NCBI RefSeq assembly: GCF_000470315.2
Contig: NZ_CBRF02000004.1
Coordinates: forward strand, 1 to 64,000
DNA length: 64,000 bases
Source: Psychromonas sp. SP041
GTDB lineage: Bacteria > Pseudomonadota > Gammaproteobacteria > Enterobacterales > Psychromonadaceae
Direction of reading: 5' to 3'
In this document: in pieces, positions 1 through 64,000 of the stretch
Numbering within the stretch: the first letter of the stretch is position 1
How the letters are laid out: each line of letters begins with the position of its first letter
Made by a program: the position numbers and the translations under genes
Notes under the pieces: model-generated
Database searches by the model: none
The model's input: only the letters and a program-made list of their open reading frames with translations
Told to the model about the DNA's origin: nothing

Positions 1-2
1 TT

Positions 3-164
3 ATACCGATTACATTAAATAAGTGATCTAAATTTTGCGCAGGAAAAATGAGTTAGTTCAAGGCGAAAATTGAGCTAAATGGTTGTTCCCTTTACGAAAT
101 TTACAACGAAGAAATAAGTTATTTTAACAAGTAAAATAGATAACTTAATTAGTGTGATTGGTAT
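3..164. repeat. Dispersed repeat family A, diverged copy A1
   Basis: The ends form an imperfect 26-bp inverted repeat. The left end reads ATACCGATTACATTAAATAA and continues GTGATC; the reverse complement of the right end reads ATACCAATCACACTAATTAA and continues GTTATC. The internal part, including the GCGCAGGAAAAAT motif, resembles the copies at 5348 and 23957 but is clearly older. It contains no open reading frame, so it looks like a non-autonomous (MITE-like) element or a long structured repeat. Confidence 0.7.
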
Positions 165-204
165 TACGCATCGTCTTAGTGTCAGGGTTAAAGATTGAAT
201 AATG

Positions 205-228
205 TATTTTGATTGGTAATGGGTATAT
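205..228. repeat. Short tail fragment of repeat family B
   Basis: The stretch TTTTGATTGGTAATGGGTAT matches the terminal arm of the family B repeats (compare 13370-13391). Only this end is present, just upstream of the DUF1330 gene, so it is a relic or an independently scattered terminus. Confidence 0.45.
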
Positions 229-288
229 TCTTTGAATCTAAGTTGCTTCTAAATGAAGCGTTATATATTTATCTAATTTGGAGCCGAT

Positions 289-588
289 ATGTCTTATGAA
301 CGAATAATGGGGTTAGAGATTATTAATGATGGCGATTATCAAAAATATCGTGAAGGTATGATGCCAATACTTCATTCATTGGGTGGCAGCTTTGGTTTTG
401 ATTTTAAAGTTAATGAGGTGTTGAAGTCGAAAACAAGTAGCTCTATAAATCGAGTGTTTACTATTGAATTCCCGAGTAAAAAAATAATGGAACAGTTTTT
501 CACTGATCCTGAATATCTTGCGGTAAAGGCTAAATACTTCGATAGCGCGGTAAGGTCCGTTACCATTATTTCGATGCATGAAAAGTAA
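289..588 (+). CDS. DUF1330 family small protein
   Basis: This 99-residue protein has the compact ferredoxin-like fold pattern of DUF1330: an N-terminal strand-helix (EIINDGDYQKYREGMMPIL), a glycine-rich turn (LGGSFGFDF) and a C-terminal segment (FFTDPEYLAVKAKYFDSAVR) where the family usually has 'SpeYq' followed by an acidic/basic helix. The biochemical role of the family is unknown. The start is supported by GGAG at 280-283, five bases before the ATG. The gene stands alone between repeat fragments and a prepilin-like gene on the other strand, so context suggests no function. The family call is fairly secure; the role is open. Confidence 0.8.
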   Translation: MSYERIMGLEIINDGDYQKYREGMMPILHSLGGSFGFDFKVNEVLKSKTSSSINRVFTIEFPSKKIMEQFFTDPEYLAVKAKYFDSAVRSVTIISMHEK

Positions 589-780
589 ATTTAACAATAT
601 TGTATGGTATAAGTTTTAACTGATGATTCTAGTCGTCAACTTTAATTATACTTTACATTTTAAAACTACTTTGTCGCAGTGTTATAAGTACGCTATGGCT
701 ATTCTATTTCATAGCTACGTTATGGCATTATTTTAGTCGTTAAAGTAGATTTTTGGTTCCTGCTAACTCTGTTGAAGCCA

Positions 781-1038
781 TTAATATATCGGTTCACCTA
801 TTAATGTCGGTTTAGTAATTAGAATCTTATCGGGCGCTGTTTGCGGAGATGTTTTAATTCCATCAAAAGCATACTGTTCACTTATTTCTATTGCTTGTGC
901 TACCTCTAATAGTTCTTGTTCGATTGCATCTCGAAGTATTGGTAATCCGACAATGGAGCCAATAATCATTATGGTCATGATTAAAATAAGTTCAGTCGTT
1001 ATTACAAAACCTTTCTGATTTTTTCTATACGTCATCAT
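781..1038 (-). CDS. Small prepilin-like protein (Tad/Flp-associated)
   Basis: An 85-residue protein with a short basic leader (MMTYRKNQKG), the motif GFVITTE and a single hydrophobic helix (about residues 17-33), which is the layout of type IV/Flp prepilins. Glu lies six residues after the Gly, not the usual five. The region after the helix (VAQAIEISEQYAFDG) closely matches the 128-residue protein at 6560 (VAEAIG..DQSYAFDG), so the two are paralogues. The gene is divergent from the receiver gene at 1345 and has its own sigma54 promoter match at 1107-1122. I infer a minor or alternative pilin subunit of the pilus encoded downstream. No signal-peptidase gene is visible here. Confidence 0.72.
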   Translation of the reverse strand: MMTYRKNQKGFVITTELILIMTIMIIGSIVGLPILRDAIEQELLEVAQAIEISEQYAFDGIKTSPQTAPDKILITKPTLIGEPIY

Positions 1039-1106
1039 GTTTTATACCTATTCAGGATAATTATCTTTGTTGTACATCCATAATATTACAATGTCACAAT
1101 ACATAG

Positions 1107-1122
1107 AGCATTATGTGTGCCA
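1107..1122 (-). promoter_or_regulatory. Candidate sigma54 promoter of the 781-1038 prepilin gene
   Basis: On the minus strand the sequence is TGGCACACATAATGCT. It matches TGGCAC-N5-TTGCA with a perfect -24 element and the GC of the -12 element at the right spacing. Transcription would begin near 1097, about 60 bases before the ATG at 1038. Confidence 0.65.
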
Positions 1123-1232
1123 CCTTTAATAATATCGATAGAAATACATCATTCATTTTTAGTTTTTGTGAAACATGATGGTGTTTAAGAAATGGTTTCG
1201 TAGAGCATCACATTATCAATTGCTTTGTCTTT

Positions 1233-1248
1233 TGGTTCGTAATTTGCA
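1233..1248 (+). promoter_or_regulatory. Candidate sigma54 promoter of the receiver gene at 1345
   Basis: TGGTTCGTAATTTGCA carries GG and TTGCA at the -24/-12 spacing. Transcription would start near 1258, 87 bases before the ATG. It points away from the minus-strand site at 1107-1122, so the two form a divergent sigma54 promoter pair. A degenerate match to the 19-bp enhancer motif (12 of 19) lies between them at 1156-1174; I do not rely on it. Confidence 0.6.
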
Positions 1249-1344
1249 TGTCACTTAGAGTGAGCTAGTTTAATTTGACATTAATTAGTCTTAAATGTCC
1301 CAGAGAAGGTTAACTTCTTGTTAAATATCAGTCAGGAGATGGAA

Positions 1345-1746
1345 ATGAAAGCAGTAACTACATTAAGGGTATTTGTCGCAGATGATAGTAAGCCGAGTAA
1401 AATGTTAACTATTATTTTATTACAAAGCTTAGGTTGTACTGTGACTGGCGCTGATGATGGACTTGAAGCGTTAGAAATAACAAGTAAACAACCGTTCGAC
1501 CTTATTTTTTTAGATGAAAACATGCCCGGTTTATTGGGGAGTGATGTCGCTGAGCAATTGCATAATAATAAAGGTAATGATGAAGGCCTAGGAATCAATG
1601 CAAACACGCCCAAAATATCGCTAACGGGGATTGTTGGTGAAGAGTCTATCAATGATCTATATGCAAAAGGCATTACCCATCATATTGAAAAACCAGTGAC
1701 AAAAACGATATTGGAAAGCTTTTTGAAGCAATGGAATGAAGACTAA
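1345..1746 (+). CDS. Single-domain response regulator (CheY-like receiver)
   Basis: 133 residues forming one receiver domain and no output domain. The acidic pocket (ADDS, residues 11-14), the phospho-acceptor D57 in FLDENMPG, the conserved Thr in SLTG and the Lys in EKPVTK are all present, so it should be phosphorylatable. AGGAG at 1334-1338 sits six bases before the ATG at 1345, so this start is preferred over the TTG at 1318 and the ATG at 1339. It has its own sigma54 promoter match and lies just before the pilus genes. A role as phosphate sink or pilus-control switch in the local phosphorelay is inference. Confidence 0.88.
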   Translation: MKAVTTLRVFVADDSKPSKMLTIILLQSLGCTVTGADDGLEALEITSKQPFDLIFLDENMPGLLGSDVAEQLHNNKGNDEGLGINANTPKISLTGIVGEESINDLYAKGITHHIEKPVTKTILESFLKQWNED

Positions 1747-2125
1747 TTTTTTTGTTTTTTTAGAAGTAAATATAAAGAACGAATAACTTTTTTGAAATGG
1801 CGGTTTTTTATAAGTAATTGTTTTTTAAATAGATATAGGTATAGGTAAGTGTTTTTCATTCTGATGATGAAGTTAATGCTTAACGTCTCTTGTAAATACA
1901 TTATAAGTTAACCATATCGTCTTTTTATAAGGTTTGGATTATTCATTTTCATTCAAGTGTTTTTTAATTCATTTTAAAACGGCTGAAATGATACTTTTCA
2001 GTTTCAGTTTCAGTATCAGTATCAATACCAATCAAATACTAAAACCCTAAAATAAATGTCTTTAATCTTATCGCAGTATCGTCATACTCGATTATTGAAT
2101 GTCTAAAAACTATTTTAAACCCACT
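1747..2125. other. Gene-free AT-rich stretch
   Basis: I see no gene here. T-rich tracts follow the receiver stop codon, and 1994-2030 is a short imperfect hexamer array (TTTCAG then TATCAG units). Regulatory elements for the secretin gene begin at 2126. Confidence 0.5.
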
Positions 2126-2144
2126 TATTTGCAAAATGCGATTC
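2126..2144. promoter_or_regulatory. 19-bp enhancer-like element upstream of the secretin operon
   Basis: TATTTGCAAAATGCGATTC matches the reference element at 15918-15936 in 16 of 19 positions. A second, weaker copy (about 14 of 19) follows at 2166-2184. The centre is about 137 bp before the -24 element at 2272. The position and near-palindromic form suit an upstream activator site for the LuxO-like protein at 13918; that assignment is inference. Confidence 0.6.
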
Positions 2145-2270
2145 AATATAAGAATATTTAATCTCATTTTGCATATTGCTAATTTTTCGTTTGTCATTCT
2201 ACTTTCCTTTTTTAAGGTAACTAACTGTTCTATAAGTTTTAAATAAATATTCATTGTATATTTTACAAGC

Positions 2271-2286
2271 TGGTCTAAATGTTGCG
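2271..2286 (+). promoter_or_regulatory. Candidate sigma54 promoter of the secretin operon
   Basis: TGGTCTAAATGTTGCG has the invariant GG and GC exactly spaced, with TTGC at -12. The predicted start of transcription is near 2297, about 60 bases before the secretin ATG. Together with the upstream 19-bp elements it has a textbook enhancer-promoter layout. Confidence 0.65.
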
Positions 2287-2358
2287 ATATAACCAGAAAC
2301 CCTCGAATTAAAAACATTATATGTGTTTAGTTGAAAACGAAGGTAACAGGAGAATGGT

Positions 2359-4320
2359 ATGAGCATGATTAAATTAGTATTGGTTTGTTTTATTGGCGTC
2401 TTATTTTTACAGCCAACGGTTGCTGTAGCTGGTGGCCTTATGTTTGTAGAAACAGCGGATAGTAGAAAGTCTAAAAATATAAGAAAATTGGTGCAATGGA
2501 CTCATAGCCGATTAGTCTTCAATAAAGTGCTTGAGCGTATCGCTGTTGGGCAAGAAGAAACGTTACAAATAGAAGTATTGAGTAAAAATGAGGCGTTAGT
2601 ATTAGCCAAAGAAGTAGGGCGAACCAGCGTGATGGTTTGGTATTCAGATCAAACCTCAGAAACATTCTTATTTACAGTCACTTCAGATTTAAGTGTATTG
2701 CATCATGCCATCAAAGATATTCATCCTAATATATCGCTCACATTAGCACCTGATAGAGATGCGCTCGTGTTACGTGGAAAAGTGCCGACGATTAAATACC
2801 GTATTGCAGCAGAAGCCGCAGCTCGTAACTACTTTGAAGCAGGCCAAGGGAGCAGTGATAACGTGTTATTACAATCATCTCCACTGAATGCAGTAGTTGA
2901 TAATTTACGTATGCAAAATAAAAGCATTCAACCTCAATCGAAAAGGAATACTCGTTCTGCTGCAATTATCAATTTGATCTCTGTTGAAACTTTGCCTGAA
3001 GATATTGTTACACGCGTTAAAACCAATATTGATTTGGTGGGTGGTGAGTCGGTTACAGTTACTCGTGTACAACATGGTGACATGCCTGATGCGAACCAAG
3101 ATACTTTATTACTAAAAGGTTTTGTCGATAATCAAGTTGAGCTGGTTAGAGTGTTAACAGTTGCCTCTAGGCTAGTAACGGGGGAAGAAGTCAAAAAATC
3201 TAAAGAAGCAGTTATTTCAATTTTAGCGAATGAATCTGGTGGATTGTTTAACGGAAAGAGCAATAAAAGCTCAGGCGGTTTAGGTGGACTGGGGTTAAGT
3301 AGCGCATCTAGCGGCAGCGCTGATAACAATATTGCATCTAACATTGGGCGAGCAAAGTTGTTATCTGTCGCTGGTGGGAAATTGTTGTCAGTGATTGAAG
3401 TACGCGACTTGCCATTAATACGTGTATCGGTACAAATGTATGAAGTGAATAAACGTCGCTTAAAACAATGGCGTCCTGACTTCTCTGTGTTAAGTAATGG
3501 ATATGATAAAACGGGCGGTAATTTTGGTTTAGAAGGTGCAACTGCAGACGCATCATCGTCGTCAAAAGTGAATAACGCCTTACAAATTTTAGGAGGTGGG
3601 TTAGTTAATAACTTACAAGTGATCGGTAAAGACTTTGCATTTGACTTGTTATTTTCGATGTTGGAAGAAGAAGGGATATCGAAAACATTATCTCGTCCTA
3701 CTTTAACTGTTTTAGCAGGAGAAACTGCTGTCTTTTCTGCGGGTGGTGAAGTGCCACTTCCAACGGCGTTCGCACCAAGCGGGATTGTTAGTGGAGATCA
3801 AGTCGGATCAAATACATCAGGCGTCTTCAGCGGCACTACATTTAAGTCATTCGGTGTGCAATTACAAGTTCGTGCAATGGTAGATGAAAATGATCGCATC
3901 ACATTGGACTTAAACCCGACCATTTCGACACCTGATACGCTTTTAACTCAACAAATATCAGATAGCACTGGCAGCGGCTTAAATACGTCTGCGTTTAATG
4001 TGAGAAGTTTAAGTACATCGACTCGTTTACGCGATGGGCAACCGATGGTGATTGGTGGGTTAGTAAGCCGTGATATTAATGACAGTCGAGACTTTACACC
4101 TGGCGTGAGTGATATTCCGATACTTGGAAAGTTGGCTGAAGCGACATCTGAATCAGACTCCGAACGAGAGTTATTCATTATCGTGACACCAACGATTGTA
4201 AGAGAGTTAAAACACGAAGTTAATTTATGGCAGTTCCCTACAACAGGAGCGTTATTACAAAAATCTGTCTTTAATGTAAATCATGCATTCAATTCTTCTC
4301 ATAAGGAAACTACAAAATGA
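2359..4320 (+). CDS. Tad-type pilus outer-membrane secretin (CpaC/RcpA family)
   Basis: 653 residues with an N-terminal signal peptide (hydrophobic 4-24), a pilus N-terminal/BON-like periplasmic part (to about 290), a Gly/Ser-rich linker (about 294-322) and a C-terminal secretin domain (about 345-620). The secretin block LSRPTLTVLAGETAVFSAGG is clear and is followed by VPIPT-like VPLPT and the closing segment RELFIIVTPTIV. The family forms the outer-membrane ring through which the Flp pilus passes. It is longer than most CpaC proteins because of the linker. The start has AGGAG at 2348-2352. The stop overlaps the next gene by four bases (ATGA), so the two are translationally coupled. Confidence 0.93.
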   Translation: MSMIKLVLVCFIGVLFLQPTVAVAGGLMFVETADSRKSKNIRKLVQWTHSRLVFNKVLERIAVGQEETLQIEVLSKNEALVLAKEVGRTSVMVWYSDQTSETFLFTVTSDLSVLHHAIKDIHPNISLTLAPDRDALVLRGKVPTIKYRIAAEAAARNYFEAGQGSSDNVLLQSSPLNAVVDNLRMQNKSIQPQSKRNTRSAAIINLISVETLPEDIVTRVKTNIDLVGGESVTVTRVQHGDMPDANQDTLLLKGFVDNQVELVRVLTVASRLVTGEEVKKSKEAVISILANESGGLFNGKSNKSSGGLGGLGLSSASSGSADNNIASNIGRAKLLSVAGGKLLSVIEVRDLPLIRVSVQMYEVNKRRLKQWRPDFSVLSNGYDKTGGNFGLEGATADASSSSKVNNALQILGGGLVNNLQVIGKDFAFDLLFSMLEEEGISKTLSRPTLTVLAGETAVFSAGGEVPLPTAFAPSGIVSGDQVGSNTSGVFSGTTFKSFGVQLQVRAMVDENDRITLDLNPTISTPDTLLTQQISDSTGSGLNTSAFNVRSLSTSTRLRDGQPMVIGGLVSRDINDSRDFTPGVSDIPILGKLAEATSESDSERELFIIVTPTIVRELKHEVNLWQFPTTGALLQKSVFNVNHAFNSSHKETTK

Positions 4321-5183
4321 AAATTAACCTATTTTCTTCAATGTTTATTTTATTGAGTGGTTTGATCATCACTGGTTGTGCCAATAACAATACTATTAAT
4401 CAAGTATATGCACCAAATGAGCAATTAGATGAGGTCTTAACACGTTATGTTAAAATTAAACAAGAGAGTCGCCAATGTGAAGCTAACCAACAGCCGTTAT
4501 CAGAAGCATGTAGTTTGAGCTCAGATGGGCGTCATGAAACGTGTTTGAAAAATCAAATCAATAGTGTTAATTGTACGAATGCAACAGCCCAAAAAGCAAT
4601 CGATACCAGTAAGTTAGTGATTAACCTTAATTGTCACGACATTAATCAACCGATGGTGGACTGTTTTAGATTAGCATCTGAATTGAGCGCTTTATATTTA
4701 AAATACCCCAATCATCAGCGCGTCATCATGGCAAGTGCTTTAGTTGAATTTGAAATTGGTAATACAGGTGCTAGCCAACAATTATTAGATCTGATTTTAT
4801 CTAAACGAGGTGCTTATCCTGAAGCGGCAATATTACGCAGTAGAATTGCAATGGAAGAAGGTAATTTGAGTCTTGCTAGAGCAATAGTCACACGCCAACT
4901 AAATATTACCCCTTACGAATCTAATTTATATGAGCTTCAAGCTGCTTATTATTACCTTGAAGGTAAATACTCTAAAGCCTTGCTATCAATGACTTCAGCA
5001 GAACGTTTTATGGGCAATCATTGGAGAATTGGTTATCACCGTGGAATTATTTATGAAGCACAGAAGGAATGGTATAAAGCTTGTAAAGAATATAAGGGCG
5101 TTTTAGAAGAGCAGCCAAGTAATAAATTATTAAATGCTAAAGTATTGTTATTGAGAGAACATGTACCTTGTCGCCTTAATTAA
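4317..5183 (+). CDS. TPR lipoprotein (TadD-like), secretin partner
   Basis: 288 residues with a lipoprotein signal peptide ending in the lipobox ITGC (Cys21), then a Cys-containing N-terminal region and tandem TPR-type helices in the C-terminal half (for example AILRSRIAMEEGNLSLARAI and ELQAAYYYLEGKYSKALLSM). TadD-type lipoproteins of Tad systems have this organisation and are thought to help assemble or pilot the secretin. Its gene overlaps the secretin stop codon, which supports a joint role. The N-terminal cysteines (CEANQQ, EACSLS, ETCL, VNCTN, NCHD, DCFR) may form disulfides; that is inference. Confidence 0.8.
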   Translation: MKINLFSSMFILLSGLIITGCANNNTINQVYAPNEQLDEVLTRYVKIKQESRQCEANQQPLSEACSLSSDGRHETCLKNQINSVNCTNATAQKAIDTSKLVINLNCHDINQPMVDCFRLASELSALYLKYPNHQRVIMASALVEFEIGNTGASQQLLDLILSKRGAYPEAAILRSRIAMEEGNLSLARAIVTRQLNITPYESNLYELQAAYYYLEGKYSKALLSMTSAERFMGNHWRIGYHRGIIYEAQKEWYKACKEYKGVLEEQPSNKLLNAKVLLLREHVPCRLN

Positions 5184-5256
5184 AAAATCTCTAATGAACA
5201 GCTATATTCATAAAATGTCATTCATTTGAATCTGAGTATGGGTTAGCAATGACTCA

Positions 5257-5295
5257 ATAAACCCGAGTAGTTTCGCCAATACTCGGGGTTTATTG
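5257..5295 (+). terminator. Terminator-like hairpin after the secretin operon
   Basis: AATAAACCCGAGTA at 5257-5270 pairs with TACTCGGGGTTTATT at 5281-5295 around a 10-base loop. It lies about 75 bases after the TPR gene. The T-tract is poor, so termination efficiency is uncertain. Confidence 0.6.
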
Positions 5296-5347
5296 GTTCA
5301 GTTAAGAAGTGAAAATAACTACATTCATAGAACTAAAGAGGGTAGTT

Positions 5348-5511
5348 ATACCAATGGAATTAAATAAGTGATCAGATATTGCGCAGGAAAAATTAACACT
5401 AATAAGGCATGAGTTGTAGGAGATAGTTGTTCTCACTTCAAAACTCACAACGCAGTTAGGGGTAATTTTAACCAGCAAGAATGATCACCTTATTAATTCT
5501 TTTGGAATTAA
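5348..5511. repeat. Dispersed repeat family A, copy A2
   Basis: This copy is nearly identical to copy A3 at 23957-24117 over its whole length (differences at only a handful of positions). The inner ends AAATAAGTGATCA and TGATCACCTTATTAATT are inverted repeats. Near identity between copies 18 kb apart implies recent spread or gene conversion. It has no coding capacity. Confidence 0.8.
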
Positions 5512-5767
5512 TGCAAAACATGCAGTTATCCAGTGTTAAAACCCTGTAAATAATCCTATGTAAAGTAAAAAAGATTTAACTGCCTCGTCAAACCTTCTGC
5601 AATCACACTCGTCAACTGTTATCAATATAAAATAATGAGGGTTCTATTATTTATTAAATTTAATCGTTATTAATGAGCTTATAAATGATGGCTAAATCTA
5701 AACCACTTCAGCCAAAATGAGACGAATACGTTATGATTTTCTTCATCTTTTTATATTTATATCAATT

Positions 5768-6032
5768 TATACACGTCACCATTCAAGGTGCAGAAATCAG
5801 CAAGTTATAAGGTAAACAGACGCTAGAATGGGAGAGGAAGATCTAACGGGTTAAGTCGAGACTTTCTAACAACGAAGGTATTTACTTCACAGCTTGCCCT
5901 CTAGGTCACCAACTTTACCTTGTAACCTTCGATAAGGACTAGCCGCTACTATTACATGACCACCATGTTGCGTTTTGATTTGGAGTCCAAGCTAACACCT
6001 GAGTAAAGCATCTTGAGGATAACGGGTATATA
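5768..6032. repeat. Dispersed repeat family B, long copy B1
   Basis: It begins TATACACGTCACCATTCAAG and ends TCTTGAGGATAACGGGTATA, which are inverted relative to each other. The interior carries AAGATCTAACGGGTTAAGTC, shared in inverse orientation with copies B3 and B4, and GATAAGGACTAGCC, shared with B2. At about 265 bp it is the longest copy. It shows no reading frame of note. Confidence 0.7.
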
Positions 6033-6131
6033 CCTATAAATAGAGGATAATTGCTCGGAACAATACCGCCATTATGCTTTCTCTTTTAATTATTTAGTCC
6101 TTTCTCGCTTATCAGTTACTTATTAATAAGC

Positions 6132-6194
6132 GTATTTATTATTTATTATTTATTATTTATTATTTATTATTTGTTATTTATTATTTGTTATTTT
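6132..6194. repeat. TTATTTA heptamer tandem repeat
   Basis: About nine head-to-tail copies of a 7-base unit (TTATTTA, with TTGTTA variants in the last copies) lie in the gene-free region upstream of the prepilin gene. Such low-complexity arrays are prone to length change. Any effect on the promoter 270 bases downstream is unknown. Confidence 0.8.
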
Positions 6195-6309
6195 GATGGT
6201 GAATGCCCATAAAATAATGAAGAGATAAATTACTTTGTAAAATTTTTATATCTTTTTTATTCGTATTTTAATTGTTATAGCTAGCGGTATGCCTGCTTTT
6301 ATCAACTTT

Positions 6310-6328
6310 GATTTGCATTTTGCAATTC
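6310..6328. promoter_or_regulatory. 19-bp enhancer-like element upstream of the prepilin operon
   Basis: GATTTGCATTTTGCAATTC matches the 15918 reference element in 15 of 19 positions, including GATTTGCAT exactly. Its centre is about 149 bp upstream of the -24 GG at 6468. Confidence 0.65.
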
Positions 6329-6466
6329 AGAATAGAATTAATATGAAAAAAACCGTATGCCTCTATTATTTTCCTTTTCCTATTCTTATTTTGATTTTTA
6401 ATTATCTGATTGATTTTTATCTTAATTATTTTATTTTTATTTTTTATTTTTAATTTAATTAAAAGG

Positions 6467-6482
6467 TGGCATAACAATCGCA
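6467..6482 (+). promoter_or_regulatory. Candidate sigma54 promoter of the prepilin/tad operon
   Basis: TGGCATAACAATCGCA matches TGGCAC-N5-TTGCA at 9 of 11 defined positions, with GG and GC intact. Transcription would begin near 6493, about 67 bases before the ATG at 6560. Confidence 0.65.
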
Positions 6483-6559
6483 ATAGTAGATACAAGCTCA
6501 AACGAATTGAGTTTGTTTATTACTCATTATTCATTTTTATAACAATAGAGGTAAATATC

Positions 6560-6946
6560 ATGAAAACAATTAAAAACAACAAACTAGGCAAGAAAAAAGA
6601 AGCTGGCTTTGTAATGACTTCAGAGCTGTTATTATTGTCTACTACTATTGTAATTGGACTTGTCGTTGGTTTAACAACAATGCGTGATGCTGTTACTGCC
6701 GAAATGGAAGATGTTGCTGAAGCGATTGGCTCTCTTGATCAAAGTTATGCATTTGACGGTTTAATAAATGGTGAAGGGACTGCTGAAATCAGTGGGTCTG
6801 GTTTTATCGATGCAGTTGATGTTAATGCGGGTGATGGTCAAAAGTTTGAATTTATCGTTTCTGACTTTTCTGAATCGGCTGCTGCAATTGATGGAACAGC
6901 AAGTACAGCTGCTAATTCTTCAAGTAATACCGGTAGCCTTAAGTAA
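6560..6946 (+). CDS. Flp-like major prepilin candidate
   Basis: 128 residues. A basic leader (MKTIKNNKLGKKKEAG) is followed by FVMTSE and a hydrophobic helix (about 23-40), as in type IV/Flp prepilins, then a Gly/Ser/Ala-rich tail ending TASTAANSSSNTGSLK. Gly16 to Glu22 is six residues, one more than the canonical spacing. SD GAGGT at 6548-6552 supports the ATG at 6560 rather than the longer reading frame from 6410. Position as first gene of the cpaB-cpaF-tadBC operon, its own sigma54 promoter and a following attenuator-like hairpin suggest the major subunit. It is a paralogue of the protein at 781-1038. Confidence 0.78.
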   Translation: MKTIKNNKLGKKKEAGFVMTSELLLLSTTIVIGLVVGLTTMRDAVTAEMEDVAEAIGSLDQSYAFDGLINGEGTAEISGSGFIDAVDVNAGDGQKFEFIVSDFSESAAAIDGTASTAANSSSNTGSLK

Positions 6947-6960
6947 CTCGAGACCTTACT

Positions 6961-7000
6961 GACAGGTTCAAATTAATGCGCCTGTCCTCACTTTTTATTT
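6961..7000 (+). terminator. Attenuator-like hairpin between prepilin and cpaB genes
   Basis: GACAGG at 6961-6966 pairs with CCTGTC at 6981-6986 and is followed by a T-rich run at 6991-7000. The short stem suggests partial termination. This would let the prepilin be made in excess over the assembly machinery, as is usual for pilin operons; the last step is inference. Confidence 0.45.
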
Positions 7001-7017
7001 GATTAATGGGGTGGTTT

Positions 7018-7779
7018 ATGAAAGTTAAATTAACGGGTAGTGCAACAGGTGCTATGCTCCTTTTTACTGCATCGGGTATGCTGGCTTCTGTTCTTGGTAT
7101 TCGTCAAATTGACAAGATGTCAACGGTATCAGCTTGGACTGTCAGTAGTCATCTAGAATCAGGTCAAGTCATTACACAACGGTCATTAAAAAAAGTGCGT
7201 ATCGATCAGGATGATGTGTCTGGCACCATTCAAAACCCTCGTCAATTAATGGGGAAAACATTAAAAGTAAATAAACAGGCCGGTAGTGCCATTTATCCAA
7301 GTGATCTCAAAGTTAAAGAGAAGAGGTCTTTATCACAAGCAATTCCCTCAGGTAGGGTTTTATATACCCTAGAGCATGTTCAAAAAGGCATGCCTTACGG
7401 ACAAATGAGTGATGGTGACCGTTTTGATGTCGTTGTTAGAAGTCGAAATGGTGTACGTACAGTTGCACGAGATATTCAGTTGATTGGCATTAATTATCCA
7501 GCTGCTAAAAAAGCAGATGATAATGGTTTAAAAAACATGTTGTTACCTAAAAAAAGTCAAGATGCTAACCAGCCTGGTGTGTCATTAATCGTGGCGATAA
7601 GACCTTCAGACGTTCATGCATTAACCAGTATTAGAGCAAGCGATACCATTGCGATGATTTTTCATAGTGCACATGATATTGCACAGGGCACTCAACTGAA
7701 TATTGATCCTAAGCAGCGCTTTCGTAATGTTGAAATGGTTGCAGGTATACGACGTTCAAATGTAAGAGTGAACCAATAA
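7018..7779 (+). CDS. cpaB: Tad pilus assembly protein CpaB/RcpC (SAF domain)
   Basis: 253 residues with an N-terminal membrane anchor (about 7-26) followed by an SAF domain (VSSHLESGQVITQRSLKKVR, then LMGKTLKVNKQAGSAIYPSDL) and a periplasmic RcpC-type C-terminal part. CpaB proteins are periplasmic components of the Tad secretion channel. GGGGTGG at 7008-7014 makes the ATG at 7018 the likely start; the ATG at 7006 would bury this site. The order prepilin-cpaB-ATPase-tadB-tadC matches Tad loci, except that the secretin normally next to cpaB is in a separate operon 2 kb upstream. Confidence 0.88.
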   Translation: MKVKLTGSATGAMLLFTASGMLASVLGIRQIDKMSTVSAWTVSSHLESGQVITQRSLKKVRIDQDDVSGTIQNPRQLMGKTLKVNKQAGSAIYPSDLKVKEKRSLSQAIPSGRVLYTLEHVQKGMPYGQMSDGDRFDVVVRSRNGVRTVARDIQLIGINYPAAKKADDNGLKNMLLPKKSQDANQPGVSLIVAIRPSDVHALTSIRASDTIAMIFHSAHDIAQGTQLNIDPKQRFRNVEMVAGIRRSNVRVNQ

Positions 7780-7816
7780 TCGATGTTGTTTAGATTTTAA
7801 GAAGAGGTGGCTTATC

Positions 7817-9145
7817 ATGGAAAACTCGAACATAACATTAGATCTTACTGAACTTGAGAAAGAAAATATTGCGTCAGAGCGTTTCCGAGAATTACGTCAT
7901 TTTTTACATAATCGTCTGATTGATGGGATTGAAGAACAAAACATACATTTATTAAAAGACATCAATCAGGTAGAACGTCGTTTAAACCTGTTACTTGATG
8001 AAATGCATCCTAGATTAAATCCTAAGTTAAGTGTCAACGAACAAAAAAACTTAACTTTACAAATCATGCATGAATTAACGGGGTTAGGGCCAATATCAGG
8101 TTTAATGGAAGAACCTGGGGTGACTGATATTTTGATAAATGGCCCACATGAAATTTGGGTTGATAGAAATGGTCGTCTAACAAAAACTAATTTACGCTTT
8201 GATAATGAGAGCCACTTGAAACGTTTTTTAGACCGTATTTTAAGTACTCAAGGTAGACAGTTAGATGCACGTCAACCGATGGTCGATTCTCGTTTACCAG
8301 ATGGCAGTCGATTACATGCAGTGATTCCACCTCTTTGTGAATCTGGCCCAATCGTCTCTATTCGTCGATTTCATACTGAGGATTTGAGCACTCAGCAACT
8401 GATCGATAAGGGTTTTTTAAGCCAAGCTATGATGGATTTTTTAGCATTAGCTGTGTCGACAGGGATCAATATCGTGATCGCCGGCAGTGCAGGAGCAGGT
8501 AAAACAACCTTACTGAATGCAATATCAGGTTTCATTCCTGAGACTGAACGTATTGTAACGGTTGAAGAAACGGCTGAATTACAATTAAAACATCCTCATG
8601 TTATTTCATTAGAATCTCGACATACTAATAGCGAAGGTAATGGAGCGATTAGCTTGAGTGACTTAGTTAGAAATGCATTACGTATGAGGGCAGATCGCAT
8701 TGTGGTTGGAGAAGTACGAGGTGTTGAAGTCTTAGACATGTTACAGGCGATGAATGTCGGACATGATGGAAGTTTAACCACGTTACATGCGAATAGTCCA
8801 AATGACGTGATTAGTAGAATGGAAACATTAGCGCTAATGGGCAATGAAGGTTTTTCAACCGTCGCTATTCAACAAATGATTCGCTCTTCATTACAATTAA
8901 TTATTCAAGTGATGCGTTTTCAGGATGGTAGTCGTCGAGTGGTCAGTATTTGTGAGTTTATTCAGAACGACGATAAAGAACAGATTCGAGAATTATTTCA
9001 TTTTAAACATGCAGATAATAGCCACCCTGAGTGTATTGAGGGAAGCCATAATGCAACTGGCAATGATTCTGAGTTAGGGACTAAAGTTGCATTTAAAGGC
9101 TATACCAGCGAGCAATTTAATCGGTTGTTAAAGGTGGAGAAATGA
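7817..9145 (+). CDS. cpaF: Tad pilus secretion ATPase CpaF/TadA
   Basis: 442 residues. It has the CpaF N-terminal domain (GLGPISGLMEEPGVTDILINGP), Walker A GSAGAGKT at 223-230, the Asp box/Walker B region RIVVGEVRG at 294-302 and the His box segment ALTTLHANSP-like SLTTLHANSP. This hexameric cytoplasmic ATPase powers pilus assembly in the Tad system. About 55 C-terminal residues after the core are poorly conserved. SD GAGGTGG at 7804-7810. The stop overlaps the tadB start by four bases. All catalytic motifs look intact. Confidence 0.96.
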   Translation: MENSNITLDLTELEKENIASERFRELRHFLHNRLIDGIEEQNIHLLKDINQVERRLNLLLDEMHPRLNPKLSVNEQKNLTLQIMHELTGLGPISGLMEEPGVTDILINGPHEIWVDRNGRLTKTNLRFDNESHLKRFLDRILSTQGRQLDARQPMVDSRLPDGSRLHAVIPPLCESGPIVSIRRFHTEDLSTQQLIDKGFLSQAMMDFLALAVSTGINIVIAGSAGAGKTTLLNAISGFIPETERIVTVEETAELQLKHPHVISLESRHTNSEGNGAISLSDLVRNALRMRADRIVVGEVRGVEVLDMLQAMNVGHDGSLTTLHANSPNDVISRMETLALMGNEGFSTVAIQQMIRSSLQLIIQVMRFQDGSRRVVSICEFIQNDDKEQIRELFHFKHADNSHPECIEGSHNATGNDSELGTKVAFKGYTSEQFNRLLKVEK

Positions 9146-10053
9146 TGATAAATATAGAGTCTATCGGTTTATTTTTAAGCCTATTTATCATGTTAATTAT
9201 CTTTTTTTATTGGTTTAAGAAATTGAATCTAAAAAAAGCTAATTCTAATAAAACATTTCCTGACAACACACTTAAAGCTGAGCTTCATGAGCAGACTAAG
9301 AATAAGCCCGTATCTGCATTAGGTAATCATTTACAAACGCTTAATATAAATTTACCTCCTGCGCTTATTATTATTGGTATTGGCGTGATTGCTGTCTCTG
9401 TTTTCATGTTGTTATTAGAACTTTTTCCTAAACATATTCCATTAGCGGCGATCGCGGCTATGGCGGTAACGGTGTTTTGTTTCAATAGCATTAGTGATTT
9501 AGCTAAATATAAAATAAAACGAGTAGAAAAAGGATTAGCTGAAGCGATGGATATGATGAAAGCCGCATTGACTAGTGGTCAGTCACCACATCAAGCAATT
9601 AATTTAGCCGCGGAGTCAGGAAAGGGAACCGTTAAGTTCTTGTTAATAGGTATGTTAGGGCGTTTAGATATGGGGTGTACGCCGGAACAAGCAATTAACC
9701 AACTAACGACTAAATATAATTGTGTTGCTACTCGACTATTTGCCCAGGTTATTATTGCTCGTTACCAATCAGGAAGTGATCTTACCTTTATGCTGGATTC
9801 GGTTAATCGTATTGTCCGAGATAGACAACGTCATCAATTACAAATTGATACTCATTTATCAGGGACTCGTTACGCAGCAATCTTATGCGGTGGTTTACCT
9901 TATATTTTGATCCCTATTTTATTATGGCAGCAGCCAGATTGGTTTGACACGCTATTAAAACATCCATCTGGTCCAACTTATCTTGGTGGTGCATTATTTT
10001 TACAGTTTTTTGGTTATTTATGGCTACGTCGTATTGCGAGGATAGAGCAATGA
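9142..10053 (+). CDS. tadB: Tad inner-membrane platform protein TadB
   Basis: 303 residues. There is one N-terminal membrane segment (about 8-25), a pair of helices near 75-118, a cytoplasmic T2SSF domain (GLAEAMDMMKAALTSGQSPH through RYQSGSDLTFMLDSV) and two C-terminal membrane helices. TadB and TadC together form the inner-membrane platform that couples the ATPase to pilin extraction. ATGA overlaps exist at both ends, with cpaF before and tadC after, so the three products are probably made in step. Confidence 0.9.
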   Translation: MMINIESIGLFLSLFIMLIIFFYWFKKLNLKKANSNKTFPDNTLKAELHEQTKNKPVSALGNHLQTLNINLPPALIIIGIGVIAVSVFMLLLELFPKHIPLAAIAAMAVTVFCFNSISDLAKYKIKRVEKGLAEAMDMMKAALTSGQSPHQAINLAAESGKGTVKFLLIGMLGRLDMGCTPEQAINQLTTKYNCVATRLFAQVIIARYQSGSDLTFMLDSVNRIVRDRQRHQLQIDTHLSGTRYAAILCGGLPYILIPILLWQQPDWFDTLLKHPSGPTYLGGALFLQFFGYLWLRRIARIEQ

Positions 10054-10865
10054 ATATGTTTAATTGGTTGGATTTTATTTTTTTATTGATGTTGATTATT
10101 TTTCTCTACTTTTTAAAGCAAAGTTTAAGGGAGGAAAGTAAATTAATTGAAGACCCATTTAATCACTCAAAGAAAAGCTATTTAATTTACCCTCAAAAAT
10201 TGATCCGCCAATGTGGTATTCCATTAGAACGTTTCTGGTTATGGTACTGGGCTGTAAAGTGGGGCTGTGCGGTTATATTTGTTGCATTGGCACTTGAACT
10301 CTCATTAGGTGTTTGGAGTGTTGGTGTTATCGGTATTGTCACGTTTTTATTTATGGATATTTATTTATTACTTAAACGAAACCATCGTCAAAGTAGAATA
10401 AATTTGTCATTAGTCTTTTTTATTAATTTATTAATTGTTTTTTTGAAGTCAGGTTTATCATTGAGTCAGGCCTTTCGTAAAGCCGCCCATTTCGGTTTGC
10501 AAAAAGATAACCCTTTAGCTGCTGAGCTTGAATTAATTGCCTATGAGCTTGATGCAGGTCGAGAGCGAGCCATTGCTTTTAATAACTTATCGGCAAGAAC
10601 AGGTGTAGAAGCTTTAAATAAACTTGCCGTTATCATTAAAGCTGGGATAGAAGTGGGTAGCCCTGTAAGTGATGGGCTTCAGTCATTAGCTGATTTTCTC
10701 CGATTACAACAAGATCAGCAACTTACCAGTCGTATCAACAGAAAAGCATTAGAGTCTACGTTACCGATGGCAATGGTTTGTTTTCCGATGTTCTTTGTTT
10801 TAGTTTTTTTTCCCGCTGGGCAGCAAATTAGTGAAATTATGGCCTTACTTGGCGACATATTATAA
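10050..10865 (+). CDS. tadC: Tad inner-membrane platform protein TadC
   Basis: 271 residues with an N-terminal helix (about 7-20), two central helices (70-115), a T2SSF domain (LIVFLKSGLSLSQAFRKAAHFG to KAGIEVGSPVSDGLQSLADFLR) and a final hydrophobic segment (AMVCFPMFFVLVFFPAG). The chosen ATG overlaps the tadB stop (ATGA); a 10-residue longer reading frame begins at 10020 but would overlap tadB more. It is the partner of TadB. Confidence 0.9.
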   Translation: MNMFNWLDFIFLLMLIIFLYFLKQSLREESKLIEDPFNHSKKSYLIYPQKLIRQCGIPLERFWLWYWAVKWGCAVIFVALALELSLGVWSVGVIGIVTFLFMDIYLLLKRNHRQSRINLSLVFFINLLIVFLKSGLSLSQAFRKAAHFGLQKDNPLAAELELIAYELDAGRERAIAFNNLSARTGVEALNKLAVIIKAGIEVGSPVSDGLQSLADFLRLQQDQQLTSRINRKALESTLPMAMVCFPMFFVLVFFPAGQQISEIMALLGDIL

Positions 10866-10913
10866 GTGTGTTTTTTTTGTCACGAACTACACTAAATAGA
10901 AAAAGGAATTGAT

Positions 10914-11972
10914 ATGGCTAGATCAACATTGTGTAAAGTAATACCTGCAAAGGCTAGCTTAAATAAACAAGGTGGTTTTGTATTAACGATTGAATTAATC
11001 CTGATCATTACTATTTTAGTGATTGGTAGTTTTGTCGGAATCACTGCTATTAGAGATGCATTGTTTAAGCAAAAAATAAAACAACAAGACAGAAGTGTTT
11101 TGGTTGCAGACAGTAATAATAATGTACTGGGAGAAGTGATTAATTTTGATGAACATGACGCCCCTCAGTTACTTTATATTGACCGTACAACGACTAACCC
11201 ACCTAAAAATTACCGCGCATTAATTGGTGTTCGTGATGATCGCTTTACTAGTAGAGAGCCTATTTATTACACTGCGTTAAATTGCCAAGGCGACCCTTGT
11301 ATTAAACCAACCAGTAATGAGACCTTAGATAGTTCAGGCGTCAGTCGTTTACCTAATACAGGCGCGGTTAGTTATTTCCAAGCATTACAAAATGGTCCAA
11401 ATTACGCGATAGGTCGTTCGCCTAATGGCCTTCCTGGCTTTTTATACAAAGAAACCTTCGAAGCTTGCCCTATGCCTGAAATTATCGGAGGCATAGGATC
11501 GCCAATCGGGTCTCGTTACATATCACAAAAAGTAGTCACAGGAGAACCCTGTGAATCGCCTGTTAATTTACCGCTAGATGCTGGACAGGCGCCATTAACA
11601 TGTTCTTCATCAGATAGCAGTATTCCATTAAGTGCTAGCTGTGATTCTGCTTGTGGAACAGACAGTGGAGGACAATGTGCTTGCCCAGCAGGTTATTATT
11701 CAGTAACTGGTGGCCTAGTAGATAGGTTAGGTTTACAAGGACAATGTTGTCCTAATGGTACTGAATTAGAGGATTCAAGCCAACTAGGGATTGGTGTTAA
11801 TGCTTTATGCTCAGGCCTGAACCTTAAAAAAGCAGTATCGGTACCTAATATAAATGATCAAACACAAAATGCGTTAGAACCATTTATTCCTCCTTTTCAA
11901 GTTAATTTGCCTGCTTTAGGTGGAAGAATCGATGGTGATCAATGGTTTAATACGGCTCCCAACGGAGAATAG
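10914..11972 (+). CDS. Large cysteine-rich prepilin-like protein, possible tip subunit
   Basis: 352 residues. A basic leader ends in GGFVLTIE (Gly21, Glu27) and is followed by a hydrophobic helix (about 28-45), as in prepilins and in the two small paralogues in this window. The large extracellular part has about 12 cysteines, many clustered in 229-300 (SCDSACGTDSGGQCACPAGY, then GQCCPNGTE), an EGF-like or otherwise disulfide-knotted module. It follows tadC after 48 bases with AAAGGA before the ATG and is closed by a strong terminator. The position replaces the TadE/TadF pseudopilins of other loci. A minor pilin carrying an adhesive or sensing tip is my inference; I do not recognise the module. 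Confidence 0.7.
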   Translation: MARSTLCKVIPAKASLNKQGGFVLTIELILIITILVIGSFVGITAIRDALFKQKIKQQDRSVLVADSNNNVLGEVINFDEHDAPQLLYIDRTTTNPPKNYRALIGVRDDRFTSREPIYYTALNCQGDPCIKPTSNETLDSSGVSRLPNTGAVSYFQALQNGPNYAIGRSPNGLPGFLYKETFEACPMPEIIGGIGSPIGSRYISQKVVTGEPCESPVNLPLDAGQAPLTCSSSDSSIPLSASCDSACGTDSGGQCACPAGYYSVTGGLVDRLGLQGQCCPNGTELEDSSQLGIGVNALCSGLNLKKAVSVPNINDQTQNALEPFIPPFQVNLPALGGRIDGDQWFNTAPNGE

Positions 11973-12009
11973 AGCCGCTAGAAATAACAGAAAGTAATTT
12001 ATGAATTAG

Positions 12010-12046
12010 AAGGGAAGAAGGCTTAATTGTTTCTTCCCTTTTTTTA
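12010..12046 (+). terminator. Intrinsic terminator of the tad operon
   Basis: AGGGAAGAA at 12011-12019 pairs with TTCTTCCCT at 12031-12039, followed by at least six T residues. This is a classical rho-independent terminator. Confidence 0.88.
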
Positions 12047-12117
12047 TATTTTGAATTTAAGCACCACTTTGATTGGAGGGGCGCAATTTGCAATTTGGAA
12101 GTCACGACTAATAATTT

Positions 12118-12136
12118 GATTTGCATTTTGCGAATG
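12118..12136. promoter_or_regulatory. 19-bp enhancer-like element upstream of the EAL gene
   Basis: GATTTGCATTTTGCGAATG matches the 15918 element in 16 of 19 positions. A weaker partial match (12 of 19) lies at 12085-12103. The centre is about 101 bp before the -24 element at 12228. Confidence 0.65.
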
Positions 12137-12226
12137 ACGATAAAAGTAAATACTTAGTAAAATATAGGCTGTTATTTAATCCTTTATATTCAATAGATTA
12201 CAGCGTTTATAAATGTTTTTTTATGT

Positions 12227-12242
12227 TGGTCTATAATTTGCA
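12227..12242 (+). promoter_or_regulatory. Candidate sigma54 promoter of the EAL gene
   Basis: TGGTCTATAATTTGCA has GG and a perfect TTGCA at -24/-12 spacing, nearly the same as the secretin promoter (TGGTCTAAATGTTGCG). The transcription start would be near 12252, 35 bases before the ATG. Confidence 0.68.
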
Positions 12243-12286
12243 ATGTTGGTATTAATCTATTTAAAGTCACGAAGGAATCAAATACT

Positions 12287-13120
12287 ATGAAGGCATCTAA
12301 AATTCAACGCTCTGAGTTAAGCCATGACCTTAAAAAGCAATGCGTTAGCACATCATCAGTGTTAGATAACTTAACTGACATCATTGATAGTGCGATGAAA
12401 AATCAGCATTTTTCTATGGTTTATCAACCCCTTTTTTCTATGCAAAATAGTAAATTAATTGGTTTTGAAGCATTGGTTAGATGTCACTCCCCTCAATTTG
12501 GTCTTATTTCACCAGATAAGTTCATCCCTCATGCTGAAGAAAGTGGTCAGATTGTTGAGTTAGGTGAATGGATATTCCAACAAGTACTATTGGACCTAAA
12601 GCGTTTCCTTCAGTATGGCTTAAAAGATATTGTTGTTTCTCTAAATATTTCTGCAGTACAGATCGTCAACTCAGATATTTTCAGTCAAATAATGAGCCTC
12701 ATGGACAAACTAGATATTCCGCCACGTTGTATCAAATTAGAACTAACTGAAACTGCATTGATTCAAAACCCAAAGGTTATTGCTAAAGTTTTTAATGCTT
12801 TTCAAAATGAAGGTGTTGAAATTTGGGTCGATGATTTTGGTACTGGTTTTGCTTCTTTAAGTTTATTACGAGAGTTTAAAGTCAATGGTTTGAAAATCGA
12901 TAAAAGTTTTGTCGATGGTATTGCTACTTGTAATGATGACTTTACTTTGTGTAGCGCGATAGTCGCTATGGCTCAACGCCTAGGCATGCATATTGTTGCT
13001 GAAGGTATTGAGGATGAAGTGCAATTACAAATTCTTAATCAATTAGGTTGTGATACGGCACAAGGCTATTTATTAGGAAAGCCTGCCTCATTTGAAGATA
13101 ATTTATATCGCTGGGGATGA
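12287..13120 (+). CDS. Cyclic-di-GMP phosphodiesterase, stand-alone EAL domain
   Basis: 277 residues, one EAL domain after a short N-terminal segment, with no GGDEF, PAS or membrane part. The catalytic set is complete: EALVR (E61), the ELTE segment LELTET, DDFGTG, the KIDKSFV lysine, AEGIE, and QGYLLGKP. The predicted activity is therefore hydrolysis of c-di-GMP to pGpG in the cytoplasm. It lies directly after the pilus operon and before the HPt/LuxO-like genes, with its own sigma54 promoter and enhancer match, so it is probably co-expressed with the pilus. Lowering c-di-GMP when the pilus is induced would be a feedback on attachment; that is inference. SD AAGGA lies ten bases before the ATG. 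Confidence 0.92.
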   Translation: MKASKIQRSELSHDLKKQCVSTSSVLDNLTDIIDSAMKNQHFSMVYQPLFSMQNSKLIGFEALVRCHSPQFGLISPDKFIPHAEESGQIVELGEWIFQQVLLDLKRFLQYGLKDIVVSLNISAVQIVNSDIFSQIMSLMDKLDIPPRCIKLELTETALIQNPKVIAKVFNAFQNEGVEIWVDDFGTGFASLSLLREFKVNGLKIDKSFVDGIATCNDDFTLCSAIVAMAQRLGMHIVAEGIEDEVQLQILNQLGCDTAQGYLLGKPASFEDNLYRWG

Positions 13121-13220
13121 TCGATAATTAGAGCATGAGTATTCGTAGATAGAGACTTTTATCTACGGATTATGGAATGCTTAATGGCCAAGCTAACATT
13201 CAACTAACGTTGGCAATATA

Positions 13221-13391
13221 TATACCCATCTCCACTCAATATGCAAAATCAGCAAGTCCTGCGGGGCGCCAATTCGAAAACCAATATTGCGTTGTAACAT
13301 TCGATAAGGACTCGCCATTGTCATCATGTTAGACCCTTTGTTGGTATCCGAGTTAATGGCTGAACAATGCATCTTGATTGGTAATGGGTAT
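13221..13391. repeat. Dispersed repeat family B, copy B2
   Basis: It starts TATACCCATC and ends TTGATTGGTAATGGGTATA, arms that are inverted copies of each other. The interior shares CATTCGATAAGGACT with B1. It fills most of the gap between the EAL gene and the HPt gene, and no promoter is clear in it. Confidence 0.65.
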
Positions 13392-13557
13392 AACTTTATA
13401 TTTTATTTTATGGTTAAAGTCATTATTTAGTGAATTAAATCAATATAAATAAACCCAAATGGGGTATTTTAAGTAAACGGTACTATAGTTGTGTTGTTAT
13501 TTATAGTTTGTAATGTATTGGCTAATAAAGAAGAAAATGTAAATTGGTGATTAAAAT

Positions 13558-13905
13558 ATGCATAATTTAATTGATGAAAATGTTATCGAACAAATGAAAG
13601 ATGACTTAGATGATGAAACTTGCCATAAGTTGATTGGCTTGTTCATTGAGGAGACAACTTCGTTATTAGCCGATTTAGAGAAAGCGTTTGAGGTGATGGA
13701 TTTACCAACAATCGAAAGTGTTACTCATATACTTAAAAACTCTGCTGCACTGTATGGGGCAGTTTCAGTTGCAATAGCCGCTAAAGATATAAATGACAGA
13801 TTGTCTTCGCCATCAAAGATGATTACTCGTGAAGATAGTCAGTTGTTAGCATTGATTAATAAAACACTGAAAGTGTATAACAGCAAATATAACAAGGCTC
13901 TTTAG
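13558..13905 (+). CDS. Histidine phosphotransfer protein (LuxU-like HPt)
   Basis: 115 residues forming a single four-helix HPt domain. The phospho-acceptor is H57 in THILKNSAALYGA, corresponding to the HxLKxSA motif of the family. Size and pairing with a LuxO-like gene 13 bases downstream are as for luxU-luxO in Vibrio. It should relay phosphate from a hybrid kinase receiver to the downstream activator. There is no strong Shine-Dalgarno before the ATG. A poor -24/-12-like match upstream (13475-13490, GT instead of GC) is not convincing, so this pair may be expressed constitutively. Confidence 0.85.
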   Translation: MHNLIDENVIEQMKDDLDDETCHKLIGLFIEETTSLLADLEKAFEVMDLPTIESVTHILKNSAALYGAVSVAIAAKDINDRLSSPSKMITREDSQLLALINKTLKVYNSKYNKAL

Positions 13906-13917
13906 TAAGGGAATTAC

Positions 13918-15336
13918 ATGTCAAAAACATTACAAAAAACGTTAGTTTATATTGTAGAGGACAGTTTATCTAGTGGTGCTTTATATAGTTCTCAGCTTGA
14001 AAAGGCTGGCTATGAAACCCGGAATTTTGTTGATGGATATTCTGCTTTGGCGGCGATTAAAGAAAGAATGCCTAGTGTTATTATTCAAGACGTTTGTTTA
14101 CCAGATATTAGTGGATTAAACGTTCTACAGTTCGTTAACCGTCAAGACTCACCTGCACGTGTCATTATTATCACTTCGAATAGTTCGATAGAAACGGCTG
14201 TCGATGCAATGCGTTTGGGTGGTTTCGATTTTATTGAAAAACCTTTCTCTCGTGAGCGAATGATAACGTCGGTACGAGATGCGGTGAAGCAACTTCATTT
14301 AGAAGAAGTTGAATCTAAAAAAGTAACAGTAGAAACATCGACGACACCAGAACTGTCATTTATTGGTGAATCCTTAGCAATGAAAACAGTATTTCGTCTG
14401 CTTGATAGTGCACTACGTAGTAAAGCAAGTGTATTTGTTACTGGTGAAAGTGGTACAGGTAAAGAAGTTTGTGCTCAATATTTACATAGCTTCAGTGCTA
14501 GAAAAAATGCTCCTTTAATTGCCATAAATTGTGCAGCAATTCCGAGAGATTTATTTGAATCAGAATTTTTTGGTCACATGAAAGGATCTTTTAGTGGGGC
14601 CGTCTCAGATAGAAAAGGCGCAGTAGAAGCAGCCAATGGAGGTACTTTATTTTTAGATGAAATATGCGAAATGGATTTAAACTTACAAGCTAAATTATTA
14701 CGCTTTCTACAAACAGGGACGTTTAGTCGAGTGGGGAGTACTGACGTCATTCAAAGTGATGTACGAGTGGTTTGTGCAACTAATCGCAACCCTGCTGCGG
14801 AAGTTGGTGAAGGGCGTTTTCGAGAAGATTTATATTATCGTTTAAATGTAATCCCTATCCAATTACCGCCACTACGTGATAGAGGCAAAGATATATTGCT
14901 CTTAGCGAATGCTATTTTAACGGATAAAAATGAAGCTAACGACAAAGAGTTTGTACAGTTCTCATCAGATGTTCAGTCAATGTTTATGCAATACGATTGG
15001 CCAGGTAATATTAGAGAATTACAAAATATAATAGAGAATATGGTCGTTATACATTCGGGTACTGATATTACTTCTGATATGTTGCCAGAAACTTTTGGTA
15101 AAAAAAGTCTTTCTGCGATTAAACCAGCCTCTATTACAACAGACAGTCATATTAATGTATCGAGTAAAGAAGCAAATATCAAAGATATCATTCCGATGTG
15201 GTTAATAGAAAAAAACGTGATAGAACAAGCGATTAATATTTGTGATGGGAATATCCCATTAGCAGCTGCTCATCTTGGGGTTAGTGCATCGACAATTTAC
15301 CGTAAAATTAAGAGTTGGCAAGGTGAGGCCATTTAA
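13918..15336 (+). CDS. LuxO/NtrC-family sigma54-dependent response regulator
   Basis: 472 residues: receiver domain (8-120, phospho-acceptor D58 in QDVCLPD), AAA+ domain (about 145-385) with Walker A GESGTGKE at 176-183 and Walker B TLFLDEI, and a Fis-type HTH (about 434-468, AAAHLGVSASTIYRKIK). The sigma54 contact loop reads GSFSGA at 223-228 instead of GAFTGA. The Thr-to-Ser change is common among active members; the Ala-to-Ser change is less usual. It likely receives phosphate from the adjacent HPt protein and opens sigma54 promoters. The sigma54 promoters and shared 19-bp elements around it are its likely targets. That link is inferred from context. Confidence 0.92.
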   Translation: MSKTLQKTLVYIVEDSLSSGALYSSQLEKAGYETRNFVDGYSALAAIKERMPSVIIQDVCLPDISGLNVLQFVNRQDSPARVIIITSNSSIETAVDAMRLGGFDFIEKPFSRERMITSVRDAVKQLHLEEVESKKVTVETSTTPELSFIGESLAMKTVFRLLDSALRSKASVFVTGESGTGKEVCAQYLHSFSARKNAPLIAINCAAIPRDLFESEFFGHMKGSFSGAVSDRKGAVEAANGGTLFLDEICEMDLNLQAKLLRFLQTGTFSRVGSTDVIQSDVRVVCATNRNPAAEVGEGRFREDLYYRLNVIPIQLPPLRDRGKDILLLANAILTDKNEANDKEFVQFSSDVQSMFMQYDWPGNIRELQNIIENMVVIHSGTDITSDMLPETFGKKSLSAIKPASITTDSHINVSSKEANIKDIIPMWLIEKNVIEQAINICDGNIPLAAAHLGVSASTIYRKIKSWQGEAI

Positions 15337-15403
15337 TCATTTTACCCATTTAGTTGTTAACGTCATTGATTTAAAAGCCTTGTTTATCAAAGACTAGGTT
15401 TAT

Positions 15404-15611
15404 TATATCCGTTACCGATCAAGGTGCTTTGTTCAGTCGTTAGCTTGGACTTTAAATCAAGGCGTAACATGATGACAATGGCGAGTCCTTTTTGAAGGTT
15501 GTAATGCATATAGAAAGTGTCGATTTAACCCGTTAGATCTTCCGCTTTCTACCTAGCATCCGTTCACTTCACCGCTTGTTGAATTTTGCACCTTGAATGG
15601 TCACGGTTATA
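15404..15611. repeat. Dispersed repeat family B, copy B3
   Basis: It is bounded by TATATCCGTTACCGATCAAG and its inverted counterpart TTGAATGGTCACGGTTATA. It contains the conserved blocks AAAGTGTCGATTTAACCCGT and ACCTAGCATCCGTTCACTTC, shared with B4. It lies between the LuxO-like gene and the regulatory region of the binding-protein gene. Confidence 0.7.
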
Positions 15612-15900
15612 AATAGAGCATTGTCTGTAAACAAACATTAATCAGAGTAGATTTCTTAAGCTTAGTCTTTTAGTTGTTAGTTATGTTATTAACAATGAGG
15701 AGCATTCTATAGGCAAGTTATTATTTGGTTTATCATTCATTACGAATATTATTGTTTTAATTAATAAAGTAACAGAAATGAACTTCGGTTAAGCAAAGTA
15801 GAAATACGATGCGGGGTTAATCAATTTATTCAATCCTTTAATTTACCTGTTTATTCATCTATTTGTTAAGCAATTTCTTTATGAGTGTATTTTACATCAT
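15612..15900. other. Gene-free AT-rich stretch
   Basis: I see no gene, repeat or terminator in it. It separates repeat B3 from the enhancer element at 15918. Confidence 0.4.
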
Positions 15901-15917
15901 AAAATGTGATGCAAATT

Positions 15918-15936
15918 GATTTGCATAATGCGAATC
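15918..15936. promoter_or_regulatory. 19-bp enhancer-like element, best copy (reference)
   Basis: GATTTGCATAATGCGAATC is almost a perfect inverted repeat (GATTYGCAT/ATGCRAATC). Directly upstream, ATGCAAAT at 15909-15916 forms a second inverted arrangement with ATTTGCAT of this element. The centre is about 106 bp before the -24 GG at 16033. Related copies occur upstream of three other sigma54 promoters in the window. Confidence 0.7.
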
Positions 15937-16031
15937 TAAATATGAAATTATTTTTAATTAATGTAGCCAATGTGAATTAAATGTTTTACTTATCAATGAT
16001 GTAGCTTTGTTTTTATTTGTTCTTCTCATTA

Positions 16032-16047
16032 TGGAGTATTAATTGCT
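16032..16047 (+). promoter_or_regulatory. Candidate sigma54 promoter of the binding-protein/kinase operon
   Basis: TGGAGTATTAATTGCT carries GG and TTGC at the correct spacing. Transcription would start near 16057, 28 bases before the ATG. If real, the sensor genes belong to the regulon they control. Confidence 0.62.
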
Positions 16048-16084
16048 TTATTATAAGCATTAGTCACTACATAAAGGCAAGCTG

Positions 16085-16972
16085 ATGAAAATATTAACTA
16101 AATTATTGATGACGATTTCTTTTGTATGTTTTGTTAATCCAATAAATGCAAATTGCGCTGCAAACAAAAGTACTTCTTTAAATACACATGCTCCATTAAA
16201 TAAGCATGAAACTGAAAGTATCGACACTAAAGCTTTAACATTTGCTGTTGTTCCTCAACAATCGGCCGCTAAATTAGCAAGGAATTGGATCCCCTTGCTT
16301 AAATTTATAAGTGACAAAACAGGGGTTGAACTAAAGTTTACAACCGCTCCTGATATTCCAACATTTGAAAGACGATTAGCGGCAGGTGATTATGATATCG
16401 CTTATATGAACCCATATCACTATGTAGTGCTTAGCGAGAAAGTTGGTTTTAATGCCTTGGTACATGAAAAAGAGAAGAGAATTAAAGGGATTATCGTTGC
16501 GAATAAAAACAGTGTGATCGATCAACTTGATGATCTCTCGACCCAACGAATTGCCTTCCCAGCGCCAGCTTCTTTTGCTGCAACGCTAATTCCAAAAGCT
16601 AATTTAATACAGAATAAAATTAGTTTTGATAGTCAATATGTGAACTCTCATGATGCGGTATACCGTAATGTTGCTGAAGGGCGTTTTGTCGCAGGTGGTG
16701 GCATCATACGTACTTTTAATGCATTGCCTGAAGATGTTCGAAATGAATTAAAAATTATTTGGACATCTGCAGGTTATACACCTCATGCCATTGCGACTTA
16801 TCCAAGTGTTAGCGAAGAAACGAGAAAAAAACTAATAGCAGGATTTTTAAATATTGAAGTGAGTGATCAACTATTGATGCCATTAGCAATGAAAGGTTTT
16901 GTTAAAGCCATTGATAAAGATTGGGACGATGTTCGTGATTTGAAAATTAATTTCTTATTAGGAAAAAACTAA
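16085..16972 (+). CDS. PhnD-like periplasmic ligand-binding protein
   Basis: 295 residues with a signal peptide (hydrophobic 5-22, cleavage near NANCAA) and a PhnD/phosphonate-type solute-binding fold: FAVVPQQSAAKLARNWIPLL, the RRLAAGDYDIAYMNPYHYV block, and the GRFVAGGGIIRTF hinge. In ABC transporters such proteins bind phosphonates or related oxyanions. There is no ABC transporter here. Instead the gene is 30 bases before a hybrid kinase, so it most likely serves as that kinase's periplasmic ligand sensor, as LuxP does for LuxQ although from a different binding-protein family. The ligand is unknown. SD AAAGG at 16074 supports the start. Confidence 0.85.
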   Translation: MKILTKLLMTISFVCFVNPINANCAANKSTSLNTHAPLNKHETESIDTKALTFAVVPQQSAAKLARNWIPLLKFISDKTGVELKFTTAPDIPTFERRLAAGDYDIAYMNPYHYVVLSEKVGFNALVHEKEKRIKGIIVANKNSVIDQLDDLSTQRIAFPAPASFAATLIPKANLIQNKISFDSQYVNSHDAVYRNVAEGRFVAGGGIIRTFNALPEDVRNELKIIWTSAGYTPHAIATYPSVSEETRKKLIAGFLNIEVSDQLLMPLAMKGFVKAIDKDWDDVRDLKINFLLGKN

Positions 16973-17002
16973 ATAATTTAAGCGTATTTACAAGGAAGTT
17001 AT

Positions 17003-19690
17003 ATGTCATTTAGATTCAAAACCATGTTATTGATTGGGGTAACAGAAGCACTGTTTTTGTTGTTATTACTTTGGCAGTCTTTATCTTATATTGAGCATTC
17101 TGGTGAAGAATCTTTATATAGACGAGCGAGCGAGACGTCACACCTCTTCAGTTTATTGGCCACAAATTCAGTCATTTCATCAGATATCGCATCACTTGAT
17201 GAAATTACTTTGCAAATAGCAGAACTCGAAGATATTCGCTATATACGCATAATCGATAATTTCGGTGTTCTCGCTGAAGCAGGTGATACAAGTAGCTTAG
17301 ATAATGGTTTTTTTGAAGACTCTAACGTTTCTGAAATTGATGATGGCATATTTGATGCTCAAAAATTAGTGTCAGTTTCGGGGATCGAGTTTGCTAAAGT
17401 GCAAGTTGGTTTATCGGTAGATTCTTTATTATTATTTGCAAATAACGCGCGTTATCGTTTAATTATGATCGCTTTAGCCGATCTCTTTATGGTTGCTTTT
17501 GTTTCTCTTATTTTGAGCATGTATTTAACTAAAGGTTTGCTGGCTTTACAAAAAGTAGCGTTGGCCGTTACAAGAGGAGATATGAGTTCTCGAGTGAGGA
17601 TCATATCAAAAGATGAACTCTCAGATACCGCTCGAGCCTTTAATGTCATGTTAGATAAAGTGAATTCTGACCAGAAAAAGCTCAATGAAAATGCCATTAA
17701 CCTTACTAAAGCTAAACAAATAGCCGAAGATGCATCCCAAGCTAAATCTAGATTTTTATCACAAATGAGCCATGAAATACGTTCTCCTATGAACGCAGTT
17801 TTAGGCGCAGTTAATTTAGTTGCAGAAAAAATAAAAGAGCCACCTGAATATATTCGTTTATTAAATACTGCACAAACAAGTGGTAGTGCATTACTTGATG
17901 TCGTTAATGACATACTCGATTTTTCTAAAATTGAAGCGGGTCATATGGAACTGAAATACAGTGAAATTGACCTAGCAGCTTTAATTGAAGATGTACTTAA
18001 TAGCGTTGAAGCAAAAACGGTTAAAAGTGAGTTAACGTTATTGGGTGATGTATCTCCAGGTGAAATTGGCCGTGTTGTTACAGATGGGGCTCATTTTCGC
18101 CAAATCTTAAATATTCTTGTTGATAATGCCTGTAAGTTTACTGACCAAGGTGTCGTAATGGTCACATTGAGTCGCATTATGTTAAAAACGGGAGAGGAAA
18201 TGCTGCATGTTAGTGTCAAAGATTCTGGCATGGGTATTAAAGAGAGCTGTCTTTCTAAAATATTCGATGAGTTTGAACAAGTCGATTCAACATTAGAAGC
18301 CAGATCAAGTGGTACAGGGCTAGGTTTAAATATAGCACAAGGGCTTATTACTTTAATGAATGGGTTTATTGGTGTTAGGAGTGTTATTGGACAGGGAAGT
18401 GAATTTTATTTTACGTTACCCGTTGAATTTATCGATCAAGTACCATCAGAAATGCCTATGCTTGAAGGACCAATGATCCTTGTGTCCGATAATAAAAGTT
18501 TACAATCTATTTTTTGTGAAAAAATGAAAAAAATGAACATTACCTTTTTTGAATTTGATGATATTAGTACGTTACGTGAAAATATCACCGATTCGATTTT
18601 AAGTAATACAGCAATTTGGTTAATTGATGATAACGTTTTAAAAAAAGAAAATAGTCATCATGATTGGATAAGTTCTCTTAAGCTTAAGATTAATTGTATC
18701 AGTAGCTTAGGAGTTGATCTTCCTTTCCCTTATTGCGATTTTAACCGTATAAATCGTCCAATATATTGTCATGATATCTGTTATTTAAATTCAATTAATA
18801 AAACAAAATCAGTGGAAAGAACAACAATTGATCTCCACAAAAGTGTAGGTAATAAAAACACGCTTTTATTAGTCGATGATATAGAAGCCAATCGATTCAT
18901 TGCAGGGGAAACCTTAAAGAATAGAGGTTACCAAGTGTCGTTTGCTTGTGATGGTATTGAAGCGTTAGAAATATTAGAAAAGCAATTGTTTGATGTGATT
19001 CTTATGGACGTCCGCATGCCAAGAATGAATGGAATCGATGCAGTTAAAAATTTAAAAGCGGGTAATAGTATTAATCAACATACGCCGGTTATCGCGATGA
19101 CAGCGAATGCAGAAGTGTCAGAAATGGAGAGATGTAAAGCAGCTGGAATGGACGACTTCATTGGTAAGCCTTTTAATACTCAAATACTAGTTGAATGCAT
19201 TAATCGTTGTATTTACAACACCAAAGTTAAGATGAAGTCCATCACGAAAGATAAAGCTGATGAAAATGATCATTCTGGCAACAATAACCTCACTACCAAT
19301 AACATAAATAATAACTGCGAAGCATTAACAGAAGAGATCTTTTTATCGAAAGAGTCGCTTAAAGGTCTAGCTGAAGATACATCGCCTGAAGCAGTGTTAA
19401 CCTTAATTGGATTTTTTATCGATGATATCAACCATCGTAGTGAGTTGATTAACCAGTCTCTTAATAACTCAGATCTAGAAGCTCTTGCGGATCATGCTCA
19501 CGCACTAAAAAGTTCTGCGGGTTCGTTAGGTGCTGAAGCTATGTTTTCACTCTGTAAAAACTTAGAGCAAGCTAGTTTAGCGGAAGACTTTCTTAAAGCA
19601 AAATCTATCTGTGCAGACTTAAATCATATTGCTGAACGTACTTTGACGGCTTACAAAGACTTCATAAATAACCAAGGAGGCACTGCTTAA
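17003..19690 (+). CDS. Membrane hybrid sensor histidine kinase with receiver and HPt domains
   Basis: 895 residues. Two membrane helices (about 7-27 and 150-172) flank a periplasmic sensor segment of about 120 residues. HAMP (about 172-225), HisKA with H257 (SHEIRSPMN) and HATPase_c with NILVDNACKFT and GTGLGLN follow. After them comes a divergent receiver-like stretch without clear acidic sites (about 490-600), a true receiver with D669 (ILMDVRMPRMNG) and a C-terminal HPt with H833 (HAHALKSSAGSLGA). The periplasmic part probably contacts the PhnD-like protein. The kinase can end its relay in its own HPt or pass phosphate on to the LuxU-like HPt at 13558; which route is used cannot be read from sequence. 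AAGGAAG precedes the ATG. Confidence 0.93.
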   Translation: MSFRFKTMLLIGVTEALFLLLLLWQSLSYIEHSGEESLYRRASETSHLFSLLATNSVISSDIASLDEITLQIAELEDIRYIRIIDNFGVLAEAGDTSSLDNGFFEDSNVSEIDDGIFDAQKLVSVSGIEFAKVQVGLSVDSLLLFANNARYRLIMIALADLFMVAFVSLILSMYLTKGLLALQKVALAVTRGDMSSRVRIISKDELSDTARAFNVMLDKVNSDQKKLNENAINLTKAKQIAEDASQAKSRFLSQMSHEIRSPMNAVLGAVNLVAEKIKEPPEYIRLLNTAQTSGSALLDVVNDILDFSKIEAGHMELKYSEIDLAALIEDVLNSVEAKTVKSELTLLGDVSPGEIGRVVTDGAHFRQILNILVDNACKFTDQGVVMVTLSRIMLKTGEEMLHVSVKDSGMGIKESCLSKIFDEFEQVDSTLEARSSGTGLGLNIAQGLITLMNGFIGVRSVIGQGSEFYFTLPVEFIDQVPSEMPMLEGPMILVSDNKSLQSIFCEKMKKMNITFFEFDDISTLRENITDSILSNTAIWLIDDNVLKKENSHHDWISSLKLKINCISSLGVDLPFPYCDFNRINRPIYCHDICYLNSINKTKSVERTTIDLHKSVGNKNTLLLVDDIEANRFIAGETLKNRGYQVSFACDGIEALEILEKQLFDVILMDVRMPRMNGIDAVKNLKAGNSINQHTPVIAMTANAEVSEMERCKAAGMDDFIGKPFNTQILVECINRCIYNTKVKMKSITKDKADENDHSGNNNLTTNNINNNCEALTEEIFLSKESLKGLAEDTSPEAVLTLIGFFIDDINHRSELINQSLNNSDLEALADHAHALKSSAGSLGAEAMFSLCKNLEQASLAEDFLKAKSICADLNHIAERTLTAYKDFINNQGGTA

Positions 19691-19733
19691 GATTCTGCTT
19701 AAGGCTTTGTTTAAGGTTTAGTTAAACTTGTTC

Positions 19734-19770
19734 AAACGCGCTGCTAGATAATAAAAAAGCGCGTTTTATT
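19734..19770. terminator. Terminator hairpin between hybrid kinase and radical SAM genes
   Basis: AAACGCGCT at 19734-19742 pairs with AGCGCGTTT at 19758-19766, followed by TTATT. It lies between convergent genes. The T-tract is short. Confidence 0.65.
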
Positions 19771-19834
19771 AACAGACTTGAATCTGCCAGAGTTTTAATG
19801 TTGATAATTAATAGGAAAGAATAGCAGCACAGCT

Positions 19835-21433
19835 TTATTGCATGTGTTGCTTCTGACGTTGTAATAACTTACTTGGTTTAGTGGCGTCTTTTACCTGTGC
19901 AGCATAAAGGTTAAGTGTGTTGAATACACTTTTAAGGCCTGAAGCCGTGTAGTCTCGCTCAAGTTGTGGCAGCACGACTTCATGTTGGTCAGGAAACAAA
20001 GCAACGACCGATTGCGAAATTAACTCGTATAAACGCTTAAGATTAATCTTATGTGTTTGTCCCGTTTCGTCGAATATCCAGTTAGAAATCGCCATAAAGT
20101 TATCAAAAGGCTTATCAGCGAGTAGGTAATCTAAGGTGTGTTTAAATCGTCCTGAATTACCAATCATATCCCAATATCTTGCAAAGCGATTAACCAATTG
20201 CATGGTGGCAAAATCGACACGATCCGTACTTAAAATATTAAACGGTGGTAACGGGTTAAAACGTAAATCAAAATTTTCAGTGTGTCTAATAATCGGGCTT
20301 CCTTTAAGGCGCTTTAAAATACCCATTTGTATTTCATGTGGCTTACACGCGTATAGCTGGTCGAAACTATCCTTAAAGGTGTCAAAAGTTTCACCTGGTA
20401 GTCCAAAAATTAAATCGGCATGAATATGTGCGGTGGTATTTTCTTTCAGCCAGATTAAATTATCTTTTGATTTTTTGTTATTTTGTTTACGGCTGATATT
20501 AGTTTGAACTTGTTGGTCAAAGGTTTGAATACCAATTTCAAACTGCAATGTATTTTCAGGGAATAGCGCTAACATTTCTTTTAGTTTTCTAGGCAGGTGA
20601 TCTGGCACTACTTCAAAGTGCAGATACAAGTCATCGGTCATTCTATCTAAGAAAAATTGCATAATTTGCAGTGAGGTATTAATGTCTAAGTTAAAGGTTC
20701 TATCAATAAACTTAAAGTTACGAGCGCCACGTTCATACAGTGTGAGCATTTGCTTTAAGAACACGGTTAACTCATAAGGATTGGATTTGGTATCTAACGA
20801 AGATAAGCAAAATTCACATTTGAAAGGGCAGCCACGAGATGCTTCAACATAGAGTAAGCGATTCTTTAAATCTTCATCGGTATAATACTGATAAGGCATT
20901 TCAAGATCTTTTAAATCAACGGGTTTTGATTTCATGATCTTTGTATCTGGTGCATTATTGCTCAGAAGATCTCTACAAAGTTCATAGAAGCTGATATCCG
21001 CTTCACCTGTTAATACATAATCTGCCGTTTGAACAATAAGTTGATCTTCTGATTCATAACTTACTTCAGGTCCACCGAGTACTATTGTAACTTCTGGAGC
21101 AATGACTTTTAGTAGGCTAACCACATTAGTAGTTTCAACAATATTCCAAATATAAACCCCAAAACCTACTATCGATGGCTTGGCCGCTAGTATTTGTTCA
21201 ACAATATCTAATGGACGAGTATGAATAACAAATTCTTTAACTTCACAATTATCTTGCAACTCTTTTAAGTTCGCATACAAGTAACGTAGCCCTAAACTAG
21301 AGTGAATATATTTAGAGTTAAGCGTTGAAAGTACGATGCTAGAGGGAGTTAACCCTTCAATAACGGGTACCTTCTCTTCATTGTTACCAGTACGCATAAT
21401 TGTGAGTGCATTATCGAATTGTTGAATAGTCAT
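19835..21433 (-). CDS. B12-binding domain radical SAM protein (DUF4080-type)
   Basis: 532 residues. The N-terminal third is a cobalamin-binding Rossmann-type domain (STLNSKYIHSSLGLRYLYANL; VGFGVYIWN; VLGGPEVSYE), followed by a radical SAM core with CPFKCEFC supplying the 4Fe-4S cysteines (CxxxCxxC) and a C-terminal DUF4080-like region (FDLRFNPLPPFNILSTDRV). Members are thought to be B12/SAM-dependent methylases or related radical enzymes; the substrate is not known. It is a single gene with its own start. The canonical His of the B12-binding DxHxxG motif is not apparent, so the domain may bind B12 base-off or not at all. Confidence 0.88.
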   Translation of the reverse strand: MTIQQFDNALTIMRTGNNEEKVPVIEGLTPSSIVLSTLNSKYIHSSLGLRYLYANLKELQDNCEVKEFVIHTRPLDIVEQILAAKPSIVGFGVYIWNIVETTNVVSLLKVIAPEVTIVLGGPEVSYESEDQLIVQTADYVLTGEADISFYELCRDLLSNNAPDTKIMKSKPVDLKDLEMPYQYYTDEDLKNRLLYVEASRGCPFKCEFCLSSLDTKSNPYELTVFLKQMLTLYERGARNFKFIDRTFNLDINTSLQIMQFFLDRMTDDLYLHFEVVPDHLPRKLKEMLALFPENTLQFEIGIQTFDQQVQTNISRKQNNKKSKDNLIWLKENTTAHIHADLIFGLPGETFDTFKDSFDQLYACKPHEIQMGILKRLKGSPIIRHTENFDLRFNPLPPFNILSTDRVDFATMQLVNRFARYWDMIGNSGRFKHTLDYLLADKPFDNFMAISNWIFDETGQTHKINLKRLYELISQSVVALFPDQHEVVLPQLERDYTASGLKSVFNTLNLYAAQVKDATKPSKLLQRQKQHMQ

Positions 21434-21587
21434 TAAAGCTCTTAAATCTCGGGGGAATATATGCGCGACATAATACAGTAATCGCTTATTCTATTCAGCG
21501 TCTATTTTCTCTAATGAGAAAGGGAGCGATTTAATGCTTAATATCTACATAAATGGACTCTGTAAATAACTCTGTCTAACTGTGAGT

Positions 21588-22484
21588 TTACATTGTCTTA
21601 TGCCAACGAGCTAAAAGTGTAGCGAGTTGTTTACTAGGACTCCCTTTCTTTTCACTTTCTCTGGTGAGTGCAGACCAAGCAAGGTCAAGCCCTTTGGGGC
21701 CCAGTTTAGTTGAGCTAATTCTTTGGGTTTTAAGTGCAGAACTGACCGCCCATTTTGACAATATGCTCACGCCTAGGCCTGCACTAATTAATTCAATAAT
21801 CGCATCGGTCATTTCAACGATCTCTAACTGTTGTGGAATAACGCCTGAAGGGCTAATAAAACGGTCATATTCAAAGCCAGGCAATACGGTTTGGCTATAA
21901 GTGTAGTAATGTTTTTCTCTGAGATCTTCAGCTTCAATGAAGTTTTTATTGCTTAACGGATCGTGATAGGGCGTTACCAGTACTAATTCATCGATAAAAA
22001 GCGGTGTTGTTTTTATGCCTGGTGTCGCAAGGTGTCCTGGTGCAATCACGACATCGACTGAACCATGTTGTAGACTGGTTATAGGATTCTGTGTGGCTGA
22101 GGCGACTAATCTTATTTTTAAATTTGACGTATTTTGGTTAACAAATTGAATAAAAGCAGGAAGCCAGTAATAACATGAATAAGAAGCAACCCCTAAGCGT
22201 ACGACTTGATTATTTAGGCTGGCATTCGCTTCAAAATCGGTTTCTGCTCGCTCTAATATAGGAAGGGTTTGTAGCGCCGCTTTTGTTATTAATGAACCTG
22301 CTGGTGTTAACTTTAAACGACGACCTTCTTTTTCAAAAAGCTTTCCTCCTAACCGACGTTCTGCTTCTGCTATGCGATGGCTTAATGCTGATTGACTGAT
22401 ACCTAAAGCATCAGCTGCTTGTGCAACATTACCTAACTCAGAGATAGTGCTAAGCATTTGCCAGTGTTTAATGTCGAGTTTCAT
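21588..22484 (-). CDS. LysR-family transcriptional regulator (MetR-like)
   Basis: 298 residues. The N-terminal winged HTH (LSTISELGNVAQAADALGISQSALSHRIAEAERRLGG) and the effector-binding domain (LRLGVASYSCYYWLPAFIQF) are typical of LysR regulators. The 'SALSHR' helix and C/Y-rich strand resemble MetR more than CysB or CatR. It is divergently transcribed from the EamA-family transporter at 22797, the classical arrangement for a LysR regulator and its target. The effector is unknown. Confidence 0.9.
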   Translation of the reverse strand: MKLDIKHWQMLSTISELGNVAQAADALGISQSALSHRIAEAERRLGGKLFEKEGRRLKLTPAGSLITKAALQTLPILERAETDFEANASLNNQVVRLGVASYSCYYWLPAFIQFVNQNTSNLKIRLVASATQNPITSLQHGSVDVVIAPGHLATPGIKTTPLFIDELVLVTPYHDPLSNKNFIEAEDLREKHYYTYSQTVLPGFEYDRFISPSGVIPQQLEIVEMTDAIIELISAGLGVSILSKWAVSSALKTQRISSTKLGPKGLDLAWSALTRESEKKGSPSKQLATLLARWHKTM

Positions 22485-22796
22485 AGAGAGTCCATTTAAA
22501 GTCGTTATGCTGTTATCTGCTGTTATATCAATGTTGACATCATTACCTACAACATTATCTACATCAATACTTGCACTAATACCGTTAGCTATTTTTTCTT
22601 AAAATTACTTATTGCCACGGGTTTTATTGCATGAATAAAATGCATGTTTTTAATTAAAAATTCACTTATATATTAATGTAAATTCTACTATTGTCTATCG
22701 AATCTAAACTAGAGTTAGTTTCAATGCACAGGCGTTACCATTGCTAAGATCATTTGCCTTGAAGCGTTAATCAACGATAAATAATAGGAATAAAAA
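22485..22796. promoter_or_regulatory. Divergent promoter region of lysR-type gene and EamA transporter
   Basis: 312 AT-rich bases between two divergent start codons. I did not find a convincing LysR-type T-N11-A palindrome or a clear -35/-10 pair by eye. An operator is expected here on the basis of gene arrangement only. Confidence 0.4.
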
Positions 22797-23708
22797 ATGA
22801 CATCACAAACAAACGGGCCTTTATTCGTGTTATTAGCGGCTATTGGATTTGGCTTCAATCCACTGTTTGTGCAAATCTTGTTTGCTCAAGGCATGACGCC
22901 GGAAATGGTGACACTTTATCGTTTTGTTTTACCTTGTATTTTGTTGTTATTTTATCTTCCAACCCCTTTAGTTTTATGGGCTGAAGTGAGCAGAATGTTG
23001 ATGTTAGGATTCGCTAATGGTCTCGCTATGTTAGTTTACTTTTATGCGTTGCAAACGTTACCATCAGCCACGGCTATTCTGATTTATTATACGTATCCGT
23101 TTTTCTCTCTGTTGATTGGTGTCTTAATGTTCCAACGTATGGTGAGCATCAATGCCTTATTATCTGCCATATTAGTGTTGATTGCCGCGTCATTAGTTAT
23201 CCAGCCAGATCAATTATCAATGGAATCTAAGTGGTTGGTGATCGGTTGTTTTTTAGCGCCAATGATATTTGCTTTGCAAATTCAATATTTAGCAAAGCCT
23301 AAACAGAACTTAACGGCACTAGGGCGTATGGCTTGGGGAACCATAGGGCATTTAATCGTACTGATTCCAATGGCTATTTATAGTTGCCCTGTGATGATAT
23401 TTCCTGATGGGCTAAATGGATGGTGGGCATTATTGGGGTTGGCCTTTATTGCAGCCGCGTTACCTCAATATTTATTTGTAATAGGCGCCATTAAAACAAA
23501 ACCTGACGTTATTGCTATCTTGGGCGCTGCTGAGTTGGTCGTCGCTATGCTCTCTTGTTCATTGTTGCTTGATACTAGGTTAACGCGACTTGATATCACT
23601 GCGATGTTATTAGTTATTGTGGCACTTTGTATACGTGATCCTAAAGCTATTCAACATATTAAAGCTATTGCTGAAACAGACTTAGAGAAGCTTAACGTTT
23701 CGTCATAA
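22797..23708 (+). CDS. EamA/DMT-family transporter
   Basis: 303 residues made of about ten hydrophobic helices in two EamA repeats, the second starting near residue 145 (WLVIGCFLAPMIFALQIQYL). Members of the drug/metabolite transporter superfamily export amino acids, metabolites or drugs through the inner membrane. The N-terminal GFGFNPLFVQILFAQGMTPEMVTLYR is the usual first helix and loop. Divergence from a MetR-like regulator hints at a sulfur amino acid or related substrate, but that is weak inference. TAGGAA precedes the ATG. Confidence 0.9.
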   Translation: MTSQTNGPLFVLLAAIGFGFNPLFVQILFAQGMTPEMVTLYRFVLPCILLLFYLPTPLVLWAEVSRMLMLGFANGLAMLVYFYALQTLPSATAILIYYTYPFFSLLIGVLMFQRMVSINALLSAILVLIAASLVIQPDQLSMESKWLVIGCFLAPMIFALQIQYLAKPKQNLTALGRMAWGTIGHLIVLIPMAIYSCPVMIFPDGLNGWWALLGLAFIAAALPQYLFVIGAIKTKPDVIAILGAAELVVAMLSCSLLLDTRLTRLDITAMLLVIVALCIRDPKAIQHIKAIAETDLEKLNVSS

Positions 23709-23956
23709 AAGAAAGTAACTTCATCATAGGCTTTTTATCACAAGATAAGGCAATAAAGCACTGCATATAAAAACCTTGTAATAGGAGAGACTACAGAAAA
23801 ATGCATAGAAATAGATTAATGCTCACAATTGCTTTTTTGATCTCCTCTACAAAGAAATAACATCATTTCATTTAACGCCTCTTTTATTGATCTAGCACTA
23901 TTCTTGTCAATGTTAGACTCTTGATAATGGCTTTAAACAACAATTAGTTCTTTCTT

Positions 23957-24117
23957 ATACCAATGGAATTAAATAAGTGATCAGAGATTGCGCAGGAAAA
24001 ATTAACACTAATAAGGCGTGAGTTGTAGGAGATAGTTGTTCTCACTTCAAAACTCACAACGCAGTTAGGGGTGATTTTAACCAGCAAGAATGATCACCTT
24101 ATTAATTCTTTCGGTAT
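23957..24117. repeat. Dispersed repeat family A, copy A3
   Basis: 161 bases nearly identical to copy A2 at 5348-5511. The ends ATACCAATGGAATTAAATAA and (reverse complement of the right end) ATACCGAAAGAATTAATAAG form the terminal inverted repeat, each continuing into GTGATCA or TGATCA. It lies 69 bases before the SLC13 gene and could carry its promoter or mRNA leader; no -10/-35 was clear. Confidence 0.8.
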
Positions 24118-24185
24118 TAATGTCTGTTTAGCACCTTATAGGTGATTGGCTATAGATTATTGGTGAATGTTTAGGAGGCGATGAA

Positions 24186-25589
24186 ATGCATAAATATTTA
24201 AAATATATATTGCCAATAGCCATACCATTATTGATTCTTTATTTACCATTATCTGTTTTTCCTTTTGAAGGTATGACGATTGTACAAAAACGTATTGCCG
24301 CTATTTTTGTATTCGCTACGCTCAGTTGGGTATTGGAGCCAATCCCTATTTATGCAACTTCTGTCGCTATTATCGCTCTTGAACTGTTTTTAGTCTCCGA
24401 TAAAGCAATCATTTTTTTTCGTGGCTTAGAAGGAACTCCGCAGTATGGTGTTGTAATCAACCATGTCGATATCATGGCTACTTTTGCTAGTCCGATTATT
24501 ATGCTTTTTTTAGGCGGTTTCTTTTTAGCTATTGCCGCTACAAAATTTCGCTTAGATGTAAATTTAGCAAGAGTACTTCTCCATCCCTTTGGCAATAACC
24601 CTCGTTATGTCATGTTAGGACTGATGTTGATCACGGGAATGTTTTCAATGTTTATGTCAAACACCGCAACAACTGCCATGATGTTGTCAATTTTAGCTCC
24701 TGTGATTGCATTGTTTAGCCCTAAAGATCCTGGTCGTATAGCTTTTGCTTTATGTATTCCTCTTGCTGCTAATATAGGTGGAATTGGAACTCCTATTGGT
24801 ACGCCACCAAATGCTATTGCACTTAAATACTTACAAGGTATCAACAGTATTAATTTTGGCGAGTGGATGGCATTTGGGGTGCCTTTTGCTTTGTTAATGA
24901 TGGCTTTTTCATGGTTTCTTATCAATAAACTTTTCCCTGCTAAACAACAGAAAATTACATTAGATATTCAAGGCGAGTTTTTAAAAACACCGAAAGCGTT
25001 GTTAGTTTATACGATATTTATTGTTACTATTTTATTATGGTTAATGGGCTCTGTTCATGGAATGAATTCTTATACGGTGGCAATGCTCCCTGTGACTGTT
25101 TTTCTCATGACTGGTATCATTACTAAAGATGATTTAAAGAAAATTTCATGGGATGTATTGTGGTTAGTATCCGGTGGTATTGCATTAGGTTTAGCATTAG
25201 ATAAAAGCGGTTTAGCGGAATTGATCGTTTACAGCATTCCCTTTAACTCTTTTTCTCCTTATGTGGTGTTAGTTGGCGCTACCTTGATGAGTTGGTTGAT
25301 GTCTAATACTGCAACAGCAAATTTGTTGTTGCCTATGATGGCAGCATTAGGCGCTTCAATGACTTCATTAGCTCCATTGGGAGGTGAAGTCGCTTTGATA
25401 TTAGTGGTTACCTTTGCCTCTTCACTCGGTATGGCATTACCTATTAGCACGCCGCCTAATGCGTTAGCTCATGCTACTGGCCACATAAAAACAAATGACA
25501 TGGCTAAGGTAGGTATTATCGTTGGACTATCTGGTGTATTACTAAGCTTTGTTGTCGTTTGGGTATTGAATCTATTAGGTCGAGTTTAG
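24186..25589 (+). CDS. SLC13/DASS-family anion:sodium symporter
   Basis: 467 residues with about 11-12 membrane segments. Two copies of the substrate/Na+ motif are present: SNTATTAMMLSIL with GIGTPIGTPPNAI in the first half and SNTATANLLLPMM with ALPISTPPNALAH in the second half. These are the SNT signature motifs of the DASS family, which co-transports Na+ with dicarboxylates, citrate or sulfate. AGGAGG at 24174-24179, six bases before the ATG, is an unusually strong ribosome binding site. It is followed 27 bases later by a degenerate receiver gene, probably co-transcribed. The exact substrate cannot be told. Confidence 0.92.
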   Translation: MHKYLKYILPIAIPLLILYLPLSVFPFEGMTIVQKRIAAIFVFATLSWVLEPIPIYATSVAIIALELFLVSDKAIIFFRGLEGTPQYGVVINHVDIMATFASPIIMLFLGGFFLAIAATKFRLDVNLARVLLHPFGNNPRYVMLGLMLITGMFSMFMSNTATTAMMLSILAPVIALFSPKDPGRIAFALCIPLAANIGGIGTPIGTPPNAIALKYLQGINSINFGEWMAFGVPFALLMMAFSWFLINKLFPAKQQKITLDIQGEFLKTPKALLVYTIFIVTILLWLMGSVHGMNSYTVAMLPVTVFLMTGIITKDDLKKISWDVLWLVSGGIALGLALDKSGLAELIVYSIPFNSFSPYVVLVGATLMSWLMSNTATANLLLPMMAALGASMTSLAPLGGEVALILVVTFASSLGMALPISTPPNALAHATGHIKTNDMAKVGIIVGLSGVLLSFVVVWVLNLLGRV

Positions 25590-25616
25590 AACAGGCATCT
25601 ACTTTAGAGGGAAATC

Positions 25617-26099
25617 ATGGATAAATTACATCTTGTTTGTGTCGATGAAGATAGCGAAGTGACGTTTAAACTATTACATGATCTCGCGCCATTAACTGAA
25701 TTTTTAACCTTCACTCAGTGCCATTCAGCCGATGAAGCTATAACTAAGTTAGATAGTATTGATAGACAAGGAGACTTTGTCGCAATATTAGTTTCTGGGT
25801 TAACTGAATGCGCTGAATGTGCAAAGCAATTGTTAGACGTTATAGCGGAAGATACTCGATTTGATCATACCAAAAGAATATTGATTGCTAATGATACGTC
25901 AAAAGAGGTACTGATTAATGCGATTAATGTGGCTCATATTAATCGTTTTTATGAATTGGACTGGGATGCTGAGCTTTTATTGCAACAAGTTAGAGTACTA
26001 CTAACAAAATACATTTTTGCCAAAGGGCTAGATTATGAAAAGTACCAATCTCAGCTAGATTCTGAAACAATATTAAAGCGTATGCGAAAACGCCTTTGA
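25617..26099 (+). CDS. Receiver-like protein lacking the phospho-acceptor Asp
   Basis: 160 residues. The fold pattern of a response-regulator receiver can be followed: an acidic pair near the N-terminus (CVDEDSE), alternating strands and helices, and ILIANDTS where the Thr/Ser switch would be. The position of the phospho-Asp is Ser (AILVSGLTE), and no clear Lys follows. It has a C-terminal basic helical tail (ILKRMRKRL). It therefore cannot be phosphorylated in the usual way and may act by protein contacts. Its gene is 27 bases after the SLC13 carrier with SD AGAGGGA, which suggests a carrier-linked role. The family is otherwise not recognised. Confidence 0.7.
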   Translation: MDKLHLVCVDEDSEVTFKLLHDLAPLTEFLTFTQCHSADEAITKLDSIDRQGDFVAILVSGLTECAECAKQLLDVIAEDTRFDHTKRILIANDTSKEVLINAINVAHINRFYELDWDAELLLQQVRVLLTKYIFAKGLDYEKYQSQLDSETILKRMRKRL

Positions 26100-26162
26100 G
26101 CTGTCTAAATTGATATTGGGTTAACGAATTTATTAAGTCATCATGAGATGGGTAATGAGTGG

Positions 26163-26549
26163 TTATTTATCATTGGTCCAATAGATAACAACTTGCTGTT
26201 TCCCCCATTCTCGCGCTTTTTTAACATCTTTACCCATGTAAATATCGATTTTCTTTTTCCAGCGTTTATTCATTTTATCTAACACTCGAAACGTGCCTTC
26301 GAAACCTTTAATTCTAACTTCTTGTTGATGAGTTAACCCCAATTTCAAAAGGTCTCTTGATACGGCAATCGATTTCATACCTGGTTTCAGTTTGTCTCCC
26401 CATGCGGCTTCGTTTGGCGTCGAATCTGTCTCGCGGATACTTGAAGTATAGGCACTTGCTGTTACCGTTAATGATTGTTCTGCTATAGCGAAACCCATAA
26501 ATGACATGAGCGTTAATACAATACCGATATGAAAGTTAGATTTCATCAT
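26163..26549 (-). CDS. Secreted 3D-domain protein (double-psi beta-barrel)
   Basis: 128 residues. A signal peptide (FHIGIVLTLMSFMGFAIA) is followed by a 3D domain: VTASAYTSS, GDKLKPGMKSIAVSRDLLKLGL, and FRVLDKMNKRWKKKIDIYMG with the conserved aspartates. This fold occurs in cell-wall-acting proteins such as MltA-type and Rpf-type hydrolases, but stand-alone members are uncharacterised. Location should be periplasmic. The gene is monocistronic, with repeat B4 in its upstream region. Confidence 0.82.
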   Translation of the reverse strand: MMKSNFHIGIVLTLMSFMGFAIAEQSLTVTASAYTSSIRETDSTPNEAAWGDKLKPGMKSIAVSRDLLKLGLTHQQEVRIKGFEGTFRVLDKMNKRWKKKIDIYMGKDVKKAREWGKQQVVIYWTNDK

Positions 26550-26566
26550 GAATAGTCCTTTATTAT

Positions 26567-26733
26567 TTATACCCGTTACCGTTCAAGCTAACGACCCAGA
26601 AGGTAATCTGTGAAGTAAACACTTTCGTTGTTAGAAAGTGTCGATTTAACCCATTAGATCTTCTTCTTCCTGCCTAGCATCTGTTCACTTCACTGCTTGC
26701 TGAATTTTGTATCTTGAATGGTAACGGGTATAT
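26567..26733. repeat. Dispersed repeat family B, copy B4
   Basis: It starts TATACCCGTTACCGTTCAAG and ends TCTTGAATGGTAACGGGTAT, nearly perfect inverted repeats. The interior shares AAAGTGTCGATTTAACCC and CCTAGCATCTGTTCACTTCA with B3. At 167 bases it lacks the block that makes B1 longer. It lies between two minus-strand genes. Confidence 0.75.
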
Positions 26734-26766
26734 CTGTTTATTTATTAAAAACCGTCACAGATAAAT

Positions 26767-27723
26767 CTAGTATTTAAATTGACTAATAGCCAGTACGTCA
26801 TCGTTTTGGTTTTGAAGTTCAACTTTCCATTGGCCATGCATATTTGATTGAATGAACTTACTCGAATGACTTCTCCAACGATTACCTATGACGCCTATTC
26901 GTATTTTTGCAATATGTTCATCATTTAAACTCCATTGATAATAGAGCGTCGTATTTTTTGAGTCATCAATTTGAGAGAAAGCATAGATCGTTGCAATATT
27001 ATTATCAAAAACAATGTCGTTGATAGTGCCTACTGGTTCATTATTGATGACATTTTGAGAAAGAGTAAAACGTTCAACATCATCAGAAAATATCTCTGTT
27101 TTAACCTGAGTGAATAGTACCGAGGAATTATTGGTCTTTATTACAGGTGCCTCAGTTGCCGCCGTATTTAAGGCTGTCGATGCATTAGCTGTTAAATTAT
27201 TTATTTTATCTTCGATAACAGGGGATTGTTCAGTATCGCCACTTGTGACGTCAGACACGGTTGTATTGTCACTTGACGAAGTATTTTCACTTGACTGCTT
27301 AATAGCTGAAGTGATTTTTGTAAGCTCACTTTCTATGGCATTAACAGGTGTTGCATCAACACTGATATTTTCAATACTAAGGCTTTCTAATTGGGCCAGC
27401 TCTGGTTCATTTATTGGTGTTTTTGTCTCATTTGGTATGTTGGCCGTTGTTGTTGAACCTGAATTTTCTATTGTAGGAATTTGGGATACTGTTGTTGGCT
27501 CTGTACTGTCAGTCTTTGCTGCTATTGTTTGATTCTCATCAGTATTGTCTTGAGAAAAATAATAACTACCATAATAAACACTACTGCCAATGGCCATAAA
27601 CACTAATAGAGAACATCCAATAATTCTCCCCCAGTGGTACTGATATTTTTTTTCATCCTGAGTGATACTATTTTGTTGCGGTTTAAAATTAACTCGGATG
27701 GTAAATTTTTCCGATTTATTCAT
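26767..27723 (-). CDS. Membrane-anchored DUF2914 protein
   Basis: 318 residues. A basic cytoplasmic N-terminus and one membrane helix (about 31-52, GRIIGCSLLVFMAIGSSVYY) are followed by a long Ser/Thr/Asn-rich periplasmic linker (about 55-200) and a C-terminal DUF2914 domain (FTLSQNVINNEPVG; TLYYQWSLNDEHIAKIRIGV; RWRSHSSKF). DUF2914 is a small beta-rich domain of unknown function found in marine gammaproteobacteria. The linker composition suggests a flexible tether rather than a folded domain. Confidence 0.85.
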   Translation of the reverse strand: MNKSEKFTIRVNFKPQQNSITQDEKKYQYHWGRIIGCSLLVFMAIGSSVYYGSYYFSQDNTDENQTIAAKTDSTEPTTVSQIPTIENSGSTTTANIPNETKTPINEPELAQLESLSIENISVDATPVNAIESELTKITSAIKQSSENTSSSDNTTVSDVTSGDTEQSPVIEDKINNLTANASTALNTAATEAPVIKTNNSSVLFTQVKTEIFSDDVERFTLSQNVINNEPVGTINDIVFDNNIATIYAFSQIDDSKNTTLYYQWSLNDEHIAKIRIGVIGNRWRSHSSKFIQSNMHGQWKVELQNQNDDVLAISQFKY

Positions 27724-28011
27724 GCTTTTGATCTCACTGAGGTTCTGATAAGTAATAAAATATTGGACTATTAATACAATTAATAATTCAAAGGTGCTTT
27801 TAGGCTTTTTTGTCTGATGTGATTATTATTTTACTTATTTGGTATGTATTTGCTACTTTTCTAAGTCTAAATCGTTAAATGAATTAATGTTAATGATGAC
27901 TTAATCATTGAATAACGAGCGTTGGGGAGGGCAGCTGCACTAGATTGAGTGTTAAGTGCTGACAATAAATCTTAGTGCTGCTTACCGTCACTGCGAAGCA
28001 ACGGGTTAGGG

Positions 28012-28629
28012 TTATTTGTTGGAAGTCTGTTTTCGAAAGCATAATAGCTGATTGTTAGCGGGCATTACGTGATCATTTATTAGATTAAGGTTTGCTGAGT
28101 TTGCCAATATTAATATGTCTTCAATGTTACGAATACCGCTGTTTTTATCTCTTTCTTTTAGCCACAAATCAAAACTTTCATTGCTTTCGCTAGTAAACTT
28201 TCCTTTATATTTAAAAGGACCATAAATACAAATATGAGCGCCTTCTGACAAGTTATGCGCAATGCCCTCAAAAAACTTAACCACTAATGGCCAGCTTATT
28301 ATGTGTAACGTATTCGCTGTAAACAATGCGTCTATTGGTAATGCTTTGTTTGGAATTGGCCAATTTTCATTTAAATCAACGATGATAGGTTTTTCAATAT
28401 TCGCTAATGCGCTTTCATCTAACCATTGATTAATGCCACTGTGATTGATTGGTAAATCACTGGTTTGCCAAGTTAAGTGCGTTAAATGTTCAGCAAAGAA
28501 GACGGCATGTTGTCCTGTCCCTGAACCAATTTCTAATACATGTTTATTAGACGCGAATAGGCTTGTTAAAAGATTGAGAATAGGTTTTTTATTGTTTTCA
28601 GATGCTTGAGAAAAAGGTTTATTGGTCAT
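28012..28629 (-). CDS. DUF938 SAM-dependent methyltransferase
   Basis: 205 residues. The SAM-binding motif I is HVLEIGSGTGQHAVFFAEHL, and the DUF938 signatures NHSGINQWL and FTANTLHIISWPLV are present. Its substrate is unknown. The gene starts two bases after the stop of the FemAB-like gene, so they are one operon. Confidence 0.9.
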   Translation of the reverse strand: MTNKPFSQASENNKKPILNLLTSLFASNKHVLEIGSGTGQHAVFFAEHLTHLTWQTSDLPINHSGINQWLDESALANIEKPIIVDLNENWPIPNKALPIDALFTANTLHIISWPLVVKFFEGIAHNLSEGAHICIYGPFKYKGKFTSESNESFDLWLKERDKNSGIRNIEDILILANSANLNLINDHVMPANNQLLCFRKQTSNK

Positions 28630-28631
28630 TT

Positions 28632-29759
28632 TTAATCTAATTTTTTGAAGGGTAAGAATTCACGACATTGTTCTTGATACATTAGCATGTGGCTTTGCTC
28701 TTGTTGACAAAAATCTTTAATCGCATCTTTAAAGCTAGGGTGCATTATCCAATGATAAGAGTAAGTTAAAATAGGTTCAAAGCCTCTTTGAATTTTATGC
28801 TCTCCCTGAGTACCTGGATTAAAACTTGTTAGATTATTTTCAATACAAAACTCAATACCTTGATAATAACAAAGTTCAAAATGTAAATTATTATAGTATT
28901 CAGTACACCCCCAATAACGCCCGTATAGTTGTGAGTCATCATAAAAAAACAATGCACAAGCAACATCTTCTTGGCCATTATCCGCAATGAGTAATAAGAC
29001 ATTATCGGTCATTTTATTGACTATATCTTTAAAGAACTCTGCATTTAAATGAGGCTGGTGACCACGTTTTAAATAGGTTAATTGATAGGTTAAATAAAAG
29101 AAATCTAAGTCTTTCTGTGTGATTTGATGATTTACTAATCGTCGAATGTTAATTCCTTGCTGAACCACTGATAACCTTTCTTTACGCGTGCTTCTTCTTT
29201 TACGTGATGTAAAAGTATTAAGGAAGTCATCGAAGCTTTTATAGTTACGATCAAACCAATGAAATTGTACGGTATTACGTTGATAAACATCTTCTGGTAA
29301 CGCTGTTGTTATTTGATCGCAATAAAGTAAATGCCAACTGTTAATTTGTTCTTGTTCACAATGTTGTATTAGCGGTTCAAATAAATTGCATAAGTGTAGC
29401 TCTGAAGACAGTAATTTATCACTATTGACAGGCGTAAAAGGTATGGTCGCTACTAATTTAGGATAATAATCAATGTTGTATCTTTTAAATGCATCTGCCC
29501 AATCCCAATCAAAAACATACTCTCCCCATGAGTGACTCTTTAAATACATTGGCATAATAGCGAGGACCTCATCACCTGCTTTTGCGAGCAAGTGGTGAGG
29601 TTGCCATCCTTGTTGAGTACTAACGGACTGACTATTCTCAAGTGCCTTAAAAAAATCATAGCGAAGAAAAGGGCAGGTTGAGTTGTTTAACTTGTTCCAA
29701 TCATTCTCATTGATATTTTCAATCGAATTAACGAAGTTAATGTTTATGTGGGTGGTCAA
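28632..29759 (-). CDS. FemAB-like/GNAT N-acyltransferase (DUF482)
   Basis: 375 residues matching the peptidogalycan biosynthesis/recognition family (PF04339): NSTCPFLRYDFFKALENSQS near the N-terminus, HSWGEYVFDWDWADAF, the RKRRSTRKERL basic segment, and YYNNLHFELCYYQGIEFCI with the terminal GEHKIQRGFEP. The family has a double GNAT-like fold and is thought to transfer an acyl or aminoacyl group; targets are unknown. It is first gene of a two-gene unit with the DUF938 methyltransferase. Confidence 0.88.
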   Translation of the reverse strand: MTTHININFVNSIENINENDWNKLNNSTCPFLRYDFFKALENSQSVSTQQGWQPHHLLAKAGDEVLAIMPMYLKSHSWGEYVFDWDWADAFKRYNIDYYPKLVATIPFTPVNSDKLLSSELHLCNLFEPLIQHCEQEQINSWHLLYCDQITTALPEDVYQRNTVQFHWFDRNYKSFDDFLNTFTSRKRRSTRKERLSVVQQGINIRRLVNHQITQKDLDFFYLTYQLTYLKRGHQPHLNAEFFKDIVNKMTDNVLLLIADNGQEDVACALFFYDDSQLYGRYWGCTEYYNNLHFELCYYQGIEFCIENNLTSFNPGTQGEHKIQRGFEPILTYSYHWIMHPSFKDAIKDFCQQEQSHMLMYQEQCREFLPFKKLD

Positions 29760-30183
29760 TTGACATTCCTTAATTACTAATCAGTATGTGCATGGAAATA
29801 TTAATACTCATTTTATGCGAATCATTATGCTGTGGTTAATTATATATTGATAATAAAACGTTTTATAAATTGTCTTTTATTTAAGATATAACGATAAACA
29901 GCGAGAGTTAAATTAACTTTTTATCGTTATTTATCTAATTAAGCGCCGTTTAGTTTATATGTAGGTATTTCAGTTGTTTTGAGTATCAGTATTACTGAAT
30001 ATACTTTTATATTTATAAGTTCTAGATTATAAATTCACTATAAAGTGTTAACTATTAATTTTATATTTGTAGTGGCAAGATAAGTGGTATAATGATCAAT
30101 GACTTATGATTAAAATTAAAGCGTTTTTGACGATGTAGAATCGACATTAGGCTTATTGTAAACTGTTATTAGACAAATAGGTT
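29760..30183. other. Divergent intergenic region with no recognised element
   Basis: 424 very AT-rich bases between the FemAB-like operon and the thioesterase gene. Both promoters must be here. I see no repeat, operator or small gene that I can support. Confidence 0.4.
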
Positions 30184-30189
30184 TTGTAT

Positions 30190-30588
30190 ATGAGTAATAA
30201 AATATACCATCATCCCGTGCAGATTTATTATGAAGATACAGATCATTCTGGCGTGGTTTATCATCCCAATTTTTTGAAATATTTTGAGCGTGCTCGTGAA
30301 CATGTAATTGATAGCCAACGTTTAAATAGATTATGGAATGAGCAAGGCATCGGTTTTGCTGTTTATAAAGCCAATATGATCTTTCAAGAAGGAGTGGAGT
30401 TTGCTGAGGTGTGTGATATTCGTACCAGTTTTATTATTGAAGGTAAATATAAAACATTATGGCGACAAGAAGTGTGGCGTCCTAATGCGATAAGAGCCGC
30501 AGTAATTGGAGATATCGAAATGGTCTGTTTAGATAAAGATAAGCAGTTACAACCGATTCCAAATGAAATATTGGCATTACTGGTTTAA
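30190..30588 (+). CDS. YbgC/4-hydroxybenzoyl-CoA-type acyl-CoA thioesterase
   Basis: 132 residues, a single hotdog domain. The family signature YYEDTDHSGVVYHPNFLKYFERARE contains the catalytic Asp in EDTDHSG. Members hydrolyse acyl-CoA thioesters in the cytoplasm. The ATG at 30190 is preferred to the TTG at 30184 because AGG at 30179-30181 is better spaced to it and family proteins begin just before the hotdog strand. It is not next to tolQRAB, unlike ybgC, so it is probably a paralogous thioesterase. Confidence 0.88.
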   Translation: MSNKIYHHPVQIYYEDTDHSGVVYHPNFLKYFERAREHVIDSQRLNRLWNEQGIGFAVYKANMIFQEGVEFAEVCDIRTSFIIEGKYKTLWRQEVWRPNAIRAAVIGDIEMVCLDKDKQLQPIPNEILALLV

Positions 30589-30772
30589 TTTTAATCATTA
30601 TTGACATTTAATCACGAGCACACAATGAGTAATAAATTGTGATTACTTATATGATTGCCAATATTAATATTGAGCAATGTTACGGCTCTCTCAAACTGAT
30701 TAAAATAACTTATTTCAAACTTGCAGAAATGTTATTTATAAGTCATTTTAGAACTTTGAAAAAGGGATAATT

Positions 30773-31066
30773 ATGTATTTTGCACAAAATGAACAACGAT
30801 CATTCCATCGAATGGAAATTAATTTACCTATCGAAATTATAAAAGATGGAATTACTTACCATGGAATTTGTAGCGATTTAAGTAGCACTGGAATGCGAAT
30901 TTCGTTCAACAAACCCGGATTAAGTACTGGTGATGAAGTCAATATACATCTAAATACTGATGATGAACGTTTTCTTCCGTTAAATGCGACAGCCAAACTA
31001 ATACGTGTTAGTGAATATGGTGGTGAAAATTTTTCGGCTGCAGTTGAATTTTTAGCTTTAAAATAA
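30773..31066 (+). CDS. PilZ-domain c-di-GMP binding protein
   Basis: 97 residues, one PilZ domain. The RxxxR c-di-GMP motif is R9-SFH-R13, and the second motif is DLSSTGMRI (D/NxSxxG). It should bind c-di-GMP and act through a protein partner. There is no adjacent partner gene. A link to the EAL enzyme and pilus at 2-19 kb is possible through the shared nucleotide pool only. AAAGGGA precedes the ATG. Confidence 0.9.
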   Translation: MYFAQNEQRSFHRMEINLPIEIIKDGITYHGICSDLSSTGMRISFNKPGLSTGDEVNIHLNTDDERFLPLNATAKLIRVSEYGGENFSAAVEFLALK

Positions 31067-31261
31067 TATGTGCGCCTTAAAATATATTTAGATACTAACT
31101 CACGGAATCAAGTATTAAACTGTTATTAATTTTGCTTGGTAAAATGATTCATTTCTTCGTTATAAATGCTGTAAAGAAGTGAGCTATCTACTTTACTCAT
31201 GGTTTGGGTTAATTTAGTCTTAACTAAACTCTTTGAAGTTGGGTACATTGGCTCAATCTAT

Positions 31262-32017
31262 TTAATCTAATGAGGCTAATAAATGCTTAGCATCAAAGTC
31301 ATTTATAGTTTGTTGTACTTTACTCGCTCGGCATATTGCTAATGATTGCTTATTAAACATGCTTTGAATGCATTGCCAAGGTGCTTCTTTATCAAGTGTA
31401 TAGTGGTCATTAAAATTAACATTAATGTTATTTGATAATCGTTTGTTAAAGTCAAAGTAAAAACTATCCAACCCTAGTCCAATACCGATGCCTGTCGCTT
31501 TAACAAAAGCTTCCTTTAGCGTCCAAATTTCAAAGAAGCGTTGCTGTTGTTGCTCCCCTAATAAATCGATCAGTTGTTCATGTTCTTGTTTGGCAAAATA
31601 ACGTCGACTAATTGGTTCAATACTGATTTTACGCTTTGGGTTTTCTATATCACAACCAATATCATCACTAATACAAACTGTCATTATAATGAGTTCATTG
31701 TTATGGCTAAGGTTAAAGCGCAGATCATTTATATTATCAACTAATGTTGGTTTACCATGTTGATTGCGTATAAATTTTAAAGATCTTGGATCAGCATGGG
31801 TATATTGAGATAATATTAATCGGCATAGCGCACGGGTTATTGTCGAGGTATGTTGCGCAGCTTTGTTTTTATATTGTTTGAGTTTAAATATCTCTTCATC
31901 ACTTAATAATGTTTGTAATGAAGTTATCGTTTCAATTGATAATAGATGAGGCTCAATAAACCATAAATCAATATGGTTCGTTCTTAATGATTGTGGGGAA
32001 GAGGTAGGAAGAATCAA
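31262..32017 (-). CDS. 4'-phosphopantetheinyl transferase (Sfp type)
   Basis: 251 residues. The magnesium/CoA motifs are present: IGCDIENPKR and FFEIWTLKEAFVKATGIGI. The enzyme moves phosphopantetheine from CoA to a Ser of carrier proteins. At this length it belongs to the Sfp group acting on secondary-metabolite or PUFA synthase carriers rather than AcpS. No carrier-protein gene is in the window. The start codon is TTG at 32017; an in-frame TAA lies immediately upstream and no ATG occurs before the conserved region. Confidence 0.9.
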   Translation of the reverse strand: MILPTSSPQSLRTNHIDLWFIEPHLLSIETITSLQTLLSDEEIFKLKQYKNKAAQHTSTITRALCRLILSQYTHADPRSLKFIRNQHGKPTLVDNINDLRFNLSHNNELIIMTVCISDDIGCDIENPKRKISIEPISRRYFAKQEHEQLIDLLGEQQQQRFFEIWTLKEAFVKATGIGIGLGLDSFYFDFNKRLSNNINVNFNDHYTLDKEAPWQCIQSMFNKQSLAICRASKVQQTINDFDAKHLLASLD

Positions 32018-32052
32018 TTATTCACCATCTATAAAATAAAACATATAAAAGC

Positions 32053-32079
32053 AAAAAAGATAGCTAAGCTATCTTTTTA
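32053..32079 (-). terminator. Intrinsic terminator after tmaR
   Basis: A stem GATAGC/GCTATC with A-tract and T-tract flanks (AAAAAAGATAGC then GCTATCTTTTT) lies 30 bases downstream of the tmaR stop on the minus strand. It can work in either direction. Confidence 0.75.
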
Positions 32080-32106
32080 TAATTAATTTTAGAACAGAAT
32101 AAAAAC

Positions 32107-32409
32107 TTATTTAGTTGATTCTGGACGTCTAAATGCATTGATTTGTTTATTCACTTCACGACGTTCTTTTGATAACTCAGCGCCTGTGATGATGTGATCG
32201 TCAACACGATCTTCGTAATCAGATTGCATGTTTTTGATAATATTAACAATATCCGCATGACTCATATTGGGTGTGATGTACTCAGATAAGTTTGTTAATA
32301 GATCCACACGTTTGCGGTTATCACGGATTTTTTTCTCATTATCAATGATTTCACGTTTTAGTTTGTTTTTACGGCGAGTGTTTTTTACCAATTCAAGAAC
32401 AGTACTCAT
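32107..32409 (-). CDS. tmaR: DUF496/YeeX polar regulator TmaR
   Basis: 100 residues, strongly similar throughout to E. coli YeeX (TmaR, DUF496), as I recall that sequence: [22 protein letters not shown], the SDYI/SEYITP turn, SDYEDRVDD and [10 protein letters not shown]. It is largely alpha-helical and predicted to be a coiled coil. TmaR in E. coli forms polar clusters that sequester enzyme I of the PTS and affects sugar use and surface behaviours. The gene is monocistronic with its own terminator. Confidence 0.9.
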
Positions 32410-32687
32410 TTATCACACCTTTTTATTTATACACTTAATGATTATTCAAATAGTAACAAATAATATTATTCGTTTAATTAAATCAATAAATTGCTGATTT
32501 TTACTTAGAATTCAATTATACGCTGCATATTCATTTACGAAACCGATTTTTTAAAAAAATGTTAGATAAATAACTTATTGTTGGACTTTTATGATGCTTT
32601 TGTAAAAGATAGTCATGTCATAAAAGCGTAATAACTTACTGTTTATATAAAAACTCCACTGCAACATCATACCCAGAGGAATTATTC

Positions 32688-34067
32688 ATGACAGATATAG
32701 CACGTAAATTTTATATACTAGATACCAATGTTTTATTACATGAACCTTTAGCTTTATATTCCTTTCAAGAACACAATGTTGTCATTCCTATGACAGTATT
32801 AGAAGAATTAGACCGAATCAAAGATAGACAAAAAGATGTCAGCAGAGACGCACGAGTTGCTATCCGTAGTTTAGAGTTACTTTTTCAAGATGCGAGTACA
32901 GAACAAATTAGCCAAGGAGTAGAAATAGATCACAAAGGTGTTCAGTTAGGTGGTGTTATTTCCATTTTTGCTGATCACCATGCCTCGTTTATACAAGAAT
33001 CCTTTAGTGAAGATGAACCCGATAACCGTATTATCAACGCTGCGTTATACCTACAAAAAAGCAAAGCTCCTGCTAAAGTTATCTTAGTGACTAAAGACAT
33101 TAATATGCGTCTCAAAGCCAAGGGAGCAGGGCTTAAGTTTGTAGAAGATTATAGAACCGACCAAGTTATTGATGATGTCGATTTATTAAGTAAAGGCTAT
33201 CAAACAGTAGAAGGACAGTTTTGGGATAATATTAAAGAATGTGAAACCTTCAATCGTGGTGAAGATACTTACCATCAACTCAAATCAGACAAAATACATA
33301 ACCCGTATACTAATCAATATGTGATTGATGAAAAAAACGATTTTGTTGGAAAAGTAACTGACCATTTTAAAGATGAAGTCGAGTTATTAGATATCGGTTA
33401 CGATCGTTTAATGAATCAGCAGGCTTGGGGAATTACACCGAAAAATATATATCAAGGTATGGCCATCAATGCATTGTTAGACCCGAAGGTTGATTTGGTT
33501 ATTTTAACGGGCCCAGCAGGTTGTGGGAAAACCTTACTCGCGGTTGCCGCTGCACTTGAATTGGTGATTGAAAATAAGCAGTACGATAAAATTATTGTCA
33601 CGCGTAACACGCCTGATATTGCTGAAAATATTGGTTTTTTACCTGGTACGGAAGAAGAGAAAATGATGCCTTGGTTAGCCTCGGTGACTGATACTTTAGA
33701 AGTGTTACATAAAAATGATAATTGCAGTACTAGCTCAGTTAACTACATTATGGATAAAGCTAATATTCAATTTAAGTCTGTTAACTTTATGCGGGGACGG
33801 AGTATTCAAAACAGTTTTGTATTACTGGATGAATGCCAAAACTTAACGGCTTCACAATTAAAAACGATCATTACTCGATGTGGGGAAGGGACTAAAATAG
33901 TCTGCTCTGGCAATCTTGCTCAAATCGACAGTAATTATCTTACGCCTGTTACATCGGGATTAACTTATATAGTGGAACGATTTAAAGATTTTGAAGGTAG
34001 TGCCAATATTTTTCTAAATGGCGTGATGAGAAGTCGATTAGCTGAATTTGCTGAGGAGCATCTTTAA
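32688..34067 (+). CDS. PIN-domain PhoH-like ATPase (YlaK type)
   Basis: 459 residues. An N-terminal PIN ribonuclease domain (FYILDTNVLLHEP, VLEELDRIK, VILVTKDINMRLKAKG) precedes a PhoH NTPase domain with Walker A GPAGCGKT and Walker B FVLLDECQN. The acidic PIN residues appear intact. PhoH2-type proteins couple RNA unwinding to endonuclease action. AGAGGA precedes the ATG. Confidence 0.93.
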   Translation: MTDIARKFYILDTNVLLHEPLALYSFQEHNVVIPMTVLEELDRIKDRQKDVSRDARVAIRSLELLFQDASTEQISQGVEIDHKGVQLGGVISIFADHHASFIQESFSEDEPDNRIINAALYLQKSKAPAKVILVTKDINMRLKAKGAGLKFVEDYRTDQVIDDVDLLSKGYQTVEGQFWDNIKECETFNRGEDTYHQLKSDKIHNPYTNQYVIDEKNDFVGKVTDHFKDEVELLDIGYDRLMNQQAWGITPKNIYQGMAINALLDPKVDLVILTGPAGCGKTLLAVAAALELVIENKQYDKIIVTRNTPDIAENIGFLPGTEEEKMMPWLASVTDTLEVLHKNDNCSTSSVNYIMDKANIQFKSVNFMRGRSIQNSFVLLDECQNLTASQLKTIITRCGEGTKIVCSGNLAQIDSNYLTPVTSGLTYIVERFKDFEGSANIFLNGVMRSRLAEFAEEHL

Positions 34068-34090
34068 TAAATTAGTTTGTATTTATAATA

Positions 34091-34132
34091 AAAGTATTGG
34101 CTTCTTAATAAGTATTAAGAAGCCAATACTTT
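34091..34132. terminator. Bidirectional terminator, 20-bp perfect stem
   Basis: AAAGTATTGGCTTCTTAATA at 34091-34110 pairs perfectly with TATTAAGAAGCCAATACTTT at 34113-34132. It separates the convergent PhoH-like and TrmH-family genes and has A/T tracts on both sides. Confidence 0.85.
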
Positions 34133-34151
34133 ATACGTTCAGTTTAGAGGT

Positions 34152-34751
34152 TTAGTTTTTTTCTGCTTTTTCTCTTTCTAACCTTTTGGCTTCTTTGATC
34201 ATATTATTTTTGTATTTCAATTCTTTCACTTTAATTTTGTTGTTTTTATCACGGCTATTTTTAATTAAATCATTATCTAATTGATGCTGTTGTGATTTTG
34301 CTAATTTATCATAAAGAACAACATTCACCGAGGCAGCTAAATTCATGCAACCAATTGTTGGTATGTAAACCACTGCATCAGCTTTATTGATCACTTGCTG
34401 TTTGATCGTCCCATCTTCTGGACCGAATAAATACATGGCATTTTCAGGGTGTTCAAAATTAGGTAATGGAATTGCACCTTCAATTAAATCAACACAGACT
34501 AGTTTCATACCCGGCTCTAAAGCGGTTAATAGATCATCATAATGTACTAATGGGACTATCTCGTGGACTTTTTGAGTGTCTGCCGCTAAACGTACTGCTC
34601 GATTAAATCGGTCACCGGAGTAAACAACTTTTTGAGCATCATAACAACCCGCTGCACGCATCGCACCACCAACGTTAGATGAGCTTTTAGGGTTAGTAAG
34701 GGCGATCATGGTACGTATTGTTGAATTCGACTCAGTTTTTTTTTCAGACAT
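34152..34751 (-). CDS. TrmH/SpoU-family RNA methyltransferase
   Basis: 199 residues with the three SPOUT motifs: NPKSSSNVGGAMRAAGCY (motif 1, catalytic Asn/Arg region), YLFGPEDGTI (motif 2) and IPTIGCMNLAASVNVVLYD (motif 3, SAM-binding knot). It lacks the N-terminal RNA-binding domain of RlmB. A basic Lys/Asn-rich C-terminal tail (about 165-199) may contact RNA. The target nucleotide is unknown. Confidence 0.92.
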   Translation of the reverse strand: MSEKKTESNSTIRTMIALTNPKSSSNVGGAMRAAGCYDAQKVVYSGDRFNRAVRLAADTQKVHEIVPLVHYDDLLTALEPGMKLVCVDLIEGAIPLPNFEHPENAMYLFGPEDGTIKQQVINKADAVVYIPTIGCMNLAASVNVVLYDKLAKSQQHQLDNDLIKNSRDKNNKIKVKELKYKNNMIKEAKRLEREKAEKN

Positions 34752-34940
34752 AATAAATTGGCACAGTAATTAGAAAGGGAGAAAATGGAATAGGTTATAA
34801 ACGTGTTAGGTTTTATTTACTCAGATTTACTATTATTAATAGTCTAATGTTAACGGACTGTCATTATCAGTAAATAAAAGATAGGTAGAGCTAACACGCT
34901 TTTAATGTTTAATTAACTAATTCCAATAAAGGTGAGTAAA

Positions 34941-35300
34941 TTATAACGCTTCTATTTGGCCAAGCGCTTCAGTAAATTCTGATAAACCTAGCTCAATGTC
35001 ATCTTCATCGCCAACCCAGTTAAGGCCAACAATAACATCATCTTCAACTAAATCTTCTAACCAGAACTCAAACCAATCCGCTAATGCAATAGGTGCTGGC
35101 GTATAATCTTCCCATTCTTCGATACAATGTGTTTTTGCTAGCGCTTCAGATGACCATAATGGCATTACTTCAGTTTCTTCATAGCTCATTGAATCCATCA
35201 CAACCCAATCACCACTTGCTTTATCTTGTAGTGCCCATAAAACTTGACTTTCTTTAACGTCATCTTGGAATTTTTCTAATGCAGCAATGTTCTGAGTCAT
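34941..35300 (-). CDS. DUF2750 family protein
   Basis: 119 residues, acidic. The sequence DWVVMDSMSYEETEVMPLWSS followed by ADWFEFWLEDLVEDDVIVGLNW is typical of DUF2750 proteins, cytoplasmic proteins of unknown function. It stands alone between the TrmH-family gene and the divergent M50 protease gene. Confidence 0.85.
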   Translation of the reverse strand: MTQNIAALEKFQDDVKESQVLWALQDKASGDWVVMDSMSYEETEVMPLWSSEALAKTHCIEEWEDYTPAPIALADWFEFWLEDLVEDDVIVGLNWVGDEDDIELGLSEFTEALGQIEAL

Positions 35301-35459
35301 GGTGTTTCTCTCTTATCATGAAGTGGTAAAGCTAAAAACGCTTAGTATACGGGTTAAGGTGATAATTGATAGTCAGAAATAAGGATGTTTTGATGCAATG
35401 ACTTGATAGTCAGTATTTTTTAATTCTGTCATAATTACGCTGACTTAAAAGGAAAAATC

Positions 35460-36590
35460 ATGGAATTATTACAATTAGAGCATTACGGAAAAACACTTCG
35501 ACTTGAAGCTTCAATGGCTGGTTGGCAGCAACTGCATTGGGGAGAACAAATTGTGTCGCAAATAACAGCAAGCGAGTTTGCGCAAGGCAAAAAAAATCAT
35601 CAGTTTGAGCTGTTTCAAGAAGTAGCGGTAAATGAGCTTCCTTTAACACCTGAAGGAGAACATTCTGAAAGAGTATCAATAAAGTGTAAGTTAGAGGTTG
35701 AACTCGTATGGCAGCCATTTTCACTTCATTATTCTTTTTTTGAAAATGAACAATTAATAAAAGAAGGTTCTCGTAATGAGAAAGATATCGAACAACAAAC
35801 GCCTGTAAAGCTCGTATCAGAGCCAAAAAAAATAAGCCTTCTTGGTTTAGGTTCGTTAGCGCTAAAACTATTTAAAAGTGCAAAAATTATTAAAGTGGTG
35901 TTAGCGGGAGCAAGTGTTGCAGCTTATAGCTGGTTTTTTTCTTTTCAATTTGCTGCTGCATTAATAGCTTGTTTGGTTTTTCACGAATATGGGCATATCC
36001 GAGCCATGAAATATTTTGGTATGAAAACCAAAGGTATTTATTTAATTCCCTTTGTTGGTGGACTCGCGGTATCAGACGAAAAAATTAACACCCGTTGGCA
36101 AGATGTGGTGATTTCAATTATGGGGCCGACGTTTGGCTTAATAATGTCATTAGTATGTTTAATCATTTATTGGTTAACAAGCAGTGAATTTTTTGCGGGT
36201 CTAGCAACATTTAATGCCTTGCTTAATTTATTTAACCTTTTGCCTATTTTACCGCTTGATGGTGGGCATATATTAAAAAGCATTAGTTTTTCTATGAACA
36301 GTAAAGTGGGCCTGTTAGCTTGCGTATTAGGTGCTGCCACAGGTGTTTTTATTAGCTATGCATTAGGATTAGCGTTATTAGGTTTTTTACTATTAATAGG
36401 CAGTGTTGAAATAGTATTTGAATGGCGAGCTCGTTTTAATAGTCATTTATTACCATTAGATCGTTATGGGCAATTATTTTCAACCGCTTGGTATTTATTA
36501 ACAGTAGGCGCTTTAATTGGTATTATTTTTTATTTTGCAAAATCGGGTGATCAATTATTATCACTACCTTTAATTATATTAGGCAGTTAA
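35460..36590 (+). CDS. M50 family membrane zinc metalloprotease
   Basis: 376 residues. A soluble N-terminal part (about 1-125) of unknown fold is followed by about seven membrane segments. The zinc site is HEYGH at 175-179, and the second site is in LNLFNLLPILPLDGGH (the NxxPxxPxDGG motif), as in site-2 proteases and SpoIVFB-like enzymes. It therefore cuts substrates within or near the membrane. No PDZ domain is visible, so it differs from RseP. The substrate is unknown. AAAGGAAA precedes the ATG. Confidence 0.88.
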   Translation: MELLQLEHYGKTLRLEASMAGWQQLHWGEQIVSQITASEFAQGKKNHQFELFQEVAVNELPLTPEGEHSERVSIKCKLEVELVWQPFSLHYSFFENEQLIKEGSRNEKDIEQQTPVKLVSEPKKISLLGLGSLALKLFKSAKIIKVVLAGASVAAYSWFFSFQFAAALIACLVFHEYGHIRAMKYFGMKTKGIYLIPFVGGLAVSDEKINTRWQDVVISIMGPTFGLIMSLVCLIIYWLTSSEFFAGLATFNALLNLFNLLPILPLDGGHILKSISFSMNSKVGLLACVLGAATGVFISYALGLALLGFLLLIGSVEIVFEWRARFNSHLLPLDRYGQLFSTAWYLLTVGALIGIIFYFAKSGDQLLSLPLIILGS

Positions 36591-37007
36591 TTTAATAGTG
36601 AAGTTTAGTATTAAAAATAAATGCTACAAAACAGAATCTGCAAAACAAAGCTGATTCACTTTGAAGAGTAATTAATGACATAAAATATTACTCGTTGATA
36701 TCATTGCTTGTTTGAAGTAGATTAACGCTAAATTTTTTACAACTTTTATACCTTTTTACAGTCGTAGAAAGGTATTTGTCATTAAGCTAGTCTTTACTGG
36801 TTTAGTTTTTATAGTTTAAAGGGCTGATTAAATCGTTTTTTCTTTAGTGATTTAACGTTTAAAAATCAACTCTTATATTCAATAACATCATTAATTACGC
36901 TTATAACTATTTTCTATATTCTATCTGAATTTGTTACTGATATTTTTCAGAGAACACTGCATAATACGCTTAAATTATATATATCCTGTGACTTTGTAAG
37001 GAAACAC
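36591..37007. other. Upstream region of the cys operon
   Basis: 417 AT-rich bases. The cysD promoter must be in it. I cannot point to a CysB site or a -35/-10 pair with confidence, and I see no repeat or small gene. Confidence 0.4.
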
Positions 37008-37916
37008 ATGAACAATAAAAGACTAACTCACCTTAAGGCACTTGAGGCTGAATCAATTCAAATAATGCGTGAAGTAGCCGCTGAATTTGATAACCCAGTA
37101 ATGCTGTATTCAATTGGTAAAGATTCGTCTGTGTTATTGCATCTTGCTCGTAAAGCCTTTTACCCAGGTAAAATCCCTTTTCCATTACTTCACGTTGATA
37201 CTGACTGGAAATTCAAAGAAATGATTGAATTCCGTGATAATTTATCGAAGAAGTATGATTTTGATTTATTAGTTCATAAAAACCCTGAAGGTGTTGCAAT
37301 GGGCATGGGACCGTTTACACATGGTTCAGCTAAGCATACAGATGTAATGAAAACACAAGGCTTAAAACAAGCACTAGACCATTACGGTTTTGATGCTGCA
37401 TTCGGTGGCGCTCGACGCGATGAAGAGAAATCTCGTGCTAAAGAACGAGTTTATTCATTCCGTGATAAAAAGCATCGTTGGGATCCTAAAAATCAACGTC
37501 CTGAATTATGGAACATCTATAACTCAAAAGTTGACCGTGGCGAAAGTATTCGTGTATTCCCACTATCTAACTGGACTGAGCTTGATATCTGGCAGTACAT
37601 TTACCAAGAAGATATCGAAATGGTGCCACTATACTTCTCTGCACCACGTCCAGTTGTTGAACGTGATGGTTCATTAATTATGGTTGATGATGACCGTATG
37701 CCACTTGAAGAAGGTGAAGTTCCACAGATGAAAAATGTGCGTTTCCGTACATTAGGCTGTTACCCATTAACAGGTGCGATTGAATCTGAAGCGAAGACAC
37801 TACCTGAAATTATTCAAGAGATGCTGTTAACAACTACATCTGAGCGTCAAGGCCGTGTAATCGATAACGATTCTGCTGGTTCGATGGAAAAGAAAAAAAT
37901 GGAAGGTTACTTTTAG
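37008..37916 (+). CDS. cysD: Sulfate adenylyltransferase subunit 2
   Basis: 302 residues, the normal CysD length. The PP-loop motif [18 protein letters not shown] and the conserved block [21 protein letters not shown] are clear. CysD catalyses ATP + sulfate to APS and pyrophosphate, driven by GTP hydrolysis in CysN. It opens the cysD-cysN-permease-cysC operon, the start of assimilatory sulfate activation. AAGGAAA precedes the ATG. Confidence 0.98.
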
Positions 37917-37962
37917 GCCAACGCTTAAATAACCCAGTCCTATAAAGAGTTAAGGAAAAAAA

Positions 37963-39372
37963 ATGACTAACGATACAAATCTAATCGCATCGGATATCGA
38001 AGAATATTTACGCGTTCACGAAAATAAAGACATGATGCGTTTCATCACTTGTGGCAGTGTAGATGACGGTAAATCAACTTTAATTGGACGTTTATTATTT
38101 GATAGCAAAATGATCTTTGAAGATCACATGGCTGCTATTGAAAAAGATTCTAAAAAATTCAACACAACAGATGAGTCTTTTGACTTAGCATTGTTAGTTG
38201 ACGGTTTACAGTCAGAACGTGAGCAGGGCATTACGATTGATGTAGCTTACCGTTACTTTGCAACTGAGCAACGTAAATTTATTATTGCTGACACACCAGG
38301 ACATGAGCAATACACACGTAACATGGCAACAGGTGCTTCAACTTGTGATTTAGCGATTATCCTGATTGATGCGCGTCATGGTGTACAAGTTCAAACTCGC
38401 CGTCACTCTTACATTTGTTCTTTGTTGGGTATTAAGCATGTTGTTATTGCTATCAACAAAATGGATGCAGTTGATTACGACCAAGAAGTTTATAAGAAAA
38501 TTAAAGCGGATTACCGTGAATTTGCTAAACAATTAAACATTGCTGATGTTCGTTTTGTGCCAATTTCAGCGCTTAAAGGTGATAACGTAGTAAACCAAAG
38601 TGAAAACATGCCTTGGTATCCTGGTTCGCCGTTATTACGTTTATTAAACACAGTTGAAATAAGCAGCAATGCAATTGATCAATTCCGTTTAGGTGTTCAA
38701 TACGTAAACCGTCCAAACTTAGATTTCCGTGGTTTTGCAGGTACTGTTGCATCGGGTGAAATTCGTGTAGGTGATACAATTGAAGCATTACCTTCTGGTA
38801 AGCAAAGTAAAGTAAAAGAGATTGTGACTTTTGACGGTAACTTAGAAGTTGCTTATCAAGGTATGGCGATCACACTAACACTTGAAGATGAAATTGATAT
38901 CAGCCGTGGCGATATGATTGTTCGTCCGCATGAAAAACCACAATCAACTAAAAACTTTGAAGCTGATGTTGTTTGGATGGATGAAACACCACTAAACGTT
39001 GATCGTGAATACATCATAAAAGTTGGTAGTAATACAACGGTCGGTGCTGCTACTTCTGTTAACTATCAAACAGATGTTAATACAATTCAACAGAAACCAG
39101 CGACGCAATTAGCATTAAATGAAATTGGCAGTTGTAATTTTGAAGTCGCAAAAGACGTTCAGTTTGATGCATACTCAGATAACAGAGCAACAGGCGCGTT
39201 CATTATTATTGACCGTTTAACTAATGGTACTGTTGGAGCGGGCATGATTAAACGTCCACTTGAAGCAACTGCAGGTCCTAAATCAGCTTACAGTGAGTTT
39301 GAAGTTGAATTTAATGCATTAGTTCGCAAACATTTCCCTCATTGGGAAGCAAAAAATATCCTAAAAGGATAA
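37963..39372 (+). CDS. cysN: Sulfate adenylyltransferase subunit 1 (GTPase)
   Basis: 469 residues. The P-loop is GSVDDGKST, the G3 motif DTPGHEQ and the NKMD motif (INKMDAVD) are intact, followed by EF-Tu-like beta-barrel domains. There is no C-terminal CysC fusion; the kinase is separate at 41244. CysN drives APS formation by CysD. The gap to cysD is 46 bases. AAGGA precedes the ATG. Confidence 0.98.
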
Positions 39373-39385
39373 TTGCTAAATAGTG

Positions 39386-39416
39386 TTCGGTTACTAGTGT
39401 TAGGCTAGTAACCGAA
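39386..39416 (+). other. Hairpin between cysN and the SLC13 permease gene
   Basis: TTCGGTTACTAG at 39386-39397 pairs perfectly with CTAGTAACCGAA at 39405-39416 around a 7-base loop. No T-tract follows, and the right arm reaches the A of the first possible ATG of the next gene. It is likely an mRNA stability or translation-control element rather than a terminator. Confidence 0.6.
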
Positions 39417-41167
39417 TGCTCTTAACTGATGGCCTATTCATGACTCTTCATTCCTATTTTGTTCTCGCAGTTTTCATCTTCACTATCATCGGTTTAATTA
39501 AGTTCCAAGAGCGTCCAAGTGTTGTCTTCGGCGTTGCATTAATGACTTTATTCTCCACACAAATGGTGACAACAGACCAAGTAATTAAAAGCCTCTCCAA
39601 TCAAGGACTATTAACATTAATTTTGTTAATGCTTTGCTCTATTGCCCTTGAAAAAACCCGTTTATTGCGTTTAGTTGCTATGAAGGTGATTAAACCAAGT
39701 TATAATTCAACATGGCTACGACTATTCGGTTTTACTGTTTTCTCTTCTGCTTTTTTAAACAATACTGCTGTCGTATCAACCATGTTAGCGCCAATTCGTA
39801 ATAACCCTAATCACTCTGCAAGTAAGTTATTAATTCCATTATCCTATGCCGCTATTTTAGGCGGTACATTAACCTTGGTTGGGACATCGACTAACTTGAT
39901 TGTTAATAGTCTTGTACTTGATGCGAACTTACCCTCATTAGGTTTCTTTGACTTCACCTTAGTCGGTTTATGTTTAGTCGGGACTTGTGGTCTTACATTA
40001 TATGTATGTCGCTCTTTACTGCCCGACATTGATATGAAATTAACTGATGCGCCTTCTTATTTTATTGAGGCAAAGGTTAACCCTGATTCTAGTTTAGTGG
40101 GTAAAAGCATCGACCAAAATGGTTTACGTCATTTACAGTCTCTATTTTTAGTAGAAATTATGCGTGGTGATTTACAACTTACGGCGATCACTCCGAATGA
40201 AGTGATACAAGCCAATGATAAGTTAATCTTCAGTGGCGATATTTCTAAAGTTAGCCAGTTACGGTTATTTGATGGTTTATCTATTTTTGCTGAAAATAGT
40301 GGCTTACCATTAGGTAATTTACGAGAAGTGGTCGTACGCCCTGAAAGTGTTTTAAATGGTAATACATTAAAATCAGTTGGTTTCCGTTCTTTGTTTGATG
40401 CGGCAGTCGTCGCCATTAAACGAGACGGTGAAAAAGTATCAGGAAAAATCGGTAAACTCAAAATTAAACCAGGTGATTTTTTGGTCTTAGCGGTGGGTGA
40501 AGATTTTAAATCTCGCCGTAACATACGTAAAAACTTTATATTATTGTCGGATGTCGAGCTAGATTCGCGTTTATCAGGCAAAAAAGAATTATTAGCTATC
40601 TTTGGTTTTTTTGCTGCTATCGCACTCGCGGCAATTGGTGTCATTCCTTTGTTTAAAGCGGTCTTACTATTACTTGGTGTGTTGCTCCTGAGTGGGTGTT
40701 TAACCAGTAGTGAATTAGTTCGACGTTTTCCAACGGATATTTGGGTGATTATATCGGCTGCTATTGTCTTGTCTTATGCGCTACAAAATAGCGGTGTTAT
40801 AGACAGCTTTACACAAGTTATGAGCAATCATTCAGGCTCGTTCAGTCCATTGCTTGCGTTAATTGCAGTGTATGCTGTCACCTTATTGTTGACCGAATTA
40901 GTCACTAATAACGCCGCCGCTGCATTGATATTCCCGATTGCTTATGGTCTTGCGGTAAGTATTGATGCGAATCCAACTGCCTTTATTATGGCCGTCGCGT
41001 TTGGTGCGAGTGCTAGCTTTATCAGTCCTTACGGTTACCAAACTAATCTGATGGTATTCAATGCAGGGCAGTATAAATTAAATGATTTTATTAAAATTGG
41101 TGTACCTGTTAGCTTGGTTTATAGCGTGACATGTGTTTTTGCCATTGTTTTTGTATTTGGCCTATAG
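39416..41167 (+). CDS. SLC13-family permease with TrkA_C domains, likely sulfate uptake
   Basis: 583 residues. Two membrane blocks of the CitM/DASS type (FLNNTAVVSTMLAPI with GTSTNLIVNSL; then ELVTNNAAAALIFPI with SFISPYGYQTNLMV) flank two RCK-C/TrkA_C regulatory domains (about 215-375: SLVGKSIDQNGLRHL and SVLNGNTLKSVGFRS). Insertion between cysN and cysC points to sulfate import feeding CysDN. The ATG at 39416 lies at the base of a hairpin and has no good ribosome site, so the ATG at 39440 is also possible. The family is sure; the substrate is inferred from context. Confidence 0.88.
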   Translation: MLLTDGLFMTLHSYFVLAVFIFTIIGLIKFQERPSVVFGVALMTLFSTQMVTTDQVIKSLSNQGLLTLILLMLCSIALEKTRLLRLVAMKVIKPSYNSTWLRLFGFTVFSSAFLNNTAVVSTMLAPIRNNPNHSASKLLIPLSYAAILGGTLTLVGTSTNLIVNSLVLDANLPSLGFFDFTLVGLCLVGTCGLTLYVCRSLLPDIDMKLTDAPSYFIEAKVNPDSSLVGKSIDQNGLRHLQSLFLVEIMRGDLQLTAITPNEVIQANDKLIFSGDISKVSQLRLFDGLSIFAENSGLPLGNLREVVVRPESVLNGNTLKSVGFRSLFDAAVVAIKRDGEKVSGKIGKLKIKPGDFLVLAVGEDFKSRRNIRKNFILLSDVELDSRLSGKKELLAIFGFFAAIALAAIGVIPLFKAVLLLLGVLLLSGCLTSSELVRRFPTDIWVIISAAIVLSYALQNSGVIDSFTQVMSNHSGSFSPLLALIAVYAVTLLLTELVTNNAAAALIFPIAYGLAVSIDANPTAFIMAVAFGASASFISPYGYQTNLMVFNAGQYKLNDFIKIGVPVSLVYSVTCVFAIVFVFGL

Positions 41168-41243
41168 ACTGTAAACGTTTATTAATTAAATAAGAAGTTA
41201 TGCTTTATTGAGTTCACTGACTTCTGTTATTAGAGAGAATATT

Positions 41244-41876
41244 ATGAATAACCCGTATATAGAAAAAGATGTTGATGGTGAAAAATCATCTGATGTTGTA
41301 TGGCATCAAGCGAGCGTTTCACATCAAGACCATTGTCAATTAAACGGCCATAAAGCCGCAGTCTTATGGTTTACAGGCTTGAGTGGCTCAGGTAAATCTA
41401 CTGTTGCTAATGCGGTTGATTTAATGCTATTTCAACACCAAGCTAAAACTTATGTATTAGATGGTGACAATGTTCGTCATGGTTTAAACGGTGATTTAGG
41501 CTTTTCTGATACTGATCGTATTGAAAATATTCGTCGAGTAGGTGAAGTGTCAAAGCTTTTTGCTGATGCAGGTTTATTAGTCTCTACTGCTTTTATATCA
41601 CCTTTTGTTGCAGACCGTGAAATGGTACGTTCACAATTACCAGAAGGGCAGTTTATTGAAGTCTTTATTGATACGCCTTTAGCCGTGTGTGAGTCTCGTG
41701 ATCCAAAAGGGTTATACAAAAAAGCACGTGCTGGTGAAATAAAGAATTTCACAGGTATTGATAGTGCTTATGAAAAACCAGTTAATCCAGAAATACATGT
41801 TCAAACAGATCAAAAATCTATTCAAGCTTGTGCTCAACAGGTTATTGATTACTTAAAAGAAAATAAGTATTTATAA
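41244..41876 (+). CDS. cysC: Adenylylsulfate kinase
   Basis: 210 residues. Walker [37 protein letters not shown] and [22 protein letters not shown] are diagnostic of APS kinase, which phosphorylates APS to PAPS. The ATG at 41244 is preferred over the in-frame TTG at 41208; the family starts near this residue, and a purine-rich AGAGAGAA lies just upstream. It is the last gene of the cys operon, closed by the terminator at 41994. Confidence 0.96.
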
Positions 41877-41993
41877 GGCTTTAATAAGTACTTAATGAAA
41901 TACTATTATGGTTAATTTATTCTGAGATGTTAGGCATGATGTTTGACAGATAGTTAAATTTTTACAATTATTGTGCATATAGTACATAAAATT

Positions 41994-42046
41994 AAAGCCC
42001 TCTGAGTCACTTATAGCGAGTCACTCAGAGGGCTTTATTATTTTTA
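41994..42046. terminator. Bidirectional terminator between cysC and the aldehyde dehydrogenase gene
   Basis: AAAGCCCTCTGAGT at 41994-42007 pairs with ACTCAGAGGGCTTT at 42023-42036, a 14-bp perfect stem, followed by TATTATTTTT. The genes on each side are convergent. Confidence 0.9.
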
Positions 42047-42116
42047 GTCTCTTATTAAGCGTATATTTAATGCTTATACGCTTAAATGTTAAATTAGATT
42101 AATGACTCTTTGATAA

Positions 42117-43619
42117 TTAACTTTTTTGCTCAATTCCGCCTAAGCATAAATATTTAATTTCTAGGTAATCATCTAATCCGTATTTTGATCCTTCTCTACC
42201 GCTACCTGATTCCTTAATGCCACCAAAAGGTGCTGCAGCATTAGATAATGCTGTTTCATTAATGCCGACCATTCCATACTGTAATGCGTCTGATACTCTC
42301 CAGACTTGATTCATATTTTGAGAATAAAAATAAGAAGCTAATCCTGCATCGGTTGCATTTGCTTGCTCAACAACTTCTGTCTCATCTTCAAAAGTCATAA
42401 TTGAAATGACGGGACCAAATATTTCTGTTTGTGCAATGTCCATTTCATTATTCACATTAGTTAATACGGTAGCGGGGTAGAAACCGTCAGCTTTTAACGA
42501 GTCATGTGCTTCGTCTTTATTAGATAGTGTTAATTCTGATTGATATGCTATTTCAGCACCTTGCTCTACTGCTGAGCTGACTAATGAACTGACTTTATCA
42601 ACGGCTTGTTGCGTAATGAGCGGGCCAATATTAGTCTTAGAATCAAGTCCATTACCTGCTTTAATAAGTTGAGTTGCTTTGATCACTTTTTCAGTAAACT
42701 CATTTGCGATGTTGCTGTGTACAAAAACACGGTTGATAGCAACACATATTTGTCCTGCATTTTTAAACTTATTAGAGATTAAACCATTCACAGCGGCGTC
42801 AATATCAGCACTTTCAAATACGATCAGTGGCGCATTACCACCTAATTCCATTGACACTTTTTTAACGCCTTCAGCACATTGTGCGAGTAATGTTTTTCCA
42901 ACGCCCGTTGAACCAGTGAAACTGAATTTATTCACTTTAGGGTGCATGGTTAATACTTTACCCACTTCTGCTGATTCGGTGCTAACCACCACATTAAAAA
43001 TACCATCGGGTAACCCAGCAACGTTAGCTAAGTGAGCTAATGCTAGCGCAGATAGTGGTGTATCAGCAGCCGGTTTAATGACAAAAGTACACCCTGCGGC
43101 TAAAGCGACAGAAGCTTTACGTAAAAGCATGGCATTTGGAAAGTTCCAAGGCGTTATTGATGTCACGACGCCAACAGCTTGTTTATTCACTAATATTTTT
43201 TGTTGGTTAGAAAGGGCTGGAATAACATCACCGTAACTACGTTTACCTTCCTCACTAAACCAATGTAAATAACTCACACCATAACGAATTTCAGCAAGCG
43301 CCTCAGAAACAGGTTTACCTTGTTCCAATGTTAACAAGCGTGCTAAATCTTGTTCATGTTCTGTAATTAATTTAGCCCAAGCAGTTAAGTGTTCCGCTCG
43401 TTCGTAGGCTGTTAGTTTAGTCCAACTTGGAAAGGCTGCTGCTGCAGCTTCAACCGCGGTTTCAGCATCATTTTTTTGTGCATTATGAATTGAGTTTAAG
43501 CATACCTGTGTGGCTGGATTGATTACTTTGAATTGCTCAGAGGGTTTGTCGGTTGTTAACCAGTTGCCATTAATGAATGAGCCAGATTTGATCAGTTCTT
43601 TATTTTTAATATCATGCAT
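42117..43619 (-). CDS. NAD(P)-dependent aldehyde dehydrogenase, succinate-semialdehyde type
   Basis: 500 residues, full ALDH fold. The catalytic Glu is in KVSMELGGNAPLIVF and the catalytic Cys in KFKNAGQICVAINRVF; the NAD-binding block SFTGSTGVGKTL and the N-terminal TSITPWNFPNAMLLRK are clear. It is most like GabD. Oxidation of succinate semialdehyde to succinate is therefore the likely reaction, but other semialdehydes are possible since no gabT is nearby. Confidence 0.85.
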   Translation of the reverse strand: MHDIKNKELIKSGSFINGNWLTTDKPSEQFKVINPATQVCLNSIHNAQKNDAETAVEAAAAAFPSWTKLTAYERAEHLTAWAKLITEHEQDLARLLTLEQGKPVSEALAEIRYGVSYLHWFSEEGKRSYGDVIPALSNQQKILVNKQAVGVVTSITPWNFPNAMLLRKASVALAAGCTFVIKPAADTPLSALALAHLANVAGLPDGIFNVVVSTESAEVGKVLTMHPKVNKFSFTGSTGVGKTLLAQCAEGVKKVSMELGGNAPLIVFESADIDAAVNGLISNKFKNAGQICVAINRVFVHSNIANEFTEKVIKATQLIKAGNGLDSKTNIGPLITQQAVDKVSSLVSSAVEQGAEIAYQSELTLSNKDEAHDSLKADGFYPATVLTNVNNEMDIAQTEIFGPVISIMTFEDETEVVEQANATDAGLASYFYSQNMNQVWRVSDALQYGMVGINETALSNAAAPFGGIKESGSGREGSKYGLDDYLEIKYLCLGGIEQKS

Positions 43620-43656
43620 TTAGTTATATCCTACTTAAGTTGTAGTCTATTTAAAA

Positions 43657-44178
43657 TTAGCGTTTTTTGCAGACTATTTGTGCAATAGCGCGATTTGGGT
43701 TGTGCTTAATGCCTTCAAAATAAAACAATATATCCCAATCCTTGAAAAGTGTTTTAAGTTCGTCCTTTTTTAATAAAAATTGTTCACGATGAGGTCTACC
43801 AAATACTCGGTTTGCTTCGGTGAATGTTTCATAAATAATAATACCACCAGGCTGAACCGCTTGTTGAAGTGCATTGAACAATGGTCGATGTAAATACCTG
43901 AACACAATAATACCCTGTAACTGCAGTTTATTGAGCTTGAGGGCATCAGTTTGAGAGTCAGACTCAAAGTCTGCACACCAAGTATTCTGTTGAAGAACAT
44001 TGTCATCGGTGACTAAACTTTCTAATACTTGCTGTTTTATATCAGCAAATAACACATCAATACCCTGTTCTTTTAAATACAAACCATTTTGGCCTTTACC
44101 ACAAGCTAAGTCTAATACTTGGCCGTGTTCTGGTTTTAAAAGGTGTCCATAGTCTTGTAATAATTGCGCACTTAACAT
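43657..44178 (-). CDS. Class I SAM-dependent methyltransferase (TehB-like)
   Basis: 173 residues, small. The SAM motif is QVLDLACGKGQNGLYLKEQG, and GIIVFRYLHRPLFNALQQAVQPGGIIIYETF is the post-motif strand of the TehB-like/UbiE-like group. The substrate is not known. It lies 37 bases after the ALDH start on the same strand, reading towards it, so the two may be co-transcribed. Confidence 0.82.
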   Translation of the reverse strand: MLSAQLLQDYGHLLKPEHGQVLDLACGKGQNGLYLKEQGIDVLFADIKQQVLESLVTDDNVLQQNTWCADFESDSQTDALKLNKLQLQGIIVFRYLHRPLFNALQQAVQPGGIIIYETFTEANRVFGRPHREQFLLKKDELKTLFKDWDILFYFEGIKHNPNRAIAQIVCKKR

Positions 44179-44354
44179 GTTGGTAGTCTCACTTAACTTT
44201 CAGACACATCTAATATGGTAACGCATGAGACTTTGTTATTAAACCCTTGCCAAAAAATGAGTTAACAACAGAGTCTCTCACTGTGTTTCAGTTATATACG
44301 CTAGCATTTTATAGGTGCTCAGCTTAAAAGTTAGTGAAAGATAATCGCTATTGG

Positions 44355-45767
44355 TTATTGTAAGGCTTCGATTAACTCTCGTACGTTTTTAAGCGGAATG
44401 ATTTTTTGATCGCCTTTCACAAATTGTTGCATTGAAGCGTGATAAGCCACAGAAGGGATAAAAATCTGCTTTTTTCCATGGCTTAATGCTTCACGTACAC
44501 GAGGGACAATTTGTGGTATCTGACGTAGTTCTCCCGTTAAGGCTAACTCACCAATAAACACAGCATCACTCGGTAAAGGCTTTGAGTTAATTGAGCTGAG
44601 CAAAGCGGCGGTCACCGCCATATCGGTTGATGTTTCAGAATCTGCCATTTTTAAACCGCCCACTAGACTGATATTAATATCGTAATAAGTAGGAATTCCA
44701 CCGTGTTTTTTGAGTACCGCGGTGATTAACGATAAACGGCTATAGGAAACACCAATACAGTTTCTAATTGATTTTTCTCCTTCAACTTCCGTCGCTAACG
44801 CTTGTATTTCAATTAATAGGTTACGAGCACCATCTTTAATCACTGAGATAGCGGAGCCTTCAAAGTGCTCTTCACTACCAGATAAAAATAAGCGACTTGG
44901 ATTATCAACAGAGCGCATGCCTTTTTCGGTCATTTGAAAAATACCCACTTGCTCAGTATCACCAAAACGATTTTTATCGGCACGTAAAATTCGTACAGAA
45001 GCATCATTCACTTCAATGTGAATCGCCGTATCAATAATGTGTTTGAGTGTTTGTGGTCCCGCCATTTGCGAGTTTTTATTTACCTGACCGACTAAAATCA
45101 AGGTAATGCCGTGTTGTTTACATAAACGGTTTAATATTTTTGCACAAGTTTTAACTTGAGTGACACCACCTGCAGAGCCATCCACTGAATTTGATTCAAA
45201 AGCTTGAATGGAATCGGCAATTAAAAACTTCACTTTATTTTCGATACATTGGTTAACAATATCTTCAATGCTGTCAGTATCTGATAATAAAAAATTATCT
45301 TCATTAAAGTGTAGGTTTAACCTTTCAATGCCACGTTTAGCCCACTGGCTTAAACTTTCTTCAGCGGTGACATATAAAGTGGACATCGTCTGTGACATGA
45401 CAGAGGCCACTTTAGTGAGTAGGGTGGTTTTACCAGAACCGGGGTCGCCGCTAATTAATACCACTGAGCCTAATGTAATACCATCACCCAATACGCGGTC
45501 TAATTCACTTAAACCTGTTGAGACACGTTGTGCGTTCTCTACTTGTACAGTTGAAATTCGTTGCACGCCATTAGTGGTTACACCGGCATAACCACCGACT
45601 TGATTACGATTAATGGCGGCATTAACTGATTTAGTTGTACTTGATGCTTCTCGAAATTCAGTGATTGTATTCCAAGCTTTACATTCGCCGCATTGACCTT
45701 GCCATTTAGTATAATCAGCACCACAGTCACTGCATACGTAGGAAATTTTTGTTTTTGCTTTTGCCAT
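44355..45767 (-). CDS. radA: DNA repair/branch-migration protein RadA
   Basis: 470 residues. A zinc finger (C12, C15, C26, C29), a RecA-like domain with Walker A GDPGSGKTT, the RadA-specific KNRFG motif and a C-terminal Lon-like domain (SETSTDMAVTAALLSSINSKPL) are all present. RadA is a helicase acting on recombination intermediates. The length is usual for the family. A single gene; recX follows upstream on the same strand after 120 bases. Confidence 0.97.
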   Translation of the reverse strand: MAKAKTKISYVCSDCGADYTKWQGQCGECKAWNTITEFREASSTTKSVNAAINRNQVGGYAGVTTNGVQRISTVQVENAQRVSTGLSELDRVLGDGITLGSVVLISGDPGSGKTTLLTKVASVMSQTMSTLYVTAEESLSQWAKRGIERLNLHFNEDNFLLSDTDSIEDIVNQCIENKVKFLIADSIQAFESNSVDGSAGGVTQVKTCAKILNRLCKQHGITLILVGQVNKNSQMAGPQTLKHIIDTAIHIEVNDASVRILRADKNRFGDTEQVGIFQMTEKGMRSVDNPSRLFLSGSEEHFEGSAISVIKDGARNLLIEIQALATEVEGEKSIRNCIGVSYSRLSLITAVLKKHGGIPTYYDINISLVGGLKMADSETSTDMAVTAALLSSINSKPLPSDAVFIGELALTGELRQIPQIVPRVREALSHGKKQIFIPSVAYHASMQQFVKGDQKIIPLKNVRELIEALQ

Positions 45768-45887
45768 GAATTTTTCCGTATTATCAAATCAGACTTAATG
45801 TCTTGGAGTCTCAATCGTCTTAAGTTTTATTTAGTATTACTTTTTGTATACTGTTGTTTTTATATGATTATTTTTAACTTTAATCAA

Positions 45888-46550
45888 TTATTCATCTAAC
45901 GCTAAATGTTGATTAAATAACTTTATCGCTTGATTGGACTTTGAATAGTCATAACCATGAGAAGTAAGGTGTCTTAGTGCTTTGGTTTTCTGTTTTTGAT
46001 CCTCAATTGCTACTTTGAATTTCTTAGAAAGCAGTAAACAAGCTTCATCGAGATCATTAAACGTGGGTGTTGGAAAACCTTCATTATGTGATTCAATGGC
46101 TAATGCAATAACATCGAAACTATGTCCTTTGGCCTGTAAAAATCCCATCGCTTTCTGTTTTAAATGTTGAGTGACAATTGCTTCTCGATATTTATTACTT
46201 AATAATTGCTGAGCAGCATCAATGTAATTGAACTCATTGTCATCAAATGTTTGTTTAATTAACAGTTCGCCAATGCCTTTTAATTTTAAATCTTGTTTTA
46301 TACGAGTCGCGCCATAACCTTTATTTTGCGAGCCACGAATAAAGGACTCCGTAAAACGTTGATCATCAAGATAATTGTAATCTAAGCATTCATTGATGAC
46401 GGTTTCTATCCACTCTTGGTTATCCGTTTTACGTTGAAGCTTTTTTAATAGTTCTGCTTGGCTATGGTCTCGACGTGATAAATGCCAAAAAGCACTTCGA
46501 CGAACCCCATCAATATCCTTTGCAATCTTAATTGGCTTATTCGCAAACAT
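45888..46550 (-). CDS. recX: RecX-family regulator
   Basis: 220 residues, longer than the usual 150-170 for RecX. The core FWHLSRRDHSQAELLKKLQRK, CLDYNYLDDQRFTESFIRGSQNKGYGATRIKQDLKLKGI and a later repeat of the three-helix unit are clear. RecX modulates RecA filaments. It is not next to recA here. A second, tandem RecX-like repeat accounts for the extra length (LRHLTSHGYDYSKSNQAIKL). Confidence 0.88.
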   Translation of the reverse strand: MFANKPIKIAKDIDGVRRSAFWHLSRRDHSQAELLKKLQRKTDNQEWIETVINECLDYNYLDDQRFTESFIRGSQNKGYGATRIKQDLKLKGIGELLIKQTFDDNEFNYIDAAQQLLSNKYREAIVTQHLKQKAMGFLQAKGHSFDVIALAIESHNEGFPTPTFNDLDEACLLLSKKFKVAIEDQKQKTKALRHLTSHGYDYSKSNQAIKLFNQHLALDE

Positions 46551-46756
46551 AATTAACTCGCTTAAGTGTGTTTATATACAGTATAACGTTATATTACCTA
46601 TTATTACAGGTATCTTGTGTTAATTGAGCAGGGAAGGAACGATTAAAAGGGTTGTATTGTGTCATTATCACCCTATAATATGCGCCCCCATATTGATATA
46701 ACAATACAGTTAATTAGGTTAGCTATAAGCTATCACTAAACAGTTGGGCACATAAT

Positions 46757-46808
46757 AAGCGGGTTCCCTCACCCCGTTGTTACATTAAAAAGTGGCAGTA
46801 AAAGCCAC
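46757..46808 (+). promoter_or_regulatory. Candidate preQ1-I riboswitch upstream of yhhQ
   Basis: The leader folds as a preQ1-I-type H-type pseudoknot. P1 is AGCGGG at 46758-46763 with CCCGTT at 46773-46778. The loop begins with the conserved TTC, and its CAC (46770-46772) can pair with GTG at 46792-46794 after the A-rich segment TTAAAAA. Overlapping this, GTGGC at 46792-46796 can instead pair with GCCAC at 46804-46808, a mutually exclusive hairpin next to the ribosome site at 46814. The gene downstream, a queuosine-precursor transporter, is a known target class of preQ1 riboswitches. Confidence 0.7.
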
Positions 46809-46825
46809 AATAAAAAGGTCAAAAT

Positions 46826-47485
46826 ATGTTATCACTTTCAAACACGCAAATTCGCCGTGCGCTTACGCTATTGGTTGGATTTCACATCATTATCGTTTGT
46901 GCTAGTAACTACCTAGTACAATTGCCGTTTACTTTATTTGGCTGGCACACTACATGGGGTGCTTTTAGTTTCCCTTTTGTTTATCTTGCAACGGATTTGA
47001 CGGTCAGAATATTCGGACAGAAGAATGCTCGACGTATCATTTTTAAAGCTATGCTGCCTGCGTTAGTTGTCTCTTATGTCATTGGTGTATTATTTCATCA
47101 AGGTATATTTCAAGGGATGGATGCACTCGCTAATTATAATAGCTTTGTATTACGCATTGCTGCTGCAAGTTTTGCTGCGTACTTATTTGGACAATTACTA
47201 GACATTAAAGTATTTGCCAATTTACGCCTGACTAAATCTTGGTGGATTGCACCAACGGCATCCACTTTATTAGGTAACTTGCTGGATACCTTAATCTTCT
47301 TCTCTTTAGCTTTTTACGCATCAACCGATGAGTTCATGGCGGCTAATTGGCCTGAAATTGCGATGGTAGATTACGGTTTTAAATTGTTAGTGAGCCTGTG
47401 TTTATTCTTACCTGCATATGGCGTGTTATTAAAAGTGTTAGAGAAACGTATTATCAAACTGCCAGACCCAATCTCGTTAGCTTAG
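46826..47485 (+). CDS. yhhQ: Queuosine precursor transporter YhhQ
   Basis: 219 residues with about six membrane helices. The DUF165 signature is clear: FTLFGWHTTWGAFSFPFVYLATDLTVRIFG and WWIAPTASTLLGNLLDTLIFFSLAF. YhhQ imports 7-cyano- or 7-aminomethyl-7-deazaguanine for tRNA queuosine synthesis. AAAAAGG at 46812-46818 precedes the ATG by about eight bases. A candidate preQ1 riboswitch in its leader fits the function. Confidence 0.95.
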   Translation: MLSLSNTQIRRALTLLVGFHIIIVCASNYLVQLPFTLFGWHTTWGAFSFPFVYLATDLTVRIFGQKNARRIIFKAMLPALVVSYVIGVLFHQGIFQGMDALANYNSFVLRIAAASFAAYLFGQLLDIKVFANLRLTKSWWIAPTASTLLGNLLDTLIFFSLAFYASTDEFMAANWPEIAMVDYGFKLLVSLCLFLPAYGVLLKVLEKRIIKLPDPISLA

Positions 47486-47554
47486 AAGCAATACTTTAGA
47501 AGTAATGGTTTATCAAAAACACTTTATAAACTATAAAATACTATAAAATTAATC

Positions 47555-47598
47555 AACCAATAAAAAGTTCAAAGGGAGAGCTTCTTATTGGTTTTTTT
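47555..47598 (+). terminator. Intrinsic terminator after yhhQ
   Basis: AACCAATAA at 47555-47563 pairs with TTATTGGTT at 47585-47593, followed by a seven-T run. It lies about 70 bases after the yhhQ stop. Confidence 0.82.
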
Positions 47599-47756
47599 AG
47601 TGTTAATCCTTTCTTTAATAGGCCTTTTTTAATAACTAGTTACTCGCTTATATCGACTATCACTCATTCGTAATAACCTATTATTAGCGCTTAGCTTTAA
47701 CCTTACCTTTTAGAAAATAGAATTAATGATTGTAGTTATTAACCAACAATTATCAG

Positions 47757-47809
47757 CTCACAAAGAAGCATTAACTCACCAAGAAGCATTAACTTATCAA
47801 TAACATTAA
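47757..47809. repeat. Short 18-bp tandem repeat
   Basis: CTCACAAAGAAGCATTAA is followed directly by CTCACCAAGAAGCATTAA (one mismatch) and by a degenerate third unit CTTATCAATAACATTAA. It occupies non-coding DNA between convergent genes. No function is evident. Confidence 0.7.
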
Positions 47810-47863
47810 CTCGCGTGGATGAATGTCTAATATTATTAAACGTTCATGTTTTATTGGAGTGTA

Positions 47864-48601
47864 TTACTTTGAATAAACTTGCTGTAATGAAGACCACTCA
47901 ATATCTTCCCAACTATCAGGGGTAGGCCATTGTTCAGGAGGCGCTGCTAAATCAAGGTATTCAACCTTAGTGACAGGATCTCCTTCAAATACATTATCGA
48001 CCACAATCTTTGAATTTGGGGCAGTGCAAATGGTTAAAGTAGTTTTAATCTTTAATAATAATTTAGGGTCAACCTTGTCATTCTGACTTTCATAATCATA
48101 AATAACTCTAATACTTTTTTGTTTAGAAACAGGGTGCTTCAATAATAAAAAATATAATAAACCACCGTGTTTTGGCTCTTTAAAACATTTCACTGATTTT
48201 ACTTTATAGCGTTCAGCTTGTACTTTTTGCGCCGATAAATCAGCCTTAACATGGGTATAACCACTTTCAGAGGTGGATAACCATTTTTTCGTTGAATTAA
48301 AAGAAAATAATCCTGCAGTAACAACGGCTATAGGGAATATAACTGTTGAATAAGCACTACTAACACCAATATCGATGGAAGAAAAGGTAGTTAATATCAA
48401 ACTACTGATGAACCAAAGAATACAAAAGCCGAACAATGAAAACACCCAAAATACAGCGGTATTAAGGGCCGCTTTAAGGTAGCGTTTTTTAGGTGCGGGT
48501 AACGTACCCAACACGTGAGCCAAATAGAGATGTTCTATTTCGTTCATCTCACGTAAGTGCTCAGTGTTTGTATTATGACTCTGGTTATTAGTCTCGTTCA
48601 T
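47864..48601 (-). CDS. Uncharacterised protein with two membrane helices
   Basis: 245 residues. A hydrophilic N-terminus (1-42) is followed by two adjacent membrane helices (about 46-75 and 80-100, separated by a short loop) and a soluble C-terminal domain of about 140 residues rich in beta-strand-like segments, ending in a Trp-rich acidic tail (PPEQWPTPDSWEDIEW). I do not recognise the family. The start codon lies 31 bases beyond the stop codon of the DUF2960-like gene upstream on the same strand, so the two are likely one operon. Confidence 0.7.
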   Translation of the reverse strand: MNETNNQSHNTNTEHLREMNEIEHLYLAHVLGTLPAPKKRYLKAALNTAVFWVFSLFGFCILWFISSLILTTFSSIDIGVSSAYSTVIFPIAVVTAGLFSFNSTKKWLSTSESGYTHVKADLSAQKVQAERYKVKSVKCFKEPKHGGLLYFLLLKHPVSKQKSIRVIYDYESQNDKVDPKLLLKIKTTLTICTAPNSKIVVDNVFEGDPVTKVEYLDLAAPPEQWPTPDSWEDIEWSSLQQVYSK

Positions 48602-48632
48602 ATAGTGCTATCCACCATGATCTTGAGCAAAC

Positions 48633-48911
48633 TTATTTTTCTTTCTTCTCTTTATTTTCTTTATCTTTTGTTTCGTCTCTTACAAATTTTATTTCTGAAA
48701 AGCCCATGCGTTCAAATTCATTTGCACGGTAGTTTTTCATGATACCTTGACCACGTGAACTCATTTCAAGTTGCTTTTCCATCGCCCAAAACGATTTTAA
48801 ATCAACACCTTCTGCAGCGGCTACCGCTTCAAAAATATCAAAGTGTTGGCTGAATGAAAATGCGATGGTTTTTTTAGTGCCTTGATAAAAATAAGTTACT
48901 TGGCGTGCCAT
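48633..48911 (-). CDS. Small conserved protein, DUF2960-like
   Basis: 92 residues beginning MARQVTYFYQGTKKTIAFSF. The motif FDIFEAVAAAEGVDLKSFWAMEKQLEMSSRGQG and a charged Lys/Glu tail resemble the DUF2960 family of marine gammaproteobacteria as I remember it. The shorter start at 48911 is preferred over the reading frame beginning at 48950, because the extra 13 residues are hydrophobic and unlike the family; AGAGAC precedes 48911. Function unknown. Confidence 0.7.
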   Translation of the reverse strand: MARQVTYFYQGTKKTIAFSFSQHFDIFEAVAAAEGVDLKSFWAMEKQLEMSSRGQGIMKNYRANEFERMGFSEIKFVRDETKDKENKEKKEK

Positions 48912-48950
48912 AAAAATTGTCTCTATAAATAAAAAAAAGGATTTTAACAC

Positions 48951-49278
48951 AGCTTTAAGTGTTGCTATAACATCCTTTTAAATTTAATGAATGATATGCC
49001 TGTAATGAAGGCGGAAAGGCTATAAATAGTGAAAGTGATTACTTATTATGCAATTTAAAAGTATTCTATTTATTTTAAAGTGACTGTTTTAGGCATTATG
49101 GATAGTTTAATCCCTGAAAGTGTTATAAGACTCTGATAATCAGCATTACAATGCGCATTTTAGTCGTTTTACGTTAGGTTGTTGATATAATATTCATAAA
49201 CAACTTAATCATTTATTGAATCCTGAGCTTAGTAACTAGTCACGAATCAATCGTTTACTCAAATATAAAGGCTTTAAT
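48951..49278. other. Gene-free intergenic stretch
   Basis: 328 bases between divergent genes. I see no element in it that I can name; a weak inverted pair AAGGAT/ATCCTT at 48939-48979 lacks terminator character. Confidence 0.4.
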
Positions 49279-51003
49279 ATGTCGCTTAATCTTTCTCATA
49301 ACAACTTAATGTCTTTAGCTGATCATTCATTTAAAAAATATGCGTCGAATACGTTTGTGTGCAATGTAGGTGAAGAAGGTTTTACTTACCAAGAAGCACA
49401 ACAAAAAGTCATTCAACTACAGGCAATGTTTAAAGATTTAGGACTAAAGCAAGGTGATAAAATTGCGATATGCAGTGAGAATATGCCACATTGGGGAATC
49501 GTTTATTTAGCGATAACTGCAATGGGTGCTATCGCAGTTCCTATCTTGCCAGACTTTCATACTAATGAAATCCATCACATTATTAAACACTCTGAAGTTA
49601 AAGCGGTTTTTGTTTCTCAAAAATTGAGTGTTAAATTAAATGAAGATGATTTTAGTTCTAGCTTATCTTATGTGTTCTCATTAGAAACGTTTGATTTAAT
49701 TGAAGATAAAACACCTAAGCATTCAGAGCTTTTTGTTAAAGGTGTGCAAACTATTGCGCAAATGAAAGACAAAGCAATACAGTTTGCACAACAAAAGAAA
49801 TTGTTAAAAATGAGTGAGATAGACAACACCTTAACCATTAACCCAAACGATCTGGCTGTGATTATTTATACGTCAGGGACAACCGGTCAATCAAAGGGCG
49901 TTATGCTAAGTCATTACAACTTAATGGCACAACTTTACCAAGCGAATACATTGACAGATATACACGATCAAGATCGCTTCCTTTCTATATTGCCTTTAGC
50001 GCATACCTTTGAATGTTCAGTTGGTTTCTTAGTGCCTTTTTCTAATGGTGGTTCTATACATTACATTAACCGTGTACCTTCGCCAAAAATCATCCTAGCG
50101 GCAATGCAAACTGTTAAACCTACTTGTATGTTAAGTGTGCCATTGGTGATTGAGAAAATTTATAAAAACAAAATATTAGTTGAGTTTAATAAAAACAAAC
50201 TGATCAAGTACCTGTACAACAATGTCAGCTTTGCACGTAAAAAGCTTAATAAGATAGCCGGTCAAAAGCTGATGGAAAGTTTTGGTGGTGAAATGAAGTT
50301 CTTTGGTATTGGTGGTGCTAAATTATCAAGCTACGTAGAACAGTTCTTATTAGAAGCTAACTTTCCTTATGCTATTGGATATGGATTAACGGAAACGGCG
50401 CCTATTATTGCTGGTGCTGTCCCTGGGAATACTCGTTTAGGCACAACAGGAATATTTGTACCTGAGATGGAATATCGATTCATTAAGCAAAATGAAGAAG
50501 ATAAAGAAGGTGAATTACACGTTCGTGGTCCTAATGTGATGTTAGGTTATTACAAAGAAGAAGAACGCACGAAAGAAGTATTAGACGAAGATGGTTGGTT
50601 TAATACTGGCGACTTAGGTTATGCGGATGAAATGGGGATTTTAACCATTAGTGGCCGTACTAAAAATGTGATCATCAGCTCTAGTGGTGAAAATATTTAC
50701 CCTGAGTCGATAGAAAACGTGATCAATCGTCATCCTTTAGTCATTGATTCAATGGTCTATGAGTTAGAAAAGAAACTCGTTGCTAAAATTTACATCGATT
50801 ATGACCTGTTTGATGAGCAACATAACCTTAAAACAGAAACTGATTCTGATTTACACAAAGAGATCCTTGTGTTGTTAGAAAACATTAAAAATGAATCAAA
50901 TGGACTTTTATCTTCATTCTCTAAACTGAACTCAGTGGTTGAACAAACGGAACCTTTTATCAAAACACCAACCAAGAAGATTAAACGTTATATGCACATG
51001 TAA
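49279..51003 (+). CDS. AMP-forming acyl-CoA synthetase
   Basis: 574 residues. The AMP-binding signature IIYTSGTTGQSKGVMLSH, the A5 motif YGLTETAPI, the A7-A8 segment GWFNTGDLGYADEMGILTISGRTKNVI and the C-terminal lysine KTPTKKIKR are present. This is the long-chain fatty acid:CoA ligase arrangement. Activation of a carboxylic acid via acyl-AMP is secure; chain length is not. AAAGG precedes the ATG. Confidence 0.92.
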   Translation: MSLNLSHNNLMSLADHSFKKYASNTFVCNVGEEGFTYQEAQQKVIQLQAMFKDLGLKQGDKIAICSENMPHWGIVYLAITAMGAIAVPILPDFHTNEIHHIIKHSEVKAVFVSQKLSVKLNEDDFSSSLSYVFSLETFDLIEDKTPKHSELFVKGVQTIAQMKDKAIQFAQQKKLLKMSEIDNTLTINPNDLAVIIYTSGTTGQSKGVMLSHYNLMAQLYQANTLTDIHDQDRFLSILPLAHTFECSVGFLVPFSNGGSIHYINRVPSPKIILAAMQTVKPTCMLSVPLVIEKIYKNKILVEFNKNKLIKYLYNNVSFARKKLNKIAGQKLMESFGGEMKFFGIGGAKLSSYVEQFLLEANFPYAIGYGLTETAPIIAGAVPGNTRLGTTGIFVPEMEYRFIKQNEEDKEGELHVRGPNVMLGYYKEEERTKEVLDEDGWFNTGDLGYADEMGILTISGRTKNVIISSSGENIYPESIENVINRHPLVIDSMVYELEKKLVAKIYIDYDLFDEQHNLKTETDSDLHKEILVLLENIKNESNGLLSSFSKLNSVVEQTEPFIKTPTKKIKRYMHM

Positions 51004-51104
51004 CCGAGTAAAAAAGATGCAAGTAATTAATATCAAATCAATTTAGCTTAACAAAATTAAGTAAGTAATTATTGATAGGCTAACCTGCTTATTAACTTAC
51101 TAAT

Positions 51105-51146
51105 AAAAAAGGGACTAATAAATTTACTTATTGGTCCCTTTTTTCT
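51105..51146. terminator. Bidirectional terminator between acyl-CoA synthetase and TonB receptor genes
   Basis: GGGACTAATAA at 51111-51121 pairs with TTATTGGTCCC at 51128-51138 (one G-T wobble), with A6 before and T6 after. The genes converge on it. Confidence 0.9.
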
Positions 51147-51188
51147 AATAAATATTTATGTTTCAATTCTAAATTTTATTAATCAGAT

Positions 51189-53279
51189 TTAGAATTTATA
51201 ACCAAGATTTAAAGATACAGATCGCCCTGGTGCTGGTATCCGTCCAATGGCAGAAACATCTAGTCCTCTAAAGTAATAGTCATTATCGAATGCATTATTT
51301 AAAGCGACACTCGCTGTTAAACTTTGTGTTCCTTTCTTATATAACTCAGTTGCCGCTGTTAAATTAACGACAGTATAAGCTGGTAATTCACCGACTTCAC
51401 CCGTTTCATCTTCCTCAACAGTATTTGCTGAGTCAGAAAATGCTTTACTGTAATAATAAGCGCTTAAACCTAAATCAATGTCGTTATAGTTGTAAGAAGC
51501 ACTTGCAGAGAATTGATGTTTTGAAGCATCTTGAAGCTCATTTCCTTTGTTATCACCTTCAAGTTGTTCTGTATCAAGATAATTGTACGAAGCTCGTAAG
51601 GTTAATTCTGGTAAGTTTTCTGGTGAAAACTGTCCTTCAATTTCAACCCCTTGGCTACGAGTTTTACCAATGTTTTCAAATTGAGTACCGGTACTGTTCG
51701 ACTCTATTTTATCTTTATTATCAATTCGGTATAAAGTTAAGTTAATGCTGCTATTATGCGTTGGTGTGAAACGAGTCCCTACTTCATAGTTCCATGATAT
51801 TTCAGGATCTATTGAATCAGTTTGTGTTGTGCTTGTTAAATGGGATACTTGCGGCGTACGTAATGATTTTTGCACATTTGCAAAAGTAAACCATTGCTCA
51901 GATAGGGTGTAACCTAATGTTAAACTAGGTAGCACTTCTTTAATATGCTGTTTTTGTTGTGCACCAGAGACAACTTCATCGTAAGACAAACGAACATCTT
52001 CGTACCTTATACCAGGTGTTACAACAAAACGGTCATCAAAAAATCCAATTTTATTACTTACGTAATAAGCCATTGCATTAGTGGTTACTTTTCTATTGCG
52101 TATGAGTCTTGGTTCAGTCACGCCATCATAAAAAAATCGATTAAGACTTTGATCTATATCTTCATGTACATAACGAGTCCCAACTATCCAATCTTGTGTT
52201 ATCTCCCCATCAATAAAAGCTGTTGCTCTAGGTTCAATTCCAAAAATCTCAAACTCTCGTGGGGCTGTATGGAATAGTGTTGGAGGAGTTAAAGTATTGG
52301 CATCATTTTCAAATGAAAATTCTCGGTCACTTTTATTAGCAAAAGTGATCAGATCAAATTCAGCATAATCAGCAATACCAATATCACCTAATATTTGATT
52401 GTAAGTTGTTGATAAACGGATGGTGTTAGCATCAAATGCATCGTTAGTACGTAATGATTGAATTCTATCTTCTTTATAGGCAGCTGGATTTAAGGCTCCA
52501 GGTAATTCTGTATCTGCCTCATAATATTGCAATGTTGTTGCTAATGATTTGTCATCACTAATTTTCCAATTTGTTTGTAACATCCAATTCTGCACATCCG
52601 TATCAGAGTGATCTCTAAATGATTCTCCGCTTAAAATATTACCACTAAAACGAATATCAAAATATTCATTAACTGAACCACCCGTGCTAAAAGAAGTATC
52701 ATATAGTACTTTTTTGTTGCCGAAAAAAGTTACCTTTTCATTTAAACTTGTTGTCCATACTTCTGGAATAGGTTTAGAAATAAGATTAATAACACCACTT
52801 ACATTATTAGGACCGTATTGCACTGCTGAACCTCCACGTACAACATCAATACGATCAATCATTTCTAAGGTTGCAGGAAATAAAGATTGCCCATTATGAC
52901 TGTACGGAGCAAGACTTAGAGGAATACCGTCTAATAAGAATTGAGCATGACCACTACGGCTTGATGTTACACCACGTATAGATACATTAGGTAGAACACC
53001 TGTACCTGTTTCATCTAAGATCTTTACACCCGGTATTTGTTGAAGGGCTGTATCAATAGATCGAGCGCCTGTTTTTTCCAATTCTTTTGATGTTAAAATA
53101 CTACGGCTACCTGTAAATAATTTAATATCTTCAACTTCAGAGTTACCTAAAACACTCGCCGTAACAACAATTGGTTCAATTTTATCTGCTTCATCTGCTT
53201 GTACATAGCTTGATATAAGTCCTGTAGCAATAGCAACTGAGAGCGTTGTCATTTTGAAGTGAACTGTTTTACCTTTCAT
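51189..53279 (-). CDS. TonB-dependent outer-membrane receptor (FecA-like, siderophore uptake)
   Basis: 696 residues. A signal peptide (cleavage near VQA-DE), a TonB box-like segment (EPIVVTAS), a plug domain (TALQQIPGVKILDETGTGVLPN, IDRIDVVRGGSAVQYGPNNVSGVINLI) and a long beta-barrel ending in SLNLGYKF with the terminal aromatic are clear. The plug most resembles FecA/siderophore receptors. A Fur-box match lies at 53594-53612, and a FecB-like gene is next upstream on the same strand, so iron-complex uptake is the likely job. AAGGAAA precedes the ATG. Confidence 0.92.
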   Translation of the reverse strand: MKGKTVHFKMTTLSVAIATGLISSYVQADEADKIEPIVVTASVLGNSEVEDIKLFTGSRSILTSKELEKTGARSIDTALQQIPGVKILDETGTGVLPNVSIRGVTSSRSGHAQFLLDGIPLSLAPYSHNGQSLFPATLEMIDRIDVVRGGSAVQYGPNNVSGVINLISKPIPEVWTTSLNEKVTFFGNKKVLYDTSFSTGGSVNEYFDIRFSGNILSGESFRDHSDTDVQNWMLQTNWKISDDKSLATTLQYYEADTELPGALNPAAYKEDRIQSLRTNDAFDANTIRLSTTYNQILGDIGIADYAEFDLITFANKSDREFSFENDANTLTPPTLFHTAPREFEIFGIEPRATAFIDGEITQDWIVGTRYVHEDIDQSLNRFFYDGVTEPRLIRNRKVTTNAMAYYVSNKIGFFDDRFVVTPGIRYEDVRLSYDEVVSGAQQKQHIKEVLPSLTLGYTLSEQWFTFANVQKSLRTPQVSHLTSTTQTDSIDPEISWNYEVGTRFTPTHNSSINLTLYRIDNKDKIESNSTGTQFENIGKTRSQGVEIEGQFSPENLPELTLRASYNYLDTEQLEGDNKGNELQDASKHQFSASASYNYNDIDLGLSAYYYSKAFSDSANTVEEDETGEVGELPAYTVVNLTAATELYKKGTQSLTASVALNNAFDNDYYFRGLDVSAIGRIPAPGRSVSLNLGYKF

Positions 53280-54031
53280 TCTTTATTTCCTTATAGCTTA
53301 TAGTGAGTTGTTTAGGCTATTTTTTAACACTTTAAATAATAGTTTTTGAGTCTTTTCTATTAAAGTAATAGAGCCATCTTCAACATGCTTTTTGAGTAGT
53401 TTGAATATTAAAATTAACAACAAATAAATTTATGTGGTTGCATTTAAATTAGAATTAATTCTACTCGTAACACATCAAAAATTAATGAAAGAGGACATAA
53501 GTTAAAACCTTTCATTTATCTATTAATGAATTTGAGGATAGATTTATGAAGAACCAGTATTTTAGTGATAAATAATATCTACATTAATTAAACGCTAATG
53601 ATAATCAATTCCGTTTGTATGGCAAGGTTTATTAACTATTGTTTTGTAAATAGATGAAAACAGGTTTATTCACGGTCAGGTCATTGATAATAATTGTCTT
53701 TAAATAAAAGATATTTTTTAAAGTTCACTGTTAAGTTGTTGATATTGTTTCAATGATTTTATTTTTCATTACTTAATTTGATCAAATGTTAATCATTTAA
53801 AGCTACTTTCTTGGTGTACATTGTTAATGCTGCTCGAGATGGTTTTTAATAAAGCAGATTTATCTCAGCTATTAGTGACAACATTAGGGACAATTAGATA
53901 GATATCTCGTTTCAGGAGTAGCAGCTTTACATTGTCTAAAAATTATTGGCTTGCAATGAAAGTTAAGATTTTTCATTGCTGAAATCATAATGTAGTTACA
54001 CCGTGTTTAAATCGACCTAAATACCTAAGTA
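53280..54031. other. 752-base gene-free region between iron-uptake genes
   Basis: It holds the upstream region of the receptor gene, with a Fur-box match at 53594-53612. The rest shows no reading frame, repeat or hairpin that I can support. Confidence 0.5.
53594..53612. promoter_or_regulatory. Fur-box match upstream of the TonB receptor
   Basis: GCTAATGATAATCAATTCC matches GATAATGATAATCATTATC in 15 of 19 positions. It is about 315 bases before the receptor start, implying a long leader or a second promoter. Confidence 0.62.
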
Positions 54032-54934
54032 TTATTTGTTATTGAGCTCAGTAATTTCTTTTGCAATTGCTTCAGCAGCTAAAACACCACTGCTTAATGA
54101 CCATATATTGGGAGATGTTGTAATTATCTGGCCTGATTTTGCGACAGCTAATAACTTCCAAAGTGGATTTTTTTTCCATTTATCGATAACGGTTGTTTCA
54201 GTATATTTCCCTACAAATAACCAATCTGGGTTTGTTTTCAAAAGTTGCTCAAAGCTTGTTTGTAAGTAAGCTTTTTTGGAATTGTTTATTAACGAACTGC
54301 TTAATCCTAATGCTTTAATAACACTGCCTGCATAAGCATATTGACTATGCATCCACATTCCTTTGTCGCTGATAATGGCAAACTGATATGTTTCTTCTGT
54401 ATTAAGTTGATCTTTAAAATCAGACATTAGTTGGTAGTGTTGTTTCAATCGTAAATTTACGACTTCAGTTTTATCAATGGCAGCTGCAATTTTTTGTACT
54501 TCTATTAAATTCTCACGGTAAGTTATACCTCTACTTTTAAGCATCAATGTTGGTGCTATAAGTGATAAACCACTATATATAGAGCTATGGCGACCACTAT
54601 CGGCAATGATTAAATCAGGTTTAAGAGCTGAAATTGCTTCTAAACTAGGTTGGTAACGAGATCCAACTGATTTCCAATCACTAATGAGGTTTCGAACACT
54701 TTTAATGATCCGTGTTTTATCGCCATCATCGGCGATACCAACTGGAGAAACGCCTGCAATAGCAAGTGCATCGACGAACGAGAAAGCCAATACAACAATA
54801 CGCTTAGGAGTTTTCTCAAGTGTTAGTGTGCCTGATTGGTGTTTAATAGTGACGGCGTTAACTTGAAAACTAAAAAAAATGAGTAGCAGGGCTAATAATA
54901 TTGAAGGTAAGCGAAAGAACATCTTTAAATCCAT
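54032..54934 (-). CDS. FecB-like periplasmic iron-complex binding protein
   Basis: 300 residues with a signal peptide (MFFRLPSILLALLLIFFSFQ; cleavage near VNA-VT) and the two-lobed periplasmic binding fold: PKRIVVLAFSFVDALAIAGVSPVGIADDG, ALKPDLIIADSGRHSS, and NPLWKLLAVAKSGQII. This is class III, as FecB for iron-dicitrate or other siderophores. There are no genes for a FecCD/FecE permease-ATPase nearby. The ATG at 54922 is an alternative start that gives a cleaner signal peptide. A Fur box lies 14 bases upstream. Confidence 0.9.
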   Translation of the reverse strand: MDLKMFFRLPSILLALLLIFFSFQVNAVTIKHQSGTLTLEKTPKRIVVLAFSFVDALAIAGVSPVGIADDGDKTRIIKSVRNLISDWKSVGSRYQPSLEAISALKPDLIIADSGRHSSIYSGLSLIAPTLMLKSRGITYRENLIEVQKIAAAIDKTEVVNLRLKQHYQLMSDFKDQLNTEETYQFAIISDKGMWMHSQYAYAGSVIKALGLSSSLINNSKKAYLQTSFEQLLKTNPDWLFVGKYTETTVIDKWKKNPLWKLLAVAKSGQIITTSPNIWSLSSGVLAAEAIAKEITELNNK

Positions 54935-54947
54935 TTAACAATAAGAT

Positions 54948-54966
54948 GAAAATGATAACTGTTATC
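54948..54966. promoter_or_regulatory. Fur-box match between FecB-like and MFS genes
   Basis: GAAAATGATAACTGTTATC matches the 19-bp Fur consensus in 15 positions. It is 14 bases before the FecB-like start codon and 214 bases before the divergent MFS gene. Confidence 0.72.
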
Positions 54967-55052
54967 GGGTATGATGTCATTAGATTTTATGGGGTATGCA
55001 GGTTGTTTGTATTTATTAATCTACGAATTTTCACATTATTTAAATACAATAT

Positions 55053-55135
55053 TCGTTAGATCTTTCTCTTTCGACCTAGCACCTGTTGACTTCGCCGCTT
55101 TCTGGATTTTGCACTTTGAATGGTAACGGGTATAT
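55053..55135. repeat. Dispersed repeat family B, partial copy B5
   Basis: Only one end is present: CGTTAGATCTTTCTCTTTCG, ACCTAGCACCTGTTGACTTC and the terminal TTTGAATGGTAACGGGTATA. It lies in the leader of the MFS gene. Confidence 0.65.
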
Positions 55136-55179
55136 ATCAATAACCAAAAGAACACCTTATTTTTAATTTAGAGTACGCT

Positions 55180-56358
55180 ATGCGCATTGTTTATATTGTT
55201 TTATTTTGTCATTTTTTAACCGCTTTTACTGCATTAGGTATGCCTTTATTTATGCCAAGAATGTTAGATAGTTTGGTTGAAGGTGAGTCGCAATACTTGA
55301 TAGGTGTTATGTTTATTGTTCCACCTTTGTGTGCTGCTCTAACTGCTCCTTGGTGGGGGCGGTTTGCAGATAAATATGGCAAAAAAAAATCCTTATTAAG
55401 GGCGCAAGGTGGGTTAACCGTTGGTTTTCTATTATCGGGGTTTGCAGATAATTTATGGTTATTTTGCTTTGGTTTAATAGTACAAGGCATCAGTGGTGGA
55501 ACGCTTGCTGCCTCAAATGCTTACCTTAGTAGTCAATATAAAGGCTTAGCATTAACAAAAAGCCTCAATTTAACACAGTGTTCAGCTCGTTTAGCACTAG
55601 TGTCTAGTCCTATTATATTGGGCTTATTTATTCAAATAACTGAGCCGTTACATATTTATCGTTATTTATCATTATTGCCTTTGAGCGCATTATTAATAAG
55701 TTTATATTTGAAAAATGACGGTACGAAAAATAAATTAACGAACGATTTAGAAAATACTAAACAACAAAACACCATTTTTACTAAATTGCTCTTTCTGCAA
55801 TTTCTATTTTGTTTTGCAATGGTGGTGACTTTTCCTTATTTTTTACCTTATGTACAAACATTAGGAAAAAGTAGCGACAGTATGGTCGGGTTTTATTATA
55901 GCTTGCCTCATCTTGTGTACTTATTGTTCGCTTTTTTTGTCGGGAAATTAGTGTTATCGCCACAAAAGCAAAGCTTATTTGGTTTTTCTCTTTTAGGGAT
56001 CGCTTGTATAGGGCAGTTTAGTTTGCAAGGCATTGATTATCTTATCTATTATCGTATTTTATTTGGGGCCGGTATGGTATTTTGTTATAACAGTTTACAT
56101 TTATTACTTAGTCAACAATTACAACAGCACCAAGCTGGGCTATCTTTTGGGCGTTTTGACGCTTGGGGAAAGTGGGCTGGTGTTTTTGCTGGATTAATAG
56201 CAAGCTTCTTCGCTCATTATTTCTCTGTACATTGGCCATTTTTATTGTCTAGCATTGCTTGTTTAATAGCGATTACAATTTTAATTACTTACACCAAACA
56301 ACCTTTACTCAGAGCAGAACCATCGACTCATAACGTTTCTAAGGAATCTTTCAAATAA
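55180..56358 (+). CDS. MFS transporter, probably iron/siderophore-linked
   Basis: 392 residues, about 12 membrane helices. The MFS motif-A-like loop RFADKYGKKKSLLRAQGG (loop 2-3) and the second-half equivalent are visible. The position divergent from the Fur-regulated FecB-like gene, with the Fur box between them, suggests transport of a siderophore, either export of a native one or uptake in place of the missing ABC permease. The substrate is not determinable. No strong ribosome site precedes the ATG. Confidence 0.85.
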   Translation: MRIVYIVLFCHFLTAFTALGMPLFMPRMLDSLVEGESQYLIGVMFIVPPLCAALTAPWWGRFADKYGKKKSLLRAQGGLTVGFLLSGFADNLWLFCFGLIVQGISGGTLAASNAYLSSQYKGLALTKSLNLTQCSARLALVSSPIILGLFIQITEPLHIYRYLSLLPLSALLISLYLKNDGTKNKLTNDLENTKQQNTIFTKLLFLQFLFCFAMVVTFPYFLPYVQTLGKSSDSMVGFYYSLPHLVYLLFAFFVGKLVLSPQKQSLFGFSLLGIACIGQFSLQGIDYLIYYRILFGAGMVFCYNSLHLLLSQQLQQHQAGLSFGRFDAWGKWAGVFAGLIASFFAHYFSVHWPFLLSSIACLIAITILITYTKQPLLRAEPSTHNVSKESFK

Positions 56359-56422
56359 AATTCAGTTACCGATCACATATTATTTAACCTCTTTAAACCC
56401 TTCGCTTTAATCCCGCTTTATT

Positions 56423-56436
56423 CTGATTCAAATCAA
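56423..56436. promoter_or_regulatory. FNR/CRP-type site match
   Basis: CTGATTCAAATCAA matches the FNR consensus TTGAT-N4-ATCAA at nine of ten positions. It is 120 bases before the small membrane-protein gene at 56556, a plausible activating distance. Confidence 0.5.
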
Positions 56437-56555
56437 AGTTGTTAATGCTCTCTTTCAATACATTGTCACTACGTAGTTAGTACGCAATAACAATATAGCG
56501 ACTACCTGCACTTGATTAACAAATGTTAATACTCAATGTCATTAAGGAGTTAAGA

Positions 56556-56690
56556 ATGCAATTTTTCGCTATGTTATTAGATGATCCTGTCGTAGCGGCA
56601 GGTGTCGCAGTGATTGTCAGTACAACTTTTATTATTGGTTATATTGCTTATTATTTTATTAAAAATGTCATTAATTCTAAACCTCGTTAG
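56556..56690 (+). CDS. 44-residue single-helix membrane protein
   Basis: The protein is MQFFAMLLDDPVVAAGVAVI continuing VSTTFIIGYIAYYFIKN to NSKPR: an acidic 'DDPVV' turn, one membrane helix (about 13-37) and a short basic tail. AAGGAG seven bases before the ATG and normal codon use make it convincing. It resembles short single-helix membrane proteins of the DUF3149 kind, but I am not sure of the family. An FNR-type site upstream hints at oxygen control. Confidence 0.68.
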   Translation: MQFFAMLLDDPVVAAGVAVIVSTTFIIGYIAYYFIKNVINSKPR

Positions 56691-57083
56691 TTTTAGCTAA
56701 ATTATTTTATGTTTGTTTGATATGTCATAATGGTTTTATCATTTTGCTTGGTTAATGGTTAATGGTTAATGGCTAATGGTTAATTTAGTAAGGTTATTGG
56801 TAGAAACTGTATTTATTACTCAATATAAAAGTACTGGACAGAGAAGTATTGAACAGAGAAATGCTCAAGATAAAGAGGATAAGTAACCGTTTTAACTATT
56901 TATAAGGTGTATAGATTCCCCTTTAAGCATTTATTAGACGGTTATTAACTCCCTTTAAATCCTTTTTAATGACAACGTCCTTCGCCGCTTAACCACACTA
57001 GTAGTTATCAGTGAATAATAGTTATTAGTTAAAATACAGGTATAATTATGAAAAGTAATATTGTCTAAAAAGAGATTTAAATC
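56691..57083. other. Gene-free stretch with a TTAATGG tandem repeat
   Basis: At 56752-56786 the heptamer GGTTAAT is repeated about five times with one variant (GGCTAAT). The rest contains nothing I can name. It leads into the parvulin gene. Confidence 0.55.
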
Positions 57084-57362
57084 ATGGCTAAAACCGCATC
57101 AGCACTTCATATCCTAGTAAAGCATCAAGACAAAGCAGAAGATATTATTGCTCAATTAAAAAAGGGCGCTAAATTTCAAACATTAGCAAAAAAGTATTCT
57201 ACTTGCCCGTCAGGTAAAAAAGGAGGGGATTTAGGTGAGTTTAAAAAAGGTCAAATGGTACCTGCCTTTGATAAAGTTTGCTTTACTGCTGAGTTAATTA
57301 CCCCACATTTAGTAAAAACCAAACACGGTTGGCATGTGGTTAAAGTGCTATATAGAACTTAA
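57084..57362 (+). CDS. ppiC: Parvulin-type peptidyl-prolyl cis-trans isomerase
   Basis: 92 residues, one rotamase domain as in E. coli Ppi[54 protein letters not shown] and [13 protein letters not shown] cover all conserved blocks. It isomerises Xaa-Pro bonds in the cytoplasm; no signal peptide is present. Monocistronic, with GAG before the ATG. Confidence 0.95.
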
Positions 57363-57737
57363 TCAGAGTCTCATCATAATTTGCCTTGAGTCGTCATCGT
57401 TAAGTTATGCTGTTCGACTTTTTATGGCCTTCAATCTGTACATGTTTAGCTCTGTTGCTGAAAACAATGATCTGGCTTAAATATTCCATTATTTACCTAA
57501 TCACAAAGAAGTAATTACATTATAAAATGATGTTATTCAGTTATTTTTTAAGATATCTATTTGTTTTATGGTTATTTTTTTGATTTTAATGTTCCTGAGT
57601 GTCACAATCAGTTTATTAAAGATGGATCTGAATTCCGATGAAAAATGATGGCTTAATAAATACAAAATAATAAAATTACAATAAAAGTAATATTAAACCA
57701 TTGACCTCAACACCTAGCTAATAAGTGCCTCATTAAA
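57363..57737. other. Gene-free AT-rich stretch
   Basis: 375 bases between the parvulin and J-domain genes. I see no element that I can support. Confidence 0.4.
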
Positions 57738-58625
57738 ATGAATAACCATGATATTTTAGGGACAAATGACTCTTGGTCAAATAAAGCGATCAGAAAACAA
57801 TTTAAATTGTTATCGCTTAAAATCCATCCGGATAAGTCTGGAACAAGTGAATTATTTAAAATTGTTCATATTGCTTATAAAAAAGTAATGAATGGGGGAG
57901 GTAATGAACATTTTGTTTATTTGCCTTCTGAAGAAGTTGTTGTTGATGAAACGACACAAGATCCTGAGTCATTAAAGATACAAGTACTTCAGTTGATCGA
58001 AGAAGTCAGGATTAAAACGGATTGTTTAGATGAAGCCAATGCGCAAATTCGCAAGCTTACCGCTGATTCTGATGTGTCTAAAATTGCAGGACAGTTAAAG
58101 TTAGCACTCAGTGCTTTGTTTATTATGATTGTCGGTGGTGCATTACTATTGACCACAAACTGGAATAATGTAGAACAGTCTATTGCTCCATCGGCTCGCT
58201 TCTTCCTTAGTTCTACGCCGAAAACGTTACCTGAAATACCAAAGCTGCTATTGAAATCTAAAAAACGTGATTGGAGTAATGTGCCTGGTTATTCTGAAGA
58301 AGGTGACTTTGGCGATTTTATTCTTATTACTGAGTTAGGCATTCCTACTTTGATGTTTGAAATTGACCAAACGTTATATCACGGTGAACAAAAAGCAAAA
58401 TTAAGAAATGAAAAACACGGTTCTTGTGAAGCGGCATTAGGCATAAATGATTATCAAAAAGTGGGATTAATAAACCCATTTGCGAGAGCAACCATCGATT
58501 CTGATTTTGTATTTTCTATTTGGTTATTCGACAGTGTTGACCTTGAAATATTTAAAGACTTCAAAACACTCACGTTAATTTGTGATGACTTGATTTACAG
58601 TGCAGAGTTAAAGCTGAAAAAATAA
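57738..58625 (+). CDS. Membrane protein with an N-terminal J-domain
   Basis: 295 residues. The N-terminal 55 residues form a divergent J-domain with the essential HPD at 30-32 (KIHPDKSG). A coiled segment (about 80-112), one membrane helix (about 122-142, LALSALFIMIVGGALLL) and a C-terminal domain of about 140 residues without recognised family follow. A J-domain of this kind recruits DnaK to the membrane. The ATG lacks an obvious Shine-Dalgarno sequence. The client or partner is unknown. Confidence 0.75.
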   Translation: MNNHDILGTNDSWSNKAIRKQFKLLSLKIHPDKSGTSELFKIVHIAYKKVMNGGGNEHFVYLPSEEVVVDETTQDPESLKIQVLQLIEEVRIKTDCLDEANAQIRKLTADSDVSKIAGQLKLALSALFIMIVGGALLLTTNWNNVEQSIAPSARFFLSSTPKTLPEIPKLLLKSKKRDWSNVPGYSEEGDFGDFILITELGIPTLMFEIDQTLYHGEQKAKLRNEKHGSCEAALGINDYQKVGLINPFARATIDSDFVFSIWLFDSVDLEIFKDFKTLTLICDDLIYSAELKLKK

Positions 58626-58820
58626 GCGCTAAGCTTCAACTAGCTTCATCAGTTAATTAAAATTCTTATTTCTCGAATAGCTTGTTGGACTCTATGTAGC
58701 GTGCTTCTTGGAAGATAGTCTCGAGGATTTATAACTAAAGTATCGCTGCTTACTTTAAAACTCAATATTGGGAAGGTAAGCAGTCATTTTTAGATATAAT
58801 TATTAACTATTCTGTTCAAG
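58626..58820. other. Gene-free stretch before the IS remnant
   Basis: No gene or named element is seen here. Confidence 0.35.
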
Positions 58821-59078
58821 CCCAACCGGACACCTGACTTTGTATGCTTGGCGTAGCTTAACAACGAGTTTCAACTTACGCATGATGCTACGCGTACGGT
58901 GACGGCCGACTTTAAATCCTGCTGCTCTTACGAGCCTAAACTGCCACGACTGCGTTTAAATAGCTGTCGTGCAGTACGGTACATATTCAATTCTTCTTCA
59001 CTGATAATTTTAGCCGATCGTTCTAGCCAATCATAAAATACACTGCGACTCACTTGTAGTACATGACAAGAATGTGGG
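58821..59078 (-). pseudogene. IS3-family transposase OrfB remnant
   Basis: On the minus strand the fragment reads CHVLQVSRSVFYDWLERSAK, IISEEELNMYRTARQLFKRS and RGSLGS, then after a frameshift GFKVGRHRTRSIMRKLKLVV and KLRQAYKVRCPVG. These are the N-terminal blocks of IS3-type OrfB. The DDE catalytic domain, OrfA and terminal repeats are missing. GC content is higher than in the surroundings, as expected of imported DNA. It is a dead relic. Confidence 0.8.
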
Positions 59079-59290
59079 TATAGTAGAAAAAATATCTTGG
59101 GGTGAGACTATCAATCCAATTTCTATATTATCTTCAGTTGACGATATCATTGAAGAGAGCGATTCGACGTTTTTTACGATGGGTTGTTAGCATAAATTAT
59201 TAACATAGTTTATTAACATAAGGCAATGTTTTTCATAAGAGTACCGTTACATTGCCTACGTAATTTTAGTGTGATTTTAAAAGGTATTAA

Positions 59291-60058
59291 ATGAGTAAAA
59301 TAATTAAGCGTCCTGACTATATTAGTTATGATCAAAGATTCATAAAGCGTGGTGAATGGAGCCAAGAAGATATTAATAGTTTAGAGTCAGAAAGGGCATT
59401 AGCACAATGGGAAGTTAAAAATGCATTCATGTGGAAAATAGGTCCATGGGCTTTTCATTTAAAAGTATTAGCGATTCCTTTATTTATTCTCATGATTGTT
59501 TTTTTTAGCACTGGTTTTAGTCCTATGACGTTAACGGCTGTAATTTTAGTTTTTGTGATGTTTGGCCCGATTTATTATCTATCTCGCAGTCAGTACCACT
59601 ATGTGGCATATAAATTAACTGATTCTGGATTTTTATTGGATAATTTGAAAGTTTATCCTCGGTTTCGTTATGGCAGGCAAGATCCGAGAAAATTTATGGC
59701 CTTTATGAGGATAGTTGCTGTTATTTTAGTGATCATTGCTCTTGTTATTAATCCTTTATATCTAATGGGGGCTGGATCTGTAATGCTTTTAAGCTTCATG
59801 AAGCCTTGGGTTGACGATGGAGAAAAAGTTTTATATGTACCTTTTTATTGGCACGATCATAGAGCCGGAGATAGAAGTTGTATATACAAAGTAAATATTT
59901 GTAAAAAACGTCGTATTGTAGAATTAAAGGCAAAAGATCCTACTTTCAGTTGCCGGTTATTCTGTACTAAACAAAATTTTGAACAAATCATTCAAATTGT
60001 CATAGATAGACTTCCTAGTGATGTCGAATATGTGCAAGATGAACCTATTTATCAATAA
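59291..60058 (+). CDS. Uncharacterised membrane protein upstream of a PAAR gene
   Basis: 255 residues. An acidic/basic N-terminus (1-50) is followed by two membrane helices (about 60-80 and 83-100), a charged loop with YLSRSQYHYVAYKL, then two more helices (about 138-155 and 157-172) and a cytoplasmic C-terminal domain of about 80 residues. I do not recognise the family. The PAAR reading frame begins 80 bases downstream, so a shared type VI secretion role is possible but unproven. AAAGG precedes the ATG. Confidence 0.75.
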   Translation: MSKIIKRPDYISYDQRFIKRGEWSQEDINSLESERALAQWEVKNAFMWKIGPWAFHLKVLAIPLFILMIVFFSTGFSPMTLTAVILVFVMFGPIYYLSRSQYHYVAYKLTDSGFLLDNLKVYPRFRYGRQDPRKFMAFMRIVAVILVIIALVINPLYLMGAGSVMLLSFMKPWVDDGEKVLYVPFYWHDHRAGDRSCIYKVNICKKRRIVELKAKDPTFSCRLFCTKQNFEQIIQIVIDRLPSDVEYVQDEPIYQ

Positions 60059-60138
60059 TGATTTGGCTCTATTTTAATATAATAAATTTAGCAATTAAAA
60101 AACTTTATGAACATAAATTAATGACACGGATATAGAAA

Positions 60139-60418
60139 ATGGGTAAACCTGCAGCAACAATTTCAAGTTATCACATGTGCCCAATAAAACGGCTAAAAAA
60201 CCTCACGATTGTCGCGGGCGCGGCTAATGTATTAATTGGCGGTTTACCAGTGGCATTAATTGGCGATAAATGTGTGTGTGTGTGAAGGACCACCTGATGC
60301 GATTGCTGCAGGTTCAGCTACTGTCACTGTCAATGGTAAAGGCATCGCTCGGTTAGGTGATGCTATCGTGCATGGTGGTAAAATCATGGAAGGTAACCCA
60401 ACCGTATTGGTGGGTTAA
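60139..60418 (+). pseudogene. PAAR-domain (type VI spike) gene, frame broken at a (TG)7 tract
   Basis: The first frame reads MGKPAATISSYHMCP, then IVAGAANVLIGGLPVALIGD and KCVCV before a stop. After a shift, EGPPDAIAAGSATVTVNGKG and IARLGDAIVHGGKIMEGNPT then LVG complete the PAAR domain. The break is exactly at seven TG repeats (60271-60284); five or eight repeats would restore the frame. PAAR proteins sharpen the VgrG tip of type VI secretion systems. The segment between MCP and IVAG (IKRLKNLT) is unlike the usual glycine-rich loop and may reflect two compensating shifts. Either a decayed gene or a phase-variable one. Confidence 0.8.
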
Positions 60419-60700
60419 GCTAAATAATGAGGAATAAAATACTGAGTAGAAGTACCTTATAATCATATTAAGTCCAAATTTATTTTTTCTACACAAAAGC
60501 TAGATCAACTATTTAATGTTATCGGTATAAATCGTAATACACACATATGGTCTGTAAACAGGTTACAAGTTTCCATTTGATCAATGGGATTTTTCATCAA
60601 TTGATACGATAACCATGGCTTTTATTGTGAGTCGTTATCCTTTTATTTAAGGGCTTATTTTTTACATTCGCCACACTCAAAAATCATAAAAAGCTTTCAT

Positions 60701-62551
60701 TTATACAAATACGAGTCGGTTGATAGCATATTTTTTTAATTTAGAGCTTAACGTTGTGGGCTTTAATCCCAGTAATGCTGCTGCACCATCTTCACCGTAA
60801 ATTTTGCCATTACAATCTCTTAAAGCTTGCTCTAAATTACTTTTCTCCAATTGTTTATGTTGTATTGCACTGATCACATTAGTATTAAGGTTTCGGCTAA
60901 CGGTACGACTTTCTATATTTGTTTCTCTGCCTAAAAAATCAAAACTTAATTTATTACTTTTAGACAGAATAACCTGACGCTCTATAATGTTTTCAAGTTC
61001 ACGAATGTTGCCTGGCCATGCATAATCTTGTAAATATTGCATTTGTGATAAAGGGACTTTAGGTGTTGATTGATTGAGTTGTAAACAAATCTTATCGATG
61101 AAGTGTTTTACTAATAAAGGTAAATCATCTATTCGTTCTCGTAATGGCGGTGATTTAATAGGGAATACATTTAACCTAAAATACAGATCTTCTCTAAACT
61201 TGTTTTTTTCAACTAACTTTTTTAAATCTCTGTTAGTTGCTGCAATCACTCTCACATCAACATGGCGTGTTTTCGATTCACCGACACGTTCAAACTGTTG
61301 TTCCTGTAATACTCGTAATAATTTACCTTGCAGTTGTAGTGGTATTTCTCCTACTTCATCTAAAAAGAGAGTGGCGCCATCGGCTAACTCAAAGCGGCCT
61401 ATTCGATCTGTAATTGCCCCAGAGAAAGCGCCTTTAACGTGACCAAAAAATTCACTTTCAAATAATTCTGATGGAATGGCTGCGCAGTTAACGCGAATGA
61501 GTGGCCTTATTTTACGTTGACTCGCTTCATGGATGGATCGTGCAATAAGCTCTTTACCTGTACCCGATTCTCCAACAATTAACACATTGGCATTAGTCGG
61601 GGCGACTAATTCGATTTGGTTCATCATATGTTTGATTTTAATACTTTTACCAATCATGTATTGATGATTAAAATCTGCATTTATCTCTTCAAGTAGATAA
61701 GCATTTTCCATCTCTAAGCGTTGTTTAAGGGCATCAACTTCTTTTAGTGCTGTTAATAGTTTATCTTGAGTTCGTTTACGCTCGGTGATATCTCGAAAGA
61801 TAACGACCGCACCGATTAAAGAACCCTCTTCAGTGAGCGGGGTACTGGTATATTCCACTGGAATCGGTTTGTTTGTTTTCGACCAAAATACTTCGTTATC
61901 AACACTGTGTACGGCTCCGTCATTAAAAGCTTCATAAATAGGGCAGGTATGTACTTCATAGTGACTGCCATTAAGGTGTGAGTGATGAATAATGTCATGT
62001 ATTTTCTTACCCATTAATTCGGGTTTAGTCCAACCTAAGATTTGTTCGGCAGCTGCATTTACAAAAGTGGTTTTACCTTGTGAATCTACACCGTATATAC
62101 CATCACCGACGGCTGTCAGCAAAAGTTGATTCTGTCGTTCTATTTGCTCGAAAATAGTTTCATCTTTATTCCAATGAAAAAATCCAGACTGATAATTAGA
62201 TTCAATAATCGCGTTAAAGTGGCGTTTAAACGTTATGTGGTTATCTTCGCAGCTCAATAAAATATTGCACTCTAATTGAGTTGCATTGATTCCTAAATAT
62301 ATAGTTTTATGTTCTATATCAATACTCAAATCACTACTCCAAGCTGAACCTTGAGTTAACACTTGTTGCGTAAATAAATGTAACTTGTCTATGCAGCTTT
62401 GGAATAGCTGAGTGACTTTCTTTTGTCTTAAATCTCTTTCGTTTAATCCAAATGTTTTTTCAGCTAATTGGTTAACAGCCAATACTTGGTCGTTGATCGG
62501 GTCAATCAGTAACATGGCTGTTGGAGCATTTAAGAACAGTTGGTTCAACAT
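60701..62551 (-). CDS. PAS-domain sigma54-dependent transcriptional activator
   Basis: 616 residues. Two PAS domains (about 1-110 and 140-255, the second with VGDGIYGVDSQGKTTFVNAAAE) precede a linker coil, an AAA+ domain with Walker A GESGTGKE, the sigma54 loop GAFSGA and Walker B TLFLDEV, and a C-terminal Fis-type HTH (AAALLGLKPTTLSSKLKKY). There is no receiver domain, so it senses a signal through PAS rather than phosphorylation. The ATG at 62551 is preferred over the GTG at 62560, because AAGG would be too close to the GTG. It is divergent from cynS, whose upstream region has a sigma54 promoter and paired inverted repeats, so it most likely controls cynS. Confidence 0.9.
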   Translation of the reverse strand: MLNQLFLNAPTAMLLIDPINDQVLAVNQLAEKTFGLNERDLRQKKVTQLFQSCIDKLHLFTQQVLTQGSAWSSDLSIDIEHKTIYLGINATQLECNILLSCEDNHITFKRHFNAIIESNYQSGFFHWNKDETIFEQIERQNQLLLTAVGDGIYGVDSQGKTTFVNAAAEQILGWTKPELMGKKIHDIIHHSHLNGSHYEVHTCPIYEAFNDGAVHSVDNEVFWSKTNKPIPVEYTSTPLTEEGSLIGAVVIFRDITERKRTQDKLLTALKEVDALKQRLEMENAYLLEEINADFNHQYMIGKSIKIKHMMNQIELVAPTNANVLIVGESGTGKELIARSIHEASQRKIRPLIRVNCAAIPSELFESEFFGHVKGAFSGAITDRIGRFELADGATLFLDEVGEIPLQLQGKLLRVLQEQQFERVGESKTRHVDVRVIAATNRDLKKLVEKNKFREDLYFRLNVFPIKSPPLRERIDDLPLLVKHFIDKICLQLNQSTPKVPLSQMQYLQDYAWPGNIRELENIIERQVILSKSNKLSFDFLGRETNIESRTVSRNLNTNVISAIQHKQLEKSNLEQALRDCNGKIYGEDGAAALLGLKPTTLSSKLKKYAINRLVFV

Positions 62552-62616
62552 ATTAAGCACAGCCTTATTTTATATTCAAAATTAATAGCTTATGGCAAAG
62601 CAACTATTAAGCCAAA

Positions 62617-62634
62617 TCAACGATATTTCGTTGA
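62617..62634. promoter_or_regulatory. Inverted repeat, likely activator site 1 (cynS region)
   Basis: TCAACGATATTTCGTTGA has perfect 7-base arms (TCAACGA/TCGTTGA) around TATT. It lies about 115 bp before the -24 element at 62740, in the enhancer position. Confidence 0.65.
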
Positions 62635-62650
62635 ATTAGCAACTTTAAAT

Positions 62651-62662
62651 CGTTGCTCAACG
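62651..62662. promoter_or_regulatory. Inverted repeat, likely activator site 2 (cynS region)
   Basis: CGTTGCTCAACG is a 5-base-arm palindrome using the same half-sites (CGTTG and CAACG) as site 1, in opposite arrangement. Two sites with shared half-sites suggest cooperative binding of the PAS activator. Confidence 0.55.
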
Positions 62663-62738
62663 TTTTTTCGTGGTTAATTGTTTCATTAAGTATTTTTAAA
62701 TTGATTAAAAAACAATAAGTTAATGCTTTCTTGTCTAT

Positions 62739-62754
62739 TGGCATACTTAATGCA
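62739..62754 (+). promoter_or_regulatory. Candidate sigma54 promoter of cynS
   Basis: TGGCATACTTAATGCA matches TGGCAC-N5-TTGCA at nine of eleven positions with GG and GC intact. Transcription would start near 62764, about 165 bases upstream of cynS. Confidence 0.7.
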
Positions 62755-62929
62755 ATGTATAAACGTAGACAACTATTAATTTAATAAAGAAGGTTGTCAG
62801 CAGTGGTGTAACGAGATGTTAGATAATAGTGGTTGATATTTTTGCACCATTATCGGGCGGTTTAATCTTAATTATCGTGCTATTTCATACATTCCAAAAC
62901 GGTAAATAAAAAACAGTAAAGGAAAGAAA

Positions 62930-63370
62930 ATGAAAAAAATTGATGTAACAGAAGCAATATTTGCAATTAAAAAAGACAGAGAGCTAACGTGGGAAGCTAT
63001 TTCTGATGCGATAGGTATGTCTATTGTATGGACGACCTCTGCTTGCTTAGGTATGAACAGCTTTACTGAAGAAACGGCTGATAAATTGATTAAATACTTA
63101 GACTTACCGATGGATAGCAAAGCGACTTTACTTGAGAATCCAACAAAAGAATGGGACAAAGCCGTACCGCAAGATCCACTCATTTACCGCCTTTATGAAG
63201 TCGTAGGTGTTTATGGCGATACGTTAAAGGAAGTGATTCAAGAAAAATTTGGTGATGGCATCATGAGTGCGATCGATTTCACTATGGATGTAGATAAACA
63301 AGAAGATCCAAAAGGTGATCGTGTAATTGTCACGCTTAATGGGAAATTCTTACCTTATAAAGCTTGGTAA
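62930..63370 (+). CDS. cynS: Cyanate hydratase (cyanase)
   Basis: 146 residues. The N-terminal helical domain and the C-terminal catalytic domain are present, with R87 and E90 in IYRLYEVVGVYG and S113 in IMSAIDF, equivalent to the catalytic R96, E99 and S122 of E. coli cyanase. The enzyme converts cyanate and bicarbonate to ammonia and CO2. AAAGGAAAG precedes the ATG. A sigma54 promoter and a divergent PAS activator suggest nitrogen- or cyanate-responsive control rather than the CynR system of E. coli. A formate/nitrite-type channel gene follows by 129 bases. Confidence 0.96.
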   Translation: MKKIDVTEAIFAIKKDRELTWEAISDAIGMSIVWTTSACLGMNSFTEETADKLIKYLDLPMDSKATLLENPTKEWDKAVPQDPLIYRLYEVVGVYGDTLKEVIQEKFGDGIMSAIDFTMDVDKQEDPKGDRVIVTLNGKFLPYKAW

Positions 63371-63499
63371 ACGGTTTAAAGATTAAAGTAATAAAAGTAC
63401 GCAAGGATTGTTCCTCAACAAGTATGTTGAATATATAGGTAAGTGATTTGTTAATGTATTTTATATAAATACTTACCACATAATAAAAGTGAGAAAATT

Positions 63500-64000
63500 A
63501 TGTCTTATTTAGAACCTACAGAATTTGTTACAAAAATGGTTGATACTGGTGAATCAAAAGTTTTCATGTCAACTAAGGATACGTTAATACGCGCATTTAT
63601 GGCAGGCGCTATTTTGGGACTGGCAGCGGTATTTGCTATCACAGTTGCAACAAAAACTGGTAGTCCAATATTAGGGGCTTGTTTGTTCCCTGTTGGCTTT
63701 ATTATGTTGTATCTAATGAAGTTTGACTTGCTAACCGGTGTATTTACTTTAGTACCGTTAGCGTTACTTGATAAACGTTCGGGTGTGACTCTTTCGGGTG
63801 TTATGCGAAACTGGGGATTAGTTTTTATTGGTAATTTCGCAGGGGCGATGACCACGGCATTTTTCATGTCATTCATCTTAACTTATGGTTACTCAGCAGA
63901 TGGTGGTGTTATCGCTGCTAAAGTAAGTAGCATAGGTGAATCTCGTACATTAGGTTATCAAGAACACGGCATCAGTGGCTGGTTTACTATCTTTATACGT
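63500..64000 (+). CDS. Formate/nitrite transporter family (FNT) channel, cut by window end
   Basis: The first 167 residues read MSYLEPTEFVTKMVDTGESK, then FMSTKDTLIRAFMAGAILGL and membrane segments with LYLMKFDLLTGVFTLVPLAL and VFIGNFAGAMTTAFFMSFIL, typical of FocA/NirC-family pentameric channels; the rest lies beyond base 64000. They pass small monovalent anions such as formate, nitrite or hydrosulfide. Here the gene follows cynS in the same orientation, so cyanate is a natural candidate substrate; that is inference. The start ATG has GTGAGAAA upstream. Confidence 0.9.
   Translation, partial: MSYLEPTEFVTKMVDTGESKVFMSTKDTLIRAFMAGAILGLAAVFAITVATKTGSPILGACLFPVGFIMLYLMKFDLLTGVFTLVPLALLDKRSGVTLSGVMRNWGLVFIGNFAGAMTTAFFMSFILTYGYSADGGVIAAKVSSIGESRTLGYQEHGISGWFTIFIR

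Follow-up and report, generated by a model that had tools for sequence, protein, structure and literature searches.

Three prepilins in a Tad locus

Nearly all bacterial type IV pilins are considered to have Glu5, a residue regarded as required for filament assembly. In the window analysed here, the 64,000 nucleotides at the start of contig C4 of Psychromonas sp. SP041 (genome 4.80 Mb), three prepilin-like proteins instead place a glutamate at +6 after the last glycine of the leader, within a shared GFVxTxEL motif. The motif and its spacing, which the initial annotation had read from the letters, are confirmed in all three ORFs.

P1 (781..1038, minus strand) is a small prepilin-like protein of 85 aa, recognized as an ORF homologous to P2 and a paralogue of it; its N-terminus, MMTYRKNQKG|FVITTELILI, has a predicted cut after Gly10 (codon 1009-1011), which puts Glu16 at +6. 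P2 (6560..6946, plus strand, 128 aa), an ORF with its ATG behind AGAGGT and homology to gammaproteobacterial pilins, is the predicted major pilin. Its N-terminus reads ...KKKEAG|FVMTSELLLL, with a predicted cut after Gly16 (6605-6607) and Glu22 (6623-6625) at +6, and it shares 50-70% identity over its full length with the lone upstream pilin of gammaproteobacterial +6 Tad loci. The predicted structure of P2 contains only a helix, residues 11-57, with pLDDT >90 over 21-50.

P3 (10914..11972, plus strand, 352 aa), identified as an ORF and by its position after TadC, is a predicted large minor pilin combining a pilin helix with a Cys-rich domain. Its N-terminus is ...KQGG|FVLTIELILI, the predicted cut falling after the second Gly, Gly21 (10974-10976), with Glu27 (10992-10994) again at +6. 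The P3 family has nine invariant Cys across 15 sequences and an RDDRFTSRE motif, matches nothing in Pfam or NCBIfam, and lies directly 3' of TadC in the gammaproteobacterial loci with an intact cluster; P3 is a candidate tip subunit or tip adhesin. The predicted structure of P3 has a mean pLDDT of 44.6, too weak for a fold search. Homologues of P3 were seen downstream of TadC at loci L006, L014-L020 and L055, and in the region just after P3 at L019:9753-10049 and L020:10958-11107 there is a small protein that joins a Sec-type N-terminus to a segment similar to the part of P2 that follows the helix (EDLAEALEQLDQSFQYPG).

P1 and P3 are 37-40% identical to P2 over the aligned portion. The three proteins are thus homologous and owe their common motif to shared ancestry, and the genome holds no further member of their family. 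Each has a hydrophilic leader ending in Gly, followed by a hydrophobic helix with an acidic residue, as expected of type IV pilins in the broad sense. None matches a Pfam or NCBIfam family, and a sequence search for relatives of solved structure returned chance matches only.

P2 lies within a Tad cluster, all on the plus strand, in the order secretin, TPR lipoprotein, P2, CpaB, TadA, TadB, TadC, P3. The CpaC/RcpA-type secretin (2359..4320) matches Pfam Secretin (5e-35) and T2SS-T3SS_pil_N (3.9e-09), and the TadD-like TPR lipoprotein (4317..5183) has weak TPR matches and a lipobox-like ITGC near its N-terminus. CpaB/RcpC (7006..7779) carries a SAF domain and matches TIGR03177 at E=6.6e-11, below the cut-off. 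The TadA/CpaF ATPase (7817..9145), placed in the TadA tree described below, matches T2SSE (2.3e-58) and TIGR03819 (5e-103, below the cut-off), and is followed by the separate platform proteins TadB (9142..10053) and TadC (10020..10865), each with a single T2SSF domain (5.2e-08 and 3.1e-14). An ATPase with two separate platform proteins, together with an RcpA/CpaC secretin and CpaB/RcpC, is the arrangement of a Tad, or type IVc, system. This set is syntenic in Shewanella, Pseudoalteromonas, Alteromonas, Pseudomaricurvus, Marinobacter, Pseudomonas SJZ079, Oceanococcus, Abyssibacter and one Salinisphaerales MAG, with an altered gene order in Marinobacter and Pseudomonas, and each intact gammaproteobacterial +6 locus has one P2-like pilin and one P3.

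There is no convincing TadE match in the whole genome; the sole one is a 377-aa protein, apparently unrelated, that looks HemX-like from its neighbourhood and make-up. No TadZ/CpaE was seen among the ORFs listed between the Tad genes of the window locus, and assembly is assumed to proceed with a reduced Tad set in which TadZ, TadE and TadF are unrecognised. Beside the locus, at 12287-19690, the window encodes an EAL-domain protein, an HPt protein, an NtrC-type regulator and a BarA-like hybrid kinase. These genes also occur at L006, L007 and L014-L016 and are kept at least partly across several genera, and control of the pilus by c-di-GMP through them is possible.

The +6 spacing is conserved across three phyla

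Related Tad loci were searched for these pilins, as the initial annotation had proposed, and the same spacing was recovered in marine Gammaproteobacteria, Planctomycetota and one Acidobacteriota MAG. A scan covering 84,980 species genomes yielded 50 loci, all in these three groups; one of its two patterns included GFV, so that selection on the motif is possible, while the other (T-x-x-x-IG-x-x-VG) and the subsequent profile searches are independent of GFV. The family is rare in evenly drawn samples: 369 gammaproteobacterial genomes gave no further match, 6 of 119 planctomycete genomes hold 6-17 copies each, and among 199 Acidobacteriota genomes it was found only in the MAG already known.

Among the distinct N-termini, 118 have Gly followed by Glu or Asp at +6, two have Ala for the Gly, and five are unambiguously +5, a class under-sampled by a profile built from +6 members; one more, CDGGILTTEL, is ambiguous in having two Gly. 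All 23 distinct gammaproteobacterial N-termini from related loci keep the spacing, as do the 118 overall, a consistency that argues against error well beyond the three proteins from which this had first been argued. The distinct pilin subclass suggested at that time is borne out by a G-x5-E spacing that is family-wide, consistent and found in Tad loci. Ala is the only substitute tolerated at the Gly and the residue after it varies (F/A/Y/M/L/V/S/I), which identifies the Gly as position -1.

Several planctomycete paralogues that lack the Glu nevertheless keep the +6 spacing, having Ser or Thr at that position (GSIPALSW, GAISAMSW, GNANLASV, GETSIMSL and GSVSPVTT). They occur at loci L030, L044, L046, L049 and L109/L110, and by analogy with minor pilins that lack Glu5 they could act as tip caps (PMC10191384).

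In a midpoint-rooted TadA tree of 76 rows, in which the TadA of the window is row L198, the gammaproteobacterial +6 loci fall into a single supported clade (98/98) that excludes 18 ordinary TadA from the same class. The planctomycete +6 TadA group elsewhere in the tree, and the acidobacterial sequence branches between the two. A recent phylum-to-phylum transfer of the whole +6 system was considered and none is shown, the gammaproteobacterial and planctomycete TadA being in different clades; the tree as rooted is compatible with a common origin of the +6 systems or without one.

These proteins are therefore a real, conserved variant of Tad pilins and not another kind of system. The variant is apparently undescribed: in open, peer-reviewed papers we found neither Glu +6 pilins nor planctomycete Tad pilins. 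The motif G-[FYAML]-[IV]-x-[ST]-x-E-L can serve to recognize a pilin family that Pfam and NCBIfam have overlooked.

The shift is accompanied by changes around the glutamate

The five +5 members of the family are short planctomycete Flp pilins with canonical G-x4-E-Y (for example RRGSIFVEYLLLLTIVGIGVLVGLATVRVALVNELNDLANAINAINS). These sister pilins (GSIFVEYLLLLTIVGIGVLVGLATVRVALVNELNDLANAI) align without gaps with the +6 pilins from the Glu onward, and the two classes thus differ by one residue between Gly and Glu. P1, P2, P3 and the 118 family sequences all read G-x5-E rather than the Flp pattern G|x4-E-Y, with Glu at +5 and Tyr at +6, and in the window genome those N_methyl prepilins that were inspected are G-x4-E and Flp_Fap (PF04964) has no match at E<=1.

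The residues flanking the Glu were compared with a +5 control set of 31 sequences, made up of the five homologous Flp pilins and 26 pilin-like ORFs from 12 ordinary gammaproteobacterial Tad stretches and one Marinobacter stretch; the set was read by hand off a listing and includes TadE-like pseudopilins. The script that produced the listing allowed Tyr, Phe, Leu or Trp after the Glu and both spacings, and thus did not force the outcome for Leu or for +6. Ser or Thr occupies E-2 in 116 of 118 +6 pilins vs 6 of 31 controls, while an aromatic residue at E+1 is present in only 6/118 of the former vs every one of the latter (31/31), Leu taking its place in 107 of the 118; Fisher p-values for this covariation overstate its significance since the sequences are related. 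In the Caulobacter Tad pilus, Glu19 (mature +5) bonds with the backbone of Ala17 (E-2) and with Tyr20 (E+1) of neighbouring subunits (PMC11067988), so the two altered positions appear to be the two known contact positions of the Glu.

The strongest competing explanation is that the extra residue is neutral, the prepilins being cut after Gly and assembling, with one residue more at the N-terminus, into an ordinary Tad filament. The gapless alignment, the conserved Tad machinery and a review's remark that position 5 is 'often, but not always' occupied by the Glu (PMC10191384) all favour it. A neutral residue does not account well for a spacing invariant in 118 sequences and kept even where the Glu is lost, or for the aromatic-to-Leu and Ser/Thr changes that go with the shift, and we regard it as unlikely, though deserving of serious weight. 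The same evidence answers the caveat of the initial annotation that alignment might reveal an unremarkable one-residue insertion: one residue is literally inserted, but it is fixed across three phyla and tied to other changes, and is thus not unremarkable.

The general prepilin peptidase probably suffices

The initial annotation had further suggested that the subclass has its own peptidase preference, and this the peptidase inventory does not support. The window Tad locus encodes no A24 peptidase such as TadV, as is also true of the surroundings of some ordinary Tad loci. A search elsewhere in the genome, likewise proposed there, found two A24 enzymes, both outside the Tad locus. The second of these, a PilD-like peptidase, is on the plasmid-like contig C13, in a region (79.5-99.4 kb, L260) where it lies beside genes for a Replicase, a TraG/D-type ATPase and a full SecA homologue; a ClpP-like protein is encoded there too.

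Seven other +6 genomes have exactly one Peptidase_A24 each: Shewanella ulleungensis, two Pseudoalteromonas, Alteromonas hispanica, Pseudomaricurvus alcaniphilus, Pseudomonas SJZ079 and the acidobacterial MAG. In every case it is a two-domain PilD-type enzyme of 260-308 aa with a CxxC...CxxC motif, in a genome that also holds 9-19 canonical N_methyl (+5) prepilins. A dedicated peptidase for the +6 pilins was accordingly rejected for these seven; draft gaps hiding a second enzyme are conceivable in one genome, hardly in seven. TadV-like peptidases occur beside ordinary pilins: in Marinobacter sp. SS21 the second peptidase, a short enzyme of this type, adjoins a canonical +5 Flp (EEGTEVVEWALL) within an ordinary Tad locus that is separate from the +6 one, and in planctomycete G010 such an enzyme is close to a short +5 Flp and a TadE-like gene. 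Planctomycete G452 has a +6 array upstream of genes for CpaB-like, TadA and TadB proteins.

Mutagenesis of prepilins has found that cleavage depends critically on Gly-1 but can do without Glu5, so displacing the Glu calls for no special peptidase; Glu5 mutants are processed yet fail to homopolymerise (PMC4471445). For the Kil Tad pilus, PilD has been suggested as the possible general peptidase (PMC12075869). Given the inventory across the +6 genomes, cleavage by the general PilD is the simplest reading, and the shift probably bears on subunit packing and not on the enzyme.

The alternative put forward with the first reading, a distinct peptidase that cuts after Phe, would restore Glu to +5 exactly, and Phe does follow the Gly in 101 of 118 sequences. 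That site is also filled by Ala, Met, Leu, Ile, Val, Ser or Tyr, whereas the Gly is invariant or Ala, prepilin leaders are known to end invariably in Gly or Ala (PMC10191384), and the seven genomes hold no extra peptidase; we consider such an enzyme very improbable. That the proteins are instead Sec-processed or uncleaved membrane-anchored proteins and no prepilins at all, as the missing Pfam and NCBIfam pilin match might suggest, is scarcely credible given the charged leader, the Gly immediately ahead of the hydrophobic helix, the Glu inside that helix, the homology to planctomycete Flp pilins and the placement inside Tad loci in three phyla.

A probable Tad pilus with a displaced glutamate

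The account we favour, at a probability of about 0.72, is a Tad pilus of P1, P2 and P3 in which each is cut by PilD after the Gly and Glu6 makes a changed inter-subunit contact. P2 would serve as major subunit and P3 as a large minor one, probably at the tip, with P1 a further paralogue. The general chromosomal PilD would process all three as it does T4aP and T2SS prepilins, leaving the mature N-terminus Phe1-Val2-x3-Thr4-x5-Glu6-Leu7, and the processed subunits would assemble into a filament. There the shifted Glu would still link subunits, through a different partner and with the N-terminus one residue longer, and the loss of the aromatic residue after it and the gain of Ser/Thr at E-2 would accompany the changed contact.

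Going further, the +6 filament might have a core geometry of its own, in which Glu6 bonds Ser/Thr4 of a neighbour in place of the Glu5-Tyr6 hydrogen-bond network between subunits of the known Tad pilus, with another N-terminal register or helical symmetry and an adapted TadB/TadC. We hold this more specific proposal only tentatively, at below even odds; if it is true, type IV filaments can depart from the 'Glu5 rule'.

Comparison with known systems

TadE/TadF pseudopilins (PF07811) are minor pilins of Tad loci, a role that P3 may take over, although P3 has no TadE match and carries a large Cys-rich domain. The T4aP and T2SS prepilins (N_methyl, PF07963: GFTLIEL) share with the +6 family the Gly|Phe cut site, the Glu-Leu pair and probably the same PilD, but have Glu at +5 and different machinery, and the +6 proteins have no N_methyl match.

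The Flp pilin family (PF04964, Flp_Fap) includes Aggregatibacter Flp1, Caulobacter PilA and Myxococcus KilP. Like these, the +6 pilins have a hydrophilic leader ending in Gly, a hydrophobic helix with one Glu, and a Tad locus. They differ in having G-x5-E where Flp pilins have G-x4-E, Leu where Flp pilins have Tyr or another aromatic residue after the Glu, Ser/Thr at E-2, a C-terminal extension (P2 reaches 128 aa) and no Flp_Fap match. The finding is thus wider than the initial annotation could tell: a Tad pilin variant spread over several phyla, in which the Glu has moved and neighbouring positions have changed to match. As a conserved homologue of the ordinary Flp pilins, the Glu6 family offers a natural experiment on the role of the N-terminal register. 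The question of register is directly testable, since both classes occur in Marinobacter sp. SS21, at separate loci, and several species use one PilD for +5 and +6 prepilins.
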